DNA of 54,940 nt, taken from the IMG/VR virus record IMGVR_UViG_3300006923_000028, positions 1 through 54,940 of that record; one strand, given 5' to 3'. The notes under the pieces were generated by a model. The model did not search any database. It was not told the DNA's origin and saw only the letters and a list, made by a program, of their open reading frames with translations. The stretch comes from a virus. A program made the position numbers and the translations under genes. Shown here in pieces: positions 1 through 54,940 of this stretch. Within the stretch, counting starts at the first letter, position 1; each line of letters opens with the position of its first letter.

Positions 1-2516
1 ATACTATCAGCAAAGGCCTGGAAGGACAACTCTGCATCCAGTGAGAGCCAATAAGCTCCTAGATTATTCGCGTCTACTGTTGCGCTTGGAATTGGAAGGA
101 TGAAATCAAAGACAAAGGTTGTCTTCCCTGCGGTAATCGAAGAAGAGATTGGCTGAACAGGGAAGTAGGCCCCAAGCTCACTGGTGGCTGGATGAACAGC
201 CGTAGGATCGTATTCATAGATAACCTTCTTCTTGCCGTTAAGGTCAGCCTCTATCCAAGCAGTCCAACTACTGTCCATTAGCTTAACATAATCAGGGGCA
301 CCACCAAGGGTAAGTTCCTGATCTATATGAGCAACTCCGTCACGCCAATAGATAATATTAGCAAGATATTCAGTCCCCAAAGTATCAACGACTGTAATCG
401 TTCCACCATCAAAGGTTCCGTCAGGGTATCTTGTCTTTACTGGAAGACTGCTTACTGTAGAAGGATTAGAAGCATCTGTAATAACGTTTCCGACATAGAG
501 CTTAGCCGCAGCTAGAGGAAAGGCGCTTCCTGACGCATAGCCGGTAGCATTTCCCCATATGCCAACAGTCCCGATTGAAGGGTCATCCTTAGTTACAGCG
601 AAAAGTAGAATCTCAGCAAGGTCTGGAGTTAAGATTTCTCTATCTACTGTGATAAGTGTTTGTCCTCCAGCAACAACTGTTGTTTCAGCATACATTCCAA
701 CAAGATCAAGGTCGGTCCCAATAGTAAAGGGGGCCGAGATCTCTCCATCTTGATTAGAGATAGAGGTGTAGTCTGCTGGGCTTCCATTAAGCAAGCCAAT
801 AAAGGGGTCGTTAAGTTCATCGATTGTAATCGTTAGCCCCGGAATAGGAGTTCCCAAGGCGGTAAACGCTGTTGCTGTAAGGATAGCGCTATCGCTTCCC
901 ACAGCTAATGGACCATATAGTCCACCACCAAGGCTAGGCTTGTCGATTGATAGAATGAGTTCATCTACTTCAAGAGGGTTTCTTCCAATATAGACAATGC
1001 CATTAGAAGATGGGTTGAGGAGAGGGTGTACGTTTGTTGTGTCGGCAATAATCCAGTCAACAAAGTCAAGAGGCTCATACTCAATTCGTGGTACAGCTAC
1101 ATAGCTAATAGCAACAGTTTCTCCAACGGAGACAGCCCTACCACACTGGACAGGGGTGATAGAGGCTCCCTTTGCATGAGCTGCTGCAGTCGTTCCATTG
1201 ACTCCTCTGATTAACCCACCTAGGACATTGTTTTCTTTGGAGGTGTACTGAATCTCTTCTGTTCCTAGCTTAACTCGTCCACTAGCTGGGAGGAGCGTAG
1301 CATCATCTACAAGAAGACTAGAGCTCGTAGGGCTAACAGCCTCATCAAGGAAGAGAACCGCATCAACAGAGTTCCGAGCAAATTTAATGATTCCATAGTC
1401 ATAGTCTACTTCAAAAACATACTCAGTATCTGAATGATTGGATAGGCTGTTGTCCGTTGCGAGAGTCCACTTCCTTGCTGTGGTTCCGTCATTAGTTATT
1501 ACTTGAGGAACCTCTACGATGCCCGTAGGCAACATACTATCAACGGTCCAAGCCCAAAGAGGGAAGTATCTTGTGAAGAAAGCTTGGTTATCAGTATCAC
1601 TACCAACTCCTAACTGCTCCATACAGGTATTAACTCTCTGAAGAGCGATCGTATCTGTTGAAGGGAAGAGTGAGCCATTGCCAAGCTCCCACACATTTAG
1701 CTCTCCCACAATCAAGTACATAGCACTGCTAAGGTAAGCCTCAGGGCTTCCTACATCCTCACGATAAAGAATCTCAAAGTTGTTGAAGCGCTCAATAGCA
1801 CTATCGTCAAAGGGAGGAGTTAATAGTCCATCTCCTTCTCTCTCCCTAGTAGACAAATCAGCAATGCCAGTGAACTCGTCAACGTAGTCTGCATGCCAAA
1901 AGGCCTCTGCAGTCAGGTCTTCTGCCCGACGGAAGATAGTCGCATGCATGGGGGTATTGGGCTTTTTTCTATAGCTTAGAGGAACATTGGTATACTTATC
2001 AGTAGCGCCCCCGACGAAGGGGGTAGAGTTAACATAGGGAACGATAATGCTCTCTTCACTCCACAGATAATAGTCCTTCCAGTTAATGAAGTAATCACCA
2101 TGGAGTACACGTGGGAGCCACGTACATGGATATTTGGCATAGAGGTCAAGATACTTACAGTCATCTCCTCCGCCAATTCCAGAGAGCCAATGCTGGTCTA
2201 GGGTTCCTTCAACCGCAGATAGCTTTCCGTTAAAGAGGCGGCTAGCCTGTCCCGTAGTGATATCATCTTCATCCTCCCACCGTCTGCGGTCATGCATGAA
2301 GCCTTCGATATCATGGTCTGTTTGCTCAAGCCTAGCGGCCCTTGTTCCCACAATAGGTAGCTGATCATTGGTCTCGTATACTTCTTGCTGCAAGGGAAGA
2401 GTAAGAACAACGATACGGTTGTTGAGCAGGGTAGGGGACGCACCCTGGGTTACAGAGATATTGAAATCTCCAGTAACGAGAAGGTTTGTTCCAAAGCCAT
2501 GGATAACTAATTGCAT
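1..2516 (-). CDS. large tail fibre or baseplate-appendage protein (3' end outside window)
   Basis: An open frame of 838 codons runs from ATG at 2516 to the left edge without a stop, so the C-terminus is missing. A GAGGAA ribosome site lies about 7 bases before the ATG, and an in-frame TGA lies just upstream, which fixes the start. Around residues 405-430 there is a segment of the type LLPASGRVKLGTEEIQYTS followed by IRGVNGTTAAAHAKGA, a motif that recurs in phage tail and appendage proteins. Around residues 535-610 an Ig-like stretch is visible (TATAFTALGTPIPGLTITID). The rest is Thr/Asp/Gly-rich and beta-like, with no membrane segment. It is the last structural gene seen after the baseplate wedge genes, the usual place for fibre or baseplate-periphery proteins. 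The exact role and receptor are unknown. Confidence 0.7.
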   Translation of the reverse strand, partial: MQLVIHGFGTNLLVTGDFNISVTQGASPTLLNNRIVVLTLPLQQEVYETNDQLPIVGTRAARLEQTDHDIEGFMHDRRRWEDEDDITTGQASRLFNGKLSAVEGTLDQHWLSGIGGGDDCKYLDLYAKYPCTWLPRVLHGDYFINWKDYYLWSEESIIVPYVNSTPFVGGATDKYTNVPLSYRKKPNTPMHATIFRRAEDLTAEAFWHADYVDEFTGIADLSTREREGDGLLTPPFDDSAIERFNNFEILYREDVGSPEAYLSSAMYLIVGELNVWELGNGSLFPSTDTIALQRVNTCMEQLGVGSDTDNQAFFTRYFPLWAWTVDSMLPTGIVEVPQVITNDGTTARKWTLATDNSLSNHSDTEYVFEVDYDYGIIKFARNSVDAVLFLDEAVSPTSSSLLVDDATLLPASGRVKLGTEEIQYTSKENNVLGGLIRGVNGTTAAAHAKGASITPVQCGRAVSVGETVAISYVAVPRIEYEPLDFVDWIIADTTNVHPLLNPSSNGIVYIGRNPLEVDELILSIDKPSLGGGLYGPLAVGSDSAILTATAFTALGTPIPGLTITIDELNDPFIGLLNGSPADYTSISNQDGEISAPFTIGTDLDLVGMYAETTVVAGGQTLITVDREILTPDLAEILLFAVTKDDPSIGTVGIWGNATGYASGSAFPLAAAKLYVGNVITDASNPSTVSSLPVKTRYPDGTFDGGTITVVDTLGTEYLANIIYWRDGVAHIDQELTLGGAPDYVKLMDSSWTAWIEADLNGKKKVIYEYDPTAVHPATSELGAYFPVQPISSSITAGKTTFVFDFILPIPSATVDANNLGAYWLSLDAELSFQAFADS

Positions 2517-2641
2517 CGGCGTTCCTCGTAATGGCGCTCTTCACATAAGGTGAGCCCGTTTGAAATCTCATATCTCAAACTTTCGCTGTCAACCCATCGA
2601 ACGTAGCGTTTTTCTATACAACCAGTTAAATCTTTATTCAC
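2507..2641 (-). CDS. small 44-residue protein, hypothetical
   Basis: A GTG-initiated frame overlaps the stop of the upstream gene (GTGAATAA) and ends 10 bases inside the next gene, so it fills the otherwise empty gap exactly. The product starts MNKDLTGCIEKRY and ends in RHYEERRCN. It is rich in charged residues and has three Cys (8, 33, 43), three Tyr and two Trp/His-type side chains. No Shine-Dalgarno sequence stands out, so translation would have to be coupled to the gene before it. Its codon use and amino-acid mix look like real protein rather than chance sequence. I recognise no family. The alternative is that this is simply a non-coding spacer. Confidence 0.5.
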   Translation of the reverse strand: MNKDLTGCIEKRYVRWVDSESLRYEISNGLTLCEERHYEERRCN

Positions 2642-3596
2642 CATAATACATCGGGACCACACTCAAAAGTTCGTTGGCATAGTCTGCGCCAGTAACGCTA
2701 AGGATTCCGTCTTGGTTGTCCCCAAATACATCTAGGTTCTGTTCTGTAAGGATGTCCATTGTGTCTGGATCGGTTAAGGTGTTTATTTCAACTGTGCTCA
2801 TTGGGATGATTAAAGGAAAGACAGAGAAGAGAATGTCTATTGTACCAACCATTGGTGGAGTTAGCGTATGAATAGTTCTTCCAAAATCAGGAACTGCAAA
2901 GTCTCCACATCCCTCTAGATCTTCAATATTGTCGACCTCTTCAGTGACTCCAGAGTCGCGAGAGAATACTGCACTAGTGATCCAATTACTATCTGTCATT
3001 TGAGTATAGAAGGTTTGGAGATTGGTTCCATTAACAGGAACACCGTGCAGAGAGCGGACTGAAGAAATCTTCTTGAGGTATTCTGACTTATCGAAACTTA
3101 ATGCTGTTCCCCAGCTAATAGCTTCTAGCCCTGGAATAGCATTCAGTGCAATGAGCAAATCAATTAGGAAGTAGGAGTCTGTTCTTCCCCATGTAGCAAT
3201 ATAGTCGAACTCTGGAGTCTCCCATCTCTCGTCAGGCCATCCATCCCATGTTGTTTGGAAGTCTAGTCCCGAAGCTGACATTACTGAGTTAGCAAGAATG
3301 CCTCGCTCATCCACACTAAGGGCAAACCTATCGCTTACAATAGGAACACCATCCACTCTCTCTACATCAATAATGATTCCACCAGTGTAGGCAGCTTGCC
3401 CAAGCTCTCGACTAATTCCGTTATACAATCCTCCATAGGAAGCATTTGCTGGATGGATATAGTTATCAAGAACACGAAGCTTAAAGGCTTTAAGGCTCTC
3501 GTTAGGGAGTCGATGAAGGTTGATGAGCTGCCCAATCCTATCGAGAGGAGTAGTTACATTAACCTTCTGTGTTGTCTGATTAGTAGCTGAAGACAT
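2634..3596 (-). CDS. baseplate or tail structural protein, 320 residues, unknown family
   Basis: The start ATG overlaps the stop of the preceding gene in TAATG, so translation is likely coupled. The N-terminal 60 residues are helical and charged (DRIGQLINLHRLPNESLKAF), followed by a mixed alpha/beta region rich in Trp and Asp. A hydrophobic patch sits near residue 255 (IDILFSVFPLIIPM), but it is short and probably buried rather than membrane-spanning. The position between the baseplate J-like gene plus its 591-residue partner and the terminal fibre-like gene points to a baseplate-periphery or fibre-attachment role. That role is inferred from gene order only. Confidence 0.6.
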   Translation of the reverse strand: MSSATNQTTQKVNVTTPLDRIGQLINLHRLPNESLKAFKLRVLDNYIHPANASYGGLYNGISRELGQAAYTGGIIIDVERVDGVPIVSDRFALSVDERGILANSVMSASGLDFQTTWDGWPDERWETPEFDYIATWGRTDSYFLIDLLIALNAIPGLEAISWGTALSFDKSEYLKKISSVRSLHGVPVNGTNLQTFYTQMTDSNWITSAVFSRDSGVTEEVDNIEDLEGCGDFAVPDFGRTIHTLTPPMVGTIDILFSVFPLIIPMSTVEINTLTDPDTMDILTEQNLDVFGDNQDGILSVTGADYANELLSVVPMYYGE

Positions 3597-5371
3597 TAGG
3601 GACTATCCTCCCCAGTTAGTACCGAGACAGAGTCGTACTCTTCTCTGAAGTAGACCGTGTTGCCACGATAGTCTACAGTAAAGTAATCATAGTGCAGGTT
3701 AAGATTCCAGACATCTCCATTATCCAAAAGAACCAAAAGAGCCCCTTCACCATCATAGGTCATACCAGCAACCTTTCCCTGTATGGCTGCAGGAAGAGGA
3801 AGGTCTACGTAGACCCTTGAGAGCTGCTGGCTTAAGAGAATACTATCCTTCTGGATTTCTCCTCCTGCCAACTTCGTCTCCAGTACAAAGATTTCTACTG
3901 GCTGTCCACCATCTGGATCAGTAAAGGGAGATACCGTGAGCGTCTTCTCTTGCCAATCGTTAGCCGTTCCATTGGCAGCTGTGTTAAAGATGAATCCTTG
4001 GAAAGGGTCAGTCAATGGATTAATCTCATTCCCATCCCAATCCAAAACTGTTGAAACGATTTCGTTATCGCCATCGCTTAAGGTATACCGAGTAAGCCTA
4101 GTTGATGTAATTATTTGAGTATTGCCAGCATGGTGAGTATAGATATCCATGGAGGGGCCTTCGCTTAGATTCATCCATGTTCTATCTGCGTCAATAAGGA
4201 GTTCAGCATTAGGTGTTCGATTCTTATATAGAAGATCGATGAACAAAAGGCGTTCACTGTCATCCATAGTCCACAGGAATGGATGAGTCCTTTCTGCAGA
4301 GACAACCTTAAGGGTTGTCTGGTTAATCAGAATCAAATATCGGCTAAAGGGAATTCTCTCGATGGCAATGAAGCTAGGTTCAATTCCTGACTCACTGAAG
4401 AGGAGCTCTTCATAAACAACCTCTTGGTCATCAAAGCCCTCAGCCTCAAAAGCTGATGGATATTCTGGAACTGTCCACTGAAGAACGGCCATAGGGGTTG
4501 AGGGATCTCCTGGGTCTCCCGGGACAGTTAGATTTTCAAACTTATGAGCTAGCCTTTTCTCTGAAGTAGCATCCACCCATAGAGTATATGGGTCTACGAT
4601 ATAGTTCTTCTTAAAGCCCCGAGTAACTTCCATTGTAGTGTCCTCGGGGTTGTTGATGCCTTCTGTTCCCATAAGCCAGATAGAATCATAAATATTCTTA
4701 GTTGGCTGGATTCCATTTACAGGGAACGGCATATGTTCAATCCTTTCATCAAGATAGTCAAACTCTACTGGCTGTCCACTGATTACGACCTTAGGCTTAA
4801 GGGTCTCTCCGTCAGAAGTCTCTCCTCCAAATACGGTGGCTCCATTAATCTTGACCCACAGTTTTGACCTAAGCCTAAGCAGCTGTGCATTGTCAAAGCT
4901 AGAGCTTCCTAGCTGGTCTAGATAGGTTTGCGTAAGAAGGGTATCGCTAATCTCGGTAGCGAGAAGCCCTCCAGTAATTCGACTAGGAGGTCGCTCAAAA
5001 GGAGACGCCTTGGCCCATGTATCGACATGGGTCAACTCAATACTTTCCGCTCCTATTCTAGCTGTGATGGTTGGAATCTCGAAAACCCTTGAGCCAGGAT
5101 CTAGGACAAACTCAAACTCCATAGGCAGCCTAAGAACATAGGCAAAGGCTAAGTCGTTTATGTTAACCGAAGGGACGAAGTAGTTATCCCGAACCATAAA
5201 TTGCCGAGCATAGAGCTCATCGTACTTAACAGCAAAGGGATTCACCATTGCCTGAAGAACAGAGTCTTGTCTCGTTCGTGCACGGCTCCATCCAGGTAGA
5301 CGATTAGCTATACGCTGTAGCGTCCATGGACGAGTAACTCCTGCTCGATCTATGGTGGGATTGCATGCCAC
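3596..5371 (-). CDS. baseplate structural protein, 591 residues, unknown family
   Basis: The first codon is GTG within TAGTG, overlapping by one base the stop of the baseplate J-like gene; the protein reads MACNPTIDRAG. The N-terminal 100 residues are basic and helical (LPGWSRARTRQDSVLQ) and could dock on the wedge. The remainder is beta-rich with many Asp, Thr and Pro. The last 60 residues (GMTYDGEGALLVLLDNGDVW) look like a beta-propeller or jelly-roll blade. There is no signal peptide or membrane segment. It follows J and gp25-like genes, so a baseplate arm or fibre-connector role is the best inference. No family is recognised. Confidence 0.6.
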   Translation of the reverse strand: MACNPTIDRAGVTRPWTLQRIANRLPGWSRARTRQDSVLQAMVNPFAVKYDELYARQFMVRDNYFVPSVNINDLAFAYVLRLPMEFEFVLDPGSRVFEIPTITARIGAESIELTHVDTWAKASPFERPPSRITGGLLATEISDTLLTQTYLDQLGSSSFDNAQLLRLRSKLWVKINGATVFGGETSDGETLKPKVVISGQPVEFDYLDERIEHMPFPVNGIQPTKNIYDSIWLMGTEGINNPEDTTMEVTRGFKKNYIVDPYTLWVDATSEKRLAHKFENLTVPGDPGDPSTPMAVLQWTVPEYPSAFEAEGFDDQEVVYEELLFSESGIEPSFIAIERIPFSRYLILINQTTLKVVSAERTHPFLWTMDDSERLLFIDLLYKNRTPNAELLIDADRTWMNLSEGPSMDIYTHHAGNTQIITSTRLTRYTLSDGDNEIVSTVLDWDGNEINPLTDPFQGFIFNTAANGTANDWQEKTLTVSPFTDPDGGQPVEIFVLETKLAGGEIQKDSILLSQQLSRVYVDLPLPAAIQGKVAGMTYDGEGALLVLLDNGDVWNLNLHYDYFTVDYRGNTVYFREEYDSVSVLTGEDSP

Positions 5372-6600
5372 TAGAAAGTAAATCCAAAGGCGACGGTAAG
5401 GCTAGGTTCAGGCTGCAGCACCTCCCATCCTTCGATAGGGACTTCATTCTGGTCAAGCAGTTCACCTCTTACTCTTTGATTATCTACTCCCTGCTCAAGC
5501 CTCCATCGGCCTATTTGATCGAAGAAGTCTGAGCCGCTTCCAAAGGAATCAATACGACTATCTGATCGGATTAGTTTTGATTTAAGTCTTTCAAGATCTA
5601 GGGACTGACCAATACGAGTAGCCGTTACCGTCTCTCGGGTGAGAGAAATAAGGTTTTGTCTCATTTCAAGTTGAGCAGAAGCTGTGAGTGGCTCTACGGT
5701 ATTGACTTTTGTAGAGAAACTAATCCCCACAATTGGTGGGGTATAGGCTCTTACTTGGATTCCAAAACTTTTAACGGGAGCAATAGCTAGCTCTACCAGT
5801 CGAGTCATTGAATCACTTGGGGTATTGTCTTGTCCTACAGTAAAGATTCCAGCACTTCCGATTCCATCAAAGTAATTGATAAGCATAAGGTCAAGAACGC
5901 CAGGAACTCCAAGAGCAGCAAACCGAATAGCTGTAAGGTTTCCTGCTTGAGCTGCTGTAGCTGCAATAGAGATAAGGAATCTCATGTCTTGATCTGACTG
6001 AACGTTCTCTCCATTGATGATGCCATAGGTGTTGATAACCTTTAAGGTCTCATTGATTTTATCTGTGTAGCCTCTAAAGTCATGGTTCCGCAAAGACAGA
6101 GGACCAATTCGCCCACCCGACCCTTCAAGGACAGCCTCTACTGAAACGAACTGTTGGCTAGCAGAAGAGACAAGGACAACTGGATTAACCAGCTCATACT
6201 GGATAGGGTCTTGAGCTCCAGCAATAATGGGGATTGTCTCGATAATCGTTCCTGCAGGAATGCTGATTGGACTTCCTCCATTAATATCTCCAAAGGTTCC
6301 TGAGCTTACATAGAAGGAAACATTAGCTTCAGTTGAGTAAGACAAGCACTTAGAAGATTGTCGTCTTCGTACTCCGAACAGTACTCCCAACGCATCTAGG
6401 AATTCCCCACTAGCTCCGCTTAGGAAGGCCTTATCGAAGTTGCTATTGAAGAAAGCATAGGCTGTCTCGAGCTCCTTAGAGATGATGCTGGATAAAGCAT
6501 AAGCCTTAGAGGAGCGATGGGTATAGGAGAGTCCTGTTGTTCGAAGCTCAGATAAAAGCTCCAAAAGAATCTCTTGACTTGATCTAGTAGGAAGTGCCAT
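5371..6600 (-). CDS. baseplate J-like protein (wedge component)
   Basis: The 409-residue product has the layout of Mu gp47 / P2 J / T4 gp6-like wedge proteins. A helical N-terminus (residues 1-80, ending GEFLDALGVLFGV) is followed by an AGTIIET step and a beta domain. A middle block has NVQSDQDMRFLISIAATAAQAG and GVPGVLDLMLINY, the hallmark of this family. A C-terminal region ends with PSLTVAFGFTF. Proteins of this family form the ring of wedges that holds the baseplate around the hub and triggers sheath contraction. The gp25-like gene lies just upstream in the transcript, the usual J/W pairing. Confidence 0.85.
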   Translation of the reverse strand: MALPTRSSQEILLELLSELRTTGLSYTHRSSKAYALSSIISKELETAYAFFNSNFDKAFLSGASGEFLDALGVLFGVRRRQSSKCLSYSTEANVSFYVSSGTFGDINGGSPISIPAGTIIETIPIIAGAQDPIQYELVNPVVLVSSASQQFVSVEAVLEGSGGRIGPLSLRNHDFRGYTDKINETLKVINTYGIINGENVQSDQDMRFLISIAATAAQAGNLTAIRFAALGVPGVLDLMLINYFDGIGSAGIFTVGQDNTPSDSMTRLVELAIAPVKSFGIQVRAYTPPIVGISFSTKVNTVEPLTASAQLEMRQNLISLTRETVTATRIGQSLDLERLKSKLIRSDSRIDSFGSGSDFFDQIGRWRLEQGVDNQRVRGELLDQNEVPIEGWEVLQPEPSLTVAFGFTF

Positions 6601-6609
6601 GGTTATCTC

Positions 6610-7053
6610 TTAGAGGGGGGTAGGGTCAACGTGGTTCTCACCATAGTCATAGTGAATAGTGGTGTTAATAATTCTTGAGTTCTTGTTCCGGGGAGTAGGT
6701 GCAACTTGTAGAGTGATGTGCCCAACAACCGCGTTAATGCTAGTGGGGAAAACATCAACACTAACATCTGTGAGATCGAATACACCATAAGGAAGTAGTG
6801 AGTTGAAAAGCCTTCGCTTTAGTCTCTTTCCGTTAAGTGCAGTGTTGGGTTCACCTGTGAAATCACTAATCGTTGCTCCCAACAGTGGGGCAGGCAACCA
6901 ATCTCCAACATCAGACTTTCCTCGGTCATAGATATCCTGAGCAGCAGCGAGCAAGGGATCGAACCTTGTATCTGCTATATCTCCATCATGACCCATAACG
7001 AAGTCTCCGGTATTACTCCAAAGAAGATCTATTGCATCATAGTTCTTAGCCAT
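6610..7053 (-). CDS. baseplate wedge protein, T4 gp25 / P2 W-like
   Basis: The 147-residue protein is the right size for the gp25-like family. It carries the typical pattern: an N-terminal D(A)IDLLWSNTGDFVMGHDGD, then ARFDPLLAAAQDIYDRGKSDVGDWLPAP, then a conserved basic helix and a beta C-terminus (VVGHITLQVAP). In contractile tails this small protein joins the sheath and the J-like wedge. It lies 9 bases before the J-like gene in the transcript. The ATG is kept because residues from the start match the family. Confidence 0.85.
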   Translation of the reverse strand: MAKNYDAIDLLWSNTGDFVMGHDGDIADTRFDPLLAAAQDIYDRGKSDVGDWLPAPLLGATISDFTGEPNTALNGKRLKRRLFNSLLPYGVFDLTDVSVDVFPTSINAVVGHITLQVAPTPRNKNSRIINTTIHYDYGENHVDPTPL

Positions 7054-7056
7054 TAA

Positions 7057-7395
7057 TTATCCTAGCAGCGTCAGCATTGAAGCTGCCGTAGCAACTACTT
7101 CAACGATCCTTCCAATGAGTTCGATGTTGGGAAGCACCCCAGGGAAGGGGGTTGTTAAGGTACTTGGGACCATCATGAGTGGGGTTAGCTGAAACATCAT
7201 TAACCCACCCATTTTGATTTGATTAGACATTCCCTGGAGATTAATATTACCAGAGATGCCAATGGCTTCTTCCCCAATACTGATCCAGATATCTTCATCA
7301 GCACCCGTAAGGGTAACTGACTCATCCATAAACTTAATCCCAGCATTCGCTTCGGGATTGGCCTTGAACGTTCGTACAGGTTTGTTAAAACTCAT
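7057..7395 (-). CDS. small baseplate protein, possible spike or hub-cap component
   Basis: A 112-residue product lies between a possible OB-fold gene and the gp25-like gene, where spike or PAAR-type tip proteins are often encoded. The middle part alternates hydrophobic residues in short strands (IWISIGEEAIGISGNINLQG) and then has MSNQIKMGGLMM. The C-terminus is hydrophobic (VVATAASMLTLLG). I see no PAAR motif and no His-metal pattern typical of a spike apex, so the spike assignment is only positional. Confidence 0.5.
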   Translation of the reverse strand: MSFNKPVRTFKANPEANAGIKFMDESVTLTGADEDIWISIGEEAIGISGNINLQGMSNQIKMGGLMMFQLTPLMMVPSTLTTPFPGVLPNIELIGRIVEVVATAASMLTLLG

Positions 7396-7412
7396 TTATT
7401 ACTCCGATTATA

Positions 7413-7952
7413 CTATCCCATGATTGCAGAAGTGAGGCTGTATGCCTTCTGGTCAAGGTACTTTTTGTTGTCAGTGACAGTGGTATCCTCATCATTTTCT
7501 GGTTTAAGGTTTCTTACTGATTGAAGATAGACACGAGCTGTGTTTCTAATGTTAGGCATCATGAACTTAACAGTACAGGGGGCTCCTGCAAGGCCATCAC
7601 TGCCGTAGACAAGACCGACAAGAGCCGGGTTCTCCTCTAGAACAATGGGCAGGTCTTTGATTAGGGCGTCATAATCCTGATCAGCATCTTCAATGATAAC
7701 AGTTACTCTGACAATGTTATCGTTCCATTCTCGGCTCTTAGATTTCTTTCGCCCCTTGCGAGTTCGACCCTTTGCGTAGGAGTCATCTTCTTCTTCAGGA
7801 AGCTCATCTCCTGGATGATAGACCTTATCAATGAAACCTTTAACCTCAGTAACAGACCCACGAGCAACGGCAGCACGGCCACGACGTACAGCTCTATCTT
7901 GTGCCTGTTCTCTCATGTTTCTGGCTATACGTGAGCCTGGGTCAAATGACAT
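7413..7952 (-). CDS. baseplate protein, possible OB-fold/spike-associated, 179 residues
   Basis: The ATG overlaps the hub gene's stop in TAATG. The N-terminal 80 residues are strongly basic and acidic in blocks (RKGRKKSKSREW at about 66-77; GDELPEEEDD just before). The C-terminal half is beta-like (IVRVTVIIEDADQDY; APCTVKFMMPNI), which could be an OB-type barrel as in gpV/gp5-like spike proteins. Its place directly after the hub supports a hub-spike role. The family is not certain. Confidence 0.5.
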   Translation of the reverse strand: MSFDPGSRIARNMREQAQDRAVRRGRAAVARGSVTEVKGFIDKVYHPGDELPEEEDDSYAKGRTRKGRKKSKSREWNDNIVRVTVIIEDADQDYDALIKDLPIVLEENPALVGLVYGSDGLAGAPCTVKFMMPNIRNTARVYLQSVRNLKPENDEDTTVTDNKKYLDQKAYSLTSAIMG

Positions 7953-10900
7953 TATTCAGAAGTCTCCTTATCAAATCTCCACTTATCGTCGAGCGTCATA
8001 TCGCCCTTATAAGCAGTAGCAACATTGTAGCCATGTAGCTGTGCAGCTAGAATCTGGGATAGGCGTCCCTCGCGAGCGTTCTTAATAGCTGACTTAGCAT
8101 TCCCTGCAAAGTTATCCCAGCCAGTCTCAAACAAATCTTCTGGAATTCCTGCAATCCAAGGCTCTCCATTCCTCATAAGAGGAACAACATTAACAGCGAT
8201 CTGCTGTTTAGCCCAGAACCAAAAGTTGTACATGTTAAGGAAAGTGTCAGCAACCTTAGGCTCAAACACGGAGGCAGCTGCCTCAATCACTACTTTAGCC
8301 CTTTCAGGCCTGTTCTCAATCTCGTTAGCAATACTGCCGGTAGTTACTCTTGGGACACCTCCAATAAAGTTAACGATGTTCTGCTGGAAGAAAGAGCCTG
8401 TGCTCCAGAGCCCGCTCCCCAACTTAGCCCGATTTAGACGATTAAGAATAACACCAGCAGATAGCCCGCTCAATACTGGGAAGCTGGCTACCTCATTGGA
8501 AATAACGACAGCGTCTGGGGTAATGACAGAAATGAAACCATTCTCTGGAGTGAAAATATGGGTAACTTCCTCGACTTCAATTGGTCCAGCGATACCGTTA
8601 TAGTCATCAGCTAACATAATAATATCATAAGGCTTGATTCGAGCATTACCAATAAGGGTGATAGAACCCTTATACATGTCTCGTAGCCCTTTCATAATAG
8701 ACGCAACACCGTAACGAGTGGCAAGCTGTTTACCATTACAGTTGAAGAAGTCGATATTCTCAGCAAGAACATCTTCATCAGGCATAGAGCTGTGAGCCTT
8801 CATCTCAAGAGTGTTCCACCAGTTAGCTCCAGAGTTCTTCTTACCCATTCTTGTTCTTGCGCGAGTGCTTTCATCAAAGTCAAATAGTTTCTCTGTGCTA
8901 GCGTCCCAACTCTTAGTATAGGTAACTGAAACAGCATTCCAAACACCATAACTTGAAACTGCAATGTTGTTTCCAACAAGATTAATGGAAGAGCTAGCAA
9001 GATGATACCCACGGAAGGGCTTAAATCGAGCATTCAGTCCTTCAATATATTCAGCAATTAACAAGTGGAAAGCTTCCTTATTTTCATAGCTTCGGTTGGT
9101 TATCTCGGCAAGGTCTTCATCAAGCCTCCTAAGAATACCTTTTCGAAGCGTGGTCATCCTTTCCTTATAGCTTGTGGGAACAGGACGAGCCCAGTATCTC
9201 TGACTTGGGACTCCAAAGAACATTGTCATACGCCGACCGTAGGGAACAGGAGATGCAATCCACCCAGGATGCCTTAGGGTCATCTCTTGGAAGACATCCC
9301 AAACAGTTGTGTTCATTAAGAAGTACATGATATCATTGGGGTGCATCTTCCCAGTCACGTCGAAGACCCCCCAGTCAACAATATCTTCTACCGATGGAGC
9401 AAAGACATTATCGTCTACAGGGTTGTTGAGCCTATGTCGCATTTTATACTTAAACTCTGCATCAGAAGTATAGAGGGCATCAGCTGCTTCGATTGCACCA
9501 AGGGCTAGAACTGCTCCGACTGAAATCGGAGCGGCCAGCGGCATCACCACGGCTCCAACAGCACCAGTAGCGATAGCTCCAGCGATTCTCCATAGACTCC
9601 AGTGAGGCTTAGAGTGAATCGTTGTGCGTGACTTACGTGGGCCAAAAATTTCTGGACGAGGAGGCCTGGTTCCGTGCTCTAGTTCGAAGTCAGCTTGCTG
9701 AGCCTCTCCTGGCTGGAATGTAGACCCATAGGTGAACCTGCCAAAGTGCAAAACCTCAGGCGACTTGAGCATTGTGTCAAGGAGCTCGGCAGTGTCTACA
9801 TAACCGTAAGCTCTCGAGAGAGTCCTATTATTCATAACCTCATCCCCCTTCATCTTCTTACCAGAGACGCCCTTTTCTACAGCGACAAGCTCAGCTGCAT
9901 AGGACTGGGCCATGATGGAAACATGATCGTTGTTGTCACCCCAGCTGACTTGAAGGACACGACCATTGAAAAGGTTCTCCATGTACTGAGGGTTGTTAGC
10001 AAACCCAAGACGGAGGCGAATGTCCATGCCCTCTCTGAGAACTATAGACTCAAATCGCTGCTTAGAATTATCTGCTTGGCGTCTTTCATCAGCTTCATTA
10101 GCCCTACCTGTAGTTGCCCCATTCTTAGTTTCCCTACCGATGTAGTCAATGTCTCGCAGTCCGGCAGGCATTGTTCCGTCAAGAACACCACCAACATTCT
10201 GAAGCTCAATAATAACCAGGTCTGCTGGGATCTTACGGCTGCGTGTACAGGTGATCTTTTTAACAGCGGAGTAGCCGTAGAAATCGCTAAGGGATCTCCA
10301 CCCTTCGGTCCCGTTGTCATCAACGAATTCAATCTTAAAGGTTGGAAAGGCTCTCCTCATCAAGAAGATTCCTTCACTGAGCATCCCGTTAGCAGACTCA
10401 AGACATAGCTGCTGGATAGCCTCATCCCCATAGATGTGGTCTGTGTTTTTGTTCCCACTAAATACACCAGCCTCCTTAGAGGCCATGCGCCCAGTAGCCC
10501 CATCAACAAAGTCATTCTCTGCTTCCATGAAGTCTTTAAGGTCCTCGGATGGCTCATAAACCTTAATAGAAGATCGCGTGTTGCCTTCACCGCCATCTCC
10601 ACTACCGTCTGGGACTGCAAGCTTATCTGCTATTTCTGTATCCTCTAGTTCTTCTTTGAGCTTCTTGCCACTTGAGAAATCCTTCAAACTCCCCCAAGCA
10701 TTGCTAGCACAAGTACGGAGCTGGGCTTCCCATGGAACCCCACTAAGGTCATCCACTCCACCATCTTCGCTTGGATTATAGAAGTAAAAGTCAGGGTAAG
10801 TCATGACACGACTATGCATGATTGGGTGAGTGGGAAGAATAAGATCAGGATATGCATCTGGCATGTGAGCATATGCGCTCTTCCTTGCAAGGGCAATAGT

Positions 10901-13900
10901 CTCGGGGAAATGCTGGTCATCTCTGTCTACAAGATCTGCAATGATTTGCTGGATCATGTTTGCCCAGCCCCTCTTGTAAATCTCATAAATAGACCTCTCC
11001 AGTTCAGGAGAAGTGTGGGTTCCGAAAAGAAGACGGTCATCCTCGGGAGTGTAACGAACTATAGTCTTAGTTCTGTTCCGAGATACTGGGAGAATCTCCG
11101 TTGTTCCTCTGGCTCGAATTGCGGCAAGCTCCGCTCTTACACTTTCTGTGTGTTCAGAGCCAGTAGCGACTCTAGCCTCATAGGCTCCAATAGGCCCTTG
11201 AATACCTCGCACAGCATATTTGTTAAAGGTAAGATTCGCATACTCTTCCCAAAGAGCATCAAGCTGATCATTGTGCCAACCCTTGGTGGATTCTTGCTGA
11301 GCAAAGGATGATCTATTAGTAAGGGAATCCACCCAGGCGGTATGCTCCGGATAGGTTAATGAAAGGGTTGCCCCGCTTCCAGAAACATACTGTCTTCTAT
11401 TCCCAAACATTGGGAGGATCACTTCTTCAAAGCCCCACAAATCAAATTCTGCTTTAATCTCAGCTTCAGTAAACCCTCCATACCACTTATCACTGAAGAC
11501 ATGACAACCTAGAAGGAGACGCAAAATCACCTGATTGACCATGTTTTCCGCATAGCTACTTTCTCCAGTTGGGTATTTGTTAGTGTAGTCTGCGTACCAT
11601 TCTCCAGAGTTGTTCAGTTCAGGCCTATTGACAGCTACACCGTCTCGATGAACCTCTGTGCCAGGTCTTCTGTTGAGGGTGCTTGCGACGGTAAAGAACT
11701 TCCTCACCTCTTTGAAGAACTGACGGAAGACCTCGTCCTTGTCATAGGTTACGCTTTCGAGCACAACGTTGTGGAACTCAGCACTTGCGTCAAATTCCAT
11801 TTGAATCTGATACAAGCCAGGAGAGCCTGGGATAGAGCTAGTACCCATGCTGCTGATAACCCAATTAGATGATCCGGCAAGATTGCTTCCAATGAAGTCA
11901 ATGTTTGCGCACCATGCCATGGGAATGTTTCTAAACTTCCGAGCATTGTATTCAAGAGTAGCCCTCATGCTCCAAAGCTGACGAGCTTCTGGGGAGAGAC
12001 TATCTAGCCTCCTATCTCCGTCATAGGTTCCCTTCTTAGCCTCACGTCCTAGACGGTCTACGCCTTCTTGCTCGAAGGTGCTATTAAGGTCAAGAGCCTG
12101 GAAGAAGATCCGCGCCTCCTGTCCTCCCATGTACTGAGCGGTAGGAAGCTCATGTCCAACAAGAGGAATACTAGCAAACCTGTTAAGGAGCTCAACTCCC
12201 CACACGGTAATGACTGTTCCATCCTTAGGCCTGTTTCCACTGGAAACAATAATACGCCTGGGACGATAGAGAGTAAGGGGAACATGAGGACTGTTATAGA
12301 GATGCCACCCTTCTTCCTGCAAGCTTATAGCTTCGAGCTTTGCTGCGTCTCGCTCCTCTTGAGTTGGCTCTTCATACTTGAATTCCTTAGATGGACTAAC
12401 ATCTTCTACTTCAATAGCATCAGCCCGAGCAACTACACCTCCAGCTGCATCCACAATGCCTGGGTTTACATTCTCGATATTCATTAGGCGAGGCTCGCCA
12501 CCCATGTCAGGATTTGGAGAACCATTCTCCCATAGCTCAACGTGAGCGTGAACACCGTGAACTCCACTCGTGCCACTTCCTCTGTCTGCGTTAGACGTTC
12601 CGGCATTGCCAACCTGCTGTCCAACCGTAACAAAGGCTCCGTTTCTTGGAAGGCTGGCATTCTCCATGTGTCCTATGCGAACCCAAAGACCGTCATGATC
12701 GCCGGTTCCTTGGATTACAATATACCCACCAAAAGAACCAGAGGGATTTCCTCCTCCTGTTGTATATCGGATGACACCATTGATTGGACTATGAATAGAT
12801 GTGGTTGTTCTGCTGTCAGTTCCACCCCAGGCAATGTCTGTCCCCTTATGGCTTCTGCTTCCGCCAGAAGGGGTCGAGCCTCTTGGCCCAACTCCATCAC
12901 CCACACTACCGACATTGTTAGTAACGACCATAGCCGTACCAACACCTTCGTAGACCTTTTCATTTCCATTAATAGTTCCAGTGCCAAAGACACTAGAGTC
13001 GAGCCCAGGGATACGATCGGCTCCACTGTAGGTGTCGGCGCTGTGACGAATCTTTGCGAAGGACTTATGTAGGAGTTTACCTAGAGCAGTGTTCGGAGAG
13101 AGAGCCGTATATTCTCTATAGTCGAAGATAACATTTTGACCAGGACTGAATTGCCCGTAGCTAAACGGAATTGGATTAAACTGACTGGTATGGCCGCCGG
13201 TCACCCCTCCAACACGAGTGAGGCTATTGTCAGTTCGATATCTGTTTCTTTCGAGTCGGGAAGTCTTTGCACTATTTCTAACGGCATCAATCATTCCAAA
13301 ACCATCAAAGTCTCGCTCCATGGCAATGGCTTGGAGATGATTCAGATAAAGAATGTAAATGTTTGATTCATTAGCAGAGACAGGATTCGTTGGAAGGTTG
13401 GGAACAATAGGAGGAGTAACGTCTGTGAACTCCATAAACTTAGCCTTTTGGATAAGGTCTGTTGGTTCATCAGACTGAGCTGTAGGGAAACTTGATCCTG
13501 CTGGAGGGCGAATATCGCTGCCTCCCCCGTCTTCAATCTCTAAGATGGTTACTTCTTTTCCGCTCTTCCTTTTAAAGCGCCAGTTTTGTTTGTAGCTAAA
13601 GAGTGGGCTAAAGGGGGAGTAGTTGAACCATGACAACATAAGCTGAACGGACAATGCATCAGGGTTCTCTTCGATAGAAGTGATGGTCATGGCTTCAGCA
13701 CATACAGCCATAGGAACAGCATCAGTCGCATTGGCAAGCATGACGGACCGAATGTAGTTATTTTCTATTTCCCAAAATGGGGTGTACTTGAACTGCTGGA
13801 TTAACCTATGAAGCTTCCAGACCTCTCCTGGGAGGACAATCATGGTTAGGTTGATTGCAGCTATACCTCGGCCCGTTTTCGTCTTGGACGAAGTTCGAGA

Positions 13901-14032
13901 TCTTAGATAAGACGATTCATTAATAGCCCCACGATGAGATATAGAAATATCTGTAGGTGGAACGATAAACCCAAGGTCATTAAATCTAAAGTATCCTTCT
14001 TGGACCTGTTGATATGAATTAAATGCTGTCAT
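7952..14032 (-). CDS. giant baseplate hub protein with embedded M23 peptidase domain
   Basis: This 2026-residue protein appears to join several modules. Residues about 1-150 resemble a tail-tube-like hub domain (GRGIAAINLTMIVLP ... ALSVQLMLSWFNY). Residues about 385-505 are an M23/LytM-type peptidase: HKGTD with H395 and D399, and HAH with H495 and H497, the zinc ligand and catalytic pattern. Residues about 575-775 look like a second tube-like domain (ARIFFQALDLN ... YQIQMEFDASA). Residues about 1230-1400 resemble gp27 / late control D-type hub folds (GMDIRLRLGF ... NGRVLQVSWGDNNDH). A Gly/Ala-rich hydrophobic stretch follows at about 1483-1520. In contractile phages the hub closes the tube and its peptidase opens the cell wall during infection. 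It lies 3 bases after the 1768-residue gene. Confidence 0.8.
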   Translation of the reverse strand: MTAFNSYQQVQEGYFRFNDLGFIVPPTDISISHRGAINESSYLRSRTSSKTKTGRGIAAINLTMIVLPGEVWKLHRLIQQFKYTPFWEIENNYIRSVMLANATDAVPMAVCAEAMTITSIEENPDALSVQLMLSWFNYSPFSPLFSYKQNWRFKRKSGKEVTILEIEDGGGSDIRPPAGSSFPTAQSDEPTDLIQKAKFMEFTDVTPPIVPNLPTNPVSANESNIYILYLNHLQAIAMERDFDGFGMIDAVRNSAKTSRLERNRYRTDNSLTRVGGVTGGHTSQFNPIPFSYGQFSPGQNVIFDYREYTALSPNTALGKLLHKSFAKIRHSADTYSGADRIPGLDSSVFGTGTINGNEKVYEGVGTAMVVTNNVGSVGDGVGPRGSTPSGGSRSHKGTDIAWGGTDSRTTTSIHSPINGVIRYTTGGGNPSGSFGGYIVIQGTGDHDGLWVRIGHMENASLPRNGAFVTVGQQVGNAGTSNADRGSGTSGVHGVHAHVELWENGSPNPDMGGEPRLMNIENVNPGIVDAAGGVVARADAIEVEDVSPSKEFKYEEPTQEERDAAKLEAISLQEEGWHLYNSPHVPLTLYRPRRIIVSSGNRPKDGTVITVWGVELLNRFASIPLVGHELPTAQYMGGQEARIFFQALDLNSTFEQEGVDRLGREAKKGTYDGDRRLDSLSPEARQLWSMRATLEYNARKFRNIPMAWCANIDFIGSNLAGSSNWVISSMGTSSIPGSPGLYQIQMEFDASAEFHNVVLESVTYDKDEVFRQFFKEVRKFFTVASTLNRRPGTEVHRDGVAVNRPELNNSGEWYADYTNKYPTGESSYAENMVNQVILRLLLGCHVFSDKWYGGFTEAEIKAEFDLWGFEEVILPMFGNRRQYVSGSGATLSLTYPEHTAWVDSLTNRSSFAQQESTKGWHNDQLDALWEEYANLTFNKYAVRGIQGPIGAYEARVATGSEHTESVRAELAAIRARGTTEILPVSRNRTKTIVRYTPEDDRLLFGTHTSPELERSIYEIYKRGWANMIQQIIADLVDRDDQHFPETIALARKSAYAHMPDAYPDLILPTHPIMHSRVMTYPDFYFYNPSEDGGVDDLSGVPWEAQLRTCASNAWGSLKDFSSGKKLKEELEDTEIADKLAVPDGSGDGGEGNTRSSIKVYEPSEDLKDFMEAENDFVDGATGRMASKEAGVFSGNKNTDHIYGDEAIQQLCLESANGMLSEGIFLMRRAFPTFKIEFVDDNGTEGWRSLSDFYGYSAVKKITCTRSRKIPADLVIIELQNVGGVLDGTMPAGLRDIDYIGRETKNGATTGRANEADERRQADNSKQRFESIVLREGMDIRLRLGFANNPQYMENLFNGRVLQVSWGDNNDHVSIMAQSYAAELVAVEKGVSGKKMKGDEVMNNRTLSRAYGYVDTAELLDTMLKSPEVLHFGRFTYGSTFQPGEAQQADFELEHGTRPPRPEIFGPRKSRTTIHSKPHWSLWRIAGAIATGAVGAVVMPLAAPISVGAVLALGAIEAADALYTSDAEFKYKMRHRLNNPVDDNVFAPSVEDIVDWGVFDVTGKMHPNDIMYFLMNTTVWDVFQEMTLRHPGWIASPVPYGRRMTMFFGVPSQRYWARPVPTSYKERMTTLRKGILRRLDEDLAEITNRSYENKEAFHLLIAEYIEGLNARFKPFRGYHLASSSINLVGNNIAVSSYGVWNAVSVTYTKSWDASTEKLFDFDESTRARTRMGKKNSGANWWNTLEMKAHSSMPDEDVLAENIDFFNCNGKQLATRYGVASIMKGLRDMYKGSITLIGNARIKPYDIIMLADDYNGIAGPIEVEEVTHIFTPENGFISVITPDAVVISNEVASFPVLSGLSAGVILNRLNRAKLGSGLWSTGSFFQQNIVNFIGGVPRVTTGSIANEIENRPERAKVVIEAAASVFEPKVADTFLNMYNFWFWAKQQIAVNVVPLMRNGEPWIAGIPEDLFETGWDNFAGNAKSAIKNAREGRLSQILAAQLHGYNVATAYKGDMTLDDKWRFDKETSE

Positions 14033-14035
14033 AGA

Positions 14036-17000
14036 TTAATAGTGATCAATTGCTGATGGGTAGAGGGGCCGACGGTTGTCGTTAATTCGTGTTCGAATAT
14101 TTGCCCCAGGACGACGTCTGCGATATTCAGAGATGGCTCTATCCATTTCGCTTGACTGCATGTTCGCTCCCGTTCGTGCGCGACTTGTTGTCCCGGTAGA
14201 GGTGACCCTGGCGGTGGGAGAATGGGTCACGCCACTTCTTCCAGGCATTGCAGACTGAGGAGCTACTCCCTGTGGGGTGATATTGGCAGCAGGCATGTTA
14301 AGCATACTTCCATCTTGAATGTGCTGTAGCAGTCTAGGATCAAGCCCAGCCTCATCTCCTAGGGGAGCTCCACCATAGCCAGGACCACCCATTACACCCT
14401 GCATTAGGGCTGTTCCTGCAAGGCCTATAATCGCTGCAGTGCCTAGTGTTCTCTTGTGTTTTCCGAGTTCCTTAGTAGAGACGTTAATCTTTCCTAGCAT
14501 CTCTTCGACAAACCCAGCCATAGTGCTTTGGCGATTGACTGTGCTTACAGCCCGAGCCAACTGATCTTCACCAGCCATGCCATGCTCTATAGCATACCGA
14601 GCAGCCTTAAGTGTATCATCTAAAGACATATTGCGCTTGGCTCTGCTTAAGTTGAAGACCCTTCTCTTGATGCCACCTTCTTCATTCTGGTAGTTAGCCA
14701 TGACGGTCATGAGAGCTTTTCTGTCAGCTTCACCCCAGGCGAATCTCTGAGACTTTCCACCAATCTCAATATTGTAGCCTGACCTAATGTTTCCCTTGCC
14801 CATGAAGATGTCTTCCATAACCCCAATGAACCTGCCAGTGTCCATTTGAGCTTTTGTGGAACCTTGTGGTCCATAGAGAGCTTTGATTAATTCATCTCCA
14901 ACATTCATAGCTTCAGGAAGATGACGAGATTTTAGAGTAGCTGTTTCTTCAACAGCACTAAGGATAGAGTAGATTTTAGATCGCTGCTGCTCTGGCATAT
15001 CCTCAAGGAGCATAGCGTATTTGACTTCCTCAAGGGTCCTCGAGACGCGCCCAACATCTTTACCGTAGAAGAGCTTTTTGGATTGCTGAATACGTAGATC
15101 ACTGACAGCTTCTTGACTGTAGCCCTTTCTTTGCCCATAGTCGATCATACTATCAAAGACATCTTTGTTAACCTTCTTCTGCCAAACCATTGCATAGTCA
15201 TATTGCCGGGCGATCTTTTCCATAGCGCCTTTTCTGCGCATCATGCGAACACCATCTGGGTCGGTCATGAGCTTAACGAAAGCCCTATCCGCGTCATAGT
15301 CCATACCCATGCCTGGAGCAAGGCCTAGCTCGTAGTCGCTCTTCACCCCATTAACGGTAACGCTAACCAGTCTTTGAGCAATCTTGATGATCTCTTGATC
15401 CTTAGAGGATCCTCCAGTGTAGACAGCAATTCGAGCAGGCTGAATAGATCCCTGATAAGCAGCAGGCATTCGGCCAACGATACCCGACCAAGAAGCCTCC
15501 CCTCTAAGAAAGGCTCCCTTCTCAAGCTTGCTAGGCAGGGTTCCGGCATCTTCCATTTCGCCAACAAGTCGCTTTGCCAGTTTCTGACTAATGAAGGCCG
15601 TGTTGCCATCGGCTAAGTCCATCCCAACCCGAGTATTAATTCCTTCCCTAGCGCCAATCATGCTATCTTCAAGGATGTCACTAATAGCTGGCAAGCCAGC
15701 AACCTGAGCATAGGAAGAGCCTGCCCCAAGCTTATTCTTAGTGAGGCTCCTCTTCGCGGACTGGTAAAGGCCAACAACCCCTGCCATTCCGCTTTGCTCA
15801 TGTCCACTCATGATCCGAGCTAGGCGGGTGTCCATGTCAAGATCCTCATATCCATCAGGAGCCAACAGCTGGAACATCTTTTTAACCTGATTACGGTAAG
15901 CCTTTTCCTGCAGCTCACCACCCTGTGCACGAGCATAGCCAGCTGTGCGGATCTCTGCCCCTAGCTCAGCGCTCACAGACTGCATACCAGGGACGTGCCA
16001 AGAGGTAGACATACCTCTAGCCTTAAGGGCTCCATGCATTTCCTTTGGCATTTCTACTACAGCACCCCTGCCACGGAACCAATCTTCCTGAGTAATGTCT
16101 GCAAGACTCTGGGAGGCAAACTTCACTCTAGGTAAGCTTTCATCTATCTGGGTAGCGTCACCGGTCATGCTCCAAAGCATCTTGCCAATAGCATTGAAGT
16201 CATCAATAGTCGCAGCAGAGGAGGTGCTTCCATAGATGTCCCTAACAAGTGCTTCTGTTAGGTTCTCCCCACCAGACATGATCTGCTTGCTAAGGAGCAT
16301 GTCAAAGTTACGAGCCTCAACACTTCCCATACGGCCCTGAGCCAGATGGGGAAAGTCACCTATAAACTGCGATGAGCCTCCAATAGCCATTTTAAGTCTA
16401 GCAAGGCCGGCTACGTGACCGGAGTCTTTAAAGACACCAGTAAGCATTGACTCATAAGCAGCAACGGCTTCTGGACTACCTTGCTTTCCGCCATAGAAAA
16501 TGCTACCGCCACCAAAGACAAGTCCAATTGACTCGCTTCGACCTAGCCCCAGAAACTTCGCTTTCTCAGCGACAGCACGTAGGATATCGGGAACTTCCTG
16601 TCCCGCAGCGTTGAGTGTCTTTCGTGTAGTATCATAAAGCTTACCTTGATCTTGAGCTAGGAACTGCTTAAGCCTAAGCATCTGTGGAGTCTCCCCCAAG
16701 GTTGCATTCAGCTTATCAAGACTGCCTCTGGCAGCAGCGAGGTCTGCCCTCCATGAGGCTGGTGAGCCATAATCGATAAGTCGCTTCTCTAGACCACGCT
16801 TTTTATCTACAGCAGCAAGTGTTTTTTGAACATCGAAACTTTCAATTGGTGCCGAACTTAGCTTTCCTAACATAGCCCTTGCTTTCTTATAGTCCTTTCT
16901 AAGCTTATTCAATTCTGGATGCTTTAGACCGATCTTCTTCTCAAGATTAAGGATTTTACCCTTTAGCTTAAGCAGGTCCTCGGCAGCCTTAGAGTTATCA

Positions 17001-19342
17001 AGATACCTCTTCTGCTGAAGCCCTTCAAGCTCTTGTCCTGCAACAATCCTAAGTCCACTAACTGCCTGCTCGTGTACAGCGAAGAGGTCCTTCGTGAGAG
17101 GAGAGGTGTTGGTGATTTGGTCAATATGCTGAGCAAGCTTACTCATTTCCTTTACAGACATTCCCATGTGCTTTGCTAACTGAGCTAGATTCTTATCCAT
17201 TATCTCTTCGGAACGAATCTTCAAAGTTGTTTTTGTTCCATGGAAAACCTTCATATGCTCAACAGCATCGATATCCTGCTTCACATGGAGACGTAAATAT
17301 CCTTCATGGGAAAGCGTTGCCCCAACAAGAGTCTCTGACACATAACTTTCACCCGCAGCTCTAATGACCTGCCCAGACTTAGTTCCTGAACCAAGGCCTA
17401 AAGCCTGACCTCGGCCTAGACTAATTCCACCTTTGGTTTCTGCAATACGTGCTCGAATAGCTTGAGCCATTTCTTCTGGGCTAAGGTTCCCAGCCGATAG
17501 CTTCTTAAGGGTTGCTTCTCCAAGAGGCAGACTAACAGGGGAGCCAGGCGCAGCAATAATATTGTAGCTCTTTGTCTTTTGAGCTCTTAAAGCTTTAGAG
17601 AAACCTTCACGAATAAAAGACTCACCATCCATCATCCCCCATCGACGCAAGATGCCTGGGATTTTGCCTGGCTGACCATCTGCCCTAATCCCATCACCCA
17701 GGACATGCAAGGTAATAGCAGAAGGAGTCACATAACCGAACCCCTTCATGAATAGGTCCTTATACGTTGCTCCAGCATTCACTGGAACAAATCTCTTGAG
17801 AGCGCTGACAGTCTTGACTGAACGACGACCTGTCCCCTTATCAAAGGCTCCCTCAATTTGAAAGCTTGGCCCCATGCCAACACTTTGGAGATGCTTAGAG
17901 TCCATAAGGTCAAGGACAAACTTCCCATCGTGTCCCTTCTTTCCCCACTCCTTGCGAGCTGTCTCTGTAGGAGTCCAGTTTAAATCTCTGACAAGCTGGA
18001 ACAGCCTTCGACTTCGGTCAAAGCTGTGCTGGTCTTTAAACAAGTTCAATAGATTGTGAGAAGGACCACCGGGGGCTATTCTGAAGTGAGCCATATCGAC
18101 AAACCCACCCCTGGTCAAAGTACCAGGACCAATAGCTTCTACGCTTGGGTTCTTCCTCATAAAAGCTTCCATCATGTCTGCAGTGTAGTGATCGTCTCCT
18201 AGAGCGGCTGGATCAAAGACGGTATTCCGAGCAAAGGCAGCGCGTAGCCTTTCCCCTGGAGTGGAGTGACTAGTTTCAAACTGACCAATCTTTCTCAGAT
18301 CTGAATAGAAGCCTCTATAGGACATCGCTCTGTCTGCTCCAGACATACCTCCCATCTTCACAATCTGTGCGGCTAACTTATCATTTACAGACTGATTCGA
18401 CCCAAGAACATGACCCACAGAGAAGATCGACATACCCTTAGGAGAAACAACTCGCTCTCCTGTTGGGGTTCTTTTCCCTTTGGGGCCTAGACTCTCATTC
18501 CCAAAGATAAACCTAAACTCTCGCTTGCTTCCTTTATACTTCACATTGAGTTCGCGGAAGGTAGAGCCATCTCTTCCTGTTAGCTTATGCATCGTCATGT
18601 GAGCATTAACCTTAGCTAGTCCAGCACTTCTTCTCCATCCCTTAAAGCTTGCAACCTCTTCTCTTTCAAAGAAGTCAGGAACCTTCATCTCGCTACCAGC
18701 ACCAAGGAAGCCCATGTTGCTATAGAAGCTACTAAGCCCATGCTTCTCCCAAAACATTCCAGTGCCAATAATCTGTCCACCCTTAGCTACACCTCCCCTG
18801 CGGGGACCGTGTTGTCCTTTAATGTCGATATACTTACTGGGATCAAGCATCTGCCACTTCTTCCAGAGAATGCTTGCATCACTACTGGACATTCCGGAAA
18901 CAATTCCCTGCATTCGAGAAGCATAGGCAGTACGGTCTCCACTTGATCCTAGGGCTTGCTTGGACATTGACTGTGCTTCAAAGAGCGCCTGAAGCATGTT
19001 CTGTTTGTTAAGGCTTACTGCTGGGTCTGCAATAGCTGCTGCATAGGCAAAGGCTAGTCTCTTGGCTGAGTTGGGACCGAAGCTTCCACCCAGAGATTGC
19101 TTGAGCATTTTACGAGCATCCAGCACATTACCTGCAGCGTTCCTAGCAGCCAGACGCATACCCTTAATAGACCTAGCCGCCCTACCTGCTGCATCTGCTG
19201 CGGTAGTTCCCTGAGAAGCCTGGTTGGATTGAATGTCCCTATACACAGATAGTCCACCCAGACCCACAGCGCCCAACAATGGAGTGTAGGTGAAGACGGT
19301 GGCAAATGGGTTTCGACCCTTTCTGTTTTTATTGTCAGACAT
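14036..19342 (-). CDS. candidate single-chain virion RNA polymerase (two double-psi beta-barrel signatures)
   Basis: The 1768-residue product has a hydrophobic N-terminus (TYTPLLGAVGLGGLSVY), then matches by eye to RNA polymerase beta: MMDGESFIREGF at 570-581 (compare NYEDAILISE), then RLHVKQDIDAVEHM and HGTKTTLKI with K698, H701 and K704 (compare the catalytic-lysine segment KMAGRHGNKG). A coiled-coil-like helical region lies at about 750-950. Later come matches to beta-prime: GRMPAAYQGSIQPARI from G1290 (compare NRAPTLHRLGI) and LAPGMGMDYDADRAFV with Asp 1348, 1350 and 1352 spaced as in the Mg-binding DFDGD motif. Order and spacing fit a fused beta/beta-prime core, with about 20 extra residues inside the second barrel. 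The C-terminus is basic (YRRRRPGANIRTR). Single-chain polymerases are known from SP-beta YonO and crAss-like phages, where the enzyme is packaged. The position between the tape-measure-like and hub genes suggests packaging and ejection. The assignment rests on motifs, not on a search. Confidence 0.7.
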   Translation of the reverse strand: MSDNKNRKGRNPFATVFTYTPLLGAVGLGGLSVYRDIQSNQASQGTTAADAAGRAARSIKGMRLAARNAAGNVLDARKMLKQSLGGSFGPNSAKRLAFAYAAAIADPAVSLNKQNMLQALFEAQSMSKQALGSSGDRTAYASRMQGIVSGMSSSDASILWKKWQMLDPSKYIDIKGQHGPRRGGVAKGGQIIGTGMFWEKHGLSSFYSNMGFLGAGSEMKVPDFFEREEVASFKGWRRSAGLAKVNAHMTMHKLTGRDGSTFRELNVKYKGSKREFRFIFGNESLGPKGKRTPTGERVVSPKGMSIFSVGHVLGSNQSVNDKLAAQIVKMGGMSGADRAMSYRGFYSDLRKIGQFETSHSTPGERLRAAFARNTVFDPAALGDDHYTADMMEAFMRKNPSVEAIGPGTLTRGGFVDMAHFRIAPGGPSHNLLNLFKDQHSFDRSRRLFQLVRDLNWTPTETARKEWGKKGHDGKFVLDLMDSKHLQSVGMGPSFQIEGAFDKGTGRRSVKTVSALKRFVPVNAGATYKDLFMKGFGYVTPSAITLHVLGDGIRADGQPGKIPGILRRWGMMDGESFIREGFSKALRAQKTKSYNIIAAPGSPVSLPLGEATLKKLSAGNLSPEEMAQAIRARIAETKGGISLGRGQALGLGSGTKSGQVIRAAGESYVSETLVGATLSHEGYLRLHVKQDIDAVEHMKVFHGTKTTLKIRSEEIMDKNLAQLAKHMGMSVKEMSKLAQHIDQITNTSPLTKDLFAVHEQAVSGLRIVAGQELEGLQQKRYLDNSKAAEDLLKLKGKILNLEKKIGLKHPELNKLRKDYKKARAMLGKLSSAPIESFDVQKTLAAVDKKRGLEKRLIDYGSPASWRADLAAARGSLDKLNATLGETPQMLRLKQFLAQDQGKLYDTTRKTLNAAGQEVPDILRAVAEKAKFLGLGRSESIGLVFGGGSIFYGGKQGSPEAVAAYESMLTGVFKDSGHVAGLARLKMAIGGSSQFIGDFPHLAQGRMGSVEARNFDMLLSKQIMSGGENLTEALVRDIYGSTSSAATIDDFNAIGKMLWSMTGDATQIDESLPRVKFASQSLADITQEDWFRGRGAVVEMPKEMHGALKARGMSTSWHVPGMQSVSAELGAEIRTAGYARAQGGELQEKAYRNQVKKMFQLLAPDGYEDLDMDTRLARIMSGHEQSGMAGVVGLYQSAKRSLTKNKLGAGSSYAQVAGLPAISDILEDSMIGAREGINTRVGMDLADGNTAFISQKLAKRLVGEMEDAGTLPSKLEKGAFLRGEASWSGIVGRMPAAYQGSIQPARIAVYTGGSSKDQEIIKIAQRLVSVTVNGVKSDYELGLAPGMGMDYDADRAFVKLMTDPDGVRMMRRKGAMEKIARQYDYAMVWQKKVNKDVFDSMIDYGQRKGYSQEAVSDLRIQQSKKLFYGKDVGRVSRTLEEVKYAMLLEDMPEQQRSKIYSILSAVEETATLKSRHLPEAMNVGDELIKALYGPQGSTKAQMDTGRFIGVMEDIFMGKGNIRSGYNIEIGGKSQRFAWGEADRKALMTVMANYQNEEGGIKRRVFNLSRAKRNMSLDDTLKAARYAIEHGMAGEDQLARAVSTVNRQSTMAGFVEEMLGKINVSTKELGKHKRTLGTAAIIGLAGTALMQGVMGGPGYGGAPLGDEAGLDPRLLQHIQDGSMLNMPAANITPQGVAPQSAMPGRSGVTHSPTARVTSTGTTSRARTGANMQSSEMDRAISEYRRRRPGANIRTRINDNRRPLYPSAIDHY

Positions 19343-19344
19343 TC

Positions 19345-22300
19345 TTATAGGCCATATCTCTTACGGAACTGATCTTCCTCGCCCATGCGAGAGTCGTTTA
19401 CTTCAAGATCAAGTGTGTGGCTTGGGTTAGCTGAAGAGTAGCTAATGGTCCTCATGTTAGTAGAGCTGAAACCATTGGCCCCAAAAGCTAAGTGACCCAA
19501 GTCTCGGTCATTGGTGGGCTCAAAGTAATTTCCCTGAGCAATCACCTCATCTGTTAGATAAGGTTTTCTAGAGAGAAGACGCGACTGGCTTTCCCACATT
19601 CCATAATCATGGATGTCTTTCCCTTGTTGCTGAACAACCCTTAGTTTAACATCTTCAAGGTCAACAGCAGGGTTAAAGCCAACCCAATCTACAGCAGGCA
19701 TCGTGTCACCAAGCTCAGCCTCAGTACGCTGCAGCTTTTCGAAGTCGCCAAACGACATCCAGCTAGGGGCTTCCTTTTCATATCTCGAATATCTGGCTGT
19801 GCTGAAATCTTCTCCAGCAGTAGAGCCCCAGTCTTGAACAAGCCGACCTAGCTTTTCATCTCCTGTTCTAAGATAGTCAGCCTTAAGCCATTGTGCCTCA
19901 TAAATGCGATGGAGAGACTCGGGTACTAAATCAAGGATTTCCTTTCGTCTTCGCTCGCTAGTGGTGCTAGCAAACGCCTCGAAGAAGTCTTGTTCCTCAC
20001 GAGGCAAAGCAGCTTTCACAGCTGCAAGTCTATCAAATGGGTTGACTCCAGTTACCGTCTTACTGGCAAGCTTCTCGTAAAGAGAAGCGTTCCGTGTATC
20101 TCCAGCTTCATGGGCCTGCTCTTCAAGCATCTTCCATTTATAGTATTCAAGCTTATCGTAGTGGTCATTGAATCCACGAATCGTCTTAATGTGTCCAGGG
20201 ATGGCATCTACACCGAACCAGTCATGGAGGGTCTGGTTAATGAATGGTCTGAACCAATCACGCCACATTTCCTTAAGTCCCCAGAAAGCGAACCGAGTAC
20301 CATACACAACAGTGTCTTCATACTCTGAGATTGGGTCAAGATACTTGAACAACTTTTCGACAGGGCGGAAGCCAAGAGGGATAATCTTAGAGGGACCAGA
20401 GAAGACATCATGGATAACTTCATTGAAGCCCTTCCATGCCATGCCTGCTGCTCTGCCAACTAGCCCACGTCGCTTGGTGTTCTCGTTAAGAGCTGGAAGA
20501 TAGCTTTGCCATTCTCTCTTAGCTCTCTTCTGCTGCATGCGAGACTCTGCTGCTTGAACAAACTTAAGAGCCTCTTCTCCAAACTGTCCCTGAGCTGTAC
20601 GGAACTTGACTGCTCTCTGAACTTCTCTGAATTCCTGAGACCATGCAGCAACATCACCAAGAACGGCATACTTGTAAACTAGCGGCCAACTTTCCGGATC
20701 CTTTCCTTCTAGTTCGGGGTGCAAGGCAGCGTAACCCTTGCCAGGTAGTCGATACTCTCCACCCGCTACATTGCTATAGGGATCACCGAAGCGTAGTTCT
20801 TCGGGCATCCAGCTAGGCATGTTGTTAGGGATGGGGTTGTACTGCTGTATGGAACTAAGAGGACGGGGGAAGAATCGACGGATTGGCTCAGACAAGAATC
20901 CAAAACCACCTAGGTTCTGTTCCCAGTAACGCCTAGTCCATGAGTCAATAGCATTCGCTGACTGGAGCTGTGAGCCTTGAGTTCCTGGTACGTCTACTCC
21001 AGCAAGATGCTTACCAACCTCTCCCAAAGTGAAACCCCACAGACCGGGGCCTTCAACAAGGTTCTGATAAAAGAACTGACCCAGTCGACGTTTCCCGCTA
21101 TAGGGACTGTCTGGAGTTCCTGGCTGCAGGCCACCCAGAGAATAGGCTGGCTGAATCTCCAGGGAGTTAGAGATGTGCTTCAGCTCTAGGCTACCTGTTT
21201 CTCTGTTAACTCGAGCCCACTCTCCTACATGCATTAAGCGAGCTGGCTTAATCAGCTTGCCAATAGGATCGAGGAAGAGCTTAGCGAAAGGAACCTCTTC
21301 AAAGGCCTGCCCAGTAATTGGGTATGGCCTATCTTTATAGTTTCTTTCTTCTAGCTCATAGGTAAAGTGCTTACGATAGAACTTGCCAATAGGAGAGTGC
21401 CACGCACCACCAACAGGGTTCCAGAAATCAAAGTCTTCGTCTTCACCCCATACGGACTTCTCAATAGCTCTCGACTTAGACAACGCCAACCAGTGAGGCT
21501 TGAAGTGACTAATAGCGCCACCTTCCCAAGCAGTACCACCGCCTTCCCACCATCTACCCTTACGGACTGGCTGAAGCTTTCGTCCTTCATAGATCGCACT
21601 TAACTCTTCAGTAGTCTCAGACGTAGCAAGCTTTCCGGCAAGCACCGACCAAGCAGCAGCAGCTGTGACGAATCGCATACCCCAAGATGAGCCAAAGGGA
21701 AGACTCCACTGTTTGATGTTCTTTATTCCACCAGCACGCCAGAACTTGTCACCTAGCTCAGAGCGAGCAATGACTCTCTTAGGGTTAGCCCCAGCCCATG
21801 CAGCTTGAACCTGAAGCCCCATTCTCTTCCAGGGGTTCTCTTCTCCTACAATCCTAGTAGCCCAACTGATGTCGTGGTTGATTTGCTTGGTCATCCACTT
21901 CGGGATCTCTCCACCCTGGATGCCTTCTGTTACCGAGTGTCTCCAGGCAGAGCGTTTGGAGATTTCGTTAATAGCATAGACCGAGTCACGCATACGCTGC
22001 TGACCCTTACTAAGGACAGCTCCGCCGGACTTCTTAGACTCATTAACTAATCCACGTTCATTATAGATGTTCCAGAACTGAGTAGCATACGTTCCAGTGC
22101 TAGCATGAATTCGCTGAAGGATTGTTCCACCCTTCATACTTGGACGCATTTCCTTACGAAGCATACGGTCTAGGACATGACCAACTCCCACACCAATAAT
22201 ACCCATACCAATAGCTGTTGAGCTATCAGTGGAGCCTGGCATGTTGGTTTCAAACCATCTTCTCCAGCCACTACCAATGAACGGGACGGGGCTGAGGGCA

Positions 22301-23586
22301 TTCGTAACTGTTGATCGAAGCTTGTTTGCAATAGCTCCAACGTTTCCGAATCCAGCGAACAAGCCATCCCTGAAGGGAGGAAGCAGACTACCTACTGCAC
22401 CAATAGCAGCTCCGCGACCAATGTGAGACCACTTCTTTCCAAAGATGCTTCCAAAGTAAGCGCCAGTAATACCAAAGGCAGCTGCTCCACCGACAGTATC
22501 ATGCTGCTTTGCCCAGCTTGCAGAACTTAGGAGAAGCCCAGCCATGCCGACAGTCCCCGCCTTGCGGGCATACATGAATGAGTTCTTTAGGAAGCTTCCT
22601 TCTTTTCCATAAAGCTTAAAGGGTAGCTGTCCACCAATGTCTGACAGGATAGGGATCTGCTGCCAAATAGTACGGATAAGCTCGTTGAGCCGACCACTAC
22701 CAGCAGCCCCTACTAGGCGTCCCATATGGATAGCGGTGTCTGCTGGGCCTGCCCCTGTTACTGTGGGGATGTGTATTGGCAAGAACTCTAAGTTTCTACC
22801 AACAGCCTTAATGGCATCGTCCTCCATAGCAGAACCAACATGGTAACCAATACCAGCACGAACCTTGGAAATCTTCATCTCCTGTCCTGCAGTAGCTACT
22901 AGGCTGGGGGCTGTCTTGTGACTGTAGGCTTTGGAAGAAGCTTCACCGCTTCCATACTTCTGGCGTTCCCAATCTGCCTGAACCCTAGCCAACAGGTCTG
23001 GATTCTTAATAGCAAGATCAGCCTGGATCATTCGCTGAAGCTCTCTAGCTCTACCGCGCTGACCCAACACTAGACGGTCTTGAACGAGCTCTCCTGACTT
23101 TGCGTTATAGGCTTTGTAGAAGACACTGTCTGCGGATTCTCTCTCAAGCCTTAGCCCGTGCTGTCCTGCATCAATAAGCTTATGGGGCTCTACCCCCATT
23201 ACCGAAGCCATCACCTCGCGGATGAACTTGTTCCCTCCATCAATGTTAAAAGCTTCAGGGGGCAAGAATGGCTTGAAGAGCTTCCCAGTAGCCTCCATAA
23301 TCCGCTCATGATCAACAAACGGAGACACCATAAATGGTAGTCTGAAGGTAGCCATCATGCCACCAGGCAGGACGAATCTCTCAGCTACTTGAAGGGTTCT
23401 GTAGGCTTTCGTAAAGCCTCGCTCTCCGCCATGGCGGAGCATCCCTACCCCAAAAACACCAGCGCCCACAGCAGCGCCAGTAGCCCAACCAAAGAGCTGC
23501 CTTCCTGTGGAAGGCTGTGTTAGCTCATCTTGGCGTTGGCTACTCCACGTTGTGTGCGGGCCGGAGTTTGAGTACAGATTGGACAT
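19345..23586 (-). CDS. large hydrophobic virion protein, candidate tape measure or ejection protein
   Basis: The 1413-residue protein is encoded directly after two tail-chaperone-like genes, the standard place of a tape measure protein. Several Gly/Ala-rich hydrophobic stretches are visible: residues about 33-52 (WATGAAVGAGVFGVGML), about 340-400, about 455-475 (IGMGIIGVGVGHVL) and about 635-650. The C-terminal third is polar, helical and Trp/Tyr-rich. It lacks the long uniform coiled coil and peptide repeats of typical tape measures. It could therefore be a membrane-penetrating ejection protein acting with the adjacent polymerase-like protein. The stop of this gene is two bases from the next start. 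No enzymatic motif was found. Confidence 0.55.
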   Translation of the reverse strand: MSNLYSNSGPHTTWSSQRQDELTQPSTGRQLFGWATGAAVGAGVFGVGMLRHGGERGFTKAYRTLQVAERFVLPGGMMATFRLPFMVSPFVDHERIMEATGKLFKPFLPPEAFNIDGGNKFIREVMASVMGVEPHKLIDAGQHGLRLERESADSVFYKAYNAKSGELVQDRLVLGQRGRARELQRMIQADLAIKNPDLLARVQADWERQKYGSGEASSKAYSHKTAPSLVATAGQEMKISKVRAGIGYHVGSAMEDDAIKAVGRNLEFLPIHIPTVTGAGPADTAIHMGRLVGAAGSGRLNELIRTIWQQIPILSDIGGQLPFKLYGKEGSFLKNSFMYARKAGTVGMAGLLLSSASWAKQHDTVGGAAAFGITGAYFGSIFGKKWSHIGRGAAIGAVGSLLPPFRDGLFAGFGNVGAIANKLRSTVTNALSPVPFIGSGWRRWFETNMPGSTDSSTAIGMGIIGVGVGHVLDRMLRKEMRPSMKGGTILQRIHASTGTYATQFWNIYNERGLVNESKKSGGAVLSKGQQRMRDSVYAINEISKRSAWRHSVTEGIQGGEIPKWMTKQINHDISWATRIVGEENPWKRMGLQVQAAWAGANPKRVIARSELGDKFWRAGGIKNIKQWSLPFGSSWGMRFVTAAAAWSVLAGKLATSETTEELSAIYEGRKLQPVRKGRWWEGGGTAWEGGAISHFKPHWLALSKSRAIEKSVWGEDEDFDFWNPVGGAWHSPIGKFYRKHFTYELEERNYKDRPYPITGQAFEEVPFAKLFLDPIGKLIKPARLMHVGEWARVNRETGSLELKHISNSLEIQPAYSLGGLQPGTPDSPYSGKRRLGQFFYQNLVEGPGLWGFTLGEVGKHLAGVDVPGTQGSQLQSANAIDSWTRRYWEQNLGGFGFLSEPIRRFFPRPLSSIQQYNPIPNNMPSWMPEELRFGDPYSNVAGGEYRLPGKGYAALHPELEGKDPESWPLVYKYAVLGDVAAWSQEFREVQRAVKFRTAQGQFGEEALKFVQAAESRMQQKRAKREWQSYLPALNENTKRRGLVGRAAGMAWKGFNEVIHDVFSGPSKIIPLGFRPVEKLFKYLDPISEYEDTVVYGTRFAFWGLKEMWRDWFRPFINQTLHDWFGVDAIPGHIKTIRGFNDHYDKLEYYKWKMLEEQAHEAGDTRNASLYEKLASKTVTGVNPFDRLAAVKAALPREEQDFFEAFASTTSERRRKEILDLVPESLHRIYEAQWLKADYLRTGDEKLGRLVQDWGSTAGEDFSTARYSRYEKEAPSWMSFGDFEKLQRTEAELGDTMPAVDWVGFNPAVDLEDVKLRVVQQQGKDIHDYGMWESQSRLLSRKPYLTDEVIAQGNYFEPTNDRDLGHLAFGANGFSSTNMRTISYSSANPSHTLDLEVNDSRMGEEDQFRKRYGL

Positions 23587-23588
23587 GG

Positions 23589-24203
23589 TTATTCTCTAAG
23601 GGCTTTCTGTGCTTGCGCAATTTCTTCAGCGCTTACAACCCCATAACCAGTCTTTTGATTAATTTGCCTTGTGGTTCCGTCAGGATTTACTCCAACGGCA
23701 GGTGCTCCCTCCTCTAGGGAGTAGATAATGGCAGGCTCTGAGATCAATCCTTGATCAAGAAGAACACCTTCTGCCTGAGTAAACACCTGGATTATTTCGG
23801 GGAACGTAAGCTCATCAAGCTTATCCATAGTATACCCTGAAAAGACTCTGCAGATAGTTGTCTTCATCATTAGGTCTATTTGCTGTGACTTAGTTCTGCA
23901 AGTCACAAGCATGGCGTTCTGATAGTTAGTGTCTCCAGGAGAAGACAGCTCTACGATGAGTAAGGCTACTGTCTGGACAATACCTGCTTCGAGAGTCTCT
24001 CGATAATCTTTGTAGTAGTCTTCGCTGACACACTTATCAAACAAATAATCAAACAGCACCCAATCATCAACATCCTCTGAATCCAGAGCGGAGCTGATGA
24101 CTTTATATTCTCCATAGTTCAGAAGCCGAAAAGGGATCACACGACTATCAAAAAGCTGAAAGCCATAGAGATCCCCTTTGGCCCCAATCCTGTAATCAAG
24201 CAT
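23589..24203 (-). CDS. tail assembly chaperone-like protein 2
   Basis: The 204-residue product lies between the tube genes and the putative tape measure, where tail assembly chaperones are encoded. Its core has VIPFRLLNYGEYKVISSALDSE, which resembles the YVWRYLELGEWRDIQSGL block of the neighbouring gene, so the two may be paralogues. The remainder is helical with a conserved-looking TFPEIIQVFTQAEG segment, and the C-terminus is probably disordered. A TAGGA ribosome site precedes the ATG. The role rests on position and this similarity. Confidence 0.6.
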   Translation of the reverse strand: MLDYRIGAKGDLYGFQLFDSRVIPFRLLNYGEYKVISSALDSEDVDDWVLFDYLFDKCVSEDYYKDYRETLEAGIVQTVALLIVELSSPGDTNYQNAMLVTCRTKSQQIDLMMKTTICRVFSGYTMDKLDELTFPEIIQVFTQAEGVLLDQGLISEPAIIYSLEEGAPAVGVNPDGTTRQINQKTGYGVVSAEEIAQAQKALRE

Positions 24204-24231
24204 GGGGTTTTATTATCCTAGCAGTTAAGGA

Positions 24232-24762
24232 TTATAGTCTTAGAGTCTGACGAAGGGCCTGCTCTGTTGGCATGAAGTAGCTTCCAGCCATGATAACTTC
24301 GTAAAGAAGATTCTTCAAACCTGCTGGCTGCTTGTCTGCCTTAACTGGATCTAGAATATTCTCTCGTGGCCACACGATACATCGTGCCAACACCTGAGTC
24401 TGAATCCATTCCTCAACCTTCTCTGGGTCAACGGCTGCAAGGCCTGACTGGATATCTCTCCACTCTCCCAACTCTAGATAACGCCAGACATACCAGTCGT
24501 CGTCCCTTAGGCTAAGGGCATAAATGGAAGTGTATCGTTCTCGCCATTCAGCGATTTGTTCTAGTGTTGGTCCGTCGACAAGAGACGTTAGGAGAGCCTC
24601 TGGGCCGTCCTGTACGGCCTCTTCTACTGTGGGAGTATCTGAGTCTACCTCGGGCTCGTCCAGAGCCTCCTCGGTTGTCTCAGCGGCCTCTAGTTTGGCC
24701 TCTTCTTCTCTCTGCCGCTTAGCGGCTGCTTCTTTAGCAATTCTTTGTGCTGCAGATGACAT
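24232..24762 (-). CDS. tail assembly chaperone-like protein 1
   Basis: The 176-residue product has a charged, Ala/Glu-rich N-terminus (residues 1-60, KEAAAKRQREEEAKLEA), probably disordered or coiled, then a folded part with YALSLRDDDWYVWRYLELGEW. That block resembles the next gene, which suggests a duplicated chaperone. It follows the three tube-like genes. Many phages make two chaperone forms by ribosomal frameshifting; here there are two separate genes with a 28-base spacer and no overlap. Confidence 0.6.
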   Translation of the reverse strand: MSSAAQRIAKEAAAKRQREEEAKLEAAETTEEALDEPEVDSDTPTVEEAVQDGPEALLTSLVDGPTLEQIAEWRERYTSIYALSLRDDDWYVWRYLELGEWRDIQSGLAAVDPEKVEEWIQTQVLARCIVWPRENILDPVKADKQPAGLKNLLYEVIMAGSYFMPTEQALRQTLRL

Positions 24763-24763
24763 A

Positions 24764-25453
24764 TTAGGTTACTTCCCTGCAAATAAATGGGTATTGTTCT
24801 AGGACAGGCTCACCTTCTACAGTGATCGTTTGTCCAAAACCCGTAAGTTGAACTTGGCGCAATGTGCGCACTGCGGAAAGAGTAAAGCTAGGTTGGTTAT
24901 CCTGGCTTCTCAGTTGATTACCAAACGCATCACCATAGGTGACGATAATATCGAAAGGTAGGTAGTGATCGTCTGGGCGAGCAAGGCTAGTGCTACTTAA
25001 CACATCCTGCCTAGATAGCTCGGAGCCTGCGTCTCCACCCCAGAACCTTCTTTTAAGAGTGTCTCTATCTTGACCTGCATGATCGGGGTCGCTTGGGTTT
25101 ACCAAAGCCTGGGCACTCTGTCCCAGCTTCTTTTCAAACTTGTTTGTGTAGAAGTCTGATTCTACATCAAGACCATGGGTTCGTGCGATTAAAGTTGGAA
25201 GAAACTGCGCATACTGAAAGTTAACCATGAGAAATCCAGAACACTGGACCGTTCCCCAGGCAACCCCATCCCACAGTTGGGACGCATATCCCCACACTGG
25301 TCGCTTATTTTGGACTAGAGAAAACTCTATGCCCACCGCCGTTCCGATTAGGATCTCGCGAATATAGAGGCCGATATTGGAACCAGTAAAGTAATCATAG
25401 GTAAAATGAGAGGTATCATTATTATCATATCCGCTACGGTAGGTCTTTGTCAT
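24764..25453 (-). CDS. tail tube-like protein, copy 3
   Basis: The 229-residue protein is the most divergent of three tandem tube-like proteins. It keeps the two diagnostic blocks: NKRPVWGYASQLWDG followed by GTVQCSGFLMVNF, and HYLPFDIIVTYGDAFGNQ followed by LRQVQLTGFGQTI near the C-terminus. Copies 1 and 2 have the equivalent blocks GYANPRAFSRGKRGIAGTLV and QIPPFDITL. It could be a tube initiator, tube terminator or tail completion protein built on the tube fold, with copy 1 forming the bulk tube. Confidence 0.65.
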   Translation of the reverse strand: MTKTYRSGYDNNDTSHFTYDYFTGSNIGLYIREILIGTAVGIEFSLVQNKRPVWGYASQLWDGVAWGTVQCSGFLMVNFQYAQFLPTLIARTHGLDVESDFYTNKFEKKLGQSAQALVNPSDPDHAGQDRDTLKRRFWGGDAGSELSRQDVLSSTSLARPDDHYLPFDIIVTYGDAFGNQLRSQDNQPSFTLSAVRTLRQVQLTGFGQTITVEGEPVLEQYPFICREVT

Positions 25454-25455
25454 TG

Positions 25456-26328
25456 TTAGCCCCCACCCCCGCCCCGGTCGGGTCGCCTAGCTGGGAGAGC
25501 AGCTTCAGCTCGCTCCCGCCCACTAGCAAAGCCAGGGTTCTGTACAGCGATATGCTCTCTTGCTCTTTCGAAAGTATAGGAGATCTCGTTCTCAAGGGCT
25601 TGACGCTGTACGGCGCTAAGGTCACCAGACTGAAGCCTCGTAGCTCCAAGTAAAGCATTAAGCCTTTCATCGTCCGCGATGTTGGTGTGTCCACTCCTGT
25701 TAGTTGATGTCCTATATGAATGTTTAGGATCACGAGAGTTTCTGTAACCTTCAAAGATGTGCATGTCCCGGGCTACATACTGATAGGTGTTTTCAGTTAA
25801 AAGGTCATCAATAGAGGTGACCATACCATCGTTCGTTAGCGTTACTCCAAAGATTGTCAATGTCCCCCAAGTTGGAAAGGGAACCCTTCTCGAAGCGTTT
25901 TCCTCAGGAGTGATCCTGGCAGGAAGCTCCGCACTATAAACAAGATGAATATTAAACGGTGGAATTTGATCAGGGAAATTATGACCATCCCAATAACCAG
26001 TGTCATAGGAATATTCATAAATCCATGTATCTAGTAACTTTCTAAGTGGATGCTCGTCAATAACGGCAAAGATCAAAGAGCCAGCAATCGTTCTAGTACC
26101 TCTCGTATGTCCTCGGACATTACGATACCCGATAGCCCGAACTGGGCTAACATCTCTATAGATAGAAACTGAAAGGGTTTGTAGGTCTTTGATCCTTACG
26201 AGACCAGGGTGTCTAGCACCCCCGTCTCGATCATAGGCACCCTTAAAAAACATATAAGGGATGGTTGCGTAGGCTTTGACGTCTGCCCCACTGAAGCTCA
26301 GTCCAGCGATACTGGCTGATTGGCTCAT
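25456..26328 (-). CDS. tail tube-like protein, copy 2
   Basis: The 290-residue protein shares with copy 1 the blocks AIGYRNVRGHTRGTRTIAGS, LIFAVIDEHPL, FPDQIPPFNIHLVY and SIDDLLTENTYQYVARDM. The last 75 residues are an extra Arg/Asp/Gly-rich tail (ARRPDRGGGGG at the very end), unlike copy 1. It lies between copies 1 and 3, 21 bases after copy 1. The tail extension may be a special adaptor at the end of the tube or simply a decoration. The function within the tail is inferred. Confidence 0.7.
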   Translation of the reverse strand: MSQSASIAGLSFSGADVKAYATIPYMFFKGAYDRDGGARHPGLVRIKDLQTLSVSIYRDVSPVRAIGYRNVRGHTRGTRTIAGSLIFAVIDEHPLRKLLDTWIYEYSYDTGYWDGHNFPDQIPPFNIHLVYSAELPARITPEENASRRVPFPTWGTLTIFGVTLTNDGMVTSIDDLLTENTYQYVARDMHIFEGYRNSRDPKHSYRTSTNRSGHTNIADDERLNALLGATRLQSGDLSAVQRQALENEISYTFERAREHIAVQNPGFASGRERAEAALPARRPDRGGGGG

Positions 26329-26349
26329 AGGAGAGAGTTCCTTTTGCTA

Positions 26350-27042
26350 TTAGTTTGCGTTAGTAGCGCCCTGACCCTCTTCATTTGCTTCTAACTCAAT
26401 CCAAGGTACGAGTTCACGTGCGATGAAGGTGTACTGGAACTCAGAGACTAGGTCGTCAATGGAGATTCCATAACCTTCGTTTACAAGCTCAACTCCAATC
26501 ACAGCCATGCTAACTACCGCACCATATTCGTTAGAAGCGGTGAGGGTAATGTCGAATGGAGGGATCTGGTCTGGGTACCAAGGGGTAGTCAGAATCTGAT
26601 CGTTGAAGCTGTTACCGTCTGGCAAAATGTCGTTACTACCGATAGAGGTTGGATTTCCTACCTGACTAATGTCGGTGATTGGCCTGTCCCCGGTAAACAT
26701 AATGGAAGGACGAATTTCTTCTTCATCTGCCCAGAACTTATTTGCATTTTCATCTTTAGAGAAAATAGGCTGAGTCGCAGAGCTAGGGTTAACTGGCCCT
26801 ACTAGAGGATGCTTATTAAACATCGCAAAGACTAGTGTCCCAGCAATGCCTCTCTTCCCTCTAGAGAATGCTCGTGGGTTTGCATAACCCATTGTGTAGA
26901 TAGGAGCCTTCTCACGCTGAACAGCATAAGAGAAGGCCTGTAGCGGTACAGCTACTGTGCTATTAAAAACAGCCTTAATATCGATTCCAGTGAACGAGTT
27001 ATACGCGTTCGCTCGACTTTGCTGTCCTGCTGGAAGTGCCAT
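26350..27042 (-). CDS. tail tube protein, copy 1 (probable main tube subunit)
   Basis: The 230-residue product is the size of myovirus tube proteins and is encoded right after the sheath, the conserved sheath-tube order. Visible blocks are YTMGYANPRAFSRGKRGIAG, TLVFAMFNKHPL, YPDQIPPFDITLTAS and VELVNEGYGISIDDLVSEFQ. The last is the typical closing beta strand pattern followed by YTFIAREL. A hairpin at 27068-27097 separates it from the sheath gene. Tube subunits stack in hexameric rings inside the sheath and conduct DNA. Confidence 0.75.
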   Translation of the reverse strand: MALPAGQQSRANAYNSFTGIDIKAVFNSTVAVPLQAFSYAVQREKAPIYTMGYANPRAFSRGKRGIAGTLVFAMFNKHPLVGPVNPSSATQPIFSKDENANKFWADEEEIRPSIMFTGDRPITDISQVGNPTSIGSNDILPDGNSFNDQILTTPWYPDQIPPFDITLTASNEYGAVVSMAVIGVELVNEGYGISIDDLVSEFQYTFIARELVPWIELEANEEGQGATNAN

Positions 27043-27067
27043 GTTTTACTTATCCTCCCTGGATAGT

Positions 27068-27097
27068 TTGGTGGGGCCATATTTCAGACCCCACCAA
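27068..27097 (-). promoter_or_regulatory. stable hairpin between sheath and tube genes
   Basis: On the minus strand TTGGTGGGGTC pairs with GGCCCCACCAA around an 8-base loop: 11 pairs, one of them G-U. No T-run follows, so it is not a classic intrinsic terminator. It may protect or cut the transcript between sheath and tube and so set their ratio. The gene order, sheath before tube in the transcript, makes such a control plausible. Confidence 0.55.
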
Positions 27098-27107
27098 GTC
27101 TGTTGTC

Positions 27108-28952
27108 TTACTCTGCAGCAAGGGTAATTGTGAGTGGGATGAACCTTACTTCGAAACTAGGTACGAGTAGAAGATCAATCACTAGCTGCCCAAGGACTCT
27201 CTGCTGTGGAGTAGAAGAAACCTTAAGGTCGAATCTCCTTAGAGACCCATCAGAAACTCTTGACTGAAGAGCAGTCTCGAGGATCGTCTTAAGAGCCTGC
27301 TGCTGTGCAGGACTGTTAGGTTCACCTAGGAATGGATCAGCTTCATCACGTACTGTGTTCACAATGCTCTTAACGATCCTAACCGTAGACAGTCGCGTAT
27401 AGTTACTCGTTGGACGAGCAGCTGTTGGAGCGTCAGTAACAACAACACCCTTAGGCTTGTTGGTTAGAGAAACGATCCTGACTCCAGCCATGTCGTCCAG
27501 CTTTCGCGCCTTGAGGTCTCTAATGAGACGAAGGTTCTTAACTGCCTTGTTGGTTGGTGCTGACTGAGGAGCCAAGCTGGCAATGAAGCCACCATAGGAA
27601 GCCTCGATTCCTGAAATGTAACCGCTCGACTGGTAGTTGTTAGTGTGGATTGCGATTGCACCGCAAACGCTAATGTACTTACCAATGTCAACAACGTTAT
27701 CTTCTGCGTCAGTCAGTTCGGCTCCGTCGAGGAAGCCGTCATCTGTAGCGATAAATCCACCGCCGGTGACTCCTGCTCTCCAATCGTCTTGCCCAGCAAG
27801 GAACTTATTACCTAGCATACCATTACCATTCGCTGAAGGTCCAGCAATGTACCGAACTTGTGTGATTGGGTTAGTCGTATAGGTAGGAAGCTTACCGACC
27901 CAACTAGCTAGCGCAGCCAGACTAAAGCCGGTTGGAGCTAGGAAGCTAATCACGCCGACAACGAACTGCCACTTGTCTGTTGCGTTGTGGCAGAAGTTGG
28001 CTAGCTGGTAGGCAAAGTTAACTTCATGGAAGTCGCTTGCAGTAAGAGTTACGCCATCTGCGTCAGCAGAAGGTCCAGCACTACCAACATGTGGAACGAT
28101 CTCAGCAACACCGTCGCCGTCCATGTCCCACCAGAAGTAGTTAACCCCGGCGACCTCCTGAACGAATACCTTTCCAAGTACATCCTGTGCACTATCTTCG
28201 GTTGGATAGTCACTAAGACCACCAAGGGCACGTGTGACAATTTCTCCAGCCGCTAGGTCTGCGACGTTTAGATCGTCAATGAATACACACATTGGAACGA
28301 CAATGTCAAAATCAGCAAAGTCTAGAAGCTCAAATGCATTGTAAAGATTCTCATACATGACAGTCTTAATGCAGCTAATACCATCCGTACCTGCGACGTA
28401 GGTGGCGCTTCCGCCTGGAACATCTTCCATTGCGACAGGAGCAGAGACCGTACCAATGTCAATTCCACCTGCGGTGAAGCCAACACTAGCAAGAGTAACT
28501 GTTACGCCAGTGGAGAATGGTGCAAGGACACCGACTGAGTCATGGACCCAATCCCCAAGAGTGCTATCGAACACTGCAAGACGTCCAGTAGACGCTTCGT
28601 ACCAAATTAGATATTGTGCACCAGCTCCGTCGTCAAAAGAATCAGTAACAACTGACCAGCCTCCGACACCACCGATACCTGTTAGTGAAGCTGATGTTCC
28701 GCCAACTCTTAGAGCCACAATGTTTCTTGCACCCTGGGCCTTGGCCTCATGAATTCCTCGAAGAAGAGTTCCTGCAACACCAAAAGTCCCCCTGGCACTA
28801 GATGTAGTAGTGACTGGAATTGGCTGGAGTGACGGCCCCTTTTCTGCTGTTCCAATAATTAGGACTCGTGGTGACGGGTCCTGACTATCGATAACCAGCG
28901 GGGTGTCAATCAGCGCAGGCTGTACGCCTGGTAGAAAATTGTAAAAAGCCAT
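27108..28952 (-). CDS. tail sheath protein
   Basis: The 614-residue product starts MAFYNFLPGVQPALIDTPLV, the typical sheath opening, followed by SPRVLIIGTAEKGPSLQPIP and the R-V-G-G segment AKAQGARNIVALRVGG. The C-terminal domain has the conserved sheath pattern: VNTVRDEADPFLGEPNSP, ALQSRVSDGSLRRFDLKVS, then LVPSFEVRFIPLTITL. A middle insertion (residues about 100-400) is probably the surface-exposed variable region. The sheath contracts during infection. It lies directly upstream of the tube gene in the transcript. Confidence 0.9.
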   Translation of the reverse strand: MAFYNFLPGVQPALIDTPLVIDSQDPSPRVLIIGTAEKGPSLQPIPVTTTSSARGTFGVAGTLLRGIHEAKAQGARNIVALRVGGTSASLTGIGGVGGWSVVTDSFDDGAGAQYLIWYEASTGRLAVFDSTLGDWVHDSVGVLAPFSTGVTVTLASVGFTAGGIDIGTVSAPVAMEDVPGGSATYVAGTDGISCIKTVMYENLYNAFELLDFADFDIVVPMCVFIDDLNVADLAAGEIVTRALGGLSDYPTEDSAQDVLGKVFVQEVAGVNYFWWDMDGDGVAEIVPHVGSAGPSADADGVTLTASDFHEVNFAYQLANFCHNATDKWQFVVGVISFLAPTGFSLAALASWVGKLPTYTTNPITQVRYIAGPSANGNGMLGNKFLAGQDDWRAGVTGGGFIATDDGFLDGAELTDAEDNVVDIGKYISVCGAIAIHTNNYQSSGYISGIEASYGGFIASLAPQSAPTNKAVKNLRLIRDLKARKLDDMAGVRIVSLTNKPKGVVVTDAPTAARPTSNYTRLSTVRIVKSIVNTVRDEADPFLGEPNSPAQQQALKTILETALQSRVSDGSLRRFDLKVSSTPQQRVLGQLVIDLLLVPSFEVRFIPLTITLAAE

Positions 28953-28973
28953 ATCCCGTTAGATCCTCCCTAG

Positions 28974-29711
28974 TTAACCCACACCCACGGCTATGTTGAC
29001 CAAAAGGTCACGAAGTGTGGAGGCACTGATCTCAAAAGTTCGATCAGTTCTTACATAATAATGCATGGACCTACTCTTTAGCAAGTTGCCACTGGTTCGC
29101 GTATCTTCCCAATACTTGTCAGCCAGTCGCTGCTTAAAGACAATTTCCTCGACACCCATATATTTATAATACCAGTGTCGTGCATCCATAAATTCTTCAA
29201 ACCATAAAGCTCTTGCATCAACAGCTTTGTTGGTTTTTGCCCAGCATGTAAATTCTACCACGTTATCAAACTTCTGTCCCATCACCATAATGCTTTGGAG
29301 AGGTCTAGTGGCATCCTTTGTAACATACCTAATGCGCGGACGCCATTCTCTAACGACCGAGTCATCATTTCCAAGAATATCAGGTAAACGTCCGGAATGC
29401 GCGCCTGGTCTTCTTTCAAGTACTTTAAATGTGATTACCTCATTTTTAAAGTCTGTAGGTGGCCCCTCTTCAACGAAACTAACTCTTTCGGCCTCAACCG
29501 TATTACAGCGGTCTTGAAAGTCAGTTAGTGTTGTATTGACAAGCTCAAAGAACCCACGCAAGTCTCTTGCGGGATATCTTTTCATCTGATTCCGTAGATT
29601 GACAGGAATAGGCCATTCACTATCAATCGTTACAGATTCCATAATCTGAACACTAGTGTGATTAGCCCATGCCAAGGTCTCTGGAGAAATGTCTCTTAGT
29701 TCGTCGGCCAT
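28974..29711 (-). CDS. tail terminator or tail completion protein candidate
   Basis: The 245-residue protein overlaps the previous gene in TAATG and precedes the sheath gene, where tail terminator or completion proteins commonly lie. It contains a RIRYVTKDATRPLQSIMVMG segment, then FDNVVEFTCWAKTNKAVDAR, a pattern seen in phage proteins that cap the tail or join it to the head. The remainder is helical (WFEEFMDARHWYYKYMG). No enzyme motif is visible. Confidence 0.6.
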   Translation of the reverse strand: MADELRDISPETLAWANHTSVQIMESVTIDSEWPIPVNLRNQMKRYPARDLRGFFELVNTTLTDFQDRCNTVEAERVSFVEEGPPTDFKNEVITFKVLERRPGAHSGRLPDILGNDDSVVREWRPRIRYVTKDATRPLQSIMVMGQKFDNVVEFTCWAKTNKAVDARALWFEEFMDARHWYYKYMGVEEIVFKQRLADKYWEDTRTSGNLLKSRSMHYYVRTDRTFEISASTLRDLLVNIAVGVG

Positions 29712-30277
29712 TACTTCATGTATCCGTCTTCATCAAGCTGGATAGCATCCTTTTGAGAGACAAAGACGGAGTAATACTCGATACGCCCTATGTCGCTTCG
29801 GTGCTCAACAACAGCCTGTGGCTTATGTATCTTCCATCTACGATATGGCTTAACTGGAGCACCCTCAATATCATGAACCATTTCAACGATACGATCATAG
29901 TGCTTGGGAAACGCAGTGTACTCCATATAATACACAACGGTGTCAATATTAATGACTCCGCCTGGAAGATGCTGGTTCTTAAGTACCAGTTTTTTCATGT
30001 TGGACCCAATGTCCACTTTTCGAACCCAGGCCCAATCCTCATCCCAAAGATAGCCTTCACCCTTACAAGTGGGGCACCGAGTGGTTGCTTCGTTAGTTAG
30101 GGAATCTACACACTCACAGGGGATAAGTTTGTTGTCACTAGTCCATCTCATTTTACGAAATAGAATCCTATGAGCTTTGGGAACTTCGTAGTCGTTCCCA
30201 AAGAACATATCATTGAGTTCTTTTCTAAGGTCAGCTTCAATCGAGCCACTTCCCGTATATGGGTTATAAAGAGACAC
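29711..30277 (-). CDS. neck / head-tail connector protein with zinc-ribbon-like motif
   Basis: The 188-residue protein has CEC at about residues 54-56 and RCPTCKGEGYLWDED at about 68-82, four Cys placed like a zinc ribbon. A metal-bound knuckle with this CxxCxGxG look occurs in several phage neck proteins. The rest alternates beta strands with DIDTVVYYMEYTAFPKHYDR-like patterns of the connector fold. It lies between a 353-residue connector candidate and the tail terminator candidate, so it likely joins head and tail. Confidence 0.6.
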   Translation of the reverse strand: MSLYNPYTGSGSIEADLRKELNDMFFGNDYEVPKAHRILFRKMRWTSDNKLIPCECVDSLTNEATTRCPTCKGEGYLWDEDWAWVRKVDIGSNMKKLVLKNQHLPGGVINIDTVVYYMEYTAFPKHYDRIVEMVHDIEGAPVKPYRRWKIHKPQAVVEHRSDIGRIEYYSVFVSQKDAIQLDEDGYMK

Positions 30278-30282
30278 GATAA

Positions 30283-31344
30283 TCAGTACCCGCTACCAGA
30301 GCCCCACTTGCTTGGGAACGGATCTCTACGATCAGTTCCTGACTTGCCCTTGGTTCTCCGACCCTTGTAGGTCTTGGTTTTTCGGCTACCCCTGTTCTTA
30401 TAAACATAAACGTTTCCGCCACCACGCTCTCCAGCAACAAATCCCCTACCAAACTCTGGGTAGTCGGGATGGTTGAGTCCCTTAATCGTTGTACTCAGAG
30501 GCAGTGAAGAACCGGGACTAATGTTGCCGCCAGCCTGAAGGATGGGTGTAAGTTCATCAAGACAATCTTGAAGGTCATCAATCTTTGCACCCCAGCTTAG
30601 ATCATACTCTACAGTCAAGTCAGCAAGCTGCTTCTTCTTGACCATATTGCTGACAAGGTTAGTCATAACAAGTCGACTCGCCATACAGGTTACCCACCTA
30701 CGCTTAACCCATTCATAGTATTCACTATTGGGTCGGGTTGTTACAAAGCTCAACACATCAGCATCAAGTGACGCCTGGTAGATTGCAAGAAGGATAGAGC
30801 TTTCATCTACGCCTCTCAAATACCCACCAACCTCTGCCATTACTAGGGAGGTCGACGTATAGACTGGAGTGAACTCTGTCCAGAACCTAATCTCGACATC
30901 ACTTCCAAGAGTGGTAGCGTCTTCATCAACGATGGATGAGTCCAGGGTGATGAGAACACAACTGTTGAGATTGAGGGTTGCTGACTCAATACGAGATCTT
31001 GTTAGAACGTCAAATGTAAAATCAACAGTAGTAACTACACTATCCTGAGTGAAGGTCCATCTATCTGTCCAAGTGCCAATAGTAGTGTCTGCAAGAATGG
31101 GGAAAATATATGAGTAAAGCCCGATGGACTCCCTTACCAGAAGATTAGTTCCCTGCTGTCCGGCGTCTCCTAGGCTTGTAGTAGATGCATTTAATACATC
31201 AGCAAGAGTATCGTCTGAAGTGTCAACAGAAGGCGCAAAGATATCTACTACCGGTCCAACAGCTGGATCGAATAGGTTGTCTTCTGCATCCCTAAGCTCA
31301 ACAATGAGCTTGAAGACTGAGTTGTCTTGATATGTAATGCGCAT
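30283..31344 (-). CDS. neck/head completion protein with N-terminal Ig-like domain
   Basis: The 353-residue product has an Ig-like N-terminal domain of about 120 residues (SVFKLIVELRDAEDNLFDP ... LYSYIFPILADTTIGTWTDR). A helical middle part follows, and residues 310-353 form a strongly basic, Gly/Lys/Arg-rich tail (SRKTKTYKGRRTKGKSGTD). The basic tail could bind DNA or the portal neck. A good AAGGGA ribosome site precedes the ATG. The domain mix suggests a head completion or neck decoration protein. No enzyme is seen. Confidence 0.5.
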   Translation of the reverse strand: MRITYQDNSVFKLIVELRDAEDNLFDPAVGPVVDIFAPSVDTSDDTLADVLNASTTSLGDAGQQGTNLLVRESIGLYSYIFPILADTTIGTWTDRWTFTQDSVVTTVDFTFDVLTRSRIESATLNLNSCVLITLDSSIVDEDATTLGSDVEIRFWTEFTPVYTSTSLVMAEVGGYLRGVDESSILLAIYQASLDADVLSFVTTRPNSEYYEWVKRRWVTCMASRLVMTNLVSNMVKKKQLADLTVEYDLSWGAKIDDLQDCLDELTPILQAGGNISPGSSLPLSTTIKGLNHPDYPEFGRGFVAGERGGGNVYVYKNRGSRKTKTYKGRRTKGKSGTDRRDPFPSKWGSGSGY

Positions 31345-31353
31345 TCAGATCCC

Positions 31354-31425
31354 TTAAGGTGCTGGGGTAAAGGTCATTTGTAGGTCAGAAAAGATCGCCT
31401 CGTACTCTGCAGCAACGCGAATCAT
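31354..31425 (-). CDS. possible tiny coupled ORF, 23 residues
   Basis: An ATG frame reads MIRVAAEYEAIFSDLQMTF and ends 9 bases before the next gene. It overlaps the stop of a 9-codon frame upstream in ATGA. Together they could be one ~32-residue peptide broken by a single-base slip, or a chain of coupling peptides. No independent ribosome site is seen. It may be chance sequence in the gap. Confidence 0.3.
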   Translation of the reverse strand: MIRVAAEYEAIFSDLQMTFTPAP

Positions 31426-31451
31426 GTCGCGCTTCGGCTAGCTGTAGACAT
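31422..31451 (-). CDS. possible 9-codon coupling peptide
   Basis: ATG lies in TAATG at the stop of the 129-residue gene. The frame reads MSTASRSAT and ends in TGA, which overlaps the next ATG. Alone it is too short for a known function. Its value is as evidence that the gap 31345-31450 was once, or still is, translated. Confidence 0.25.
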   Translation of the reverse strand: MSTASRSAT

Positions 31452-31840
31452 TAGACTGTATCCGTGACGACTGGGAGATCACTTAAGTCGACAATGCCTC
31501 CTCGCCAAGTGACGCTGGTAAAGTTAGGAGCTGCTGCTATAGCAGACCAACTTCCAACCATGTCGATTTCAGCTACCGTTCTTGATTCATTCATATTGAG
31601 AAGCTCTGTAGAAACAACTCGTCCCCTTCCATTTGGATGGAAGATAGGACTGTTGACTTCAAACCTTGGTTGTCCCAATTGGTTAGCGTTAGGGTTAACG
31701 GTACGTCCCGCCCCCCAATTAGCAAACAGACTCTTTCTGAGAAAGAAACCACTCATTGTGATTTCATCAATTCTGATTGTGTCCCCTGCTGCGTTCTTGT
31801 ATTGCCTCAAAACTGAGAAAAATGCTAGGTCTTGACCCAT
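31451..31840 (-). CDS. structural protein, 129 residues, unknown
   Basis: The product begins MGQDLAFFSVLRQYK and is beta-rich, with polar Asn/Thr/Arg segments and no membrane segment or Cys. It lies between an Ig-domain protein and the neck genes in the second late operon, so it is probably a neck, head-decoration or tail-junction component. I recognise no family. Confidence 0.5.
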   Translation of the reverse strand: MGQDLAFFSVLRQYKNAAGDTIRIDEITMSGFFLRKSLFANWGAGRTVNPNANQLGQPRFEVNSPIFHPNGRGRVVSTELLNMNESRTVAEIDMVGSWSAIAAAPNFTSVTWRGGIVDLSDLPVVTDTV

Positions 31841-31854
31841 TAGTCGATCCTCCC

Positions 31855-32922
31855 TTAGATCTGGATTGTCAGTACTCTCCCACTGACACTTAGGATTTTG
31901 GGAATATCAGACTGACCAGTAACGCCAGTATACAAGCCAAGGGCTGGCAAGATATCTATCGCCACCTGATCTGGAGTGATAGTACCCAAATTATTTGTAA
32001 AAGTAATTGTAATTGTACGTTTGCTTCGACTAATGCTAGTCGCAAGATTCACGGGGTTAGATGTACTAACCTCAAAGATCGTAGGAGCAACCGGGGTACC
32101 CACATCACCAATAACGCTTGTACTGGTAGAGCTAGGTACGGTTGTGATGTCACCACTGCCTGTGGTAAAGACCCACGAGGACGTAGTTGTCATATACTCA
32201 GGAGGGTCTACCCTTGTCGTAAAGCGATCTCCAACACGGAAATCGCTTCCTGAAAAACTTAGATATACTCCTTCATTGAGGATAACTTCATTCTGGCTCA
32301 CTGTTCCTGTTCTAATATTGAGAGGGTTGGAGGTTCTCCACCAACTAAACTTCGCTGTACCAAACTCACCAGCAAGTGTAACCTCAACAACATACTGATC
32401 TTCAGCTGTTCCAATGTAGCCACCAGTAAAGCTAGCTCCACCAGAGCCTAGATTAGTCCCAAGCTCAGTGTCTCCAACAGTACGAGAAGCAATGCCAATC
32501 CTAACGGTATCAGAAGAGTTTTCATCTCCTGCAACGTAGACCCTAAACTGAACCCCAGGCGCCATTATCTTGGTTGGGGTAAAGGTTAGTTTAGTCTTAA
32601 AGGCACTAGCATCAGGATCATAGGTGGGGCTTGAGGTGGAAACACCCAAAGCTGTGAGCTTCTCGTAGGTGAATGTCCCTTCAAGGATTCCCTTATAGCC
32701 TGGAGTATCTAGATAGAAGTCAGGAGTTGGGGTAAGGGGTCGATCATATAAAATCAAATCAGGGCCAGTCCAACGATCACTATCATTAGCCTCAACCAAA
32801 AAAGCTCTAGCCACTGAAGCTGGATCAATCTCTTTATCAAAGATTACCCAAATAGGCGAACCAAGAACCACTCCTGTTTGGAGGTTGGCCGGGTTTACGC
32901 TTTCAATAGTTGGAGCTGCCAT
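31855..32922 (-). CDS. Ig-like (SbsA/Big_5-type) domain structural protein
   Basis: The 355-residue product opens with IESVNPANLQTGVVLGSPIW and VIFDKEIDPASV, the pattern of Big_5/SbsA Ig-like domains found on bacterial surface and phage decoration proteins. A second strand-rich region (residues about 90-250) has LTFTPTKIMAPGVQFRVYV, and the last 90 residues form another Ig-like repeat (KRTITITFTNNLGTITPDQV). Such modules usually decorate the capsid or neck and bind weakly to cell or particle surfaces. It follows the small coiled-coil gene at the head of this operon. Confidence 0.65.
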   Translation of the reverse strand: MAAPTIESVNPANLQTGVVLGSPIWVIFDKEIDPASVARAFLVEANDSDRWTGPDLILYDRPLTPTPDFYLDTPGYKGILEGTFTYEKLTALGVSTSSPTYDPDASAFKTKLTFTPTKIMAPGVQFRVYVAGDENSSDTVRIGIASRTVGDTELGTNLGSGGASFTGGYIGTAEDQYVVEVTLAGEFGTAKFSWWRTSNPLNIRTGTVSQNEVILNEGVYLSFSGSDFRVGDRFTTRVDPPEYMTTTSSWVFTTGSGDITTVPSSTSTSVIGDVGTPVAPTIFEVSTSNPVNLATSISRSKRTITITFTNNLGTITPDQVAIDILPALGLYTGVTGQSDIPKILSVSGRVLTIQI

Positions 32923-32925
32923 GTC

Positions 32926-33306
32926 TTAGATCCTTCCGGTAAAGAGGAACACTAGGCGTTCCCATAGAGTCATTTGATGATACTTGGCAACCTTATCTTC
33001 AAGGGAACGAATCTCTTGATCCTTGGCGTCAAGCGCAGCTTCGAGACTATCTCTATAAGCATAGATGACTTTCATCTCTTCAAGCTGATCGTCGGAGGGA
33101 AGACCTTTCTGTAATGCTACAGTAACTTCTTCTTCCTCTTCAGTAATAGAAAAGAACTGAGCTTCCTTCTCGGACTTGGCTAGTTCTTTCTTCATAGCAA
33201 TCATAAGCTGCTGGTGTTTCGCCTCTTCAAGACGCTTCTTAGACTCTGGGTTACTTACCCAGTCATTAAGCTTACCTAGATCGAGGGCTTTTCTTTGTCC
33301 TGACAT
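32926..33306 (-). CDS. small coiled-coil protein, 126 residues, first gene of the neck/tail operon
   Basis: Most of the product is highly charged and helical (KRLEEAKHQQLMIAMKKELA; DQEIRSLEDKVAKYHQ), likely a coiled coil. The last 13 residues are hydrophobic (LWERLVFLFTGRI) and could bind a membrane or a partner. The promoter at 33360-33368 lies about 54 bases upstream. I find no recognisable family, and a structural or assembly role is only an inference from position. Confidence 0.55.
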   Translation of the reverse strand: MSGQRKALDLGKLNDWVSNPESKKRLEEAKHQQLMIAMKKELAKSEKEAQFFSITEEEEEVTVALQKGLPSDDQLEEMKVIYAYRDSLEAALDAKDQEIRSLEDKVAKYHQMTLWERLVFLFTGRI

Positions 33307-33359
33307 ATTTGTGTTCCTGTGTATTACTACTCCACCCCTGATAAGGAAAGTGTTCTCTT

Positions 33360-33368
33360 AGTATACCA
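33360..33368 (-). promoter_or_regulatory. extended -10 promoter of the neck/tail operon
   Basis: On the minus strand the sequence reads TGG followed by TATACT, an extended -10 element that needs no good -35. A T-rich tract precedes it. Transcription would begin about 47 bases before the 126-residue gene's ATG. It sits just after the degraded gene and the capsid operon terminator, exactly where a new transcript is needed. Confidence 0.5.
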
Positions 33369-33376
33369 CTCAAAAC

Positions 33377-33421
33377 AAAAAAAGGCCGAGGTCACTAGTT
33401 ATGTTCTTCTAGATAATCGGC
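33377..33421 (-). terminator. weak intrinsic terminator-like element
   Basis: GCCGA pairs with TCGGC around a large loop that contains a CTAG/CTAG pairing, and the stem is followed by seven T on the minus strand. The stem is short, so efficiency is doubtful. It overlaps the last codons of the endonuclease-like remnant and may have been that gene's own terminator. Confidence 0.35.
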
Positions 33422-33590
33422 TAGTTTTCGTAAGGCTAATGGGCTTTCTGAAGCTAAGCCAATAGCTAGATTACATCCTATGCACAACAATCCTCTAACC
33501 TTTTCCGTCAGCTTTTGACTTATCCTTACGGAAACAAGAAGGACTTTTCCTCTCTTTGCATCGCGAACAGATCTTTTGCTCTAATAACAT
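33395..33590 (-). pseudogene. remnant of an endonuclease VII-like (T4 gp49-family) gene
   Basis: Two frames, offset by one base, match the two ends of the family. The first, ATG at 33590 to TAG at 33495, reads KICSRCKERK with FRKDKSKADGK, the N-terminal zinc-finger pattern of these enzymes. The second, ending at 33395, reads EKVRGLLCIGCNLAIGLAS, then SPLALRKLADYLEEHN, the typical C-terminal block. The middle, with the His-rich catalytic HNH core, is absent. This looks like a deletion plus frameshift in a former homing-type or recombination endonuclease gene inserted between the capsid operon's terminator and the next promoter. It is not expected to be active. Confidence 0.75.
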
Positions 33591-33604
33591 GCTATCTTCC
33601 ACAG

Positions 33605-33637
33605 AAAAAGGCAGAGCCTACAGATGTAGACTCTGCC
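33605..33637 (-). terminator. intrinsic terminator after the major capsid gene
   Basis: On the minus strand GGCAGAGTCTACA pairs with TGTAGGCTCTGCC (13 pairs, one G-U) around a two-base loop, and the stem runs directly into TTTTT. It lies about 28 bases after the capsid protein stop, so it should end most capsid-operon transcripts. Confidence 0.9.
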
Positions 33638-33664
33638 CAATTTCTTTAGGTCAGACTACCCGAA

Positions 33665-34954
33665 TTATACGACTGCGGTCGTCATCGGGATTGCTGCAAT
33701 GGAGTTACTTACGTTGTAAGTAGCGGTTGCCGGCAGTACCACCTGGTTAGGCGTGACCTTGACGTTCTTCGCGACCATGATTCCCTGGCCTTCGTCATAG
33801 ATTGCAACACCGTATCGTTCACGGAGCTTAATCTTTCGAACATCAACTCGTGGGTCATTCCACTCTTCGGTCATCAGCTCTTCGTCTACAAGAAGGGCAC
33901 CAAGGGCACCAGACTGGAAGACGAACACGTCAGTCAGTAGAGTCTCAGGATCGAAAGGCATAAATGGACTTACGATAATCCTGAATGGGAATGGGAAGTA
34001 CGCGCTTGGTAGCGATGGACCAGAGTCCAGAGCGTTTGCGTAATCCGCAACACCGGATGCGTCAGCGCCATGAGCGTTGCCATCAGGCAGGCCTGGGACG
34101 ATGTCCCTACCCTGACTAATACCGGTGCGGTCACCGTTGTTGAATGGATCTTGGTGTGCAACTCGACCCTGCCACTGCTGGAAGAAACTTCCTGCACCGT
34201 TCTGAAGCGCGAACGCTCGCATAACGGGGTCCTTGACCCACATGAGCCAAGTAAGTGGGTGGCAAAGAATGGTGTCAGGCGTATAGCCGTTGTGCCATGC
34301 TGCTGCCATCAGGTCAAATAGGTCATCCATAATCATAGAACCGTTAGCGGTTCCGTCTAGTGCACGACCGTGCGTTACGCCGAATAGTGACGTGGTTGGG
34401 TCAGCATTGTCATAGGCGACAATACCCAGACCAAGAATGTGCTGCCAGATCTTGCTCTCCTTATGGCGAGCCATTGCCTTACCAGCCTGTCGCATGTACA
34501 GACCCATCAGATCCCAGTCACTGTAGCGAAGCATCTCTTCGGTGAATCCGAAGGCCATTCCGACCTTTCCGACATTCGCCGTAACAGTTGCTCCACCCAG
34601 GTTTGGCTGGTGCTCTGGGTAAGGACCACCCTCAGGAATGTCATCTGCGCTCATAGCACCAAGTGCTGGCATGACAAACTGAGTGTATGGCTTGAACTGA
34701 ACCTTGTCTAGAAGGCTCACACCAATCATGAGAGGCTCCTGGGCCTCCTTGATGATTGAGACGACGACCTTAGGAAGAAGTGGAGAGGCATTACTCGTGT
34801 TGAGAATATCCTTGATATCCATCTTCTTACCGTTCGTGAAGTCGAAACCGTCATTCAGGAACACATTCTTAAGTCGAAGGAAGTCGCCACGGCTAGCAAT
34901 TGCTTCGCCATTTCGATCCTGTAGGCTGACGTTTACGTTTTCGTTAAACCTCAT
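33665..34954 (-). CDS. major capsid protein (HK97 fold)
   Basis: The 429-residue product has the usual size and pattern. The N-terminal arm MRFNENVNVSLQDRNGE is followed by a helical segment. Then come an E-loop region with FVMPALGAMSADDIPEGG, spine-helix-like LMGLYMRQAGKAMARHKE, and P-domain and A-domain segments (YTPDTILCHPLTWLMWV; FPFRIIVSPFMPFDPETLLT). Near the C-terminus are KIKLRERYGVAIYDEGQGI and a short disordered end. A strong AAGGAGAAAGGA ribosome site precedes the ATG, consistent with high expression, and a strong terminator follows. It is preceded by the protease and a 439-residue structural gene. Confidence 0.9.
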   Translation of the reverse strand: MRFNENVNVSLQDRNGEAIASRGDFLRLKNVFLNDGFDFTNGKKMDIKDILNTSNASPLLPKVVVSIIKEAQEPLMIGVSLLDKVQFKPYTQFVMPALGAMSADDIPEGGPYPEHQPNLGGATVTANVGKVGMAFGFTEEMLRYSDWDLMGLYMRQAGKAMARHKESKIWQHILGLGIVAYDNADPTTSLFGVTHGRALDGTANGSMIMDDLFDLMAAAWHNGYTPDTILCHPLTWLMWVKDPVMRAFALQNGAGSFFQQWQGRVAHQDPFNNGDRTGISQGRDIVPGLPDGNAHGADASGVADYANALDSGPSLPSAYFPFPFRIIVSPFMPFDPETLLTDVFVFQSGALGALLVDEELMTEEWNDPRVDVRKIKLRERYGVAIYDEGQGIMVAKNVKVTPNQVVLPATATYNVSNSIAAIPMTTAVV

Positions 34955-34976
34955 TGTTTTTCCTTTCTCCTTAGAA

Positions 34977-36296
34977 TTACCTGTTAATCAGGCTGACTAG
35001 AACTTCCTTGTCTGCGCCTTGTGCATACATGACGGTTGAGGGAAGACCTTCGGTAGCGGTACCTGGCATTCGGTTTACGTTACCCAGCATTGTGTACTGG
35101 GACTTAACTCTATGCATGAGGTCCTTGGGGTAGGTCTTGAATCCGAACACCTGGCCTACTCGGAAGTTAGTCCAAGTAGCATCGCCAACGCCCGTCTCGA
35201 CCGCAAAGTTACTATCAGAGTCACACACCAAGAAGTCACCGTTGCGGATCTCGCGACCAGCAACTGGAACAGCAGATGCGTAAATGCTAACTGCAGCGGG
35301 TGGTACGTCATAACTGAAGTAGGTAATGGTGCCAGTTAGGTTGGCTCCAATCACTGTCTGAGATGCACTGTATAAGAACAGTACACCAGCTTCTGCGTCG
35401 ACATAGTAATCACCAAGAACGGAAAGAGCGTCAGGCCCTGACCGTAGTCGAGTGAGGACACCAGTTCCTGACTCAGTCAGGGGCGCAAATAGCGTAGTAG
35501 GTCCAGCAAGGGGATAATGATCAAGGAACATAGCAAGCCATGTTCCTGTAGCAGATAGGTTATCCCACCGCTCCATTGCAATAACAGAAGCTCTGTCTTG
35601 AAGACGGGGGGTTCCTAGTACTGGAGCAGTAGCCGTAATGGCACCCGGAACCGATTCCGTGGCGACAACCCCAGGAATGTAGGGTAGTCGTAGCTGGTAG
35701 GAGACCAGGACCTGAACCTGGTGCTGAAGACTGAAGTTGTGACTCTTTCGCTGAAGAGCGTTGAACTTCTCGCCGTTGTAGTTAGACCATGCCCAGAATG
35801 CCTGTGCAGCAACCCCTAGTGGGTAACTGACGAAGGCATCGCAAGTCTCACCGGTTTCGATGAGTCCACGATCAATCAGGGCTGTAGTAATATCAGCGGC
35901 TGTGTAGGTAGTTGTACCGTTGACGTCATATACATCTCCGGTTGTTAGGTCAATAGTCTGCTCGGTGAAATCGTCAGCCGTGTATGTGAGGCCGGTTCCT
36001 GCGGCAAACAGGATCTTAAGACCTGCTGGCACGACGTGCTGACTATCTTCCCAATCGCTGACTGCACTCTTAACTGCTTCTGCCTGACGAGTCAGGGAAA
36101 CGATCTTTCCGGGGCTTACAACACTCCAAGCTTCAAAGTGCTTGTCGTATCGTTCCACTGGTAGCCATGGAGCAGGAATAAAATCCCCTGCCAGACGACC
36201 GTGAGGTCCCTTCTCAGAGTGCTCAACGTTAGGGAATAGATTTTCAACATGATCCCACTGACGGTGCGTTGCACTATATCTGTTAGCGTAAGACAT
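34977..36296 (-). CDS. capsid-associated structural protein, 439 residues
   Basis: It is encoded between the protease-scaffold and the major capsid protein. The product starts MSYANRYSATHRQWDH, contains FIPAPWLPVERYDKHFEAWS and a long beta-rich middle with YTADDFTEQTIDLTTGDVYD, then ends with GADKEVLVSLINR. In some phages this position holds a capsid decoration protein, a head vertex protein or a second capsid component. No coiled coil or membrane segment is visible. I do not recognise a family. Confidence 0.6.
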   Translation of the reverse strand: MSYANRYSATHRQWDHVENLFPNVEHSEKGPHGRLAGDFIPAPWLPVERYDKHFEAWSVVSPGKIVSLTRQAEAVKSAVSDWEDSQHVVPAGLKILFAAGTGLTYTADDFTEQTIDLTTGDVYDVNGTTTYTAADITTALIDRGLIETGETCDAFVSYPLGVAAQAFWAWSNYNGEKFNALQRKSHNFSLQHQVQVLVSYQLRLPYIPGVVATESVPGAITATAPVLGTPRLQDRASVIAMERWDNLSATGTWLAMFLDHYPLAGPTTLFAPLTESGTGVLTRLRSGPDALSVLGDYYVDAEAGVLFLYSASQTVIGANLTGTITYFSYDVPPAAVSIYASAVPVAGREIRNGDFLVCDSDSNFAVETGVGDATWTNFRVGQVFGFKTYPKDLMHRVKSQYTMLGNVNRMPGTATEGLPSTVMYAQGADKEVLVSLINR

Positions 36297-36315
36297 TTAG
36301 GTTCTACTCCTTGTA

Positions 36316-38148
36316 TTAGTCCCCATCAGTAACACCTGAAAGGTGCTTCGTGATGTCAAAATCCCTAGGTAATACATCGACTTGCTTCATTCGATGTAGC
36401 CAATTGTTAGCGTGCTCTTTGCTCTCGTACTCTTCTAGCCAACGATAACGCTGGATTTGGGACTCGTAAAGCTTAGATTCTTTCTCAGTGGCATCCTTAA
36501 CGGAGTGCTCAGAGTTAGTTCCTGCACCTGGCAGGGTAGGGTCATCCACTGCCACGTTTGTTACAACACCCGAAGTTCCATCGGGCCTCAGAACCATGTT
36601 ATCAAAGTTAGCTTTCTCTCGCAAGTCATTGAATTCACTTTCAAGCTGAGAGATAGTTTTTTCGGACTGAGCCTCCTTCAAAACATCGAAACTATCTTCC
36701 TTGCTATCAATCATACGGAGAACCGTAGTAAATTCAACAAGTACGTCATGAATTCTAGAAATAGACTCATCACGCTCTTCAGTTAGTTTCTTCTGTGCGG
36801 TAAACATTTCAGACAACTCAGAGCGCATAAAACGCTTATTGTCTGTTGCATCCTTAAGGGTCTGACGCAGATTATCTGCCTCTGTCTTAAGTGTAGTGAA
36901 CTCATCCTGAGCAACGTAGTTACTCAAGTCAACCTCTTCCTTCTTAGGTGCTAGCTCGTACCCCTTGACTACAGCTGCTGATAGAACAGCACCGTAGAGG
37001 GTCTTGAGGCTCGCATCGTCAGAAAAGGCTGGGATAAGCCTTTCAGCTACATCATTAATAGAATGCCCAGAAAGCTCAGAAACAATGTTCTCAACAGAAG
37101 CTCCAGCAAGAGTAAGCATATCTTCTAGCTTAACCTCTTCCTTTGGCTCTTCCTTGACATCGTCTTCCAGCTTTACAGCGGCTTCTGGTTCCTGAGCATC
37201 GTCCTGAAGTTCGACTTCAGTCTCCTCAGGCTGATCGGTATTGGTATCTGCCATGCTCTTCCTACTCCCGTAAGCGTCCGTAAAGGAGAGTGAAATAGGG
37301 TAGGTAAAGAAATCTTCCCGTAAACTCTCCGTCATAATATTGGTGACTTCATGACCGTTATCGTTAACGATCTGGAAGGAAACACTCTGTGCAAGAGTAT
37401 CACCAGGGTTAACTACATAGGAGAAGGCCTCCTCGTAAGTTAGTTTGCCAGGAATGACAAAGCATCCATCGGCTCCAGGCTCATGATCACACATACCGTC
37501 CTTAATAAAGTCAGTATGGCATTCAGAGCAATAGGCTTCATTTGAAGACATTCCAGTAGACACTGTAAGCCACCGCTGATCGAGGATCTTTTCAATAGCA
37601 TCCTGATCATAGATCATTGCGTCAACTACAAGATGCCCAAGTCCTTCCCAATCTCTCTCATAGAGGAGACCTGTTTTCTTGAGATCCTTAACTGCGTCAA
37701 GCCAGTAACCCATTCCCTGCTTACCGTTATGGTCAGACAGTCGGAAGGGAGACTTCCCAAAGCGATCGGTGTGTTTGTTTGTTGCAAAATCATATGCAAC
37801 ATAGTGGTTACCGACTGCCCTACCTAGAACACGCCCTTCACCCTTGCCTCCAAACATACTAGGAGATCCGTCATCGTGACCAACAAGAACTGGCTTGTCG
37901 TATCCGGCGGTTCCACCCCTAGCCCTAGAAAGCATAGAGCCACGTCCCTCTTCTACCTTAGCTGGTAGATAAAGAGCGTGGTTACGCGTGATACGGGCTG
38001 CGTGCTGTGCAATAGACCTCACAAAGAGGCCTTTGCCAGACGATAGATAGCTATCAATAAACGCCACCTTAGCCTTAGTGTCTTCGGGGACTCTAAGACC
38101 AACTGGGGTTACTGTTCGTGAATCGCGAAAAAATGCGACCTTAGACAT
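36316..38148 (-). CDS. prohead protease fused to scaffold-like region
   Basis: The 610-residue product has a protease N-terminal half (about 1-290). It shows PVLVGHDDG with a candidate catalytic His near residue 90 and WLTVSTGMSS with the candidate Ser near 196. Next comes a Cys/His cluster (AYCSECHTDFIKDGMCDHEPG), probably metal-binding. Residues about 300-345 are very acidic (EETEVELQDDAQEPEAA). Residues about 400-525 are long helices likely to form a coiled coil, as in scaffold proteins. A short C-terminal segment is rich in Trp and basic residues. During assembly the protease part cleaves the scaffold and capsid proteins. The gene overlaps the portal gene's end by 8 bases. Confidence 0.8.
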   Translation of the reverse strand: MSKVAFFRDSRTVTPVGLRVPEDTKAKVAFIDSYLSSGKGLFVRSIAQHAARITRNHALYLPAKVEEGRGSMLSRARGGTAGYDKPVLVGHDDGSPSMFGGKGEGRVLGRAVGNHYVAYDFATNKHTDRFGKSPFRLSDHNGKQGMGYWLDAVKDLKKTGLLYERDWEGLGHLVVDAMIYDQDAIEKILDQRWLTVSTGMSSNEAYCSECHTDFIKDGMCDHEPGADGCFVIPGKLTYEEAFSYVVNPGDTLAQSVSFQIVNDNGHEVTNIMTESLREDFFTYPISLSFTDAYGSRKSMADTNTDQPEETEVELQDDAQEPEAAVKLEDDVKEEPKEEVKLEDMLTLAGASVENIVSELSGHSINDVAERLIPAFSDDASLKTLYGAVLSAAVVKGYELAPKKEEVDLSNYVAQDEFTTLKTEADNLRQTLKDATDNKRFMRSELSEMFTAQKKLTEERDESISRIHDVLVEFTTVLRMIDSKEDSFDVLKEAQSEKTISQLESEFNDLREKANFDNMVLRPDGTSGVVTNVAVDDPTLPGAGTNSEHSVKDATEKESKLYESQIQRYRWLEEYESKEHANNWLHRMKQVDVLPRDFDITKHLSGVTDGD

Positions 38149-40303
38149 TCGGCTCTCCTGCAGGAATCACTTCACATCCGCAAAATGGATGGTGAGGTGG
38201 AATTGAATCAATAGTAACAGTATCAAGACGTAGTGTCAATTTAGAGAGCTCTACACACTCTTGACACGGATCTTGAGAACGAATCTCAAACCTAAGTGTC
38301 TCTACACCTTGAATCTTGTATGCTGCAATTCTACCACGACTGTATGCTGCTTTGCGTTCAGTAATGTAGATTGCATTGATACGATTCATGCTGATGTCCA
38401 TTGCTGCCATGATTTCGCGGTTACTTTCTTCTGGATTAATACGACTAACATGACTTGAGATGTCGAAAGCTAAACGTCTAATTACAGAGTTAACACTACT
38501 CTCTACGGATCGAAGCTCATCGGTAAACTCGTGTTCCCATCGATTTAATCCAGTAGAAGAAGCTCCATCTCTAAAGCGTGAAATAGCCAAGGTAATAAGT
38601 CTGTTGGCTGTGTCATTCTGCCATGCCTCGATGACCCCTTCAATCCAGCTAATAGGAGAGCCTACAACAATATGGTACTTCACATCCTTAAGAAGACTAG
38701 AGAAGGCATTAGAGATGAGATGGTCCTTAAAGGCTACCTTGGAGGGGAAACAAAGGGCTTCCTTCTTCTTAGCAGCCGCTGGTGCCCTGGGAAGCTGCGG
38801 CTTAGCCTTGATCTCTCTTTCCTTGTTCTTCTGCCCAGCTTCAATGTCAGACTTCTCAATAGAGGTCATAGGGTTGACAGCAGCAGCACTAGCCATTGGG
38901 CTCGTTGCCATGCTTGCTTGCTTTAACATCTCTAAGGGTTCTACATGTAGCTTAGCGAAGCTTAGTTCTCGTCGTTCGTCGTCAACTTCGAGTGCGTCAA
39001 ATCCAACCATTTCACGAGCTTCATTCTCCATGATAAGGTGTTTGGTGAAGATATCTGCTGCGTGCTCTTCCATTTTGATCTTCTTGTCGATGTCAATTTC
39101 TTTGAACACGAGTGAAGCATCATTGCCAGCCGCCAACGGATCATAGTCAAACTTACCCTCTGCAAGAAGCTCATCTAGAATAAGGAACTTGAACTGACAA
39201 GCGAAGTCATTCTGAACAGCCTTTACTGTATCGATTAACTGAATAGACAGCTGCGCTGCAGTTGCCTTGTTTGCAGTAGCTCCCTCACCAAAGTCAACAG
39301 CACTCATTCCAAGTCCAGCAAACACACGAAGCTTGAAGTGGGTAAGGTAGTTTTCTGCTCTAAGAGCTCTACCTTCACTGCCAATCAGTTCAATCTCGTG
39401 TCTCTCTGGAGTAACCAGTACACCCTCTGGGGGCATGTAACTAATCTCAGAACGGACCACGTCAATCTCTGTAGAGCCATCTGGATATACTTGAGCCGGC
39501 CTGTCGGGAGTTCCTACCTTGTACTGGAATAGAGGGAATAGGTTTTGGTAGATAAGGAGGTCGATGTTTTCTTCAATACGACGTAAAGTCCGGATGTCAT
39601 CGATGACAGGAGTTACCGTAGGAGTGCCTACGGCCCAACCGGCTTTCTTGTTAATGTAGAAATGAACGATATCGTTCTTAGGCCAAGTCTTCTTTCGACC
39701 GTCTTCCATTCGCTGCTGCACATGAGTAATGTGCCCCATGTTGTTTCTCTTAAACTCAATGGTCTCCATGGGAACATGGAAGTATGCAGCAACTGGCTCA
39801 ACAATAGTAAAGGTTCCATTAGCCTTGAAGACTCTTCTAGGGAATCCACCAGAGGCTTTACGGTCTCTAGACTTAACCAGAATAGCATTGCTAAATCGGT
39901 TAAGGTCTCGACCAATATCTTTCTTGAGGTGAGCCCAGGGTTTTCCTTGCGCCCGTTGGGTCTGAGCTAGGCGTTTGTCAACATAGGTTTGGGTATCGGG
40001 GTTAATAGAGACAACCTTATACCCCTCCTTAAACATAAGATTAGTCTTCTTCTCGACAGCACGGGCGAAGTATCCCTCTGCGTCTTCTGCAGACAAGATT
40101 TCATCAAAGTCATACTCTGCTGGCTCAAAACTAGATCTGGATGATCCATCCTTATAGGCAAAGACTCGATTCCTTTGAAGAGGAATCTTTGCAATACGAT
40201 TAGGAACATCAGGATTTGTTTCAGCTCTGTCTAGACTAAGAAGCCTTTCAGATACTGTTCGAGTCCCGTTACGGTCTACTTGAATGTGTCTAATTTTTGC
40301 CAT
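38141..40303 (-). CDS. portal protein fused to Mu gpF-like domain
   Basis: The 720-residue protein has portal features in its first 450 residues: YKVVSINPDTQTYVDKRLAQ, then RTLRRIEENIDLLIYQNLFP and HFKLRVFAGLGMSAVDFGEG. An Ala/Pro/Lys linker (RAPAAAKKKEAL) separates a C-terminal domain with RKAAYSRGRIAAYKIQ and DPCQECVEL near 679, then HHPFCGCEV near 708, the Cys/His signature of Mu gpF-like proteins. Portals form the dodecameric packaging channel, and gpF-like domains are minor head components. The fusion is a known arrangement in some phages. The gene ends a few bases after the protease begins. Confidence 0.85.
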   Translation of the reverse strand: MAKIRHIQVDRNGTRTVSERLLSLDRAETNPDVPNRIAKIPLQRNRVFAYKDGSSRSSFEPAEYDFDEILSAEDAEGYFARAVEKKTNLMFKEGYKVVSINPDTQTYVDKRLAQTQRAQGKPWAHLKKDIGRDLNRFSNAILVKSRDRKASGGFPRRVFKANGTFTIVEPVAAYFHVPMETIEFKRNNMGHITHVQQRMEDGRKKTWPKNDIVHFYINKKAGWAVGTPTVTPVIDDIRTLRRIEENIDLLIYQNLFPLFQYKVGTPDRPAQVYPDGSTEIDVVRSEISYMPPEGVLVTPERHEIELIGSEGRALRAENYLTHFKLRVFAGLGMSAVDFGEGATANKATAAQLSIQLIDTVKAVQNDFACQFKFLILDELLAEGKFDYDPLAAGNDASLVFKEIDIDKKIKMEEHAADIFTKHLIMENEAREMVGFDALEVDDERRELSFAKLHVEPLEMLKQASMATSPMASAAAVNPMTSIEKSDIEAGQKNKEREIKAKPQLPRAPAAAKKKEALCFPSKVAFKDHLISNAFSSLLKDVKYHIVVGSPISWIEGVIEAWQNDTANRLITLAISRFRDGASSTGLNRWEHEFTDELRSVESSVNSVIRRLAFDISSHVSRINPEESNREIMAAMDISMNRINAIYITERKAAYSRGRIAAYKIQGVETLRFEIRSQDPCQECVELSKLTLRLDTVTIDSIPPHHPFCGCEVIPAGEPNV

Positions 40304-40306
40304 AGG

Positions 40307-41818
40307 TTATACGCTAGAAGCTTCAAGCTCTTCAATCCAAGAGGCGACCTCTGTCTGAAGGCTATCGGGTACAGAGCCAATACATGTAGGAATAGTGTAT
40401 GTCTGATTAAGGACAGGGTCATTCACAACTAGGGCACCAGCTTCATTAATGTTAACGCTGAATACGTCGGGAATATCACCGACTTCAATGTCAGGAATTT
40501 CTTCAAGTACGGCAATCACATCTTCAGGAGATAAAGGCACCGTAGGGTCAGTACAAATCTCTTTATTCTGTAAGACCCTAATCATCGCTTCAATGAACAC
40601 GATAAGACGAATGACTTCCGCAATCTGCAAAACTAAGTTCATTTTATCAGTCATTGCCTTCGTTAGCATCCCAATGATTGCTTGGCAACTTTTCTTCCAA
40701 ATATCTGTGAGCTTTTTAATCTTTTGCTCAACACCCTTAAGCTGAGACAGCATTGTATCGAATGAGCTTAGGTCACCAATAGCATACTCTCGATTAATGT
40801 TTGACTCAAACCAGTCAGCAGCAATACGGGTAGCCTTAGCAGCCTTCTTTTCTGCATCGCTAACTGTGTTGCCAGCCTTATTGGCGGCTTGATTAGCTTT
40901 AGGTGTGGCTCCATCAATCTTCTTGATGTTCTTATCGAGGACTTCAGGGGTATCCTTTCCAGCTAATGCAAGTGACTGAGCAGCTGTACTTCTTACTGCA
41001 TCTCCGGCTTCTGCTTCATCGTTTTGATTTACAGGAATGAGGGTTCCCTTACTGAATCCATAATCTCCAGCCCCCATGGCGGGAGCTACATCAATCCCCA
41101 ATGACATATCCTTAAAGGCGTCAAGGAACTGAAAGGCACATTCAAGTGGACCCAAAGCGATTGACCCAATTGCATCAAAGGAAATATAGGATAGAAGAAA
41201 CATGGGAAATAACAACAACCCTACAAGGGCCATCATATCAACCTCAAACTTAAGGCTTTTGATAATTATCTGGACAATCTGAAAACGCAAAGCGGCTAAC
41301 ATTAAGAGAAGGTCTTGCGGACAGAAGAACCTCATGGCATCTACCATCATACAAAGCTCTTCCATGAACTTAGTCTTGTCCATAAGCTTGCTCATCTTGA
41401 GGATGAATGATTCAATAGCAGCAATAAGATCGTCAAACAGACTAAGGAAGCCGGGTTTGGGAAGGTTCTCTGAACAGAAGACTGTTCTCAGATCACAGCT
41501 CTCAAAACTAGGTAGCTTTGCATTAAAGCCGAAACAGTCAGAGAAGGGATTGTTGGGGATAAGGTCTGTATCGATAGTTATCTCAGGAGTCTTAAATCCT
41601 GTAAAGGTTGTCCCTGCATCCTTCATAGCTTGAGCAGCCTCGTGCTGCTCTTGAACATCCCCAAAAACAGAAGCGAGCACAGACGTCTCATCTTCTCTTC
41701 CACGAGCCGATGCCTCATAGGCTTCTATAATTTGAAAGACATCAATCGAGGCAAAGGGAGCCTCCAGAATGAGGTCATCCTCTCTTTGTAGAAATTCTTC
41801 AATTGGGTTTGTGGGCAT
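40307..41818 (-). CDS. hydrophobic head/ejection protein candidate, 503 residues
   Basis: The ATG overlaps the preceding stop in TAATG. Strong hydrophobic segments are visible at about 170-190 (LLLMLAALRFQIVQIIIK), about 195-225 (MMALVGLLLFPMFLLSYISF) and about 395-420 (LVLQIAEVIRLIVFIEAMIR). The intervening region (residues about 250-360) is helical and Ala/Lys-rich. A Cys-containing region lies near the start (NPFSDCFGFNAKLPSFESCD). The position next to the portal suggests an internal head or ejection protein that acts at the membrane during DNA entry. Family unknown. Confidence 0.5.
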   Translation of the reverse strand: MPTNPIEEFLQREDDLILEAPFASIDVFQIIEAYEASARGREDETSVLASVFGDVQEQHEAAQAMKDAGTTFTGFKTPEITIDTDLIPNNPFSDCFGFNAKLPSFESCDLRTVFCSENLPKPGFLSLFDDLIAAIESFILKMSKLMDKTKFMEELCMMVDAMRFFCPQDLLLMLAALRFQIVQIIIKSLKFEVDMMALVGLLLFPMFLLSYISFDAIGSIALGPLECAFQFLDAFKDMSLGIDVAPAMGAGDYGFSKGTLIPVNQNDEAEAGDAVRSTAAQSLALAGKDTPEVLDKNIKKIDGATPKANQAANKAGNTVSDAEKKAAKATRIAADWFESNINREYAIGDLSSFDTMLSQLKGVEQKIKKLTDIWKKSCQAIIGMLTKAMTDKMNLVLQIAEVIRLIVFIEAMIRVLQNKEICTDPTVPLSPEDVIAVLEEIPDIEVGDIPDVFSVNINEAGALVVNDPVLNQTYTIPTCIGSVPDSLQTEVASWIEELEASSV

Positions 41819-42156
41819 TACTCTTCCTCGGGGGTCTCTTCTTCGGAAGCTTCATCGTCATCATCGTCAATCTCAACTAGGTCTTTGAATAGTTTAGTCC
41901 CATCCTTTCCAGTCTCAACGACATCCTTATAGAGAAGAGCTTTCGTCATAGCCTTGGCCCCGCTAAGAGTAAGGCGACCAACAGGAGCACCACCGGTAAA
42001 GCCGGATAGAAGATCTAGAACACGCTGAAGAAGATCAAGGATGTCTTGCATGTCTTCCTTAGCAACAAAGTCTCGGCCTATTTTGGGGAACATTCTTTCG
42101 TACTGCTCCTCAAGCCCCTTCTTCTGCTGTCCACCCTGGTCTGGGGATCTTAACAT
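41818..42156 (-). CDS. small acidic-tailed protein, 112 residues
   Basis: The 112-residue protein has a helical middle (DMQDILDLLQRVLDLLSGF) and a very acidic C-terminus of Glu and Asp (EIDDDDDEASEEETPEEE). It lies 4 bases after the 198-residue gene and overlaps the 503-residue gene in TAATG. Acidic tails of this kind are common in DNA-mimic or packaging accessory proteins, but no function can be named. Confidence 0.5.
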   Translation of the reverse strand: MLRSPDQGGQQKKGLEEQYERMFPKIGRDFVAKEDMQDILDLLQRVLDLLSGFTGGAPVGRLTLSGAKAMTKALLYKDVVETGKDGTKLFKDLVEIDDDDDEASEEETPEEE

Positions 42157-42160
42157 AGAC

Positions 42161-42757
42161 TTACTCCTCTTCCTTCTTCTTAAGTTTTGGGCATGGTGGC
42201 TCGCCCATCTCTTTCTTAAGGGTGGCTTCTAGCTCTTGTTTGCGAAGCTTTTGCCTTAAGTCGAGGGCTTGCTTATACATATCAAAAGTGATGATGTTTG
42301 TTTTCTTTCCATAGAGTCGAGCAATAGCTCTGCGAAGATTAACGTTCTTCTTAGTGTCAACACGAACATCAACCCCACCCGCAGCTCGGACCTTTTTGTC
42401 GATAATAGACCCTAGCTTATTTAAGGTTGCCTGAAGCTCAGTTGCCTTATCAATGCGAGCCCCCAGCTCTTTGCGGGTATCTTCTAAGTCCATATCTGTA
42501 ATGTGGAGCTTAGAGTCATCAATGAATGAAAGTCCAGTTTCAGCATCCGTTACTCTAAAGGGACTGTCTGGGCCTAGAACGTCCGAGACAAGGAGCTTGT
42601 CTGGGGTAATAGGGTTGCCCTCACCATCCACACCAACCCCAACCTCAAGGCCATTCTTGTCTATGGCTGTTCTTGACGATTTAGGAAGAGGTGTATCTTC
42701 TACTATACGAGAAATCTTCTGAAGGATCTCAAGTCCTTTGAGGGGATCAGAGGGCAT
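42161..42757 (-). CDS. helical structural or assembly protein, 198 residues
   Basis: The 198-residue product is helical and charged, ending with KKEMGEPPCPKLKKKEEE. Its N-terminal half mixes polar strands (DKLLVSDVLGPDSPFRVTDA) and its C-terminal half forms a long helix (RKELGARIDKATELQATLNK). It sits in a run of short genes between the terminase and portal genes. A head-assembly or scaffold-accessory role is inferred from position only. Confidence 0.5.
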   Translation of the reverse strand: MPSDPLKGLEILQKISRIVEDTPLPKSSRTAIDKNGLEVGVGVDGEGNPITPDKLLVSDVLGPDSPFRVTDAETGLSFIDDSKLHITDMDLEDTRKELGARIDKATELQATLNKLGSIIDKKVRAAGGVDVRVDTKKNVNLRRAIARLYGKKTNIITFDMYKQALDLRQKLRKQELEATLKKEMGEPPCPKLKKKEEE

Positions 42758-42760
42758 CTA

Positions 42761-43207
42761 TTATGTTCCTATGAGTCGCTGGCTACCAGATACAATCAGA
42801 GAGATATCGGCCTTAACCAGAGCTGGGGTAAGTCCAGGGACAACAACCCTTATATAAAAGGGGTAGTAGCCTGAGACATCTGCTAGAGCGGTATCTCCAA
42901 TAGTTCCAACATTAGCGATGTTATTCCAAGCAATAGCGTCCCACTCTCTCTTGGTAGGACGCCTACTCCCTGCACTGACCTTAACCCCCCAGCCACTACC
43001 CCCCGGGCCTAGAAGGTCATTGCCTGTTGAGGGGTCACTGTCTTGAAACTGAACGGTAAGATCCTCATAGTAATGATTGGGATCATCGTTACGAAGATAG
43101 AGCAAAGTATCTACTGCCTCACCTAGGGTACCGTTATGACTAGTCACAATGGTATTAGCAAAATCAGCGATCTTGATCTTTAAAGAGTCATAAATAGCTA
43201 AGGACAT
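42761..43207 (-). CDS. beta-rich small virion protein, 148 residues
   Basis: The ATG overlaps the 168-residue gene's stop in TAATG. The product has LLYLRNDDPNHYYEDLTVQF, then GWGVKVSAGSRRPTKREWD and YYPFYIRVVVPGL, a beta-sandwich pattern that I associate with small phage structural proteins. A strand-rich fold with one Trp-rich loop suggests a head or decoration component. I cannot place it in a named family. Confidence 0.5.
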   Translation of the reverse strand: MSLAIYDSLKIKIADFANTIVTSHNGTLGEAVDTLLYLRNDDPNHYYEDLTVQFQDSDPSTGNDLLGPGGSGWGVKVSAGSRRPTKREWDAIAWNNIANVGTIGDTALADVSGYYPFYIRVVVPGLTPALVKADISLIVSGSQRLIGT

Positions 43208-43713
43208 TATCGGTTTCTTCCTGTCTCACCATGGTGGAACTGGGTATAGTGTTTCTTCCTACGACTACCGCCGCGCATAAAGCCAAAGGCTCCATAGGCT
43301 CCAACAAGAGCAGCTGCGTTTCGTCTAGGATTTTGAAATAGTTGACGGTTGCTGATTTGAGAAGTAATCGAGGCACGACTAGCTTGGTCGCTGGAGGGGA
43401 TAAGCATTCTGGATTTCTTGAGTCCTCGAACGTTTCGCCTCATGGCTAGGCCTCCTATTCCGGCAGCGGCACCCCAGAAGGCTCCACCAGTAACGCCCGG
43501 GACAAGCCGTCTATCTCTGTCAACAACAGCAGTACCTCCACCAATAGCAGCGCCAACTCCAGCACCAGCTAAGGCATGAAGCATGGCCACTCTAGTATCG
43601 ACATTAAGACTTCTGGCTCCTCTAATAAGGCCAGCACCTAGATTGGGTGTATTCTTAAGGTGACTCAAGGCTATTTCTGAGGCCTTCTTTACTCCTGCAC
43701 CGATTCCGAGCAT
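43207..43713 (-). CDS. Gly/Ala-rich, basic-tailed virion protein, 168 residues
   Basis: The ATG overlaps the terminase stop in TAATG. The product has two Gly/Ala-rich hydrophobic stretches (LHALAGAGVGAAIGGGTAVV and GAFWGAAAGIGGLAM), then basic C-terminal residues (GGSRRKKHYTQFHHGETGR). Hydrophobic Gly/Ala blocks and a basic end are shared with the 324- and 430-residue genes further upstream, so the three may belong to one class of internal virion proteins. No enzyme motif is seen. Confidence 0.5.
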   Translation of the reverse strand: MLGIGAGVKKASEIALSHLKNTPNLGAGLIRGARSLNVDTRVAMLHALAGAGVGAAIGGGTAVVDRDRRLVPGVTGGAFWGAAAGIGGLAMRRNVRGLKKSRMLIPSSDQASRASITSQISNRQLFQNPRRNAAALVGAYGAFGFMRGGSRRKKHYTQFHHGETGRNR

Positions 43714-46169
43714 TAGACTTTCCTCCTAGTGGGTTTGGAGCTGCTACGTTTCATTACTCGCGCTCCTGCACGAGAGAACCTTTGCTGAAGCTTAAACTTC
43801 CATTCGGTATCATTCTCAATGCCTGGACGGAGAGTCGTCACCTTACCGGTAACGGACTCACGAGGTTTCTTTTCAATAGCCCTGGATCTACTTCTAACTT
43901 CTCCTGAGCGCTCAAGAACCTTCTCCGCTTCTACCATCTTAAGGTATTCGGGGTCATAACGCACGGCCAACCCACTATACCCTACAGCAGGGTTCCCGTC
44001 TGGCTGAAGGGGAACGTTTTGTCTAACCTCAGTTAGGATTCTGTCCCCTTGCTTTACTGTTCTAGTGTTGTGGTTTGAGCCAAACCCTTGAAGCTTGGCA
44101 ATATTATTTGCAGCAGGCGCATTCATAGCAAAGGATGTTCGCTCAAGCTTGTACGCAACTAGAGCCAGGTTGAGAGCATCAACACGGTGATCTCCAATCT
44201 TCTTATCGTTCTGTCCGTAGCGAGGAATACCGGTGATTGACACGTTCTCCTTGATGTAGTTGAGGAGTTGGTTGTGCAAAGTCTTGTCTGTGAAGGGGAA
44301 GAAGATCAGACCGTTTTCGAACTGTCTAATAGAATTCTCTACAAGGAAGGGCTTAGCGAGCGCCTTCTTCATTGTTCCCGTGTTGGGGTCTCTGAACTCA
44401 ATCTTCTTAGAGAAGTCATAAGAGACAAGCTTATCTTCGATGTGTGCATCTGGACTGTTGGGATGAGTAACTTTAGCGTGCCTTGATGCGGCTTGCATAT
44501 GTTCAATCTGCCCAACACCGTAACCAGCATCAACATAGATGAACTGTGGATTCCAGTGCTTGTGAAGTTCGAAGATTCTCTGCTCTGCCTTGATCATCAT
44601 CCAGTTCTGCTTAGGGATGTTGATAGCATCAACGACAAAAACTCTCCCCACTTCATCCATACCGGTTACTACAATCTCTGTACCGGCATTGGAGTTCCAG
44701 TCAACCCCAATACTATATACCCATCTAGGCATAGGGCGACTAAGGTCAAGGGGCTTTCCATTCCATAGGAAGTTTGATTCACCATAGCCATAATTTACCT
44801 CTGCATTCCCCACATACTGAGGCTGATACACACCCATCATCTGAGCAATAAAGTCACCCATGTACTCTTGCATGAAAGCATCGTGAGTCATGTCGATGGT
44901 GTTCTTAATATCATCCCAGTTATCTAGAACGGTAGAGGGGAAGTAAAACTCCTTGGTGTGGGGAGATTCTTTACACTCCTTATAGAACCACTCTCTCTTA
45001 CCGCTGGGGGTTGAGGATGACCACATCTTTACATGTGGGTAGGTTAGGAGGATAGGCTCAATGGCCTTCCTAAGGTCGTTGGTTGGGATGTAGTCGACTT
45101 CGTCTGCGTAGATGAGGTCCGAGGACTGACCACGGACCGTGGAGGCTTCCTGCTTCGACTGAGCGCCTGTGGTGAAACCCTTAACAACAGCAGTCTTCCC
45201 ACCACCTAAATCAATCTCCAGTCTGTGGTAGGGAGTCTTGACATGCCTGGACTTCATCGCAAATAGATCATCATTACGCTGTAGTAGCTCGATGAGGTTA
45301 TCAAAGATAAGTTCAATCTGAGACAAGAACGGACTAAGGATTAGAACGCTTCCGCCCCGATACTTCTTATCTCCCTGAGCATCTGTTCCGTCAGGGAACT
45401 GTACATTGAATAAGAAGTTGAGCATGTTCATTGCCATGCCATATGTCTTGCCGGAACGTCGTCCCCATCTGAGGACCTTGTACTTGGCAGAGCATCGGTT
45501 AGATACTTCCTGGTGTGGCCTGAGCGTACGGGCTAAGAATTTCTGAGCCCACATGCTGGGGTCCATAGACGCAATAGCAAATTTCTTCTGCTCGTCGGTA
45601 AGGACATCGTCATAGTCAGGAGGTAGCCGATATTCCTTAGGAATGAAGTCACACTGAATCATGAAGCCCGTAAGGTCACTTTTCTTTACCCAACCCTTGG
45701 CGTGCTTGGTAATGACGGTGAATTCACTTTCACACTCATCACACTTACGCTCCGTAAAGGAACGCTGGCTCATTGAAGCAAGCTTCTTATGTTCCTTGGG
45801 GTGACGCATGCAGGTCGCAATGTACCTACTTACGCTAACATTAAAGAGCTCACCCTTACGTTCGATAATGTCTACGTGCTGGTGCTTCTTTAGGGGGAGG
45901 GTTTTCTTTGTGAGGGCCTTGTCTCTATACAGGAAGGACTGAGAGTTCTTGATCTTCCATGTCGTTCGACTAGGGTACTTTTCAAGCTGACCGATTTGAC
46001 ACCCCAAACAAGCATTGTGGCAGTCGGTATTGATATTGTACATCTCTGCATAGTCGGCTACTAGCTCCTGAGGAACAGGTCTGTAGTAGTCGATATAGGT
46101 GATTTCTCTACCTTCAACATCTGTGTAGCCATTGCCTACAAGAATATTATCGAAAAGTGGATGTGGCAT
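43713..46169 (-). CDS. terminase large subunit
   Basis: I start the gene at ATG 46169, which overlaps the previous stop in TAATG; an earlier GTG at 46250 is possible but fits less well. Numbering from this start, the ATPase shows GRRSGKT (Walker A, K241) and DLIYADEVD (Walker B, D356-E357). The nuclease has GVDWNS (D490), FIYVDAGYG, and GDHRVDAL with D664. These are the motor and cutting parts of large terminases, which package DNA through the portal. The N-terminal 240 residues are unusually long and hold Cys pairs, CHNACLGC and KCDECES, perhaps a zinc domain. The C-terminal 120 residues are basic. No separate small subunit is certain; the 290-residue Cys-rich gene is a candidate. Confidence 0.9.
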   Translation of the reverse strand: MPHPLFDNILVGNGYTDVEGREITYIDYYRPVPQELVADYAEMYNINTDCHNACLGCQIGQLEKYPSRTTWKIKNSQSFLYRDKALTKKTLPLKKHQHVDIIERKGELFNVSVSRYIATCMRHPKEHKKLASMSQRSFTERKCDECESEFTVITKHAKGWVKKSDLTGFMIQCDFIPKEYRLPPDYDDVLTDEQKKFAIASMDPSMWAQKFLARTLRPHQEVSNRCSAKYKVLRWGRRSGKTYGMAMNMLNFLFNVQFPDGTDAQGDKKYRGGSVLILSPFLSQIELIFDNLIELLQRNDDLFAMKSRHVKTPYHRLEIDLGGGKTAVVKGFTTGAQSKQEASTVRGQSSDLIYADEVDYIPTNDLRKAIEPILLTYPHVKMWSSSTPSGKREWFYKECKESPHTKEFYFPSTVLDNWDDIKNTIDMTHDAFMQEYMGDFIAQMMGVYQPQYVGNAEVNYGYGESNFLWNGKPLDLSRPMPRWVYSIGVDWNSNAGTEIVVTGMDEVGRVFVVDAINIPKQNWMMIKAEQRIFELHKHWNPQFIYVDAGYGVGQIEHMQAASRHAKVTHPNSPDAHIEDKLVSYDFSKKIEFRDPNTGTMKKALAKPFLVENSIRQFENGLIFFPFTDKTLHNQLLNYIKENVSITGIPRYGQNDKKIGDHRVDALNLALVAYKLERTSFAMNAPAANNIAKLQGFGSNHNTRTVKQGDRILTEVRQNVPLQPDGNPAVGYSGLAVRYDPEYLKMVEAEKVLERSGEVRSRSRAIEKKPRESVTGKVTTLRPGIENDTEWKFKLQQRFSRAGARVMKRSSSKPTRRKV

Positions 46170-46555
46170 TAAATGATGATTCCATCTAGGAGCGTTGTCG
46201 ACTTTGTTGTGACGATATCTGTGCTTAGGCCTGATCTGATAGAGTTCCACTCAGAAATAGGGACCTGTTCATACTGACTATACTTACCAAAGGGAAGGAG
46301 AAAGACAAGATCAATAATAGCAATCATGATCTGGCTACCAAGAAGGCCAACAATAGACAAAGTAATCTTCGCGTCTTCCTTTTTCCTAATTCCTGGCCTT
46401 GCTCCGGAGCGGGAGAGAAAACCTTTATTATCCCAAAGGATGAAGTCTACACTGTCAAACAAGTTAAAGACACTGGTAAAGGTAGTGATATGAGAAGCGT
46501 CGAACCTTCCCTCAATCATATGTCGAGTAATAATAGGGGCTGAAGTAACGGGCAT
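46169..46555 (-). CDS. small protein with a hydrophobic segment, 128 residues
   Basis: The ATG overlaps the previous gene's stop in TAATG and the stop overlaps the terminase ATG, so all three genes are coupled. It has a hydrophobic stretch at about residues 69-92 (SIVGLLGSQIMIAIIDLVFL) that may span or bind a membrane. Polar flanks are on both sides. No family recognised; the position suggests a virion or assembly protein. Confidence 0.5.
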   Translation of the reverse strand: MPVTSAPIITRHMIEGRFDASHITTFTSVFNLFDSVDFILWDNKGFLSRSGARPGIRKKEDAKITLSIVGLLGSQIMIAIIDLVFLLPFGKYSQYEQVPISEWNSIRSGLSTDIVTTKSTTLLDGIII

Positions 46556-47529
46556 TAGAATCCTCTCCTGTGCATGTACTGCGCCTCGTTGCCTAAGGCA
46601 GATCTAGCATTAAGATGAGAGCGCTGAATGGCCTGTACAGACATTTGCCTAGAGGTAAAGGCCCCTTTGGTGGAGAAGGCGGCTAGTGAGCTTGAAGTAT
46701 TAATCCCAAGGCTTCTGTGCCCTGCATCAATATCCCTACTGGCACGACCCGTAGCAGCTGTTACATGCCCAATGCCTGCCATGACTGGAAGCATAGCTAG
46801 TGTCTGCATAGCAAAGGCTCTCGATCCAAGGAGAGCAGCTCTAGTCAAAGGACCCGCCGATCCGGCCGTGTAGCCTAGAGCAGCACTGCCAGCCTTGGTT
46901 GCCCAACCAGCCTTAGCGCTAGCCGCACCGCCAGGTATATGCCTAGCTCTAGCACCAGCACTAGCACTACCTTTAGCCCAGCTAGCCTTTGCTTTAGTCA
47001 TCCCTCTGGTGTGCCCTAACTTCATCATAGTTCCAGCACCTGAGCCCTTAAAAGTTCTTCCTACCCCAGAGAATGCAGCAGAGAAGCCAACACTCGTAGC
47101 TCCCCACTCTAGGCCTCCGCCAATAGCACCACCGATTCCTCCCTCATTATATCCTGACTTAATGGAATGGCCCATAAATAGCCAGGACACAGCCGGAAGA
47201 GCCCTAAGCCCAAACCTTCCAGCTCCCTTGCCTAGAGCACTAGCCATTCCCCGTTTAGTGGTTGCTGCACCCCAGCCTTGCTTGAGCTTGCTAAGGTCCA
47301 TAGCCCAGCCTCTTCTTCCACCGAAGAACTCCCACCCTCTGCCAGTTTTGCTGAAACCATACTCAGCAGCAATACCATGCCCAACGGCACGGGCAAACCC
47401 ACCTGGGGTTTTGCTATAGTACTTTTCGCGATGAAGTAGCTTTTCTTTAAGCTCACTTCTAGTGGGGCTACTCTTGCGCCCTGAATACAGCTCAAACTTT
47501 TCAGCAGGTCGGGGAGCTATATTAAACAT
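46555..47529 (-). CDS. Gly/Ala-rich virion protein, 324 residues
   Basis: The ATG overlaps the 430-residue gene's stop in TAATG. Residues about 60-320 are rich in Gly, Ala, Ser and Lys with hydrophobic patches (GGIGGAIGGGLEWGATSVGF; SRAFAMQTLAMLPVMAGI). The C-terminus is NEAQYMHRRGF, loosely similar to the DLVFAMNNRRKG end of the 430-residue neighbour. Such low-complexity hydrophobic proteins are common among internal head or ejection proteins. The compositional bias makes homology searches unreliable. Function unknown. Confidence 0.5.
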   Translation of the reverse strand: MFNIAPRPAEKFELYSGRKSSPTRSELKEKLLHREKYYSKTPGGFARAVGHGIAAEYGFSKTGRGWEFFGGRRGWAMDLSKLKQGWGAATTKRGMASALGKGAGRFGLRALPAVSWLFMGHSIKSGYNEGGIGGAIGGGLEWGATSVGFSAAFSGVGRTFKGSGAGTMMKLGHTRGMTKAKASWAKGSASAGARARHIPGGAASAKAGWATKAGSAALGYTAGSAGPLTRAALLGSRAFAMQTLAMLPVMAGIGHVTAATGRASRDIDAGHRSLGINTSSSLAAFSTKGAFTSRQMSVQAIQRSHLNARSALGNEAQYMHRRGF

Positions 47530-48821
47530 TAACCTTTCCTCCTATTATTCATGGCAAAGACTAAGTCTCCTGTAGCCCCCATGTGGCCTCCCTTTACTCT
47601 TCTTCCTGAGAAGGTAGGGTTAACTTGTTTACTAGTATCTCTTGGGGCTGCGGAATTAAGAATCTGTTGACGACTCATTTGATGATGTTGCATATACATC
47701 TGGTTCATTTGCATTGCCTTATTGGCTCCACTTTTTCCAATGCCTACCGTTGCTCCACCAATAGCCGTTACTGCAAGCATGGCCATCATCTTCCGTGGGT
47801 TGTTCGCCATCTTACCAACTGTCCATGCGCCAAGCCGTCCAAGCTTAGAACCACCAAGCCATTCAACACCACTAGCTACCCCTCGACCACCCTTGGCGGC
47901 TGTGTCGAAGATAGTATCAGCTCTGGTTGCGGGGTTCTGAACTTTTTTAAGAAAGTCATCCCCAGCAGGAAGGCCCTTTTCTGTTACCCAATCTGCGGCC
48001 CTACCAAAGGCTCCACTTTGGAAGCCCTTATGTATTCCATAACCAGCAGCGCCTATTCCAGCTATTCCCAGTCCTGCAATAACAGGATGATCCCACATAG
48101 TAACCGCTAAACCAAAAGCAGCAGCTGTGCCAACAGCAGCAGCACCCGCCTTTCCGAGCCTCTTAGCCGCAGGAGAGGTAAAGGCTCCTTTGACCTTACC
48201 TGGAAGGAGGTCGGCATGATACCAAGCCCTGCCTTCTCCAGGGGAGTGCATTACTGGAGAGCTGAGCTTTGCCTTGCTTCCACCTTTTGCTCCAAAGTCT
48301 TCGCCCATTTCAACAACGCTAGACATGTTAGCCGCACCTGGGCGTCTCTTGCTTCCACGCCACGGGTCTCGGCCTGCTGCTGTTGCTGCCTTAACGTCTC
48401 GAGTATGTCTTCGAAGGGATGTGTCGCGGGCCTCCCTATCCATAGCCATTGCCTGTTCGTACAGGAAGTCAAGACGAGCGCCACTGACTCTACCGAAGGG
48501 AAGGTTTCTCTTCTGCCGTACTCTCTTGTTGTGTAGTTTGTCAGCAAGGGTTCGGGCCTGGGATGGCGTTCTTCCTCGACCCTGAGTTCTTCCTCTAAAA
48601 GCTCCAAAAGCTTCAGCCCTACTTTCAGGACCCATAGAGAATTTACCCATGGAAACCCTATACCCAGTTGCACCATGAATGGGGTCTAGGAGAGCTCCAG
48701 TTCCAACAAAGGTTATCCCCGAGCGGCGGCGCTGGCCAGCAGGACTAAGGGGATCTGTAGGATTACGCCTAGGCCTTTGCCGATCAAGGAATCGTTTTCT
48801 TTCGTCAAATGGGTTTGACAT
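47529..48821 (-). CDS. basic Gly/Ala-rich virion protein, 430 residues
   Basis: The N-terminal 190 residues are very basic (RQRPRRNPTDPLSPAGQRRR; RTQGRGRTPSQARTLADKLH), which suggests DNA binding. Residues about 225-270 (AAAVGTAAAFGLAVTMWDHP) and about 345-365 (MLAVTAIGGATVGIG) are hydrophobic. The C-terminus is GATGDLVFAMNNRRKG. The gene starts 2 bases after the 1241-residue nuclease gene ends. A DNA-associated internal protein that is ejected with the genome would fit, but this is an inference. Confidence 0.5.
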   Translation of the reverse strand: MSNPFDERKRFLDRQRPRRNPTDPLSPAGQRRRSGITFVGTGALLDPIHGATGYRVSMGKFSMGPESRAEAFGAFRGRTQGRGRTPSQARTLADKLHNKRVRQKRNLPFGRVSGARLDFLYEQAMAMDREARDTSLRRHTRDVKAATAAGRDPWRGSKRRPGAANMSSVVEMGEDFGAKGGSKAKLSSPVMHSPGEGRAWYHADLLPGKVKGAFTSPAAKRLGKAGAAAVGTAAAFGLAVTMWDHPVIAGLGIAGIGAAGYGIHKGFQSGAFGRAADWVTEKGLPAGDDFLKKVQNPATRADTIFDTAAKGGRGVASGVEWLGGSKLGRLGAWTVGKMANNPRKMMAMLAVTAIGGATVGIGKSGANKAMQMNQMYMQHHQMSRQQILNSAAPRDTSKQVNPTFSGRRVKGGHMGATGDLVFAMNNRRKG

Positions 48822-48823
48822 TA

Positions 48824-51800
48824 TTAACTACCTCCACGGTGGTGATTGATTGGTGATGAGAATTGGTCTTTTGAGGCTGCTGTTTGAGCACGGGCCATCC
48901 TCATTTTACGCGCCTGACTTCTTGTTTTTGAAACTGCCCTCTGGAGATGTTTTCCTTCAATTTTAGCACCTCCAGCCTTTTGACTAAAAAAGCTTTTCGC
49001 ATCAAGGTTCTGGAGAAGAGCTCCTTCCACAGCATCAATAGAACCCAAACCACTCAACATATCCCTATAGTCAGCTGGAGCAATTCTCCCTCGCCCTAGC
49101 CCATACAGAACATTACTTGAAGGATCTCTTACCTTTTGGTGCCGAGAAGTCTCATAGGTTTGAGTCCGTGGTTCACCCCAAGGAGTCATACTAGTACTTG
49201 TTTCAGTTTTTGTTCTTAAAATCCTACCAGCTAATTCATCCTTATCAAGAGAGAGAACTCCTTGGGGAGTTAGCTCTGTTAACGGAATTCCCTTCTTTTC
49301 GAGTGTTGACGTAAAGGTATCAAGGATTTCTTTGCTTATCTTATTATCATTGTAAGCGGCAGTTTCCCTGATTCCATCTGCTCTCACGCTAGAGAAAGTA
49401 AGAGGGTCTCTGAAGAAACCAGACCTAACCTTGTAGTCTCTTAGAATCATTTCGTTTTGAGTGGCCTGAGAGGCAAGGGCAGAAACAGGCTCATCTATGT
49501 TATCAGCAACTCTTCTTCCCGAAGCTGTAAGGGTCGATCCAATATCCTTAGTCGCCCAAGTGTCAACCTGACCAGAACTATAGAGAAAACCAAGAGGGGT
49601 ATTCTTGAAGATGAAGTCATGGCCTTCTTTAGCTGGATTAATTAAACTAGCTGAAATACCCCCTGTTCGAGCTTCCTCTGTAAACATTCCCTTAACTCTT
49701 GCTTCAAATGTTTCTCTTCCCATAGAAGAGGCCGTTGCCGCTTCATCAAGAATAAGACCAGCAACAGCAAAAGGTTCGCCCCCAAAGGCTTCAGTATACT
49801 CTCCCTTAAGACTCTTAACTGTTCCTCGTGCTCCTGGCCCATAGGATGGAGAGGGTAGAGCTTTTTCTAAGTTCCTCTTACCCAATCCTCCCGACCTAAG
49901 GGCATCTCCCATAGGCCTAAGGCTGGACCAAAGATCCAAAACCATAGGAGCAATCTTGCCAATGCTGGGACTACCAAAACCAAACATAGGTCGATACTCA
50001 CTAGCTATGCCTCCGTGCTGGAAACCCTGGATGTCGTTGTGGGCTCTTGGGTTACCCTTACGCTTAGCGCGCTTCTTGTTCCTAGAATTGAACCTTCCTA
50101 CAGTAGAGCGAAGCCTAAAGCCATAGTCTACAAATTCCTGCTCATCCTCAATATAGCCTCGCTCATGGGCCCCCCAAGCAGACATAGTCATTTGCTGTAG
50201 GGCAGCATCCTTGGCCAACTTATCCATACGGGTCATGGTGTTAAAGGTGACTCTAGAACCAGCCTCATCCATGGCGATCTTCTGAGCTTGCCAGAAAGGA
50301 TCTCCCCACATTCCGCTTCTAGATCCAGAAGCCACATCTTCAGCTCTTTGGAACTGACCTCTATCTACAATGGAAGAACCAGAGTCTCCGAAGGGAAGGT
50401 GAGCTGCCTGACCGCCTCGCACAAGCTGAAGGTTGATGTTTTGCTGGTCTTCACCATAGAGGAAACCAATCTGTCTACCGTAGGTGCTGGCTTCTGGATC
50501 ATAGGCTAGAGTAAGGCTGCCTTGAGCCCTGATGATTTCTTCAAACTGTTCTGCCGACACCTTACCGTGAGGCTGGTCCTGACCAACACGAACTGGCTCT
50601 AGGGGATCGTTTGCGTGACCACCAGTTTCGGGAGCATCAATACCGGCAAGACGAATGGAGATTTTCTTTCCAGTACCAAAGCCTAGGAAGTTCTTTCTCC
50701 TAAGCATGAGAGTGTCGGCGTCATCGAACTCATACTTGTACTTGTCTTTACTAATGTCTACCACCGCCAGGCGCTTCTGTAGCATAGGGTTAACACCACT
50801 CAATAGAGCGCCTCCAGAGGCGTCCTGAATAGCCTTAACCTGTTCGGGGGTGTAGGTTATGCCTGCTCCTAGTGGAATCCTTCCTAGCTTACTCTGGGCC
50901 TTGGTCTGGGCCTCCTTGATCATCATCTGCTCTACGGCAAAACGACCTGGCTCCTGCCAGACATCTCGTTCCCACTTAGCCTGCTGAGCTCGATACTCTC
51001 GCTCTTGCTGAACACGGAAGAACCACGGAGTTCCCATTCCCTGATAGCCAGAACCGAATTCAGTATTCTGCTTACGCAGCTGAGGAGCTACACCAAGTTC
51101 ACTCAATCCTTCTGCGACAAGACGCTCGTCCTTGTCTGGACTCATAAAGGACGTAAGGACTTCAAAGCCAATCACCGCAGCAGTGAGGGTACCTGCAGAC
51201 TTAAAGGGATACTTCCTCGCCAACAGAGCAGCACTGTCTCTAAGTCCCCATTTGCCAGCAGCATCCATCTTTGAAAGAAGCTTCTTGTTAAGCTGAGCTT
51301 CTGCCTCTAGGCTAACTCCAGTGTGCTTGAGAGCTTCAAGCTTGCTAGTGCGCATGCGATTGACTTTACTAGCCTCTCCGTCCCAGTCAAAGCCCTCACT
51401 GCCATTCATGTGAACGGTCTTCAAATACTCAACAGCTTCACTCCATTTCTTTGTTCTAACTTTGTTGGCTACACTGATTGGGGTTGATCTAACAAACGGA
51501 CTGCCATGAGTAAACACTGGGGCTTCCCAGCTTCTTCTCCCAGTAACTACCTCTACACCCTTGCCCGTTCTAATCTCTAGCTTGGCGTCGGCTAGGGCTC
51601 TACGAATGGCTCGATGCTTAAGCTCTGGTCTGACTGCTTCCAGTCTCTTCATTACTTGAAGATCGTCTTTGGCCCCGGGGGAAAACAAAGCGCCTATGGC
51701 CCCCATAAACCCCTGGTTCAACCCACTCATTCTCTGATTTAGCCCAAGGAGCCCTCCTGGCGTTCCCGCCTTACCCAACCTAGGGCCAAACAACACCTTG

Positions 51801-52549
51801 GCTTCCTGCACAACATCGCCTGCTGCACGGTGAGTTTCGGCTTCCATGCCCATTGCCATACCCATGACGTTAATTGAGGTGCCTGTGTAGGTGCCTTTTT
51901 GGGAGAAGATTCCCAAGTCCATAGCCTGAGAAAACACACTCCTAGCTACGTCCTGAACATCCCTTACCTTGGTACTGGCTCCAGCTCCTGATTTGGCATA
52001 TTGTTCAATAACACTTGCCCAGTCTCCGGTAGCATAGGCAGCGCCTCTGGCAGCTTGGACTCGCCTACCAGTAACGTAGAACATGTTGCCAATGTTTCCC
52101 TTTCCTGCAGGGGCTGTTTGGAATTGCTTGCTGAACTTGACTAGTTCTTCATCACTTAGATGGTCTCTAGCCATTGCTCCTAGTTGTCGAGACTCAAAGG
52201 GTGCGTTGGCAATCCATACTTGCTTGCCTTGTATTTCTGCAAACAGTTCCCGTAGGAAGTTCCCGGGAGTAGATCCCTCAGCAAAAGAAGCGGCGATTCC
52301 TGCTCTGGTTGAGGGCTGTCCTTCGAACCTTGCTCTAGTCCATGGCTCCATGAACTCAGCAGCTGCGTCTGCAGCGATTGCTTCTTTCCCTGCATGTGGC
52401 CTAATGGACCACCTTCTTACTTTGCCGGTTTGTAAGTCATACCAAGCCGCTTCCCAGACGGGACTTCCTTTCTCAAGACCAAAGGTCTCAATATCTAGGA
52501 AGCCTGCATTAAGGGCAAATGGATGGATGTTCTTTAAATTTGACTTCAT
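48824..52549 (-). CDS. dual-nuclease virion-region protein: DEDDh exonuclease plus SNase domain
   Basis: The 1241-residue product starts with a DnaQ/RNase T-like fold: FLDIETFGL (D19, E21), IANAPFESR (N115; E119 where Asp is usual) and THRAAGDVVQEAKVLF (H240, D245), the three motifs of DEDDh 3'-5' exonucleases. A hydrophobic segment lies at about 453-468 (TLTAAVIGFEVLTSFM). Residues about 600-735 are a staphylococcal nuclease-like domain: DADTLMLRR (from D610), IRLAGIDAPE (R633, D638, E641) and YGRQIGFLY (R692) keep the catalytic Arg/Asp/Glu/Arg set. Two FGSG/FGFGSP repeats lie near 498 and 858. The last 400 residues have no named fold and a basic end. It sits in the late operon, so it may be packaged. 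No Shine-Dalgarno is obvious before the ATG. Confidence 0.75.
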   Translation of the reverse strand: MKSNLKNIHPFALNAGFLDIETFGLEKGSPVWEAAWYDLQTGKVRRWSIRPHAGKEAIAADAAAEFMEPWTRARFEGQPSTRAGIAASFAEGSTPGNFLRELFAEIQGKQVWIANAPFESRQLGAMARDHLSDEELVKFSKQFQTAPAGKGNIGNMFYVTGRRVQAARGAAYATGDWASVIEQYAKSGAGASTKVRDVQDVARSVFSQAMDLGIFSQKGTYTGTSINVMGMAMGMEAETHRAAGDVVQEAKVLFGPRLGKAGTPGGLLGLNQRMSGLNQGFMGAIGALFSPGAKDDLQVMKRLEAVRPELKHRAIRRALADAKLEIRTGKGVEVVTGRRSWEAPVFTHGSPFVRSTPISVANKVRTKKWSEAVEYLKTVHMNGSEGFDWDGEASKVNRMRTSKLEALKHTGVSLEAEAQLNKKLLSKMDAAGKWGLRDSAALLARKYPFKSAGTLTAAVIGFEVLTSFMSPDKDERLVAEGLSELGVAPQLRKQNTEFGSGYQGMGTPWFFRVQQEREYRAQQAKWERDVWQEPGRFAVEQMMIKEAQTKAQSKLGRIPLGAGITYTPEQVKAIQDASGGALLSGVNPMLQKRLAVVDISKDKYKYEFDDADTLMLRRKNFLGFGTGKKISIRLAGIDAPETGGHANDPLEPVRVGQDQPHGKVSAEQFEEIIRAQGSLTLAYDPEASTYGRQIGFLYGEDQQNINLQLVRGGQAAHLPFGDSGSSIVDRGQFQRAEDVASGSRSGMWGDPFWQAQKIAMDEAGSRVTFNTMTRMDKLAKDAALQQMTMSAWGAHERGYIEDEQEFVDYGFRLRSTVGRFNSRNKKRAKRKGNPRAHNDIQGFQHGGIASEYRPMFGFGSPSIGKIAPMVLDLWSSLRPMGDALRSGGLGKRNLEKALPSPSYGPGARGTVKSLKGEYTEAFGGEPFAVAGLILDEAATASSMGRETFEARVKGMFTEEARTGGISASLINPAKEGHDFIFKNTPLGFLYSSGQVDTWATKDIGSTLTASGRRVADNIDEPVSALASQATQNEMILRDYKVRSGFFRDPLTFSSVRADGIRETAAYNDNKISKEILDTFTSTLEKKGIPLTELTPQGVLSLDKDELAGRILRTKTETSTSMTPWGEPRTQTYETSRHQKVRDPSSNVLYGLGRGRIAPADYRDMLSGLGSIDAVEGALLQNLDAKSFFSQKAGGAKIEGKHLQRAVSKTRSQARKMRMARAQTAASKDQFSSPINHHRGGS

Positions 52550-52587
52550 TGGGGCCTATGCTAGTACAGAAGGGAAGGAGTGGGCGA

Positions 52588-53460
52588 CTACTCTAGGGTA
52601 TCATCCTCCTCATCATCCAGCACTTCAACAACCTCAGCTTCGATAAAGTCATCTCGTTCTTGAAGGCGACGAGCAAGATCTGCCATTACCTCTGTGAGCT
52701 CATTTTGACGACTAGTGCCAAGAGCTGCCTGGGCCTTGACCTTGGACTGCCTATCTCCAATCATGGCTCGGATTAGTTCCTGCTTCATGCGGTGGATCTT
52801 TTCTTTAAGCTCGAATGCGGGATGGAGGCGCTTGTTGGTGATTTCTGTCCCAGGATCATCGGTGCGGGGGTTGATGATAATGGTCGCTACCTCATCCATA
52901 ATGATAGCCTCTTTGGCTAGAATTTGCGAGGCACGAGCGTCATATATGTCAAGTTCAGCTAATTTGCTAATGATCGACATGTCTGTGACGTTATTACTGT
53001 CACTGGGATCTACATTGAACTCCATGCACAGATCTTGCACCTTCATAGCAATGAGGGTGTTCTCATAGGGACACTGCTCAAACACCGGCCACTTGGAGTT
53101 GGCAGTGTCAATCACAGGCAGGCTGTCGTGACCACGCTGCGGCTTGTTTGTTTTTTTGTCCATGACAAACCTAGTCAAACCACACTGCCTACCTACTGGA
53201 CACTTAATCCCACCCGGACATATCATGGGAACCCTGGCGTGAAGCCCAGTCCGCAAACTTATCATGGAGTTCTTAAACCTTTCAGCTGTGGTTGGATCTA
53301 GTTCCAAATCATAGCTGGCAAGGGGGATTTTGAGGAACTTGAAGTACTCTTCCTTATCTATAGCTTTAGTAGAGGCTACGTCATGGGTGATTGTGTCAAG
53401 CCCTATTGTTTTGACTAGAGTTGTGCTGCTGTTGTTGTCATTGTTGTTGTTTGATGACAT
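52588..53460 (-). CDS. Cys-rich protein, candidate terminase small subunit, 290 residues
   Basis: I start at the ATG at 53460, which overlaps the 84-residue gene's stop in TAATG; a GTG 21 bases earlier is possible but less likely. The N-terminus is Asn/Ser-rich. Residues 81-93 hold ICPGGIKCPVGRQC, three Cys spaced by five, with a fourth in EQCPYENT near 125, perhaps a metal or cluster site. The C-terminal half is helical with IHRMKQELIRAMIGDRQSK and an acidic end. Its place among packaging genes and helical part suggest a DNA-binding small terminase, but this is an inference. Confidence 0.45.
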   Translation of the reverse strand: MSSNNNNDNNSSTTLVKTIGLDTITHDVASTKAIDKEEYFKFLKIPLASYDLELDPTTAERFKNSMISLRTGLHARVPMICPGGIKCPVGRQCGLTRFVMDKKTNKPQRGHDSLPVIDTANSKWPVFEQCPYENTLIAMKVQDLCMEFNVDPSDSNNVTDMSIISKLAELDIYDARASQILAKEAIIMDEVATIIINPRTDDPGTEITNKRLHPAFELKEKIHRMKQELIRAMIGDRQSKVKAQAALGTSRQNELTEVMADLARRLQERDDFIEAEVVEVLDDEEDDTLE

Positions 53461-53714
53461 TATCTTTTGTTCCGTTCCCACTCACTGACAAGGTCTTCGT
53501 TCTCCCCTAGCCATTGGATGAACTCTTCCTGCTCGAGTTGTTCAAACAGCTTCTTTGTTTTCTTAGCATAGGCGCAGTTGTGATAGTAGGGGCCTCTGGA
53601 GGAGAAATATCTATAGCGCCTAGCATGGCTATTCCACCAACGCCCACTTCTTTCTTCACCCAAATAGTTGAGCAAGTCCCCAAAGCCTTTAAGCTGATTG
53701 ATTGTGATTTCCAC
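53460..53714 (-). CDS. small hypothetical protein, 84 residues
   Basis: The product is aromatic and charged (RWWNSHARRYRYFSSRGPYY) with one Cys and a helical end (FEQLEQEEFIQWLGENEDLV). It ends in TAATG, coupled to the next gene, and starts 16 bases after the peptidase gene. No family recognised. It could be a small regulator, a lysis accessory or a structural adaptor. Confidence 0.5.
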   Translation of the reverse strand: MEITINQLKGFGDLLNYLGEERSGRWWNSHARRYRYFSSRGPYYHNCAYAKKTKKLFEQLEQEEFIQWLGENEDLVSEWERNKR

Positions 53715-53730
53715 GTGAGATTATTTCAGC

Positions 53731-54462
53731 CTAGGCATTGACACGAGTAAGGTCATACCTATATACGCGCGACTTACTAAGAGCATCCTCAAATCCCTGC
53801 TTCTGCCAGCGATCTTTTCTTCCCTGAAAGGTTTCAAACCTTGAGTAGCGGGCCCTTTGCATTGCATCAATCTTAGCATCCAATACTTCACCATAGATGA
53901 GCTTACCATTGGTGAGCCTAAGCCCGGGGATTGAGATGTGCAACCAAGCACTACGGGCCCCTACTTCATAAATGGCCTGGCCAAACGGATTTGGACACTC
54001 TTCTCTCGCCCAGTCCCATAGCTCTCGTACAGGAATTCCACTAACCCTTACATCGGCGGCTTCACCTCTGCTGTGTTGAGAACGAGGCTTGTACTTTTTC
54101 TTAGCATAGACGGATCTAATGTCAACATCGATGCCTTCCCACCAGTTAGTAGATTGATCTAGCTTGATGGTGTCTTGCTCTGCCCATCTCATTGCTGAGT
54201 TAATCATTATGGGGCGCTTAAAGTAGTCCCTCATAGGCTGCAACAAGGTTGTGCAGAGTTTGGTAAGAGATGCTCGATAATAGTGCGCATAGAGGAAGTT
54301 AACCGCTTCCGTACGACCGGTACGCCACGTGTTGGCCATTTCCCATAGGGAAAAGTTGGGCGATAGTTTGTCTTTGCGACTGGCTTCTATAAAAGCAGGC
54401 GTAATAGAGCTAAGTTTAAGTGTGAATTGTGTCATTGGTTGTGGTTGGCTTAACTTCGTCAT
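53731..54462 (-). CDS. M15-type peptidase, probable endolysin
   Basis: The 243-residue product has the Peptidase_M15 layout. LSPNFSLWEMAN near residue 33 is the family's opening; LLQPMRDYFKRPIMINSAMR follows. The zinc part is SQHSRGEAADVRV (His, then Asp six residues on) and WLHISIPG (WxH). These enzymes cleave the cell-wall peptide, usually at D-Ala bonds. The last 50 residues are basic and helical. It is the first gene of the late operon, with an AGGAGG site 13 bases before the ATG. No signal peptide is seen, so a holin elsewhere would be needed for a lysis role. A virion-bound role is also possible. Confidence 0.75.
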   Translation of the reverse strand: MTKLSQPQPMTQFTLKLSSITPAFIEASRKDKLSPNFSLWEMANTWRTGRTEAVNFLYAHYYRASLTKLCTTLLQPMRDYFKRPIMINSAMRWAEQDTIKLDQSTNWWEGIDVDIRSVYAKKKYKPRSQHSRGEAADVRVSGIPVRELWDWAREECPNPFGQAIYEVGARSAWLHISIPGLRLTNGKLIYGEVLDAKIDAMQRARYSRFETFQGRKDRWQKQGFEDALSKSRVYRYDLTRVNA

Positions 54463-54511
54463 TGGTTGTTCTATTCCTCCTAAAGGGACCTTAGTTAGGA
54501 ACCATGGGTAG

Positions 54512-54520
54512 ATTCTATCA
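54512..54520 (-). promoter_or_regulatory. extended -10 promoter of the lysin/head operon
   Basis: On the minus strand TGA precedes TAGAAT, an extended -10 element with one mismatch to TATAAT, with T/A-rich sequence upstream. Transcription would start about 43 bases before the peptidase ATG. It resembles the promoter at 33360-33368 in using TGn directly before the -10. Confidence 0.45.
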
Positions 54521-54780
54521 TAAGATAAGATTCATATAAAGAAAAGAGAATTGGGTGAAAACGAGAGAGAAAAGCTTAATGAAAGCCTAATAGGGAAGTG
54601 AAAAATGAAAAAGAGTATGGGAGTAGAGTTAAGTAAGGTTAGCTAAGCTAGGGTTGTCGGTTTTTCAAAAAAAACTTATGAAGTTGAGGAATACCTAATG
54701 AAATTGAGAAAAGCCCTATGGGGAAAGAGAAAAGTAAAATAAAATATCGGGGAGGGAGGTATAGAGAGACTAGGACTGTA

Positions 54781-54812
54781 GGGGTCCCAGTTTTTCGGAG
54801 ACCCCCGGGGTC
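54781..54812. repeat. inverted repeats of GGGGTC
   Basis: GGGGTC at 54781-54786 can pair with GACCCC at 54800-54805, and 54800-54812 is itself a perfect inverted repeat (GACCCC C GGGGTC). Such mutually exclusive pairings in a divergent region may be an operator or a transcript hairpin. No factor is known. Confidence 0.45.
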
Positions 54813-54874
54813 CATATCTGGCATGTAGTCAGGTCTGGTAATCCTAGGCGTCTCACGGGCAACCCTGCCCACTC

Positions 54875-54893
54875 ACACTCTTGAAGGGAGTGT
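54875..54893 (+). promoter_or_regulatory. hairpin overlapping the ribosome site of the plus-strand gene
   Basis: ACACTC pairs with GAGTGT around TTGAAGG. The Shine-Dalgarno sequence GAAGGGAG lies partly in the loop and partly in the stem, 8 bases before the ATG. It could limit or tune translation. Confidence 0.45.
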
Positions 54894-54898
54894 TACAC

Positions 54899-54940
54899 AT
54901 GGCTACCATCGATATGTTCCTGTTCGTCCTCTTCGCCATC
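54899..54940 (+). CDS. start of a plus-strand gene (runs off the window)
   Basis: ATG at 54899 follows GAAGGGAG at good spacing, and the frame is open to the window end (14 codons, MATIDMFLFVLFAI). The N-terminus is hydrophobic. Too little is visible to name it. It marks the switch to plus-strand genes, probably a different functional region. Confidence 0.5.
   Translation, partial: MATIDMFLFVLFAI

Follow-up and report, generated by a model that had tools for sequence, protein, structure and literature searches.

The gene at 14036-19342 on the minus strand of the window (the whole stretch of viral DNA analysed here, 54,940 nucleotides) is a complete open reading frame encoding a protein of 1768 amino acids, and its place among the tail genes raises the question of whether this phage carries its own RNA polymerase (RNAP) in the virion. 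An earlier note on the same DNA had proposed as much, reading the product as a packaged enzyme in which the β and β' barrels of cellular RNAPs are fused in one chain. We treat the protein here as a candidate virion RNAP of the single-chain, two-barrel type and ask which parts of that proposal hold.

A gene slot beside the baseplate hub

The open reading frame upstream (19345-23586, minus strand) encodes a tape-measure-like protein (TMP) of 1413 residues with a Gly-zipper, while the one downstream (7952-14032, minus strand) encodes a hub-like protein of 2026 residues with an M23 peptidase domain, which anchors the conserved slot described below. Other genes of the window encode a portal, a TerL and a baseplate wedge, and a tail sheath (PHROG match, E=1e-66) identifies the phage as contractile-tailed; the earlier note had both neighbours and the tail type right. 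The window is itself an IMG/VR virus record, and the gene recurs at 100% identity in a longer IMG/VR record of 189,645 bases (G001). Two further features of the window were recorded: a 1241-residue protein at 48824-52549 (minus strand), upstream of the terminase gene, contains an SNase domain (Pfam E=1e-11), and three consecutive proteins at 24764-27042 (minus strand) match PHROG 9206, called 'major head protein', although their position beside the sheath suggests that they are tail-tube proteins.

As a single query the 1768-residue protein is recognised by none of Pfam, PHROGs and the PDB. Its matches in INPHARED and IMG/VR are near-identical copies, relatives sought through TerL proved to be near-identical contigs, and a search of genome contigs yielded no relatives. 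The DNA pattern GMDYDGD/GMDYDAD retrieved 46 stretches, some of them with RNAP-like ORFs, and among them no relative besides the query. Since nothing recognises the protein alone, and since a loose form of its RxP..DxDxD motif occurs in 4.4% of shuffles of its sequence, the claim was tested through relatives.

These were reached by way of the neighbouring genes. Similarity of the sheath and hub led to Acinetobacter phage ME3, Moorella phage MTATph1 and Bacillus phage KLEB27-3. The gene directly before the hub in ME3 and KLEB27-3 is unnamed or called a 'structural protein' (the depositor's annotation for KLEB27-3 gp034), and the two products contain SREPAQGTMSSQ..GGDHDQD and NRYPTINQSTIQ..KADYDGD. 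Nine phage-plasmids of Bacillus, Cytobacillus and Paenibacillus have the same hub, and in the six of these that were examined the pre-hub gene encodes about 2300 residues, hypothetical or unlisted, that include this block (in one case IRYPSIDTGTTQ..SGDFDGD). Alignment of the hub gave 44 IMG/VR loci and a closer hub alignment several more, so that the slot set, gathered through the neighbouring baseplate-hub gene, comprises 42 non-redundant proteins from IMG/VR, phages and phage-plasmids. Pairwise comparison of the 1768-residue protein with single slot proteins by blastp or phmmer reached at best E=0.006, and its relatedness to them therefore rests on profiles.

The slot is not always occupied by a polymerase. 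In MTATph1 the slot gene (L053:20513-27869) is without the polymerase body: an exonuclease-like half is followed by a transposase and then by a remnant that keeps the conserved C-terminal tail. This phage seems to have lost the polymerase or to be able to do without it. Another DFDGD site of MTATph1, at 80.8 kb, resembles a primase and was set aside as unrelated to the slot gene. Two other slot proteins (L081:3255-9920 and L105:3881-9532) have the membrane helix and tail described below and no DxDxD, and are perhaps inactive or replaced polymerases.

Active-site motifs and fold

On the β'-like side, the DxDxD triad is present with its preceding R-x-P...Q strand (1290 GRMPAAYQGSIQ ... 1348 DYDAD). 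Residues 1290-1307 (GRMPAAYQGSIQPARIAV; 15422-15475, minus strand) are the equivalent of NRAPTLHRLGIQAFEPVL in RpoC, and DYDAD (1348-1352; 15287-15301, minus strand) is the predicted metal-binding triad of the β' barrel. Downstream of the barrel, VGRVSR (1430-1435; 15038-15055, minus strand) and LKSRH (1470-1474; 14921-14935, minus strand) represent the family motifs IGxxSN and (I/L)KAKH / QKxIDAKHG. The RxP..DxDxD signature is weak in one protein and far beyond chance across the slot family, being found in 39 of the 42 non-redundant slot proteins versus 2 of 81 non-redundant other large ORFs from the same loci; under a stricter pattern the counts are 35 of 42 and 0 of 81. The slot proteins without it are L081, L105 and the partial L098. 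In an alignment of 35 rows (A7) five columns do not vary (R, P, D, D and D), an invariance that is partly by construction because the rows were chosen and centred on that block. Cellular enzymes have DGD at the triad. The glycine of DxDGD is replaced here (DYDAD), its position is taken by Ala, Arg, Lys, Gln or Phe in near relatives, and most other members have Gly; phage phi14:2 reads DFDID, so that this glycine is not defining for phage members.

On the β-like side, MKVFHGTK (697-704; 17231-17254, minus strand) contributes two lysines, K698 and K704, to the predicted active site. When nine proteins are aligned these share one column with the xKFFxGxKG-type motifs of eight relatives, and in the Bacillota members the equivalent position is occupied by FKFMxxGEK. 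The co-alignment depends on the alignment mode, because L-INS-i misplaced the lysine motif while E-INS-i, or hand-chosen rows and segments, gave one column. Judged by sequence alignment rather than by geometry, both β-like lysines are present in the 1768-residue protein. The motifs named in the earlier note all lie where it placed them (MDGESFI at 571, HGTK at 701-704, GRMP at 1290 and DYDAD at 1348), and the shared column bears out its choice of HGTK as a β-side motif; MDGESFI (571-577; 17612-17632, minus strand), its other β motif, is not conserved in those nearest relatives and is not supported. Both barrel motifs thus occur in one chain in the order β then β', with K698 and D1348 separated by 650 residues; the same lysine-to-Asp spacing is 438-633 in the eight relatives measured.

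Profile searches connect this block to RNAPs. The A7 profile (35 members, with the 1768-residue protein first) finds the phiKZ non-virion RNAP (nvRNAP) β' chain as its best PDB match (E=2.2e-7), with the Pol V largest subunit (3.2e-5), Pol I (4e-4) and the P23-45 tape-measure RNAP (E=0.1) further down, and the best 50 matches are all RNAP chains. All 15 PDB matches at E<=10 of a Bacillota profile (A4) are likewise RNAP, and Pfam RNA_pol_Rpb1_2 is matched by 8 of the 35 members (best 1.1e-5). An HMM built by leave-one-out from the 34 other slot proteins recovers residues 1285-1370 of the protein under study (P0001) at E=3.6e-5 among 389 sequences, the best control standing at about 1.1, and also recovers RpoC, P23-45 gp96 and a phage β'. 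Comparison by hhalign of the near group of the 1768-residue protein with the Bacillota group gives E=1.3e-5.

The predicted structure of a relative agrees with the profiles. An AlphaFold model of L091 residues 1097-2232, made from 16 sequences (pLDDT 76, pTM 0.73), has 560 Foldseek matches in the PDB at E<=0.001; the best 50 are without exception RNAP chains, largest subunits for the most part, and rank 30 is held by a second-largest subunit. Among viral models it matches a siphovirus 'minor tail protein' (1.6e-18) and an uncharacterised ME3 protein (8.3e-12), presumably the slot protein ME3_36. The model of the 1768-residue protein itself, made from nine rows, is poor (pLDDT 40, with mainly the barrel region around 1244-1336 at 60-80); Foldseek finds nothing significant for it, and RNAP β' chains are among the matches for the barrel region. 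Because of this poor model, the facing barrels of the protein are predicted from its relatives. At the level of the family, the PDB profiles, the RNA_pol_Rpb1_2 matches, the L091 model with its Foldseek matches and the leave-one-out HMM uphold the proposed single-chain two-barrel architecture: they establish the family relationship and the family's RNAP fold, and they argue strongly for assigning the slot family to the single-chain RNAPs of the two-barrel type. The 1768-residue protein is, in our judgement, probably such an RNAP, a diverged member of this conserved but unannotated family that would be assembled into the tail, anchored in a membrane and responsible for transcribing the first genes.

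Termini, exonuclease domain and competing explanations

A fold retained after catalysis has been lost, serving in this phage as a tail or baseplate scaffold or as a pilot protein, is the first alternative. The replaced glycine in DYDAD, the high divergence of the sequence and the slot proteins L081 and L105, which are without the whole triad, would be expected of such a relic, but three Asp and two Lys have been retained although nearly everything else has changed, and the glycine position is variable in phi14:2 too, which makes this explanation unlikely. The phi14:2 RNAP was reportedly found to be active by Drobysheva in 2021.

The termini bear on where the enzyme would act. The protein has an N-terminal hydrophobic segment (residues 13-31; 19250-19306, minus strand; hydropathy 1.38), a C-terminal membrane-type helix (1633-1651; 14390-14446, minus strand) and a conserved C-terminal tail (...INDNRRPLYPSAIDHY; 14039-14110, minus strand). 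Every one of the 42 slot proteins has a membrane-type helix 106-154 residues before its C-terminal end, and the tail that follows it is conserved in most of them. A genuine RNAP made during infection and left unpackaged, its position in the structural operon being a matter of chance, is quite unlikely in the face of these features: every slot protein carries the helix and tail, the slot has persisted in phages between which the proteins are nearly unrecognisable by sequence, and KLEB27-3 gp034 is annotated as structural. As to further polymerases, a search of the 189.6 kb of G001 detected no member of the RdRP and Rpb2 families and no additional D[FY]D[GA]D-type site, which does not prove absence; a search of G001 for the T7-type RNAP family gave no match, but the control was equally silent.

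Many relatives have in addition an N-terminal DEDDh 3'-5' exonuclease domain with conserved DxE, N..FD and H-x4-D (RNase_T, 2.7e-6), whose PDB matches are ExoI and the exonuclease domains of DNA polymerases. The fusion is found in the Bacillota members and some others (for example L054:23004-24203, L091, L083 and L107); the 1768-residue protein does not have the domain. Such a fusion would suit a two-barrel polymerase with another product, packaged or not, such as a DNA polymerase or primase of the PolD kind, for which the exonuclease would provide proofreading, and the two-barrel core is indeed common to PolD (PMC7281927). We consider this very unlikely, since the top structural and sequence matches listed are RNAPs with PolD not among them, the 1768-residue protein is without the exonuclease, and its place between TMP and hub parallels that of known virion RNAPs. 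Finally, the view that the motifs arose by chance in a structural protein of the tape-measure kind, which the negative single-protein searches and the shuffles might have suggested, is refuted in practice by the family profile, the fold and the leave-one-out results and can be dismissed with near certainty.

Known virion polymerases and a possible route to early transcription

Virion two-barrel RNAPs are known from crAss-like phages, from P23-45 and, in multisubunit form, from phiKZ-type phages. One close parallel is the P23-45 virion RNAP gp96, a single-chain two-barrel enzyme inside a large tail protein (PMC10770324) whose motif FRNPVMGHGGALLQ...GVDFDGD resembles that of the slot family. Unlike the slot family, which has a separate gene adjoining the hub in contractile-tailed phages, P23-45 is a siphovirus in which the RNAP forms the N-terminal part of a 5002-residue tape-measure protein, and no similarity is detectable beyond the active-site block. 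In crAss-like phages, the RNAP phi14:2 gp66 is likewise packaged, holds its two barrels in a single chain within a giant structural protein and has R-x-P..Q..DFDID, but it belongs to podovirus-like phages of Bacteroidota and its profile match to the slot family is not significant. The YonO, 0305phi8-36 orf99 and RDR-type enzymes also hold both barrels in one chain, and a YonO-like ORF has a similar downstream motif pair (IGKITN..Q..ID..KG), whereas these proteins are smaller (about 900 residues) and encoded outside the structural gene cluster. The phiKZ-type RNAPs, which supply the best PDB profile match and occur in virion and non-virion forms, consist of several subunits rather than one chain. 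Across the gp66, gp96 and YonO subfamilies no significant full-length similarity was found, the hhalign and HMM matches being weak and confined to the active-site block. We also noted that Siphoviridae sp. ctnpt50 encodes both a 'minor tail protein' of this RNAP-like fold and, as another protein, an 'RNA-dependent RNA polymerase' (UniProt A0A8S5SD80 and A0A8S5SEF1), possibly a virion and non-virion pair as in P23-45.

A gene in this slot has been described before. In 0305phi8-36, gp146, encoded directly before the hub gene, was assigned as the tape measure mainly by its length, with orf99 described as the RNAP of this phage (Hardies et al., 2007; PMC2147016). The orf99 enzyme and the hub-adjacent gene are separate genes (PMC2147016, PMC7824862), and for 0305phi8-36 a 2021 survey covering 224 jumbo phages lists the YonO-like enzyme alone (PMC7824862). 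The only resemblance that Hardies et al. detected between gp146 and its BtI1 and BwK1 counterparts lay in the last 60 residues (PMC2147016), which fits the conserved tail of the slot family, gp146 being known here from the published description. No earlier report of a hub-adjacent RNAP was found in the literature searched, a scope that left out most subscription papers and bioRxiv.

Virion packaging and early transcription by the candidate RNAP are suggested by its slot between TMP and hub, its C-terminal membrane-type helix, the 'structural protein' of KLEB27-3 and the analogy with P23-45, crAss-like phages and N4. In the mechanism we propose, the barrels of the one polypeptide would place K698/K704 on the β-like side and Asp1348, Asp1350 and Asp1352 on the β'-like side, and the enzyme would be incorporated near the hub, in the region of the tail or baseplate. 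It would then enter the cell envelope along with the phage DNA, where the hydrophobic C-terminal helix may anchor it in the membrane, and would transcribe the first genes of the incoming genome until this task passes to the host polymerase or to phage products. A similar mechanism of entry and transcription has been proposed for P23-45 (PMC10770324). A broader reading, to which we give even chances, is that the slot proteins constitute a separate lineage of virion-carried single-chain RNAPs that is a core component, adjacent to the hub, of the large 0305phi8-36-type contractile phages and phage-plasmids, many of them with the DEDDh domain, with the helix at the entry pore and with gp146 included; the membrane-held enzyme at the pore may then also help to pull the genome in.

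The slot family adds to the known RNAPs a deeply diverged and widespread family from contractile-tailed phages of several bacterial groups, with a fixed place beside the hub, occurring directly upstream of it in contractile phages of the 0305phi8-36 type and in phage-plasmids. For dozens of 'hypothetical' proteins of 1400-3300 residues it offers a likely function, it reveals an exonuclease-RNAP fusion in the relatives, and it raises the possibility that the tape measure of 0305phi8-36 was wrongly assigned. It also suggests a route by which these phages could start transcription independently of the host.
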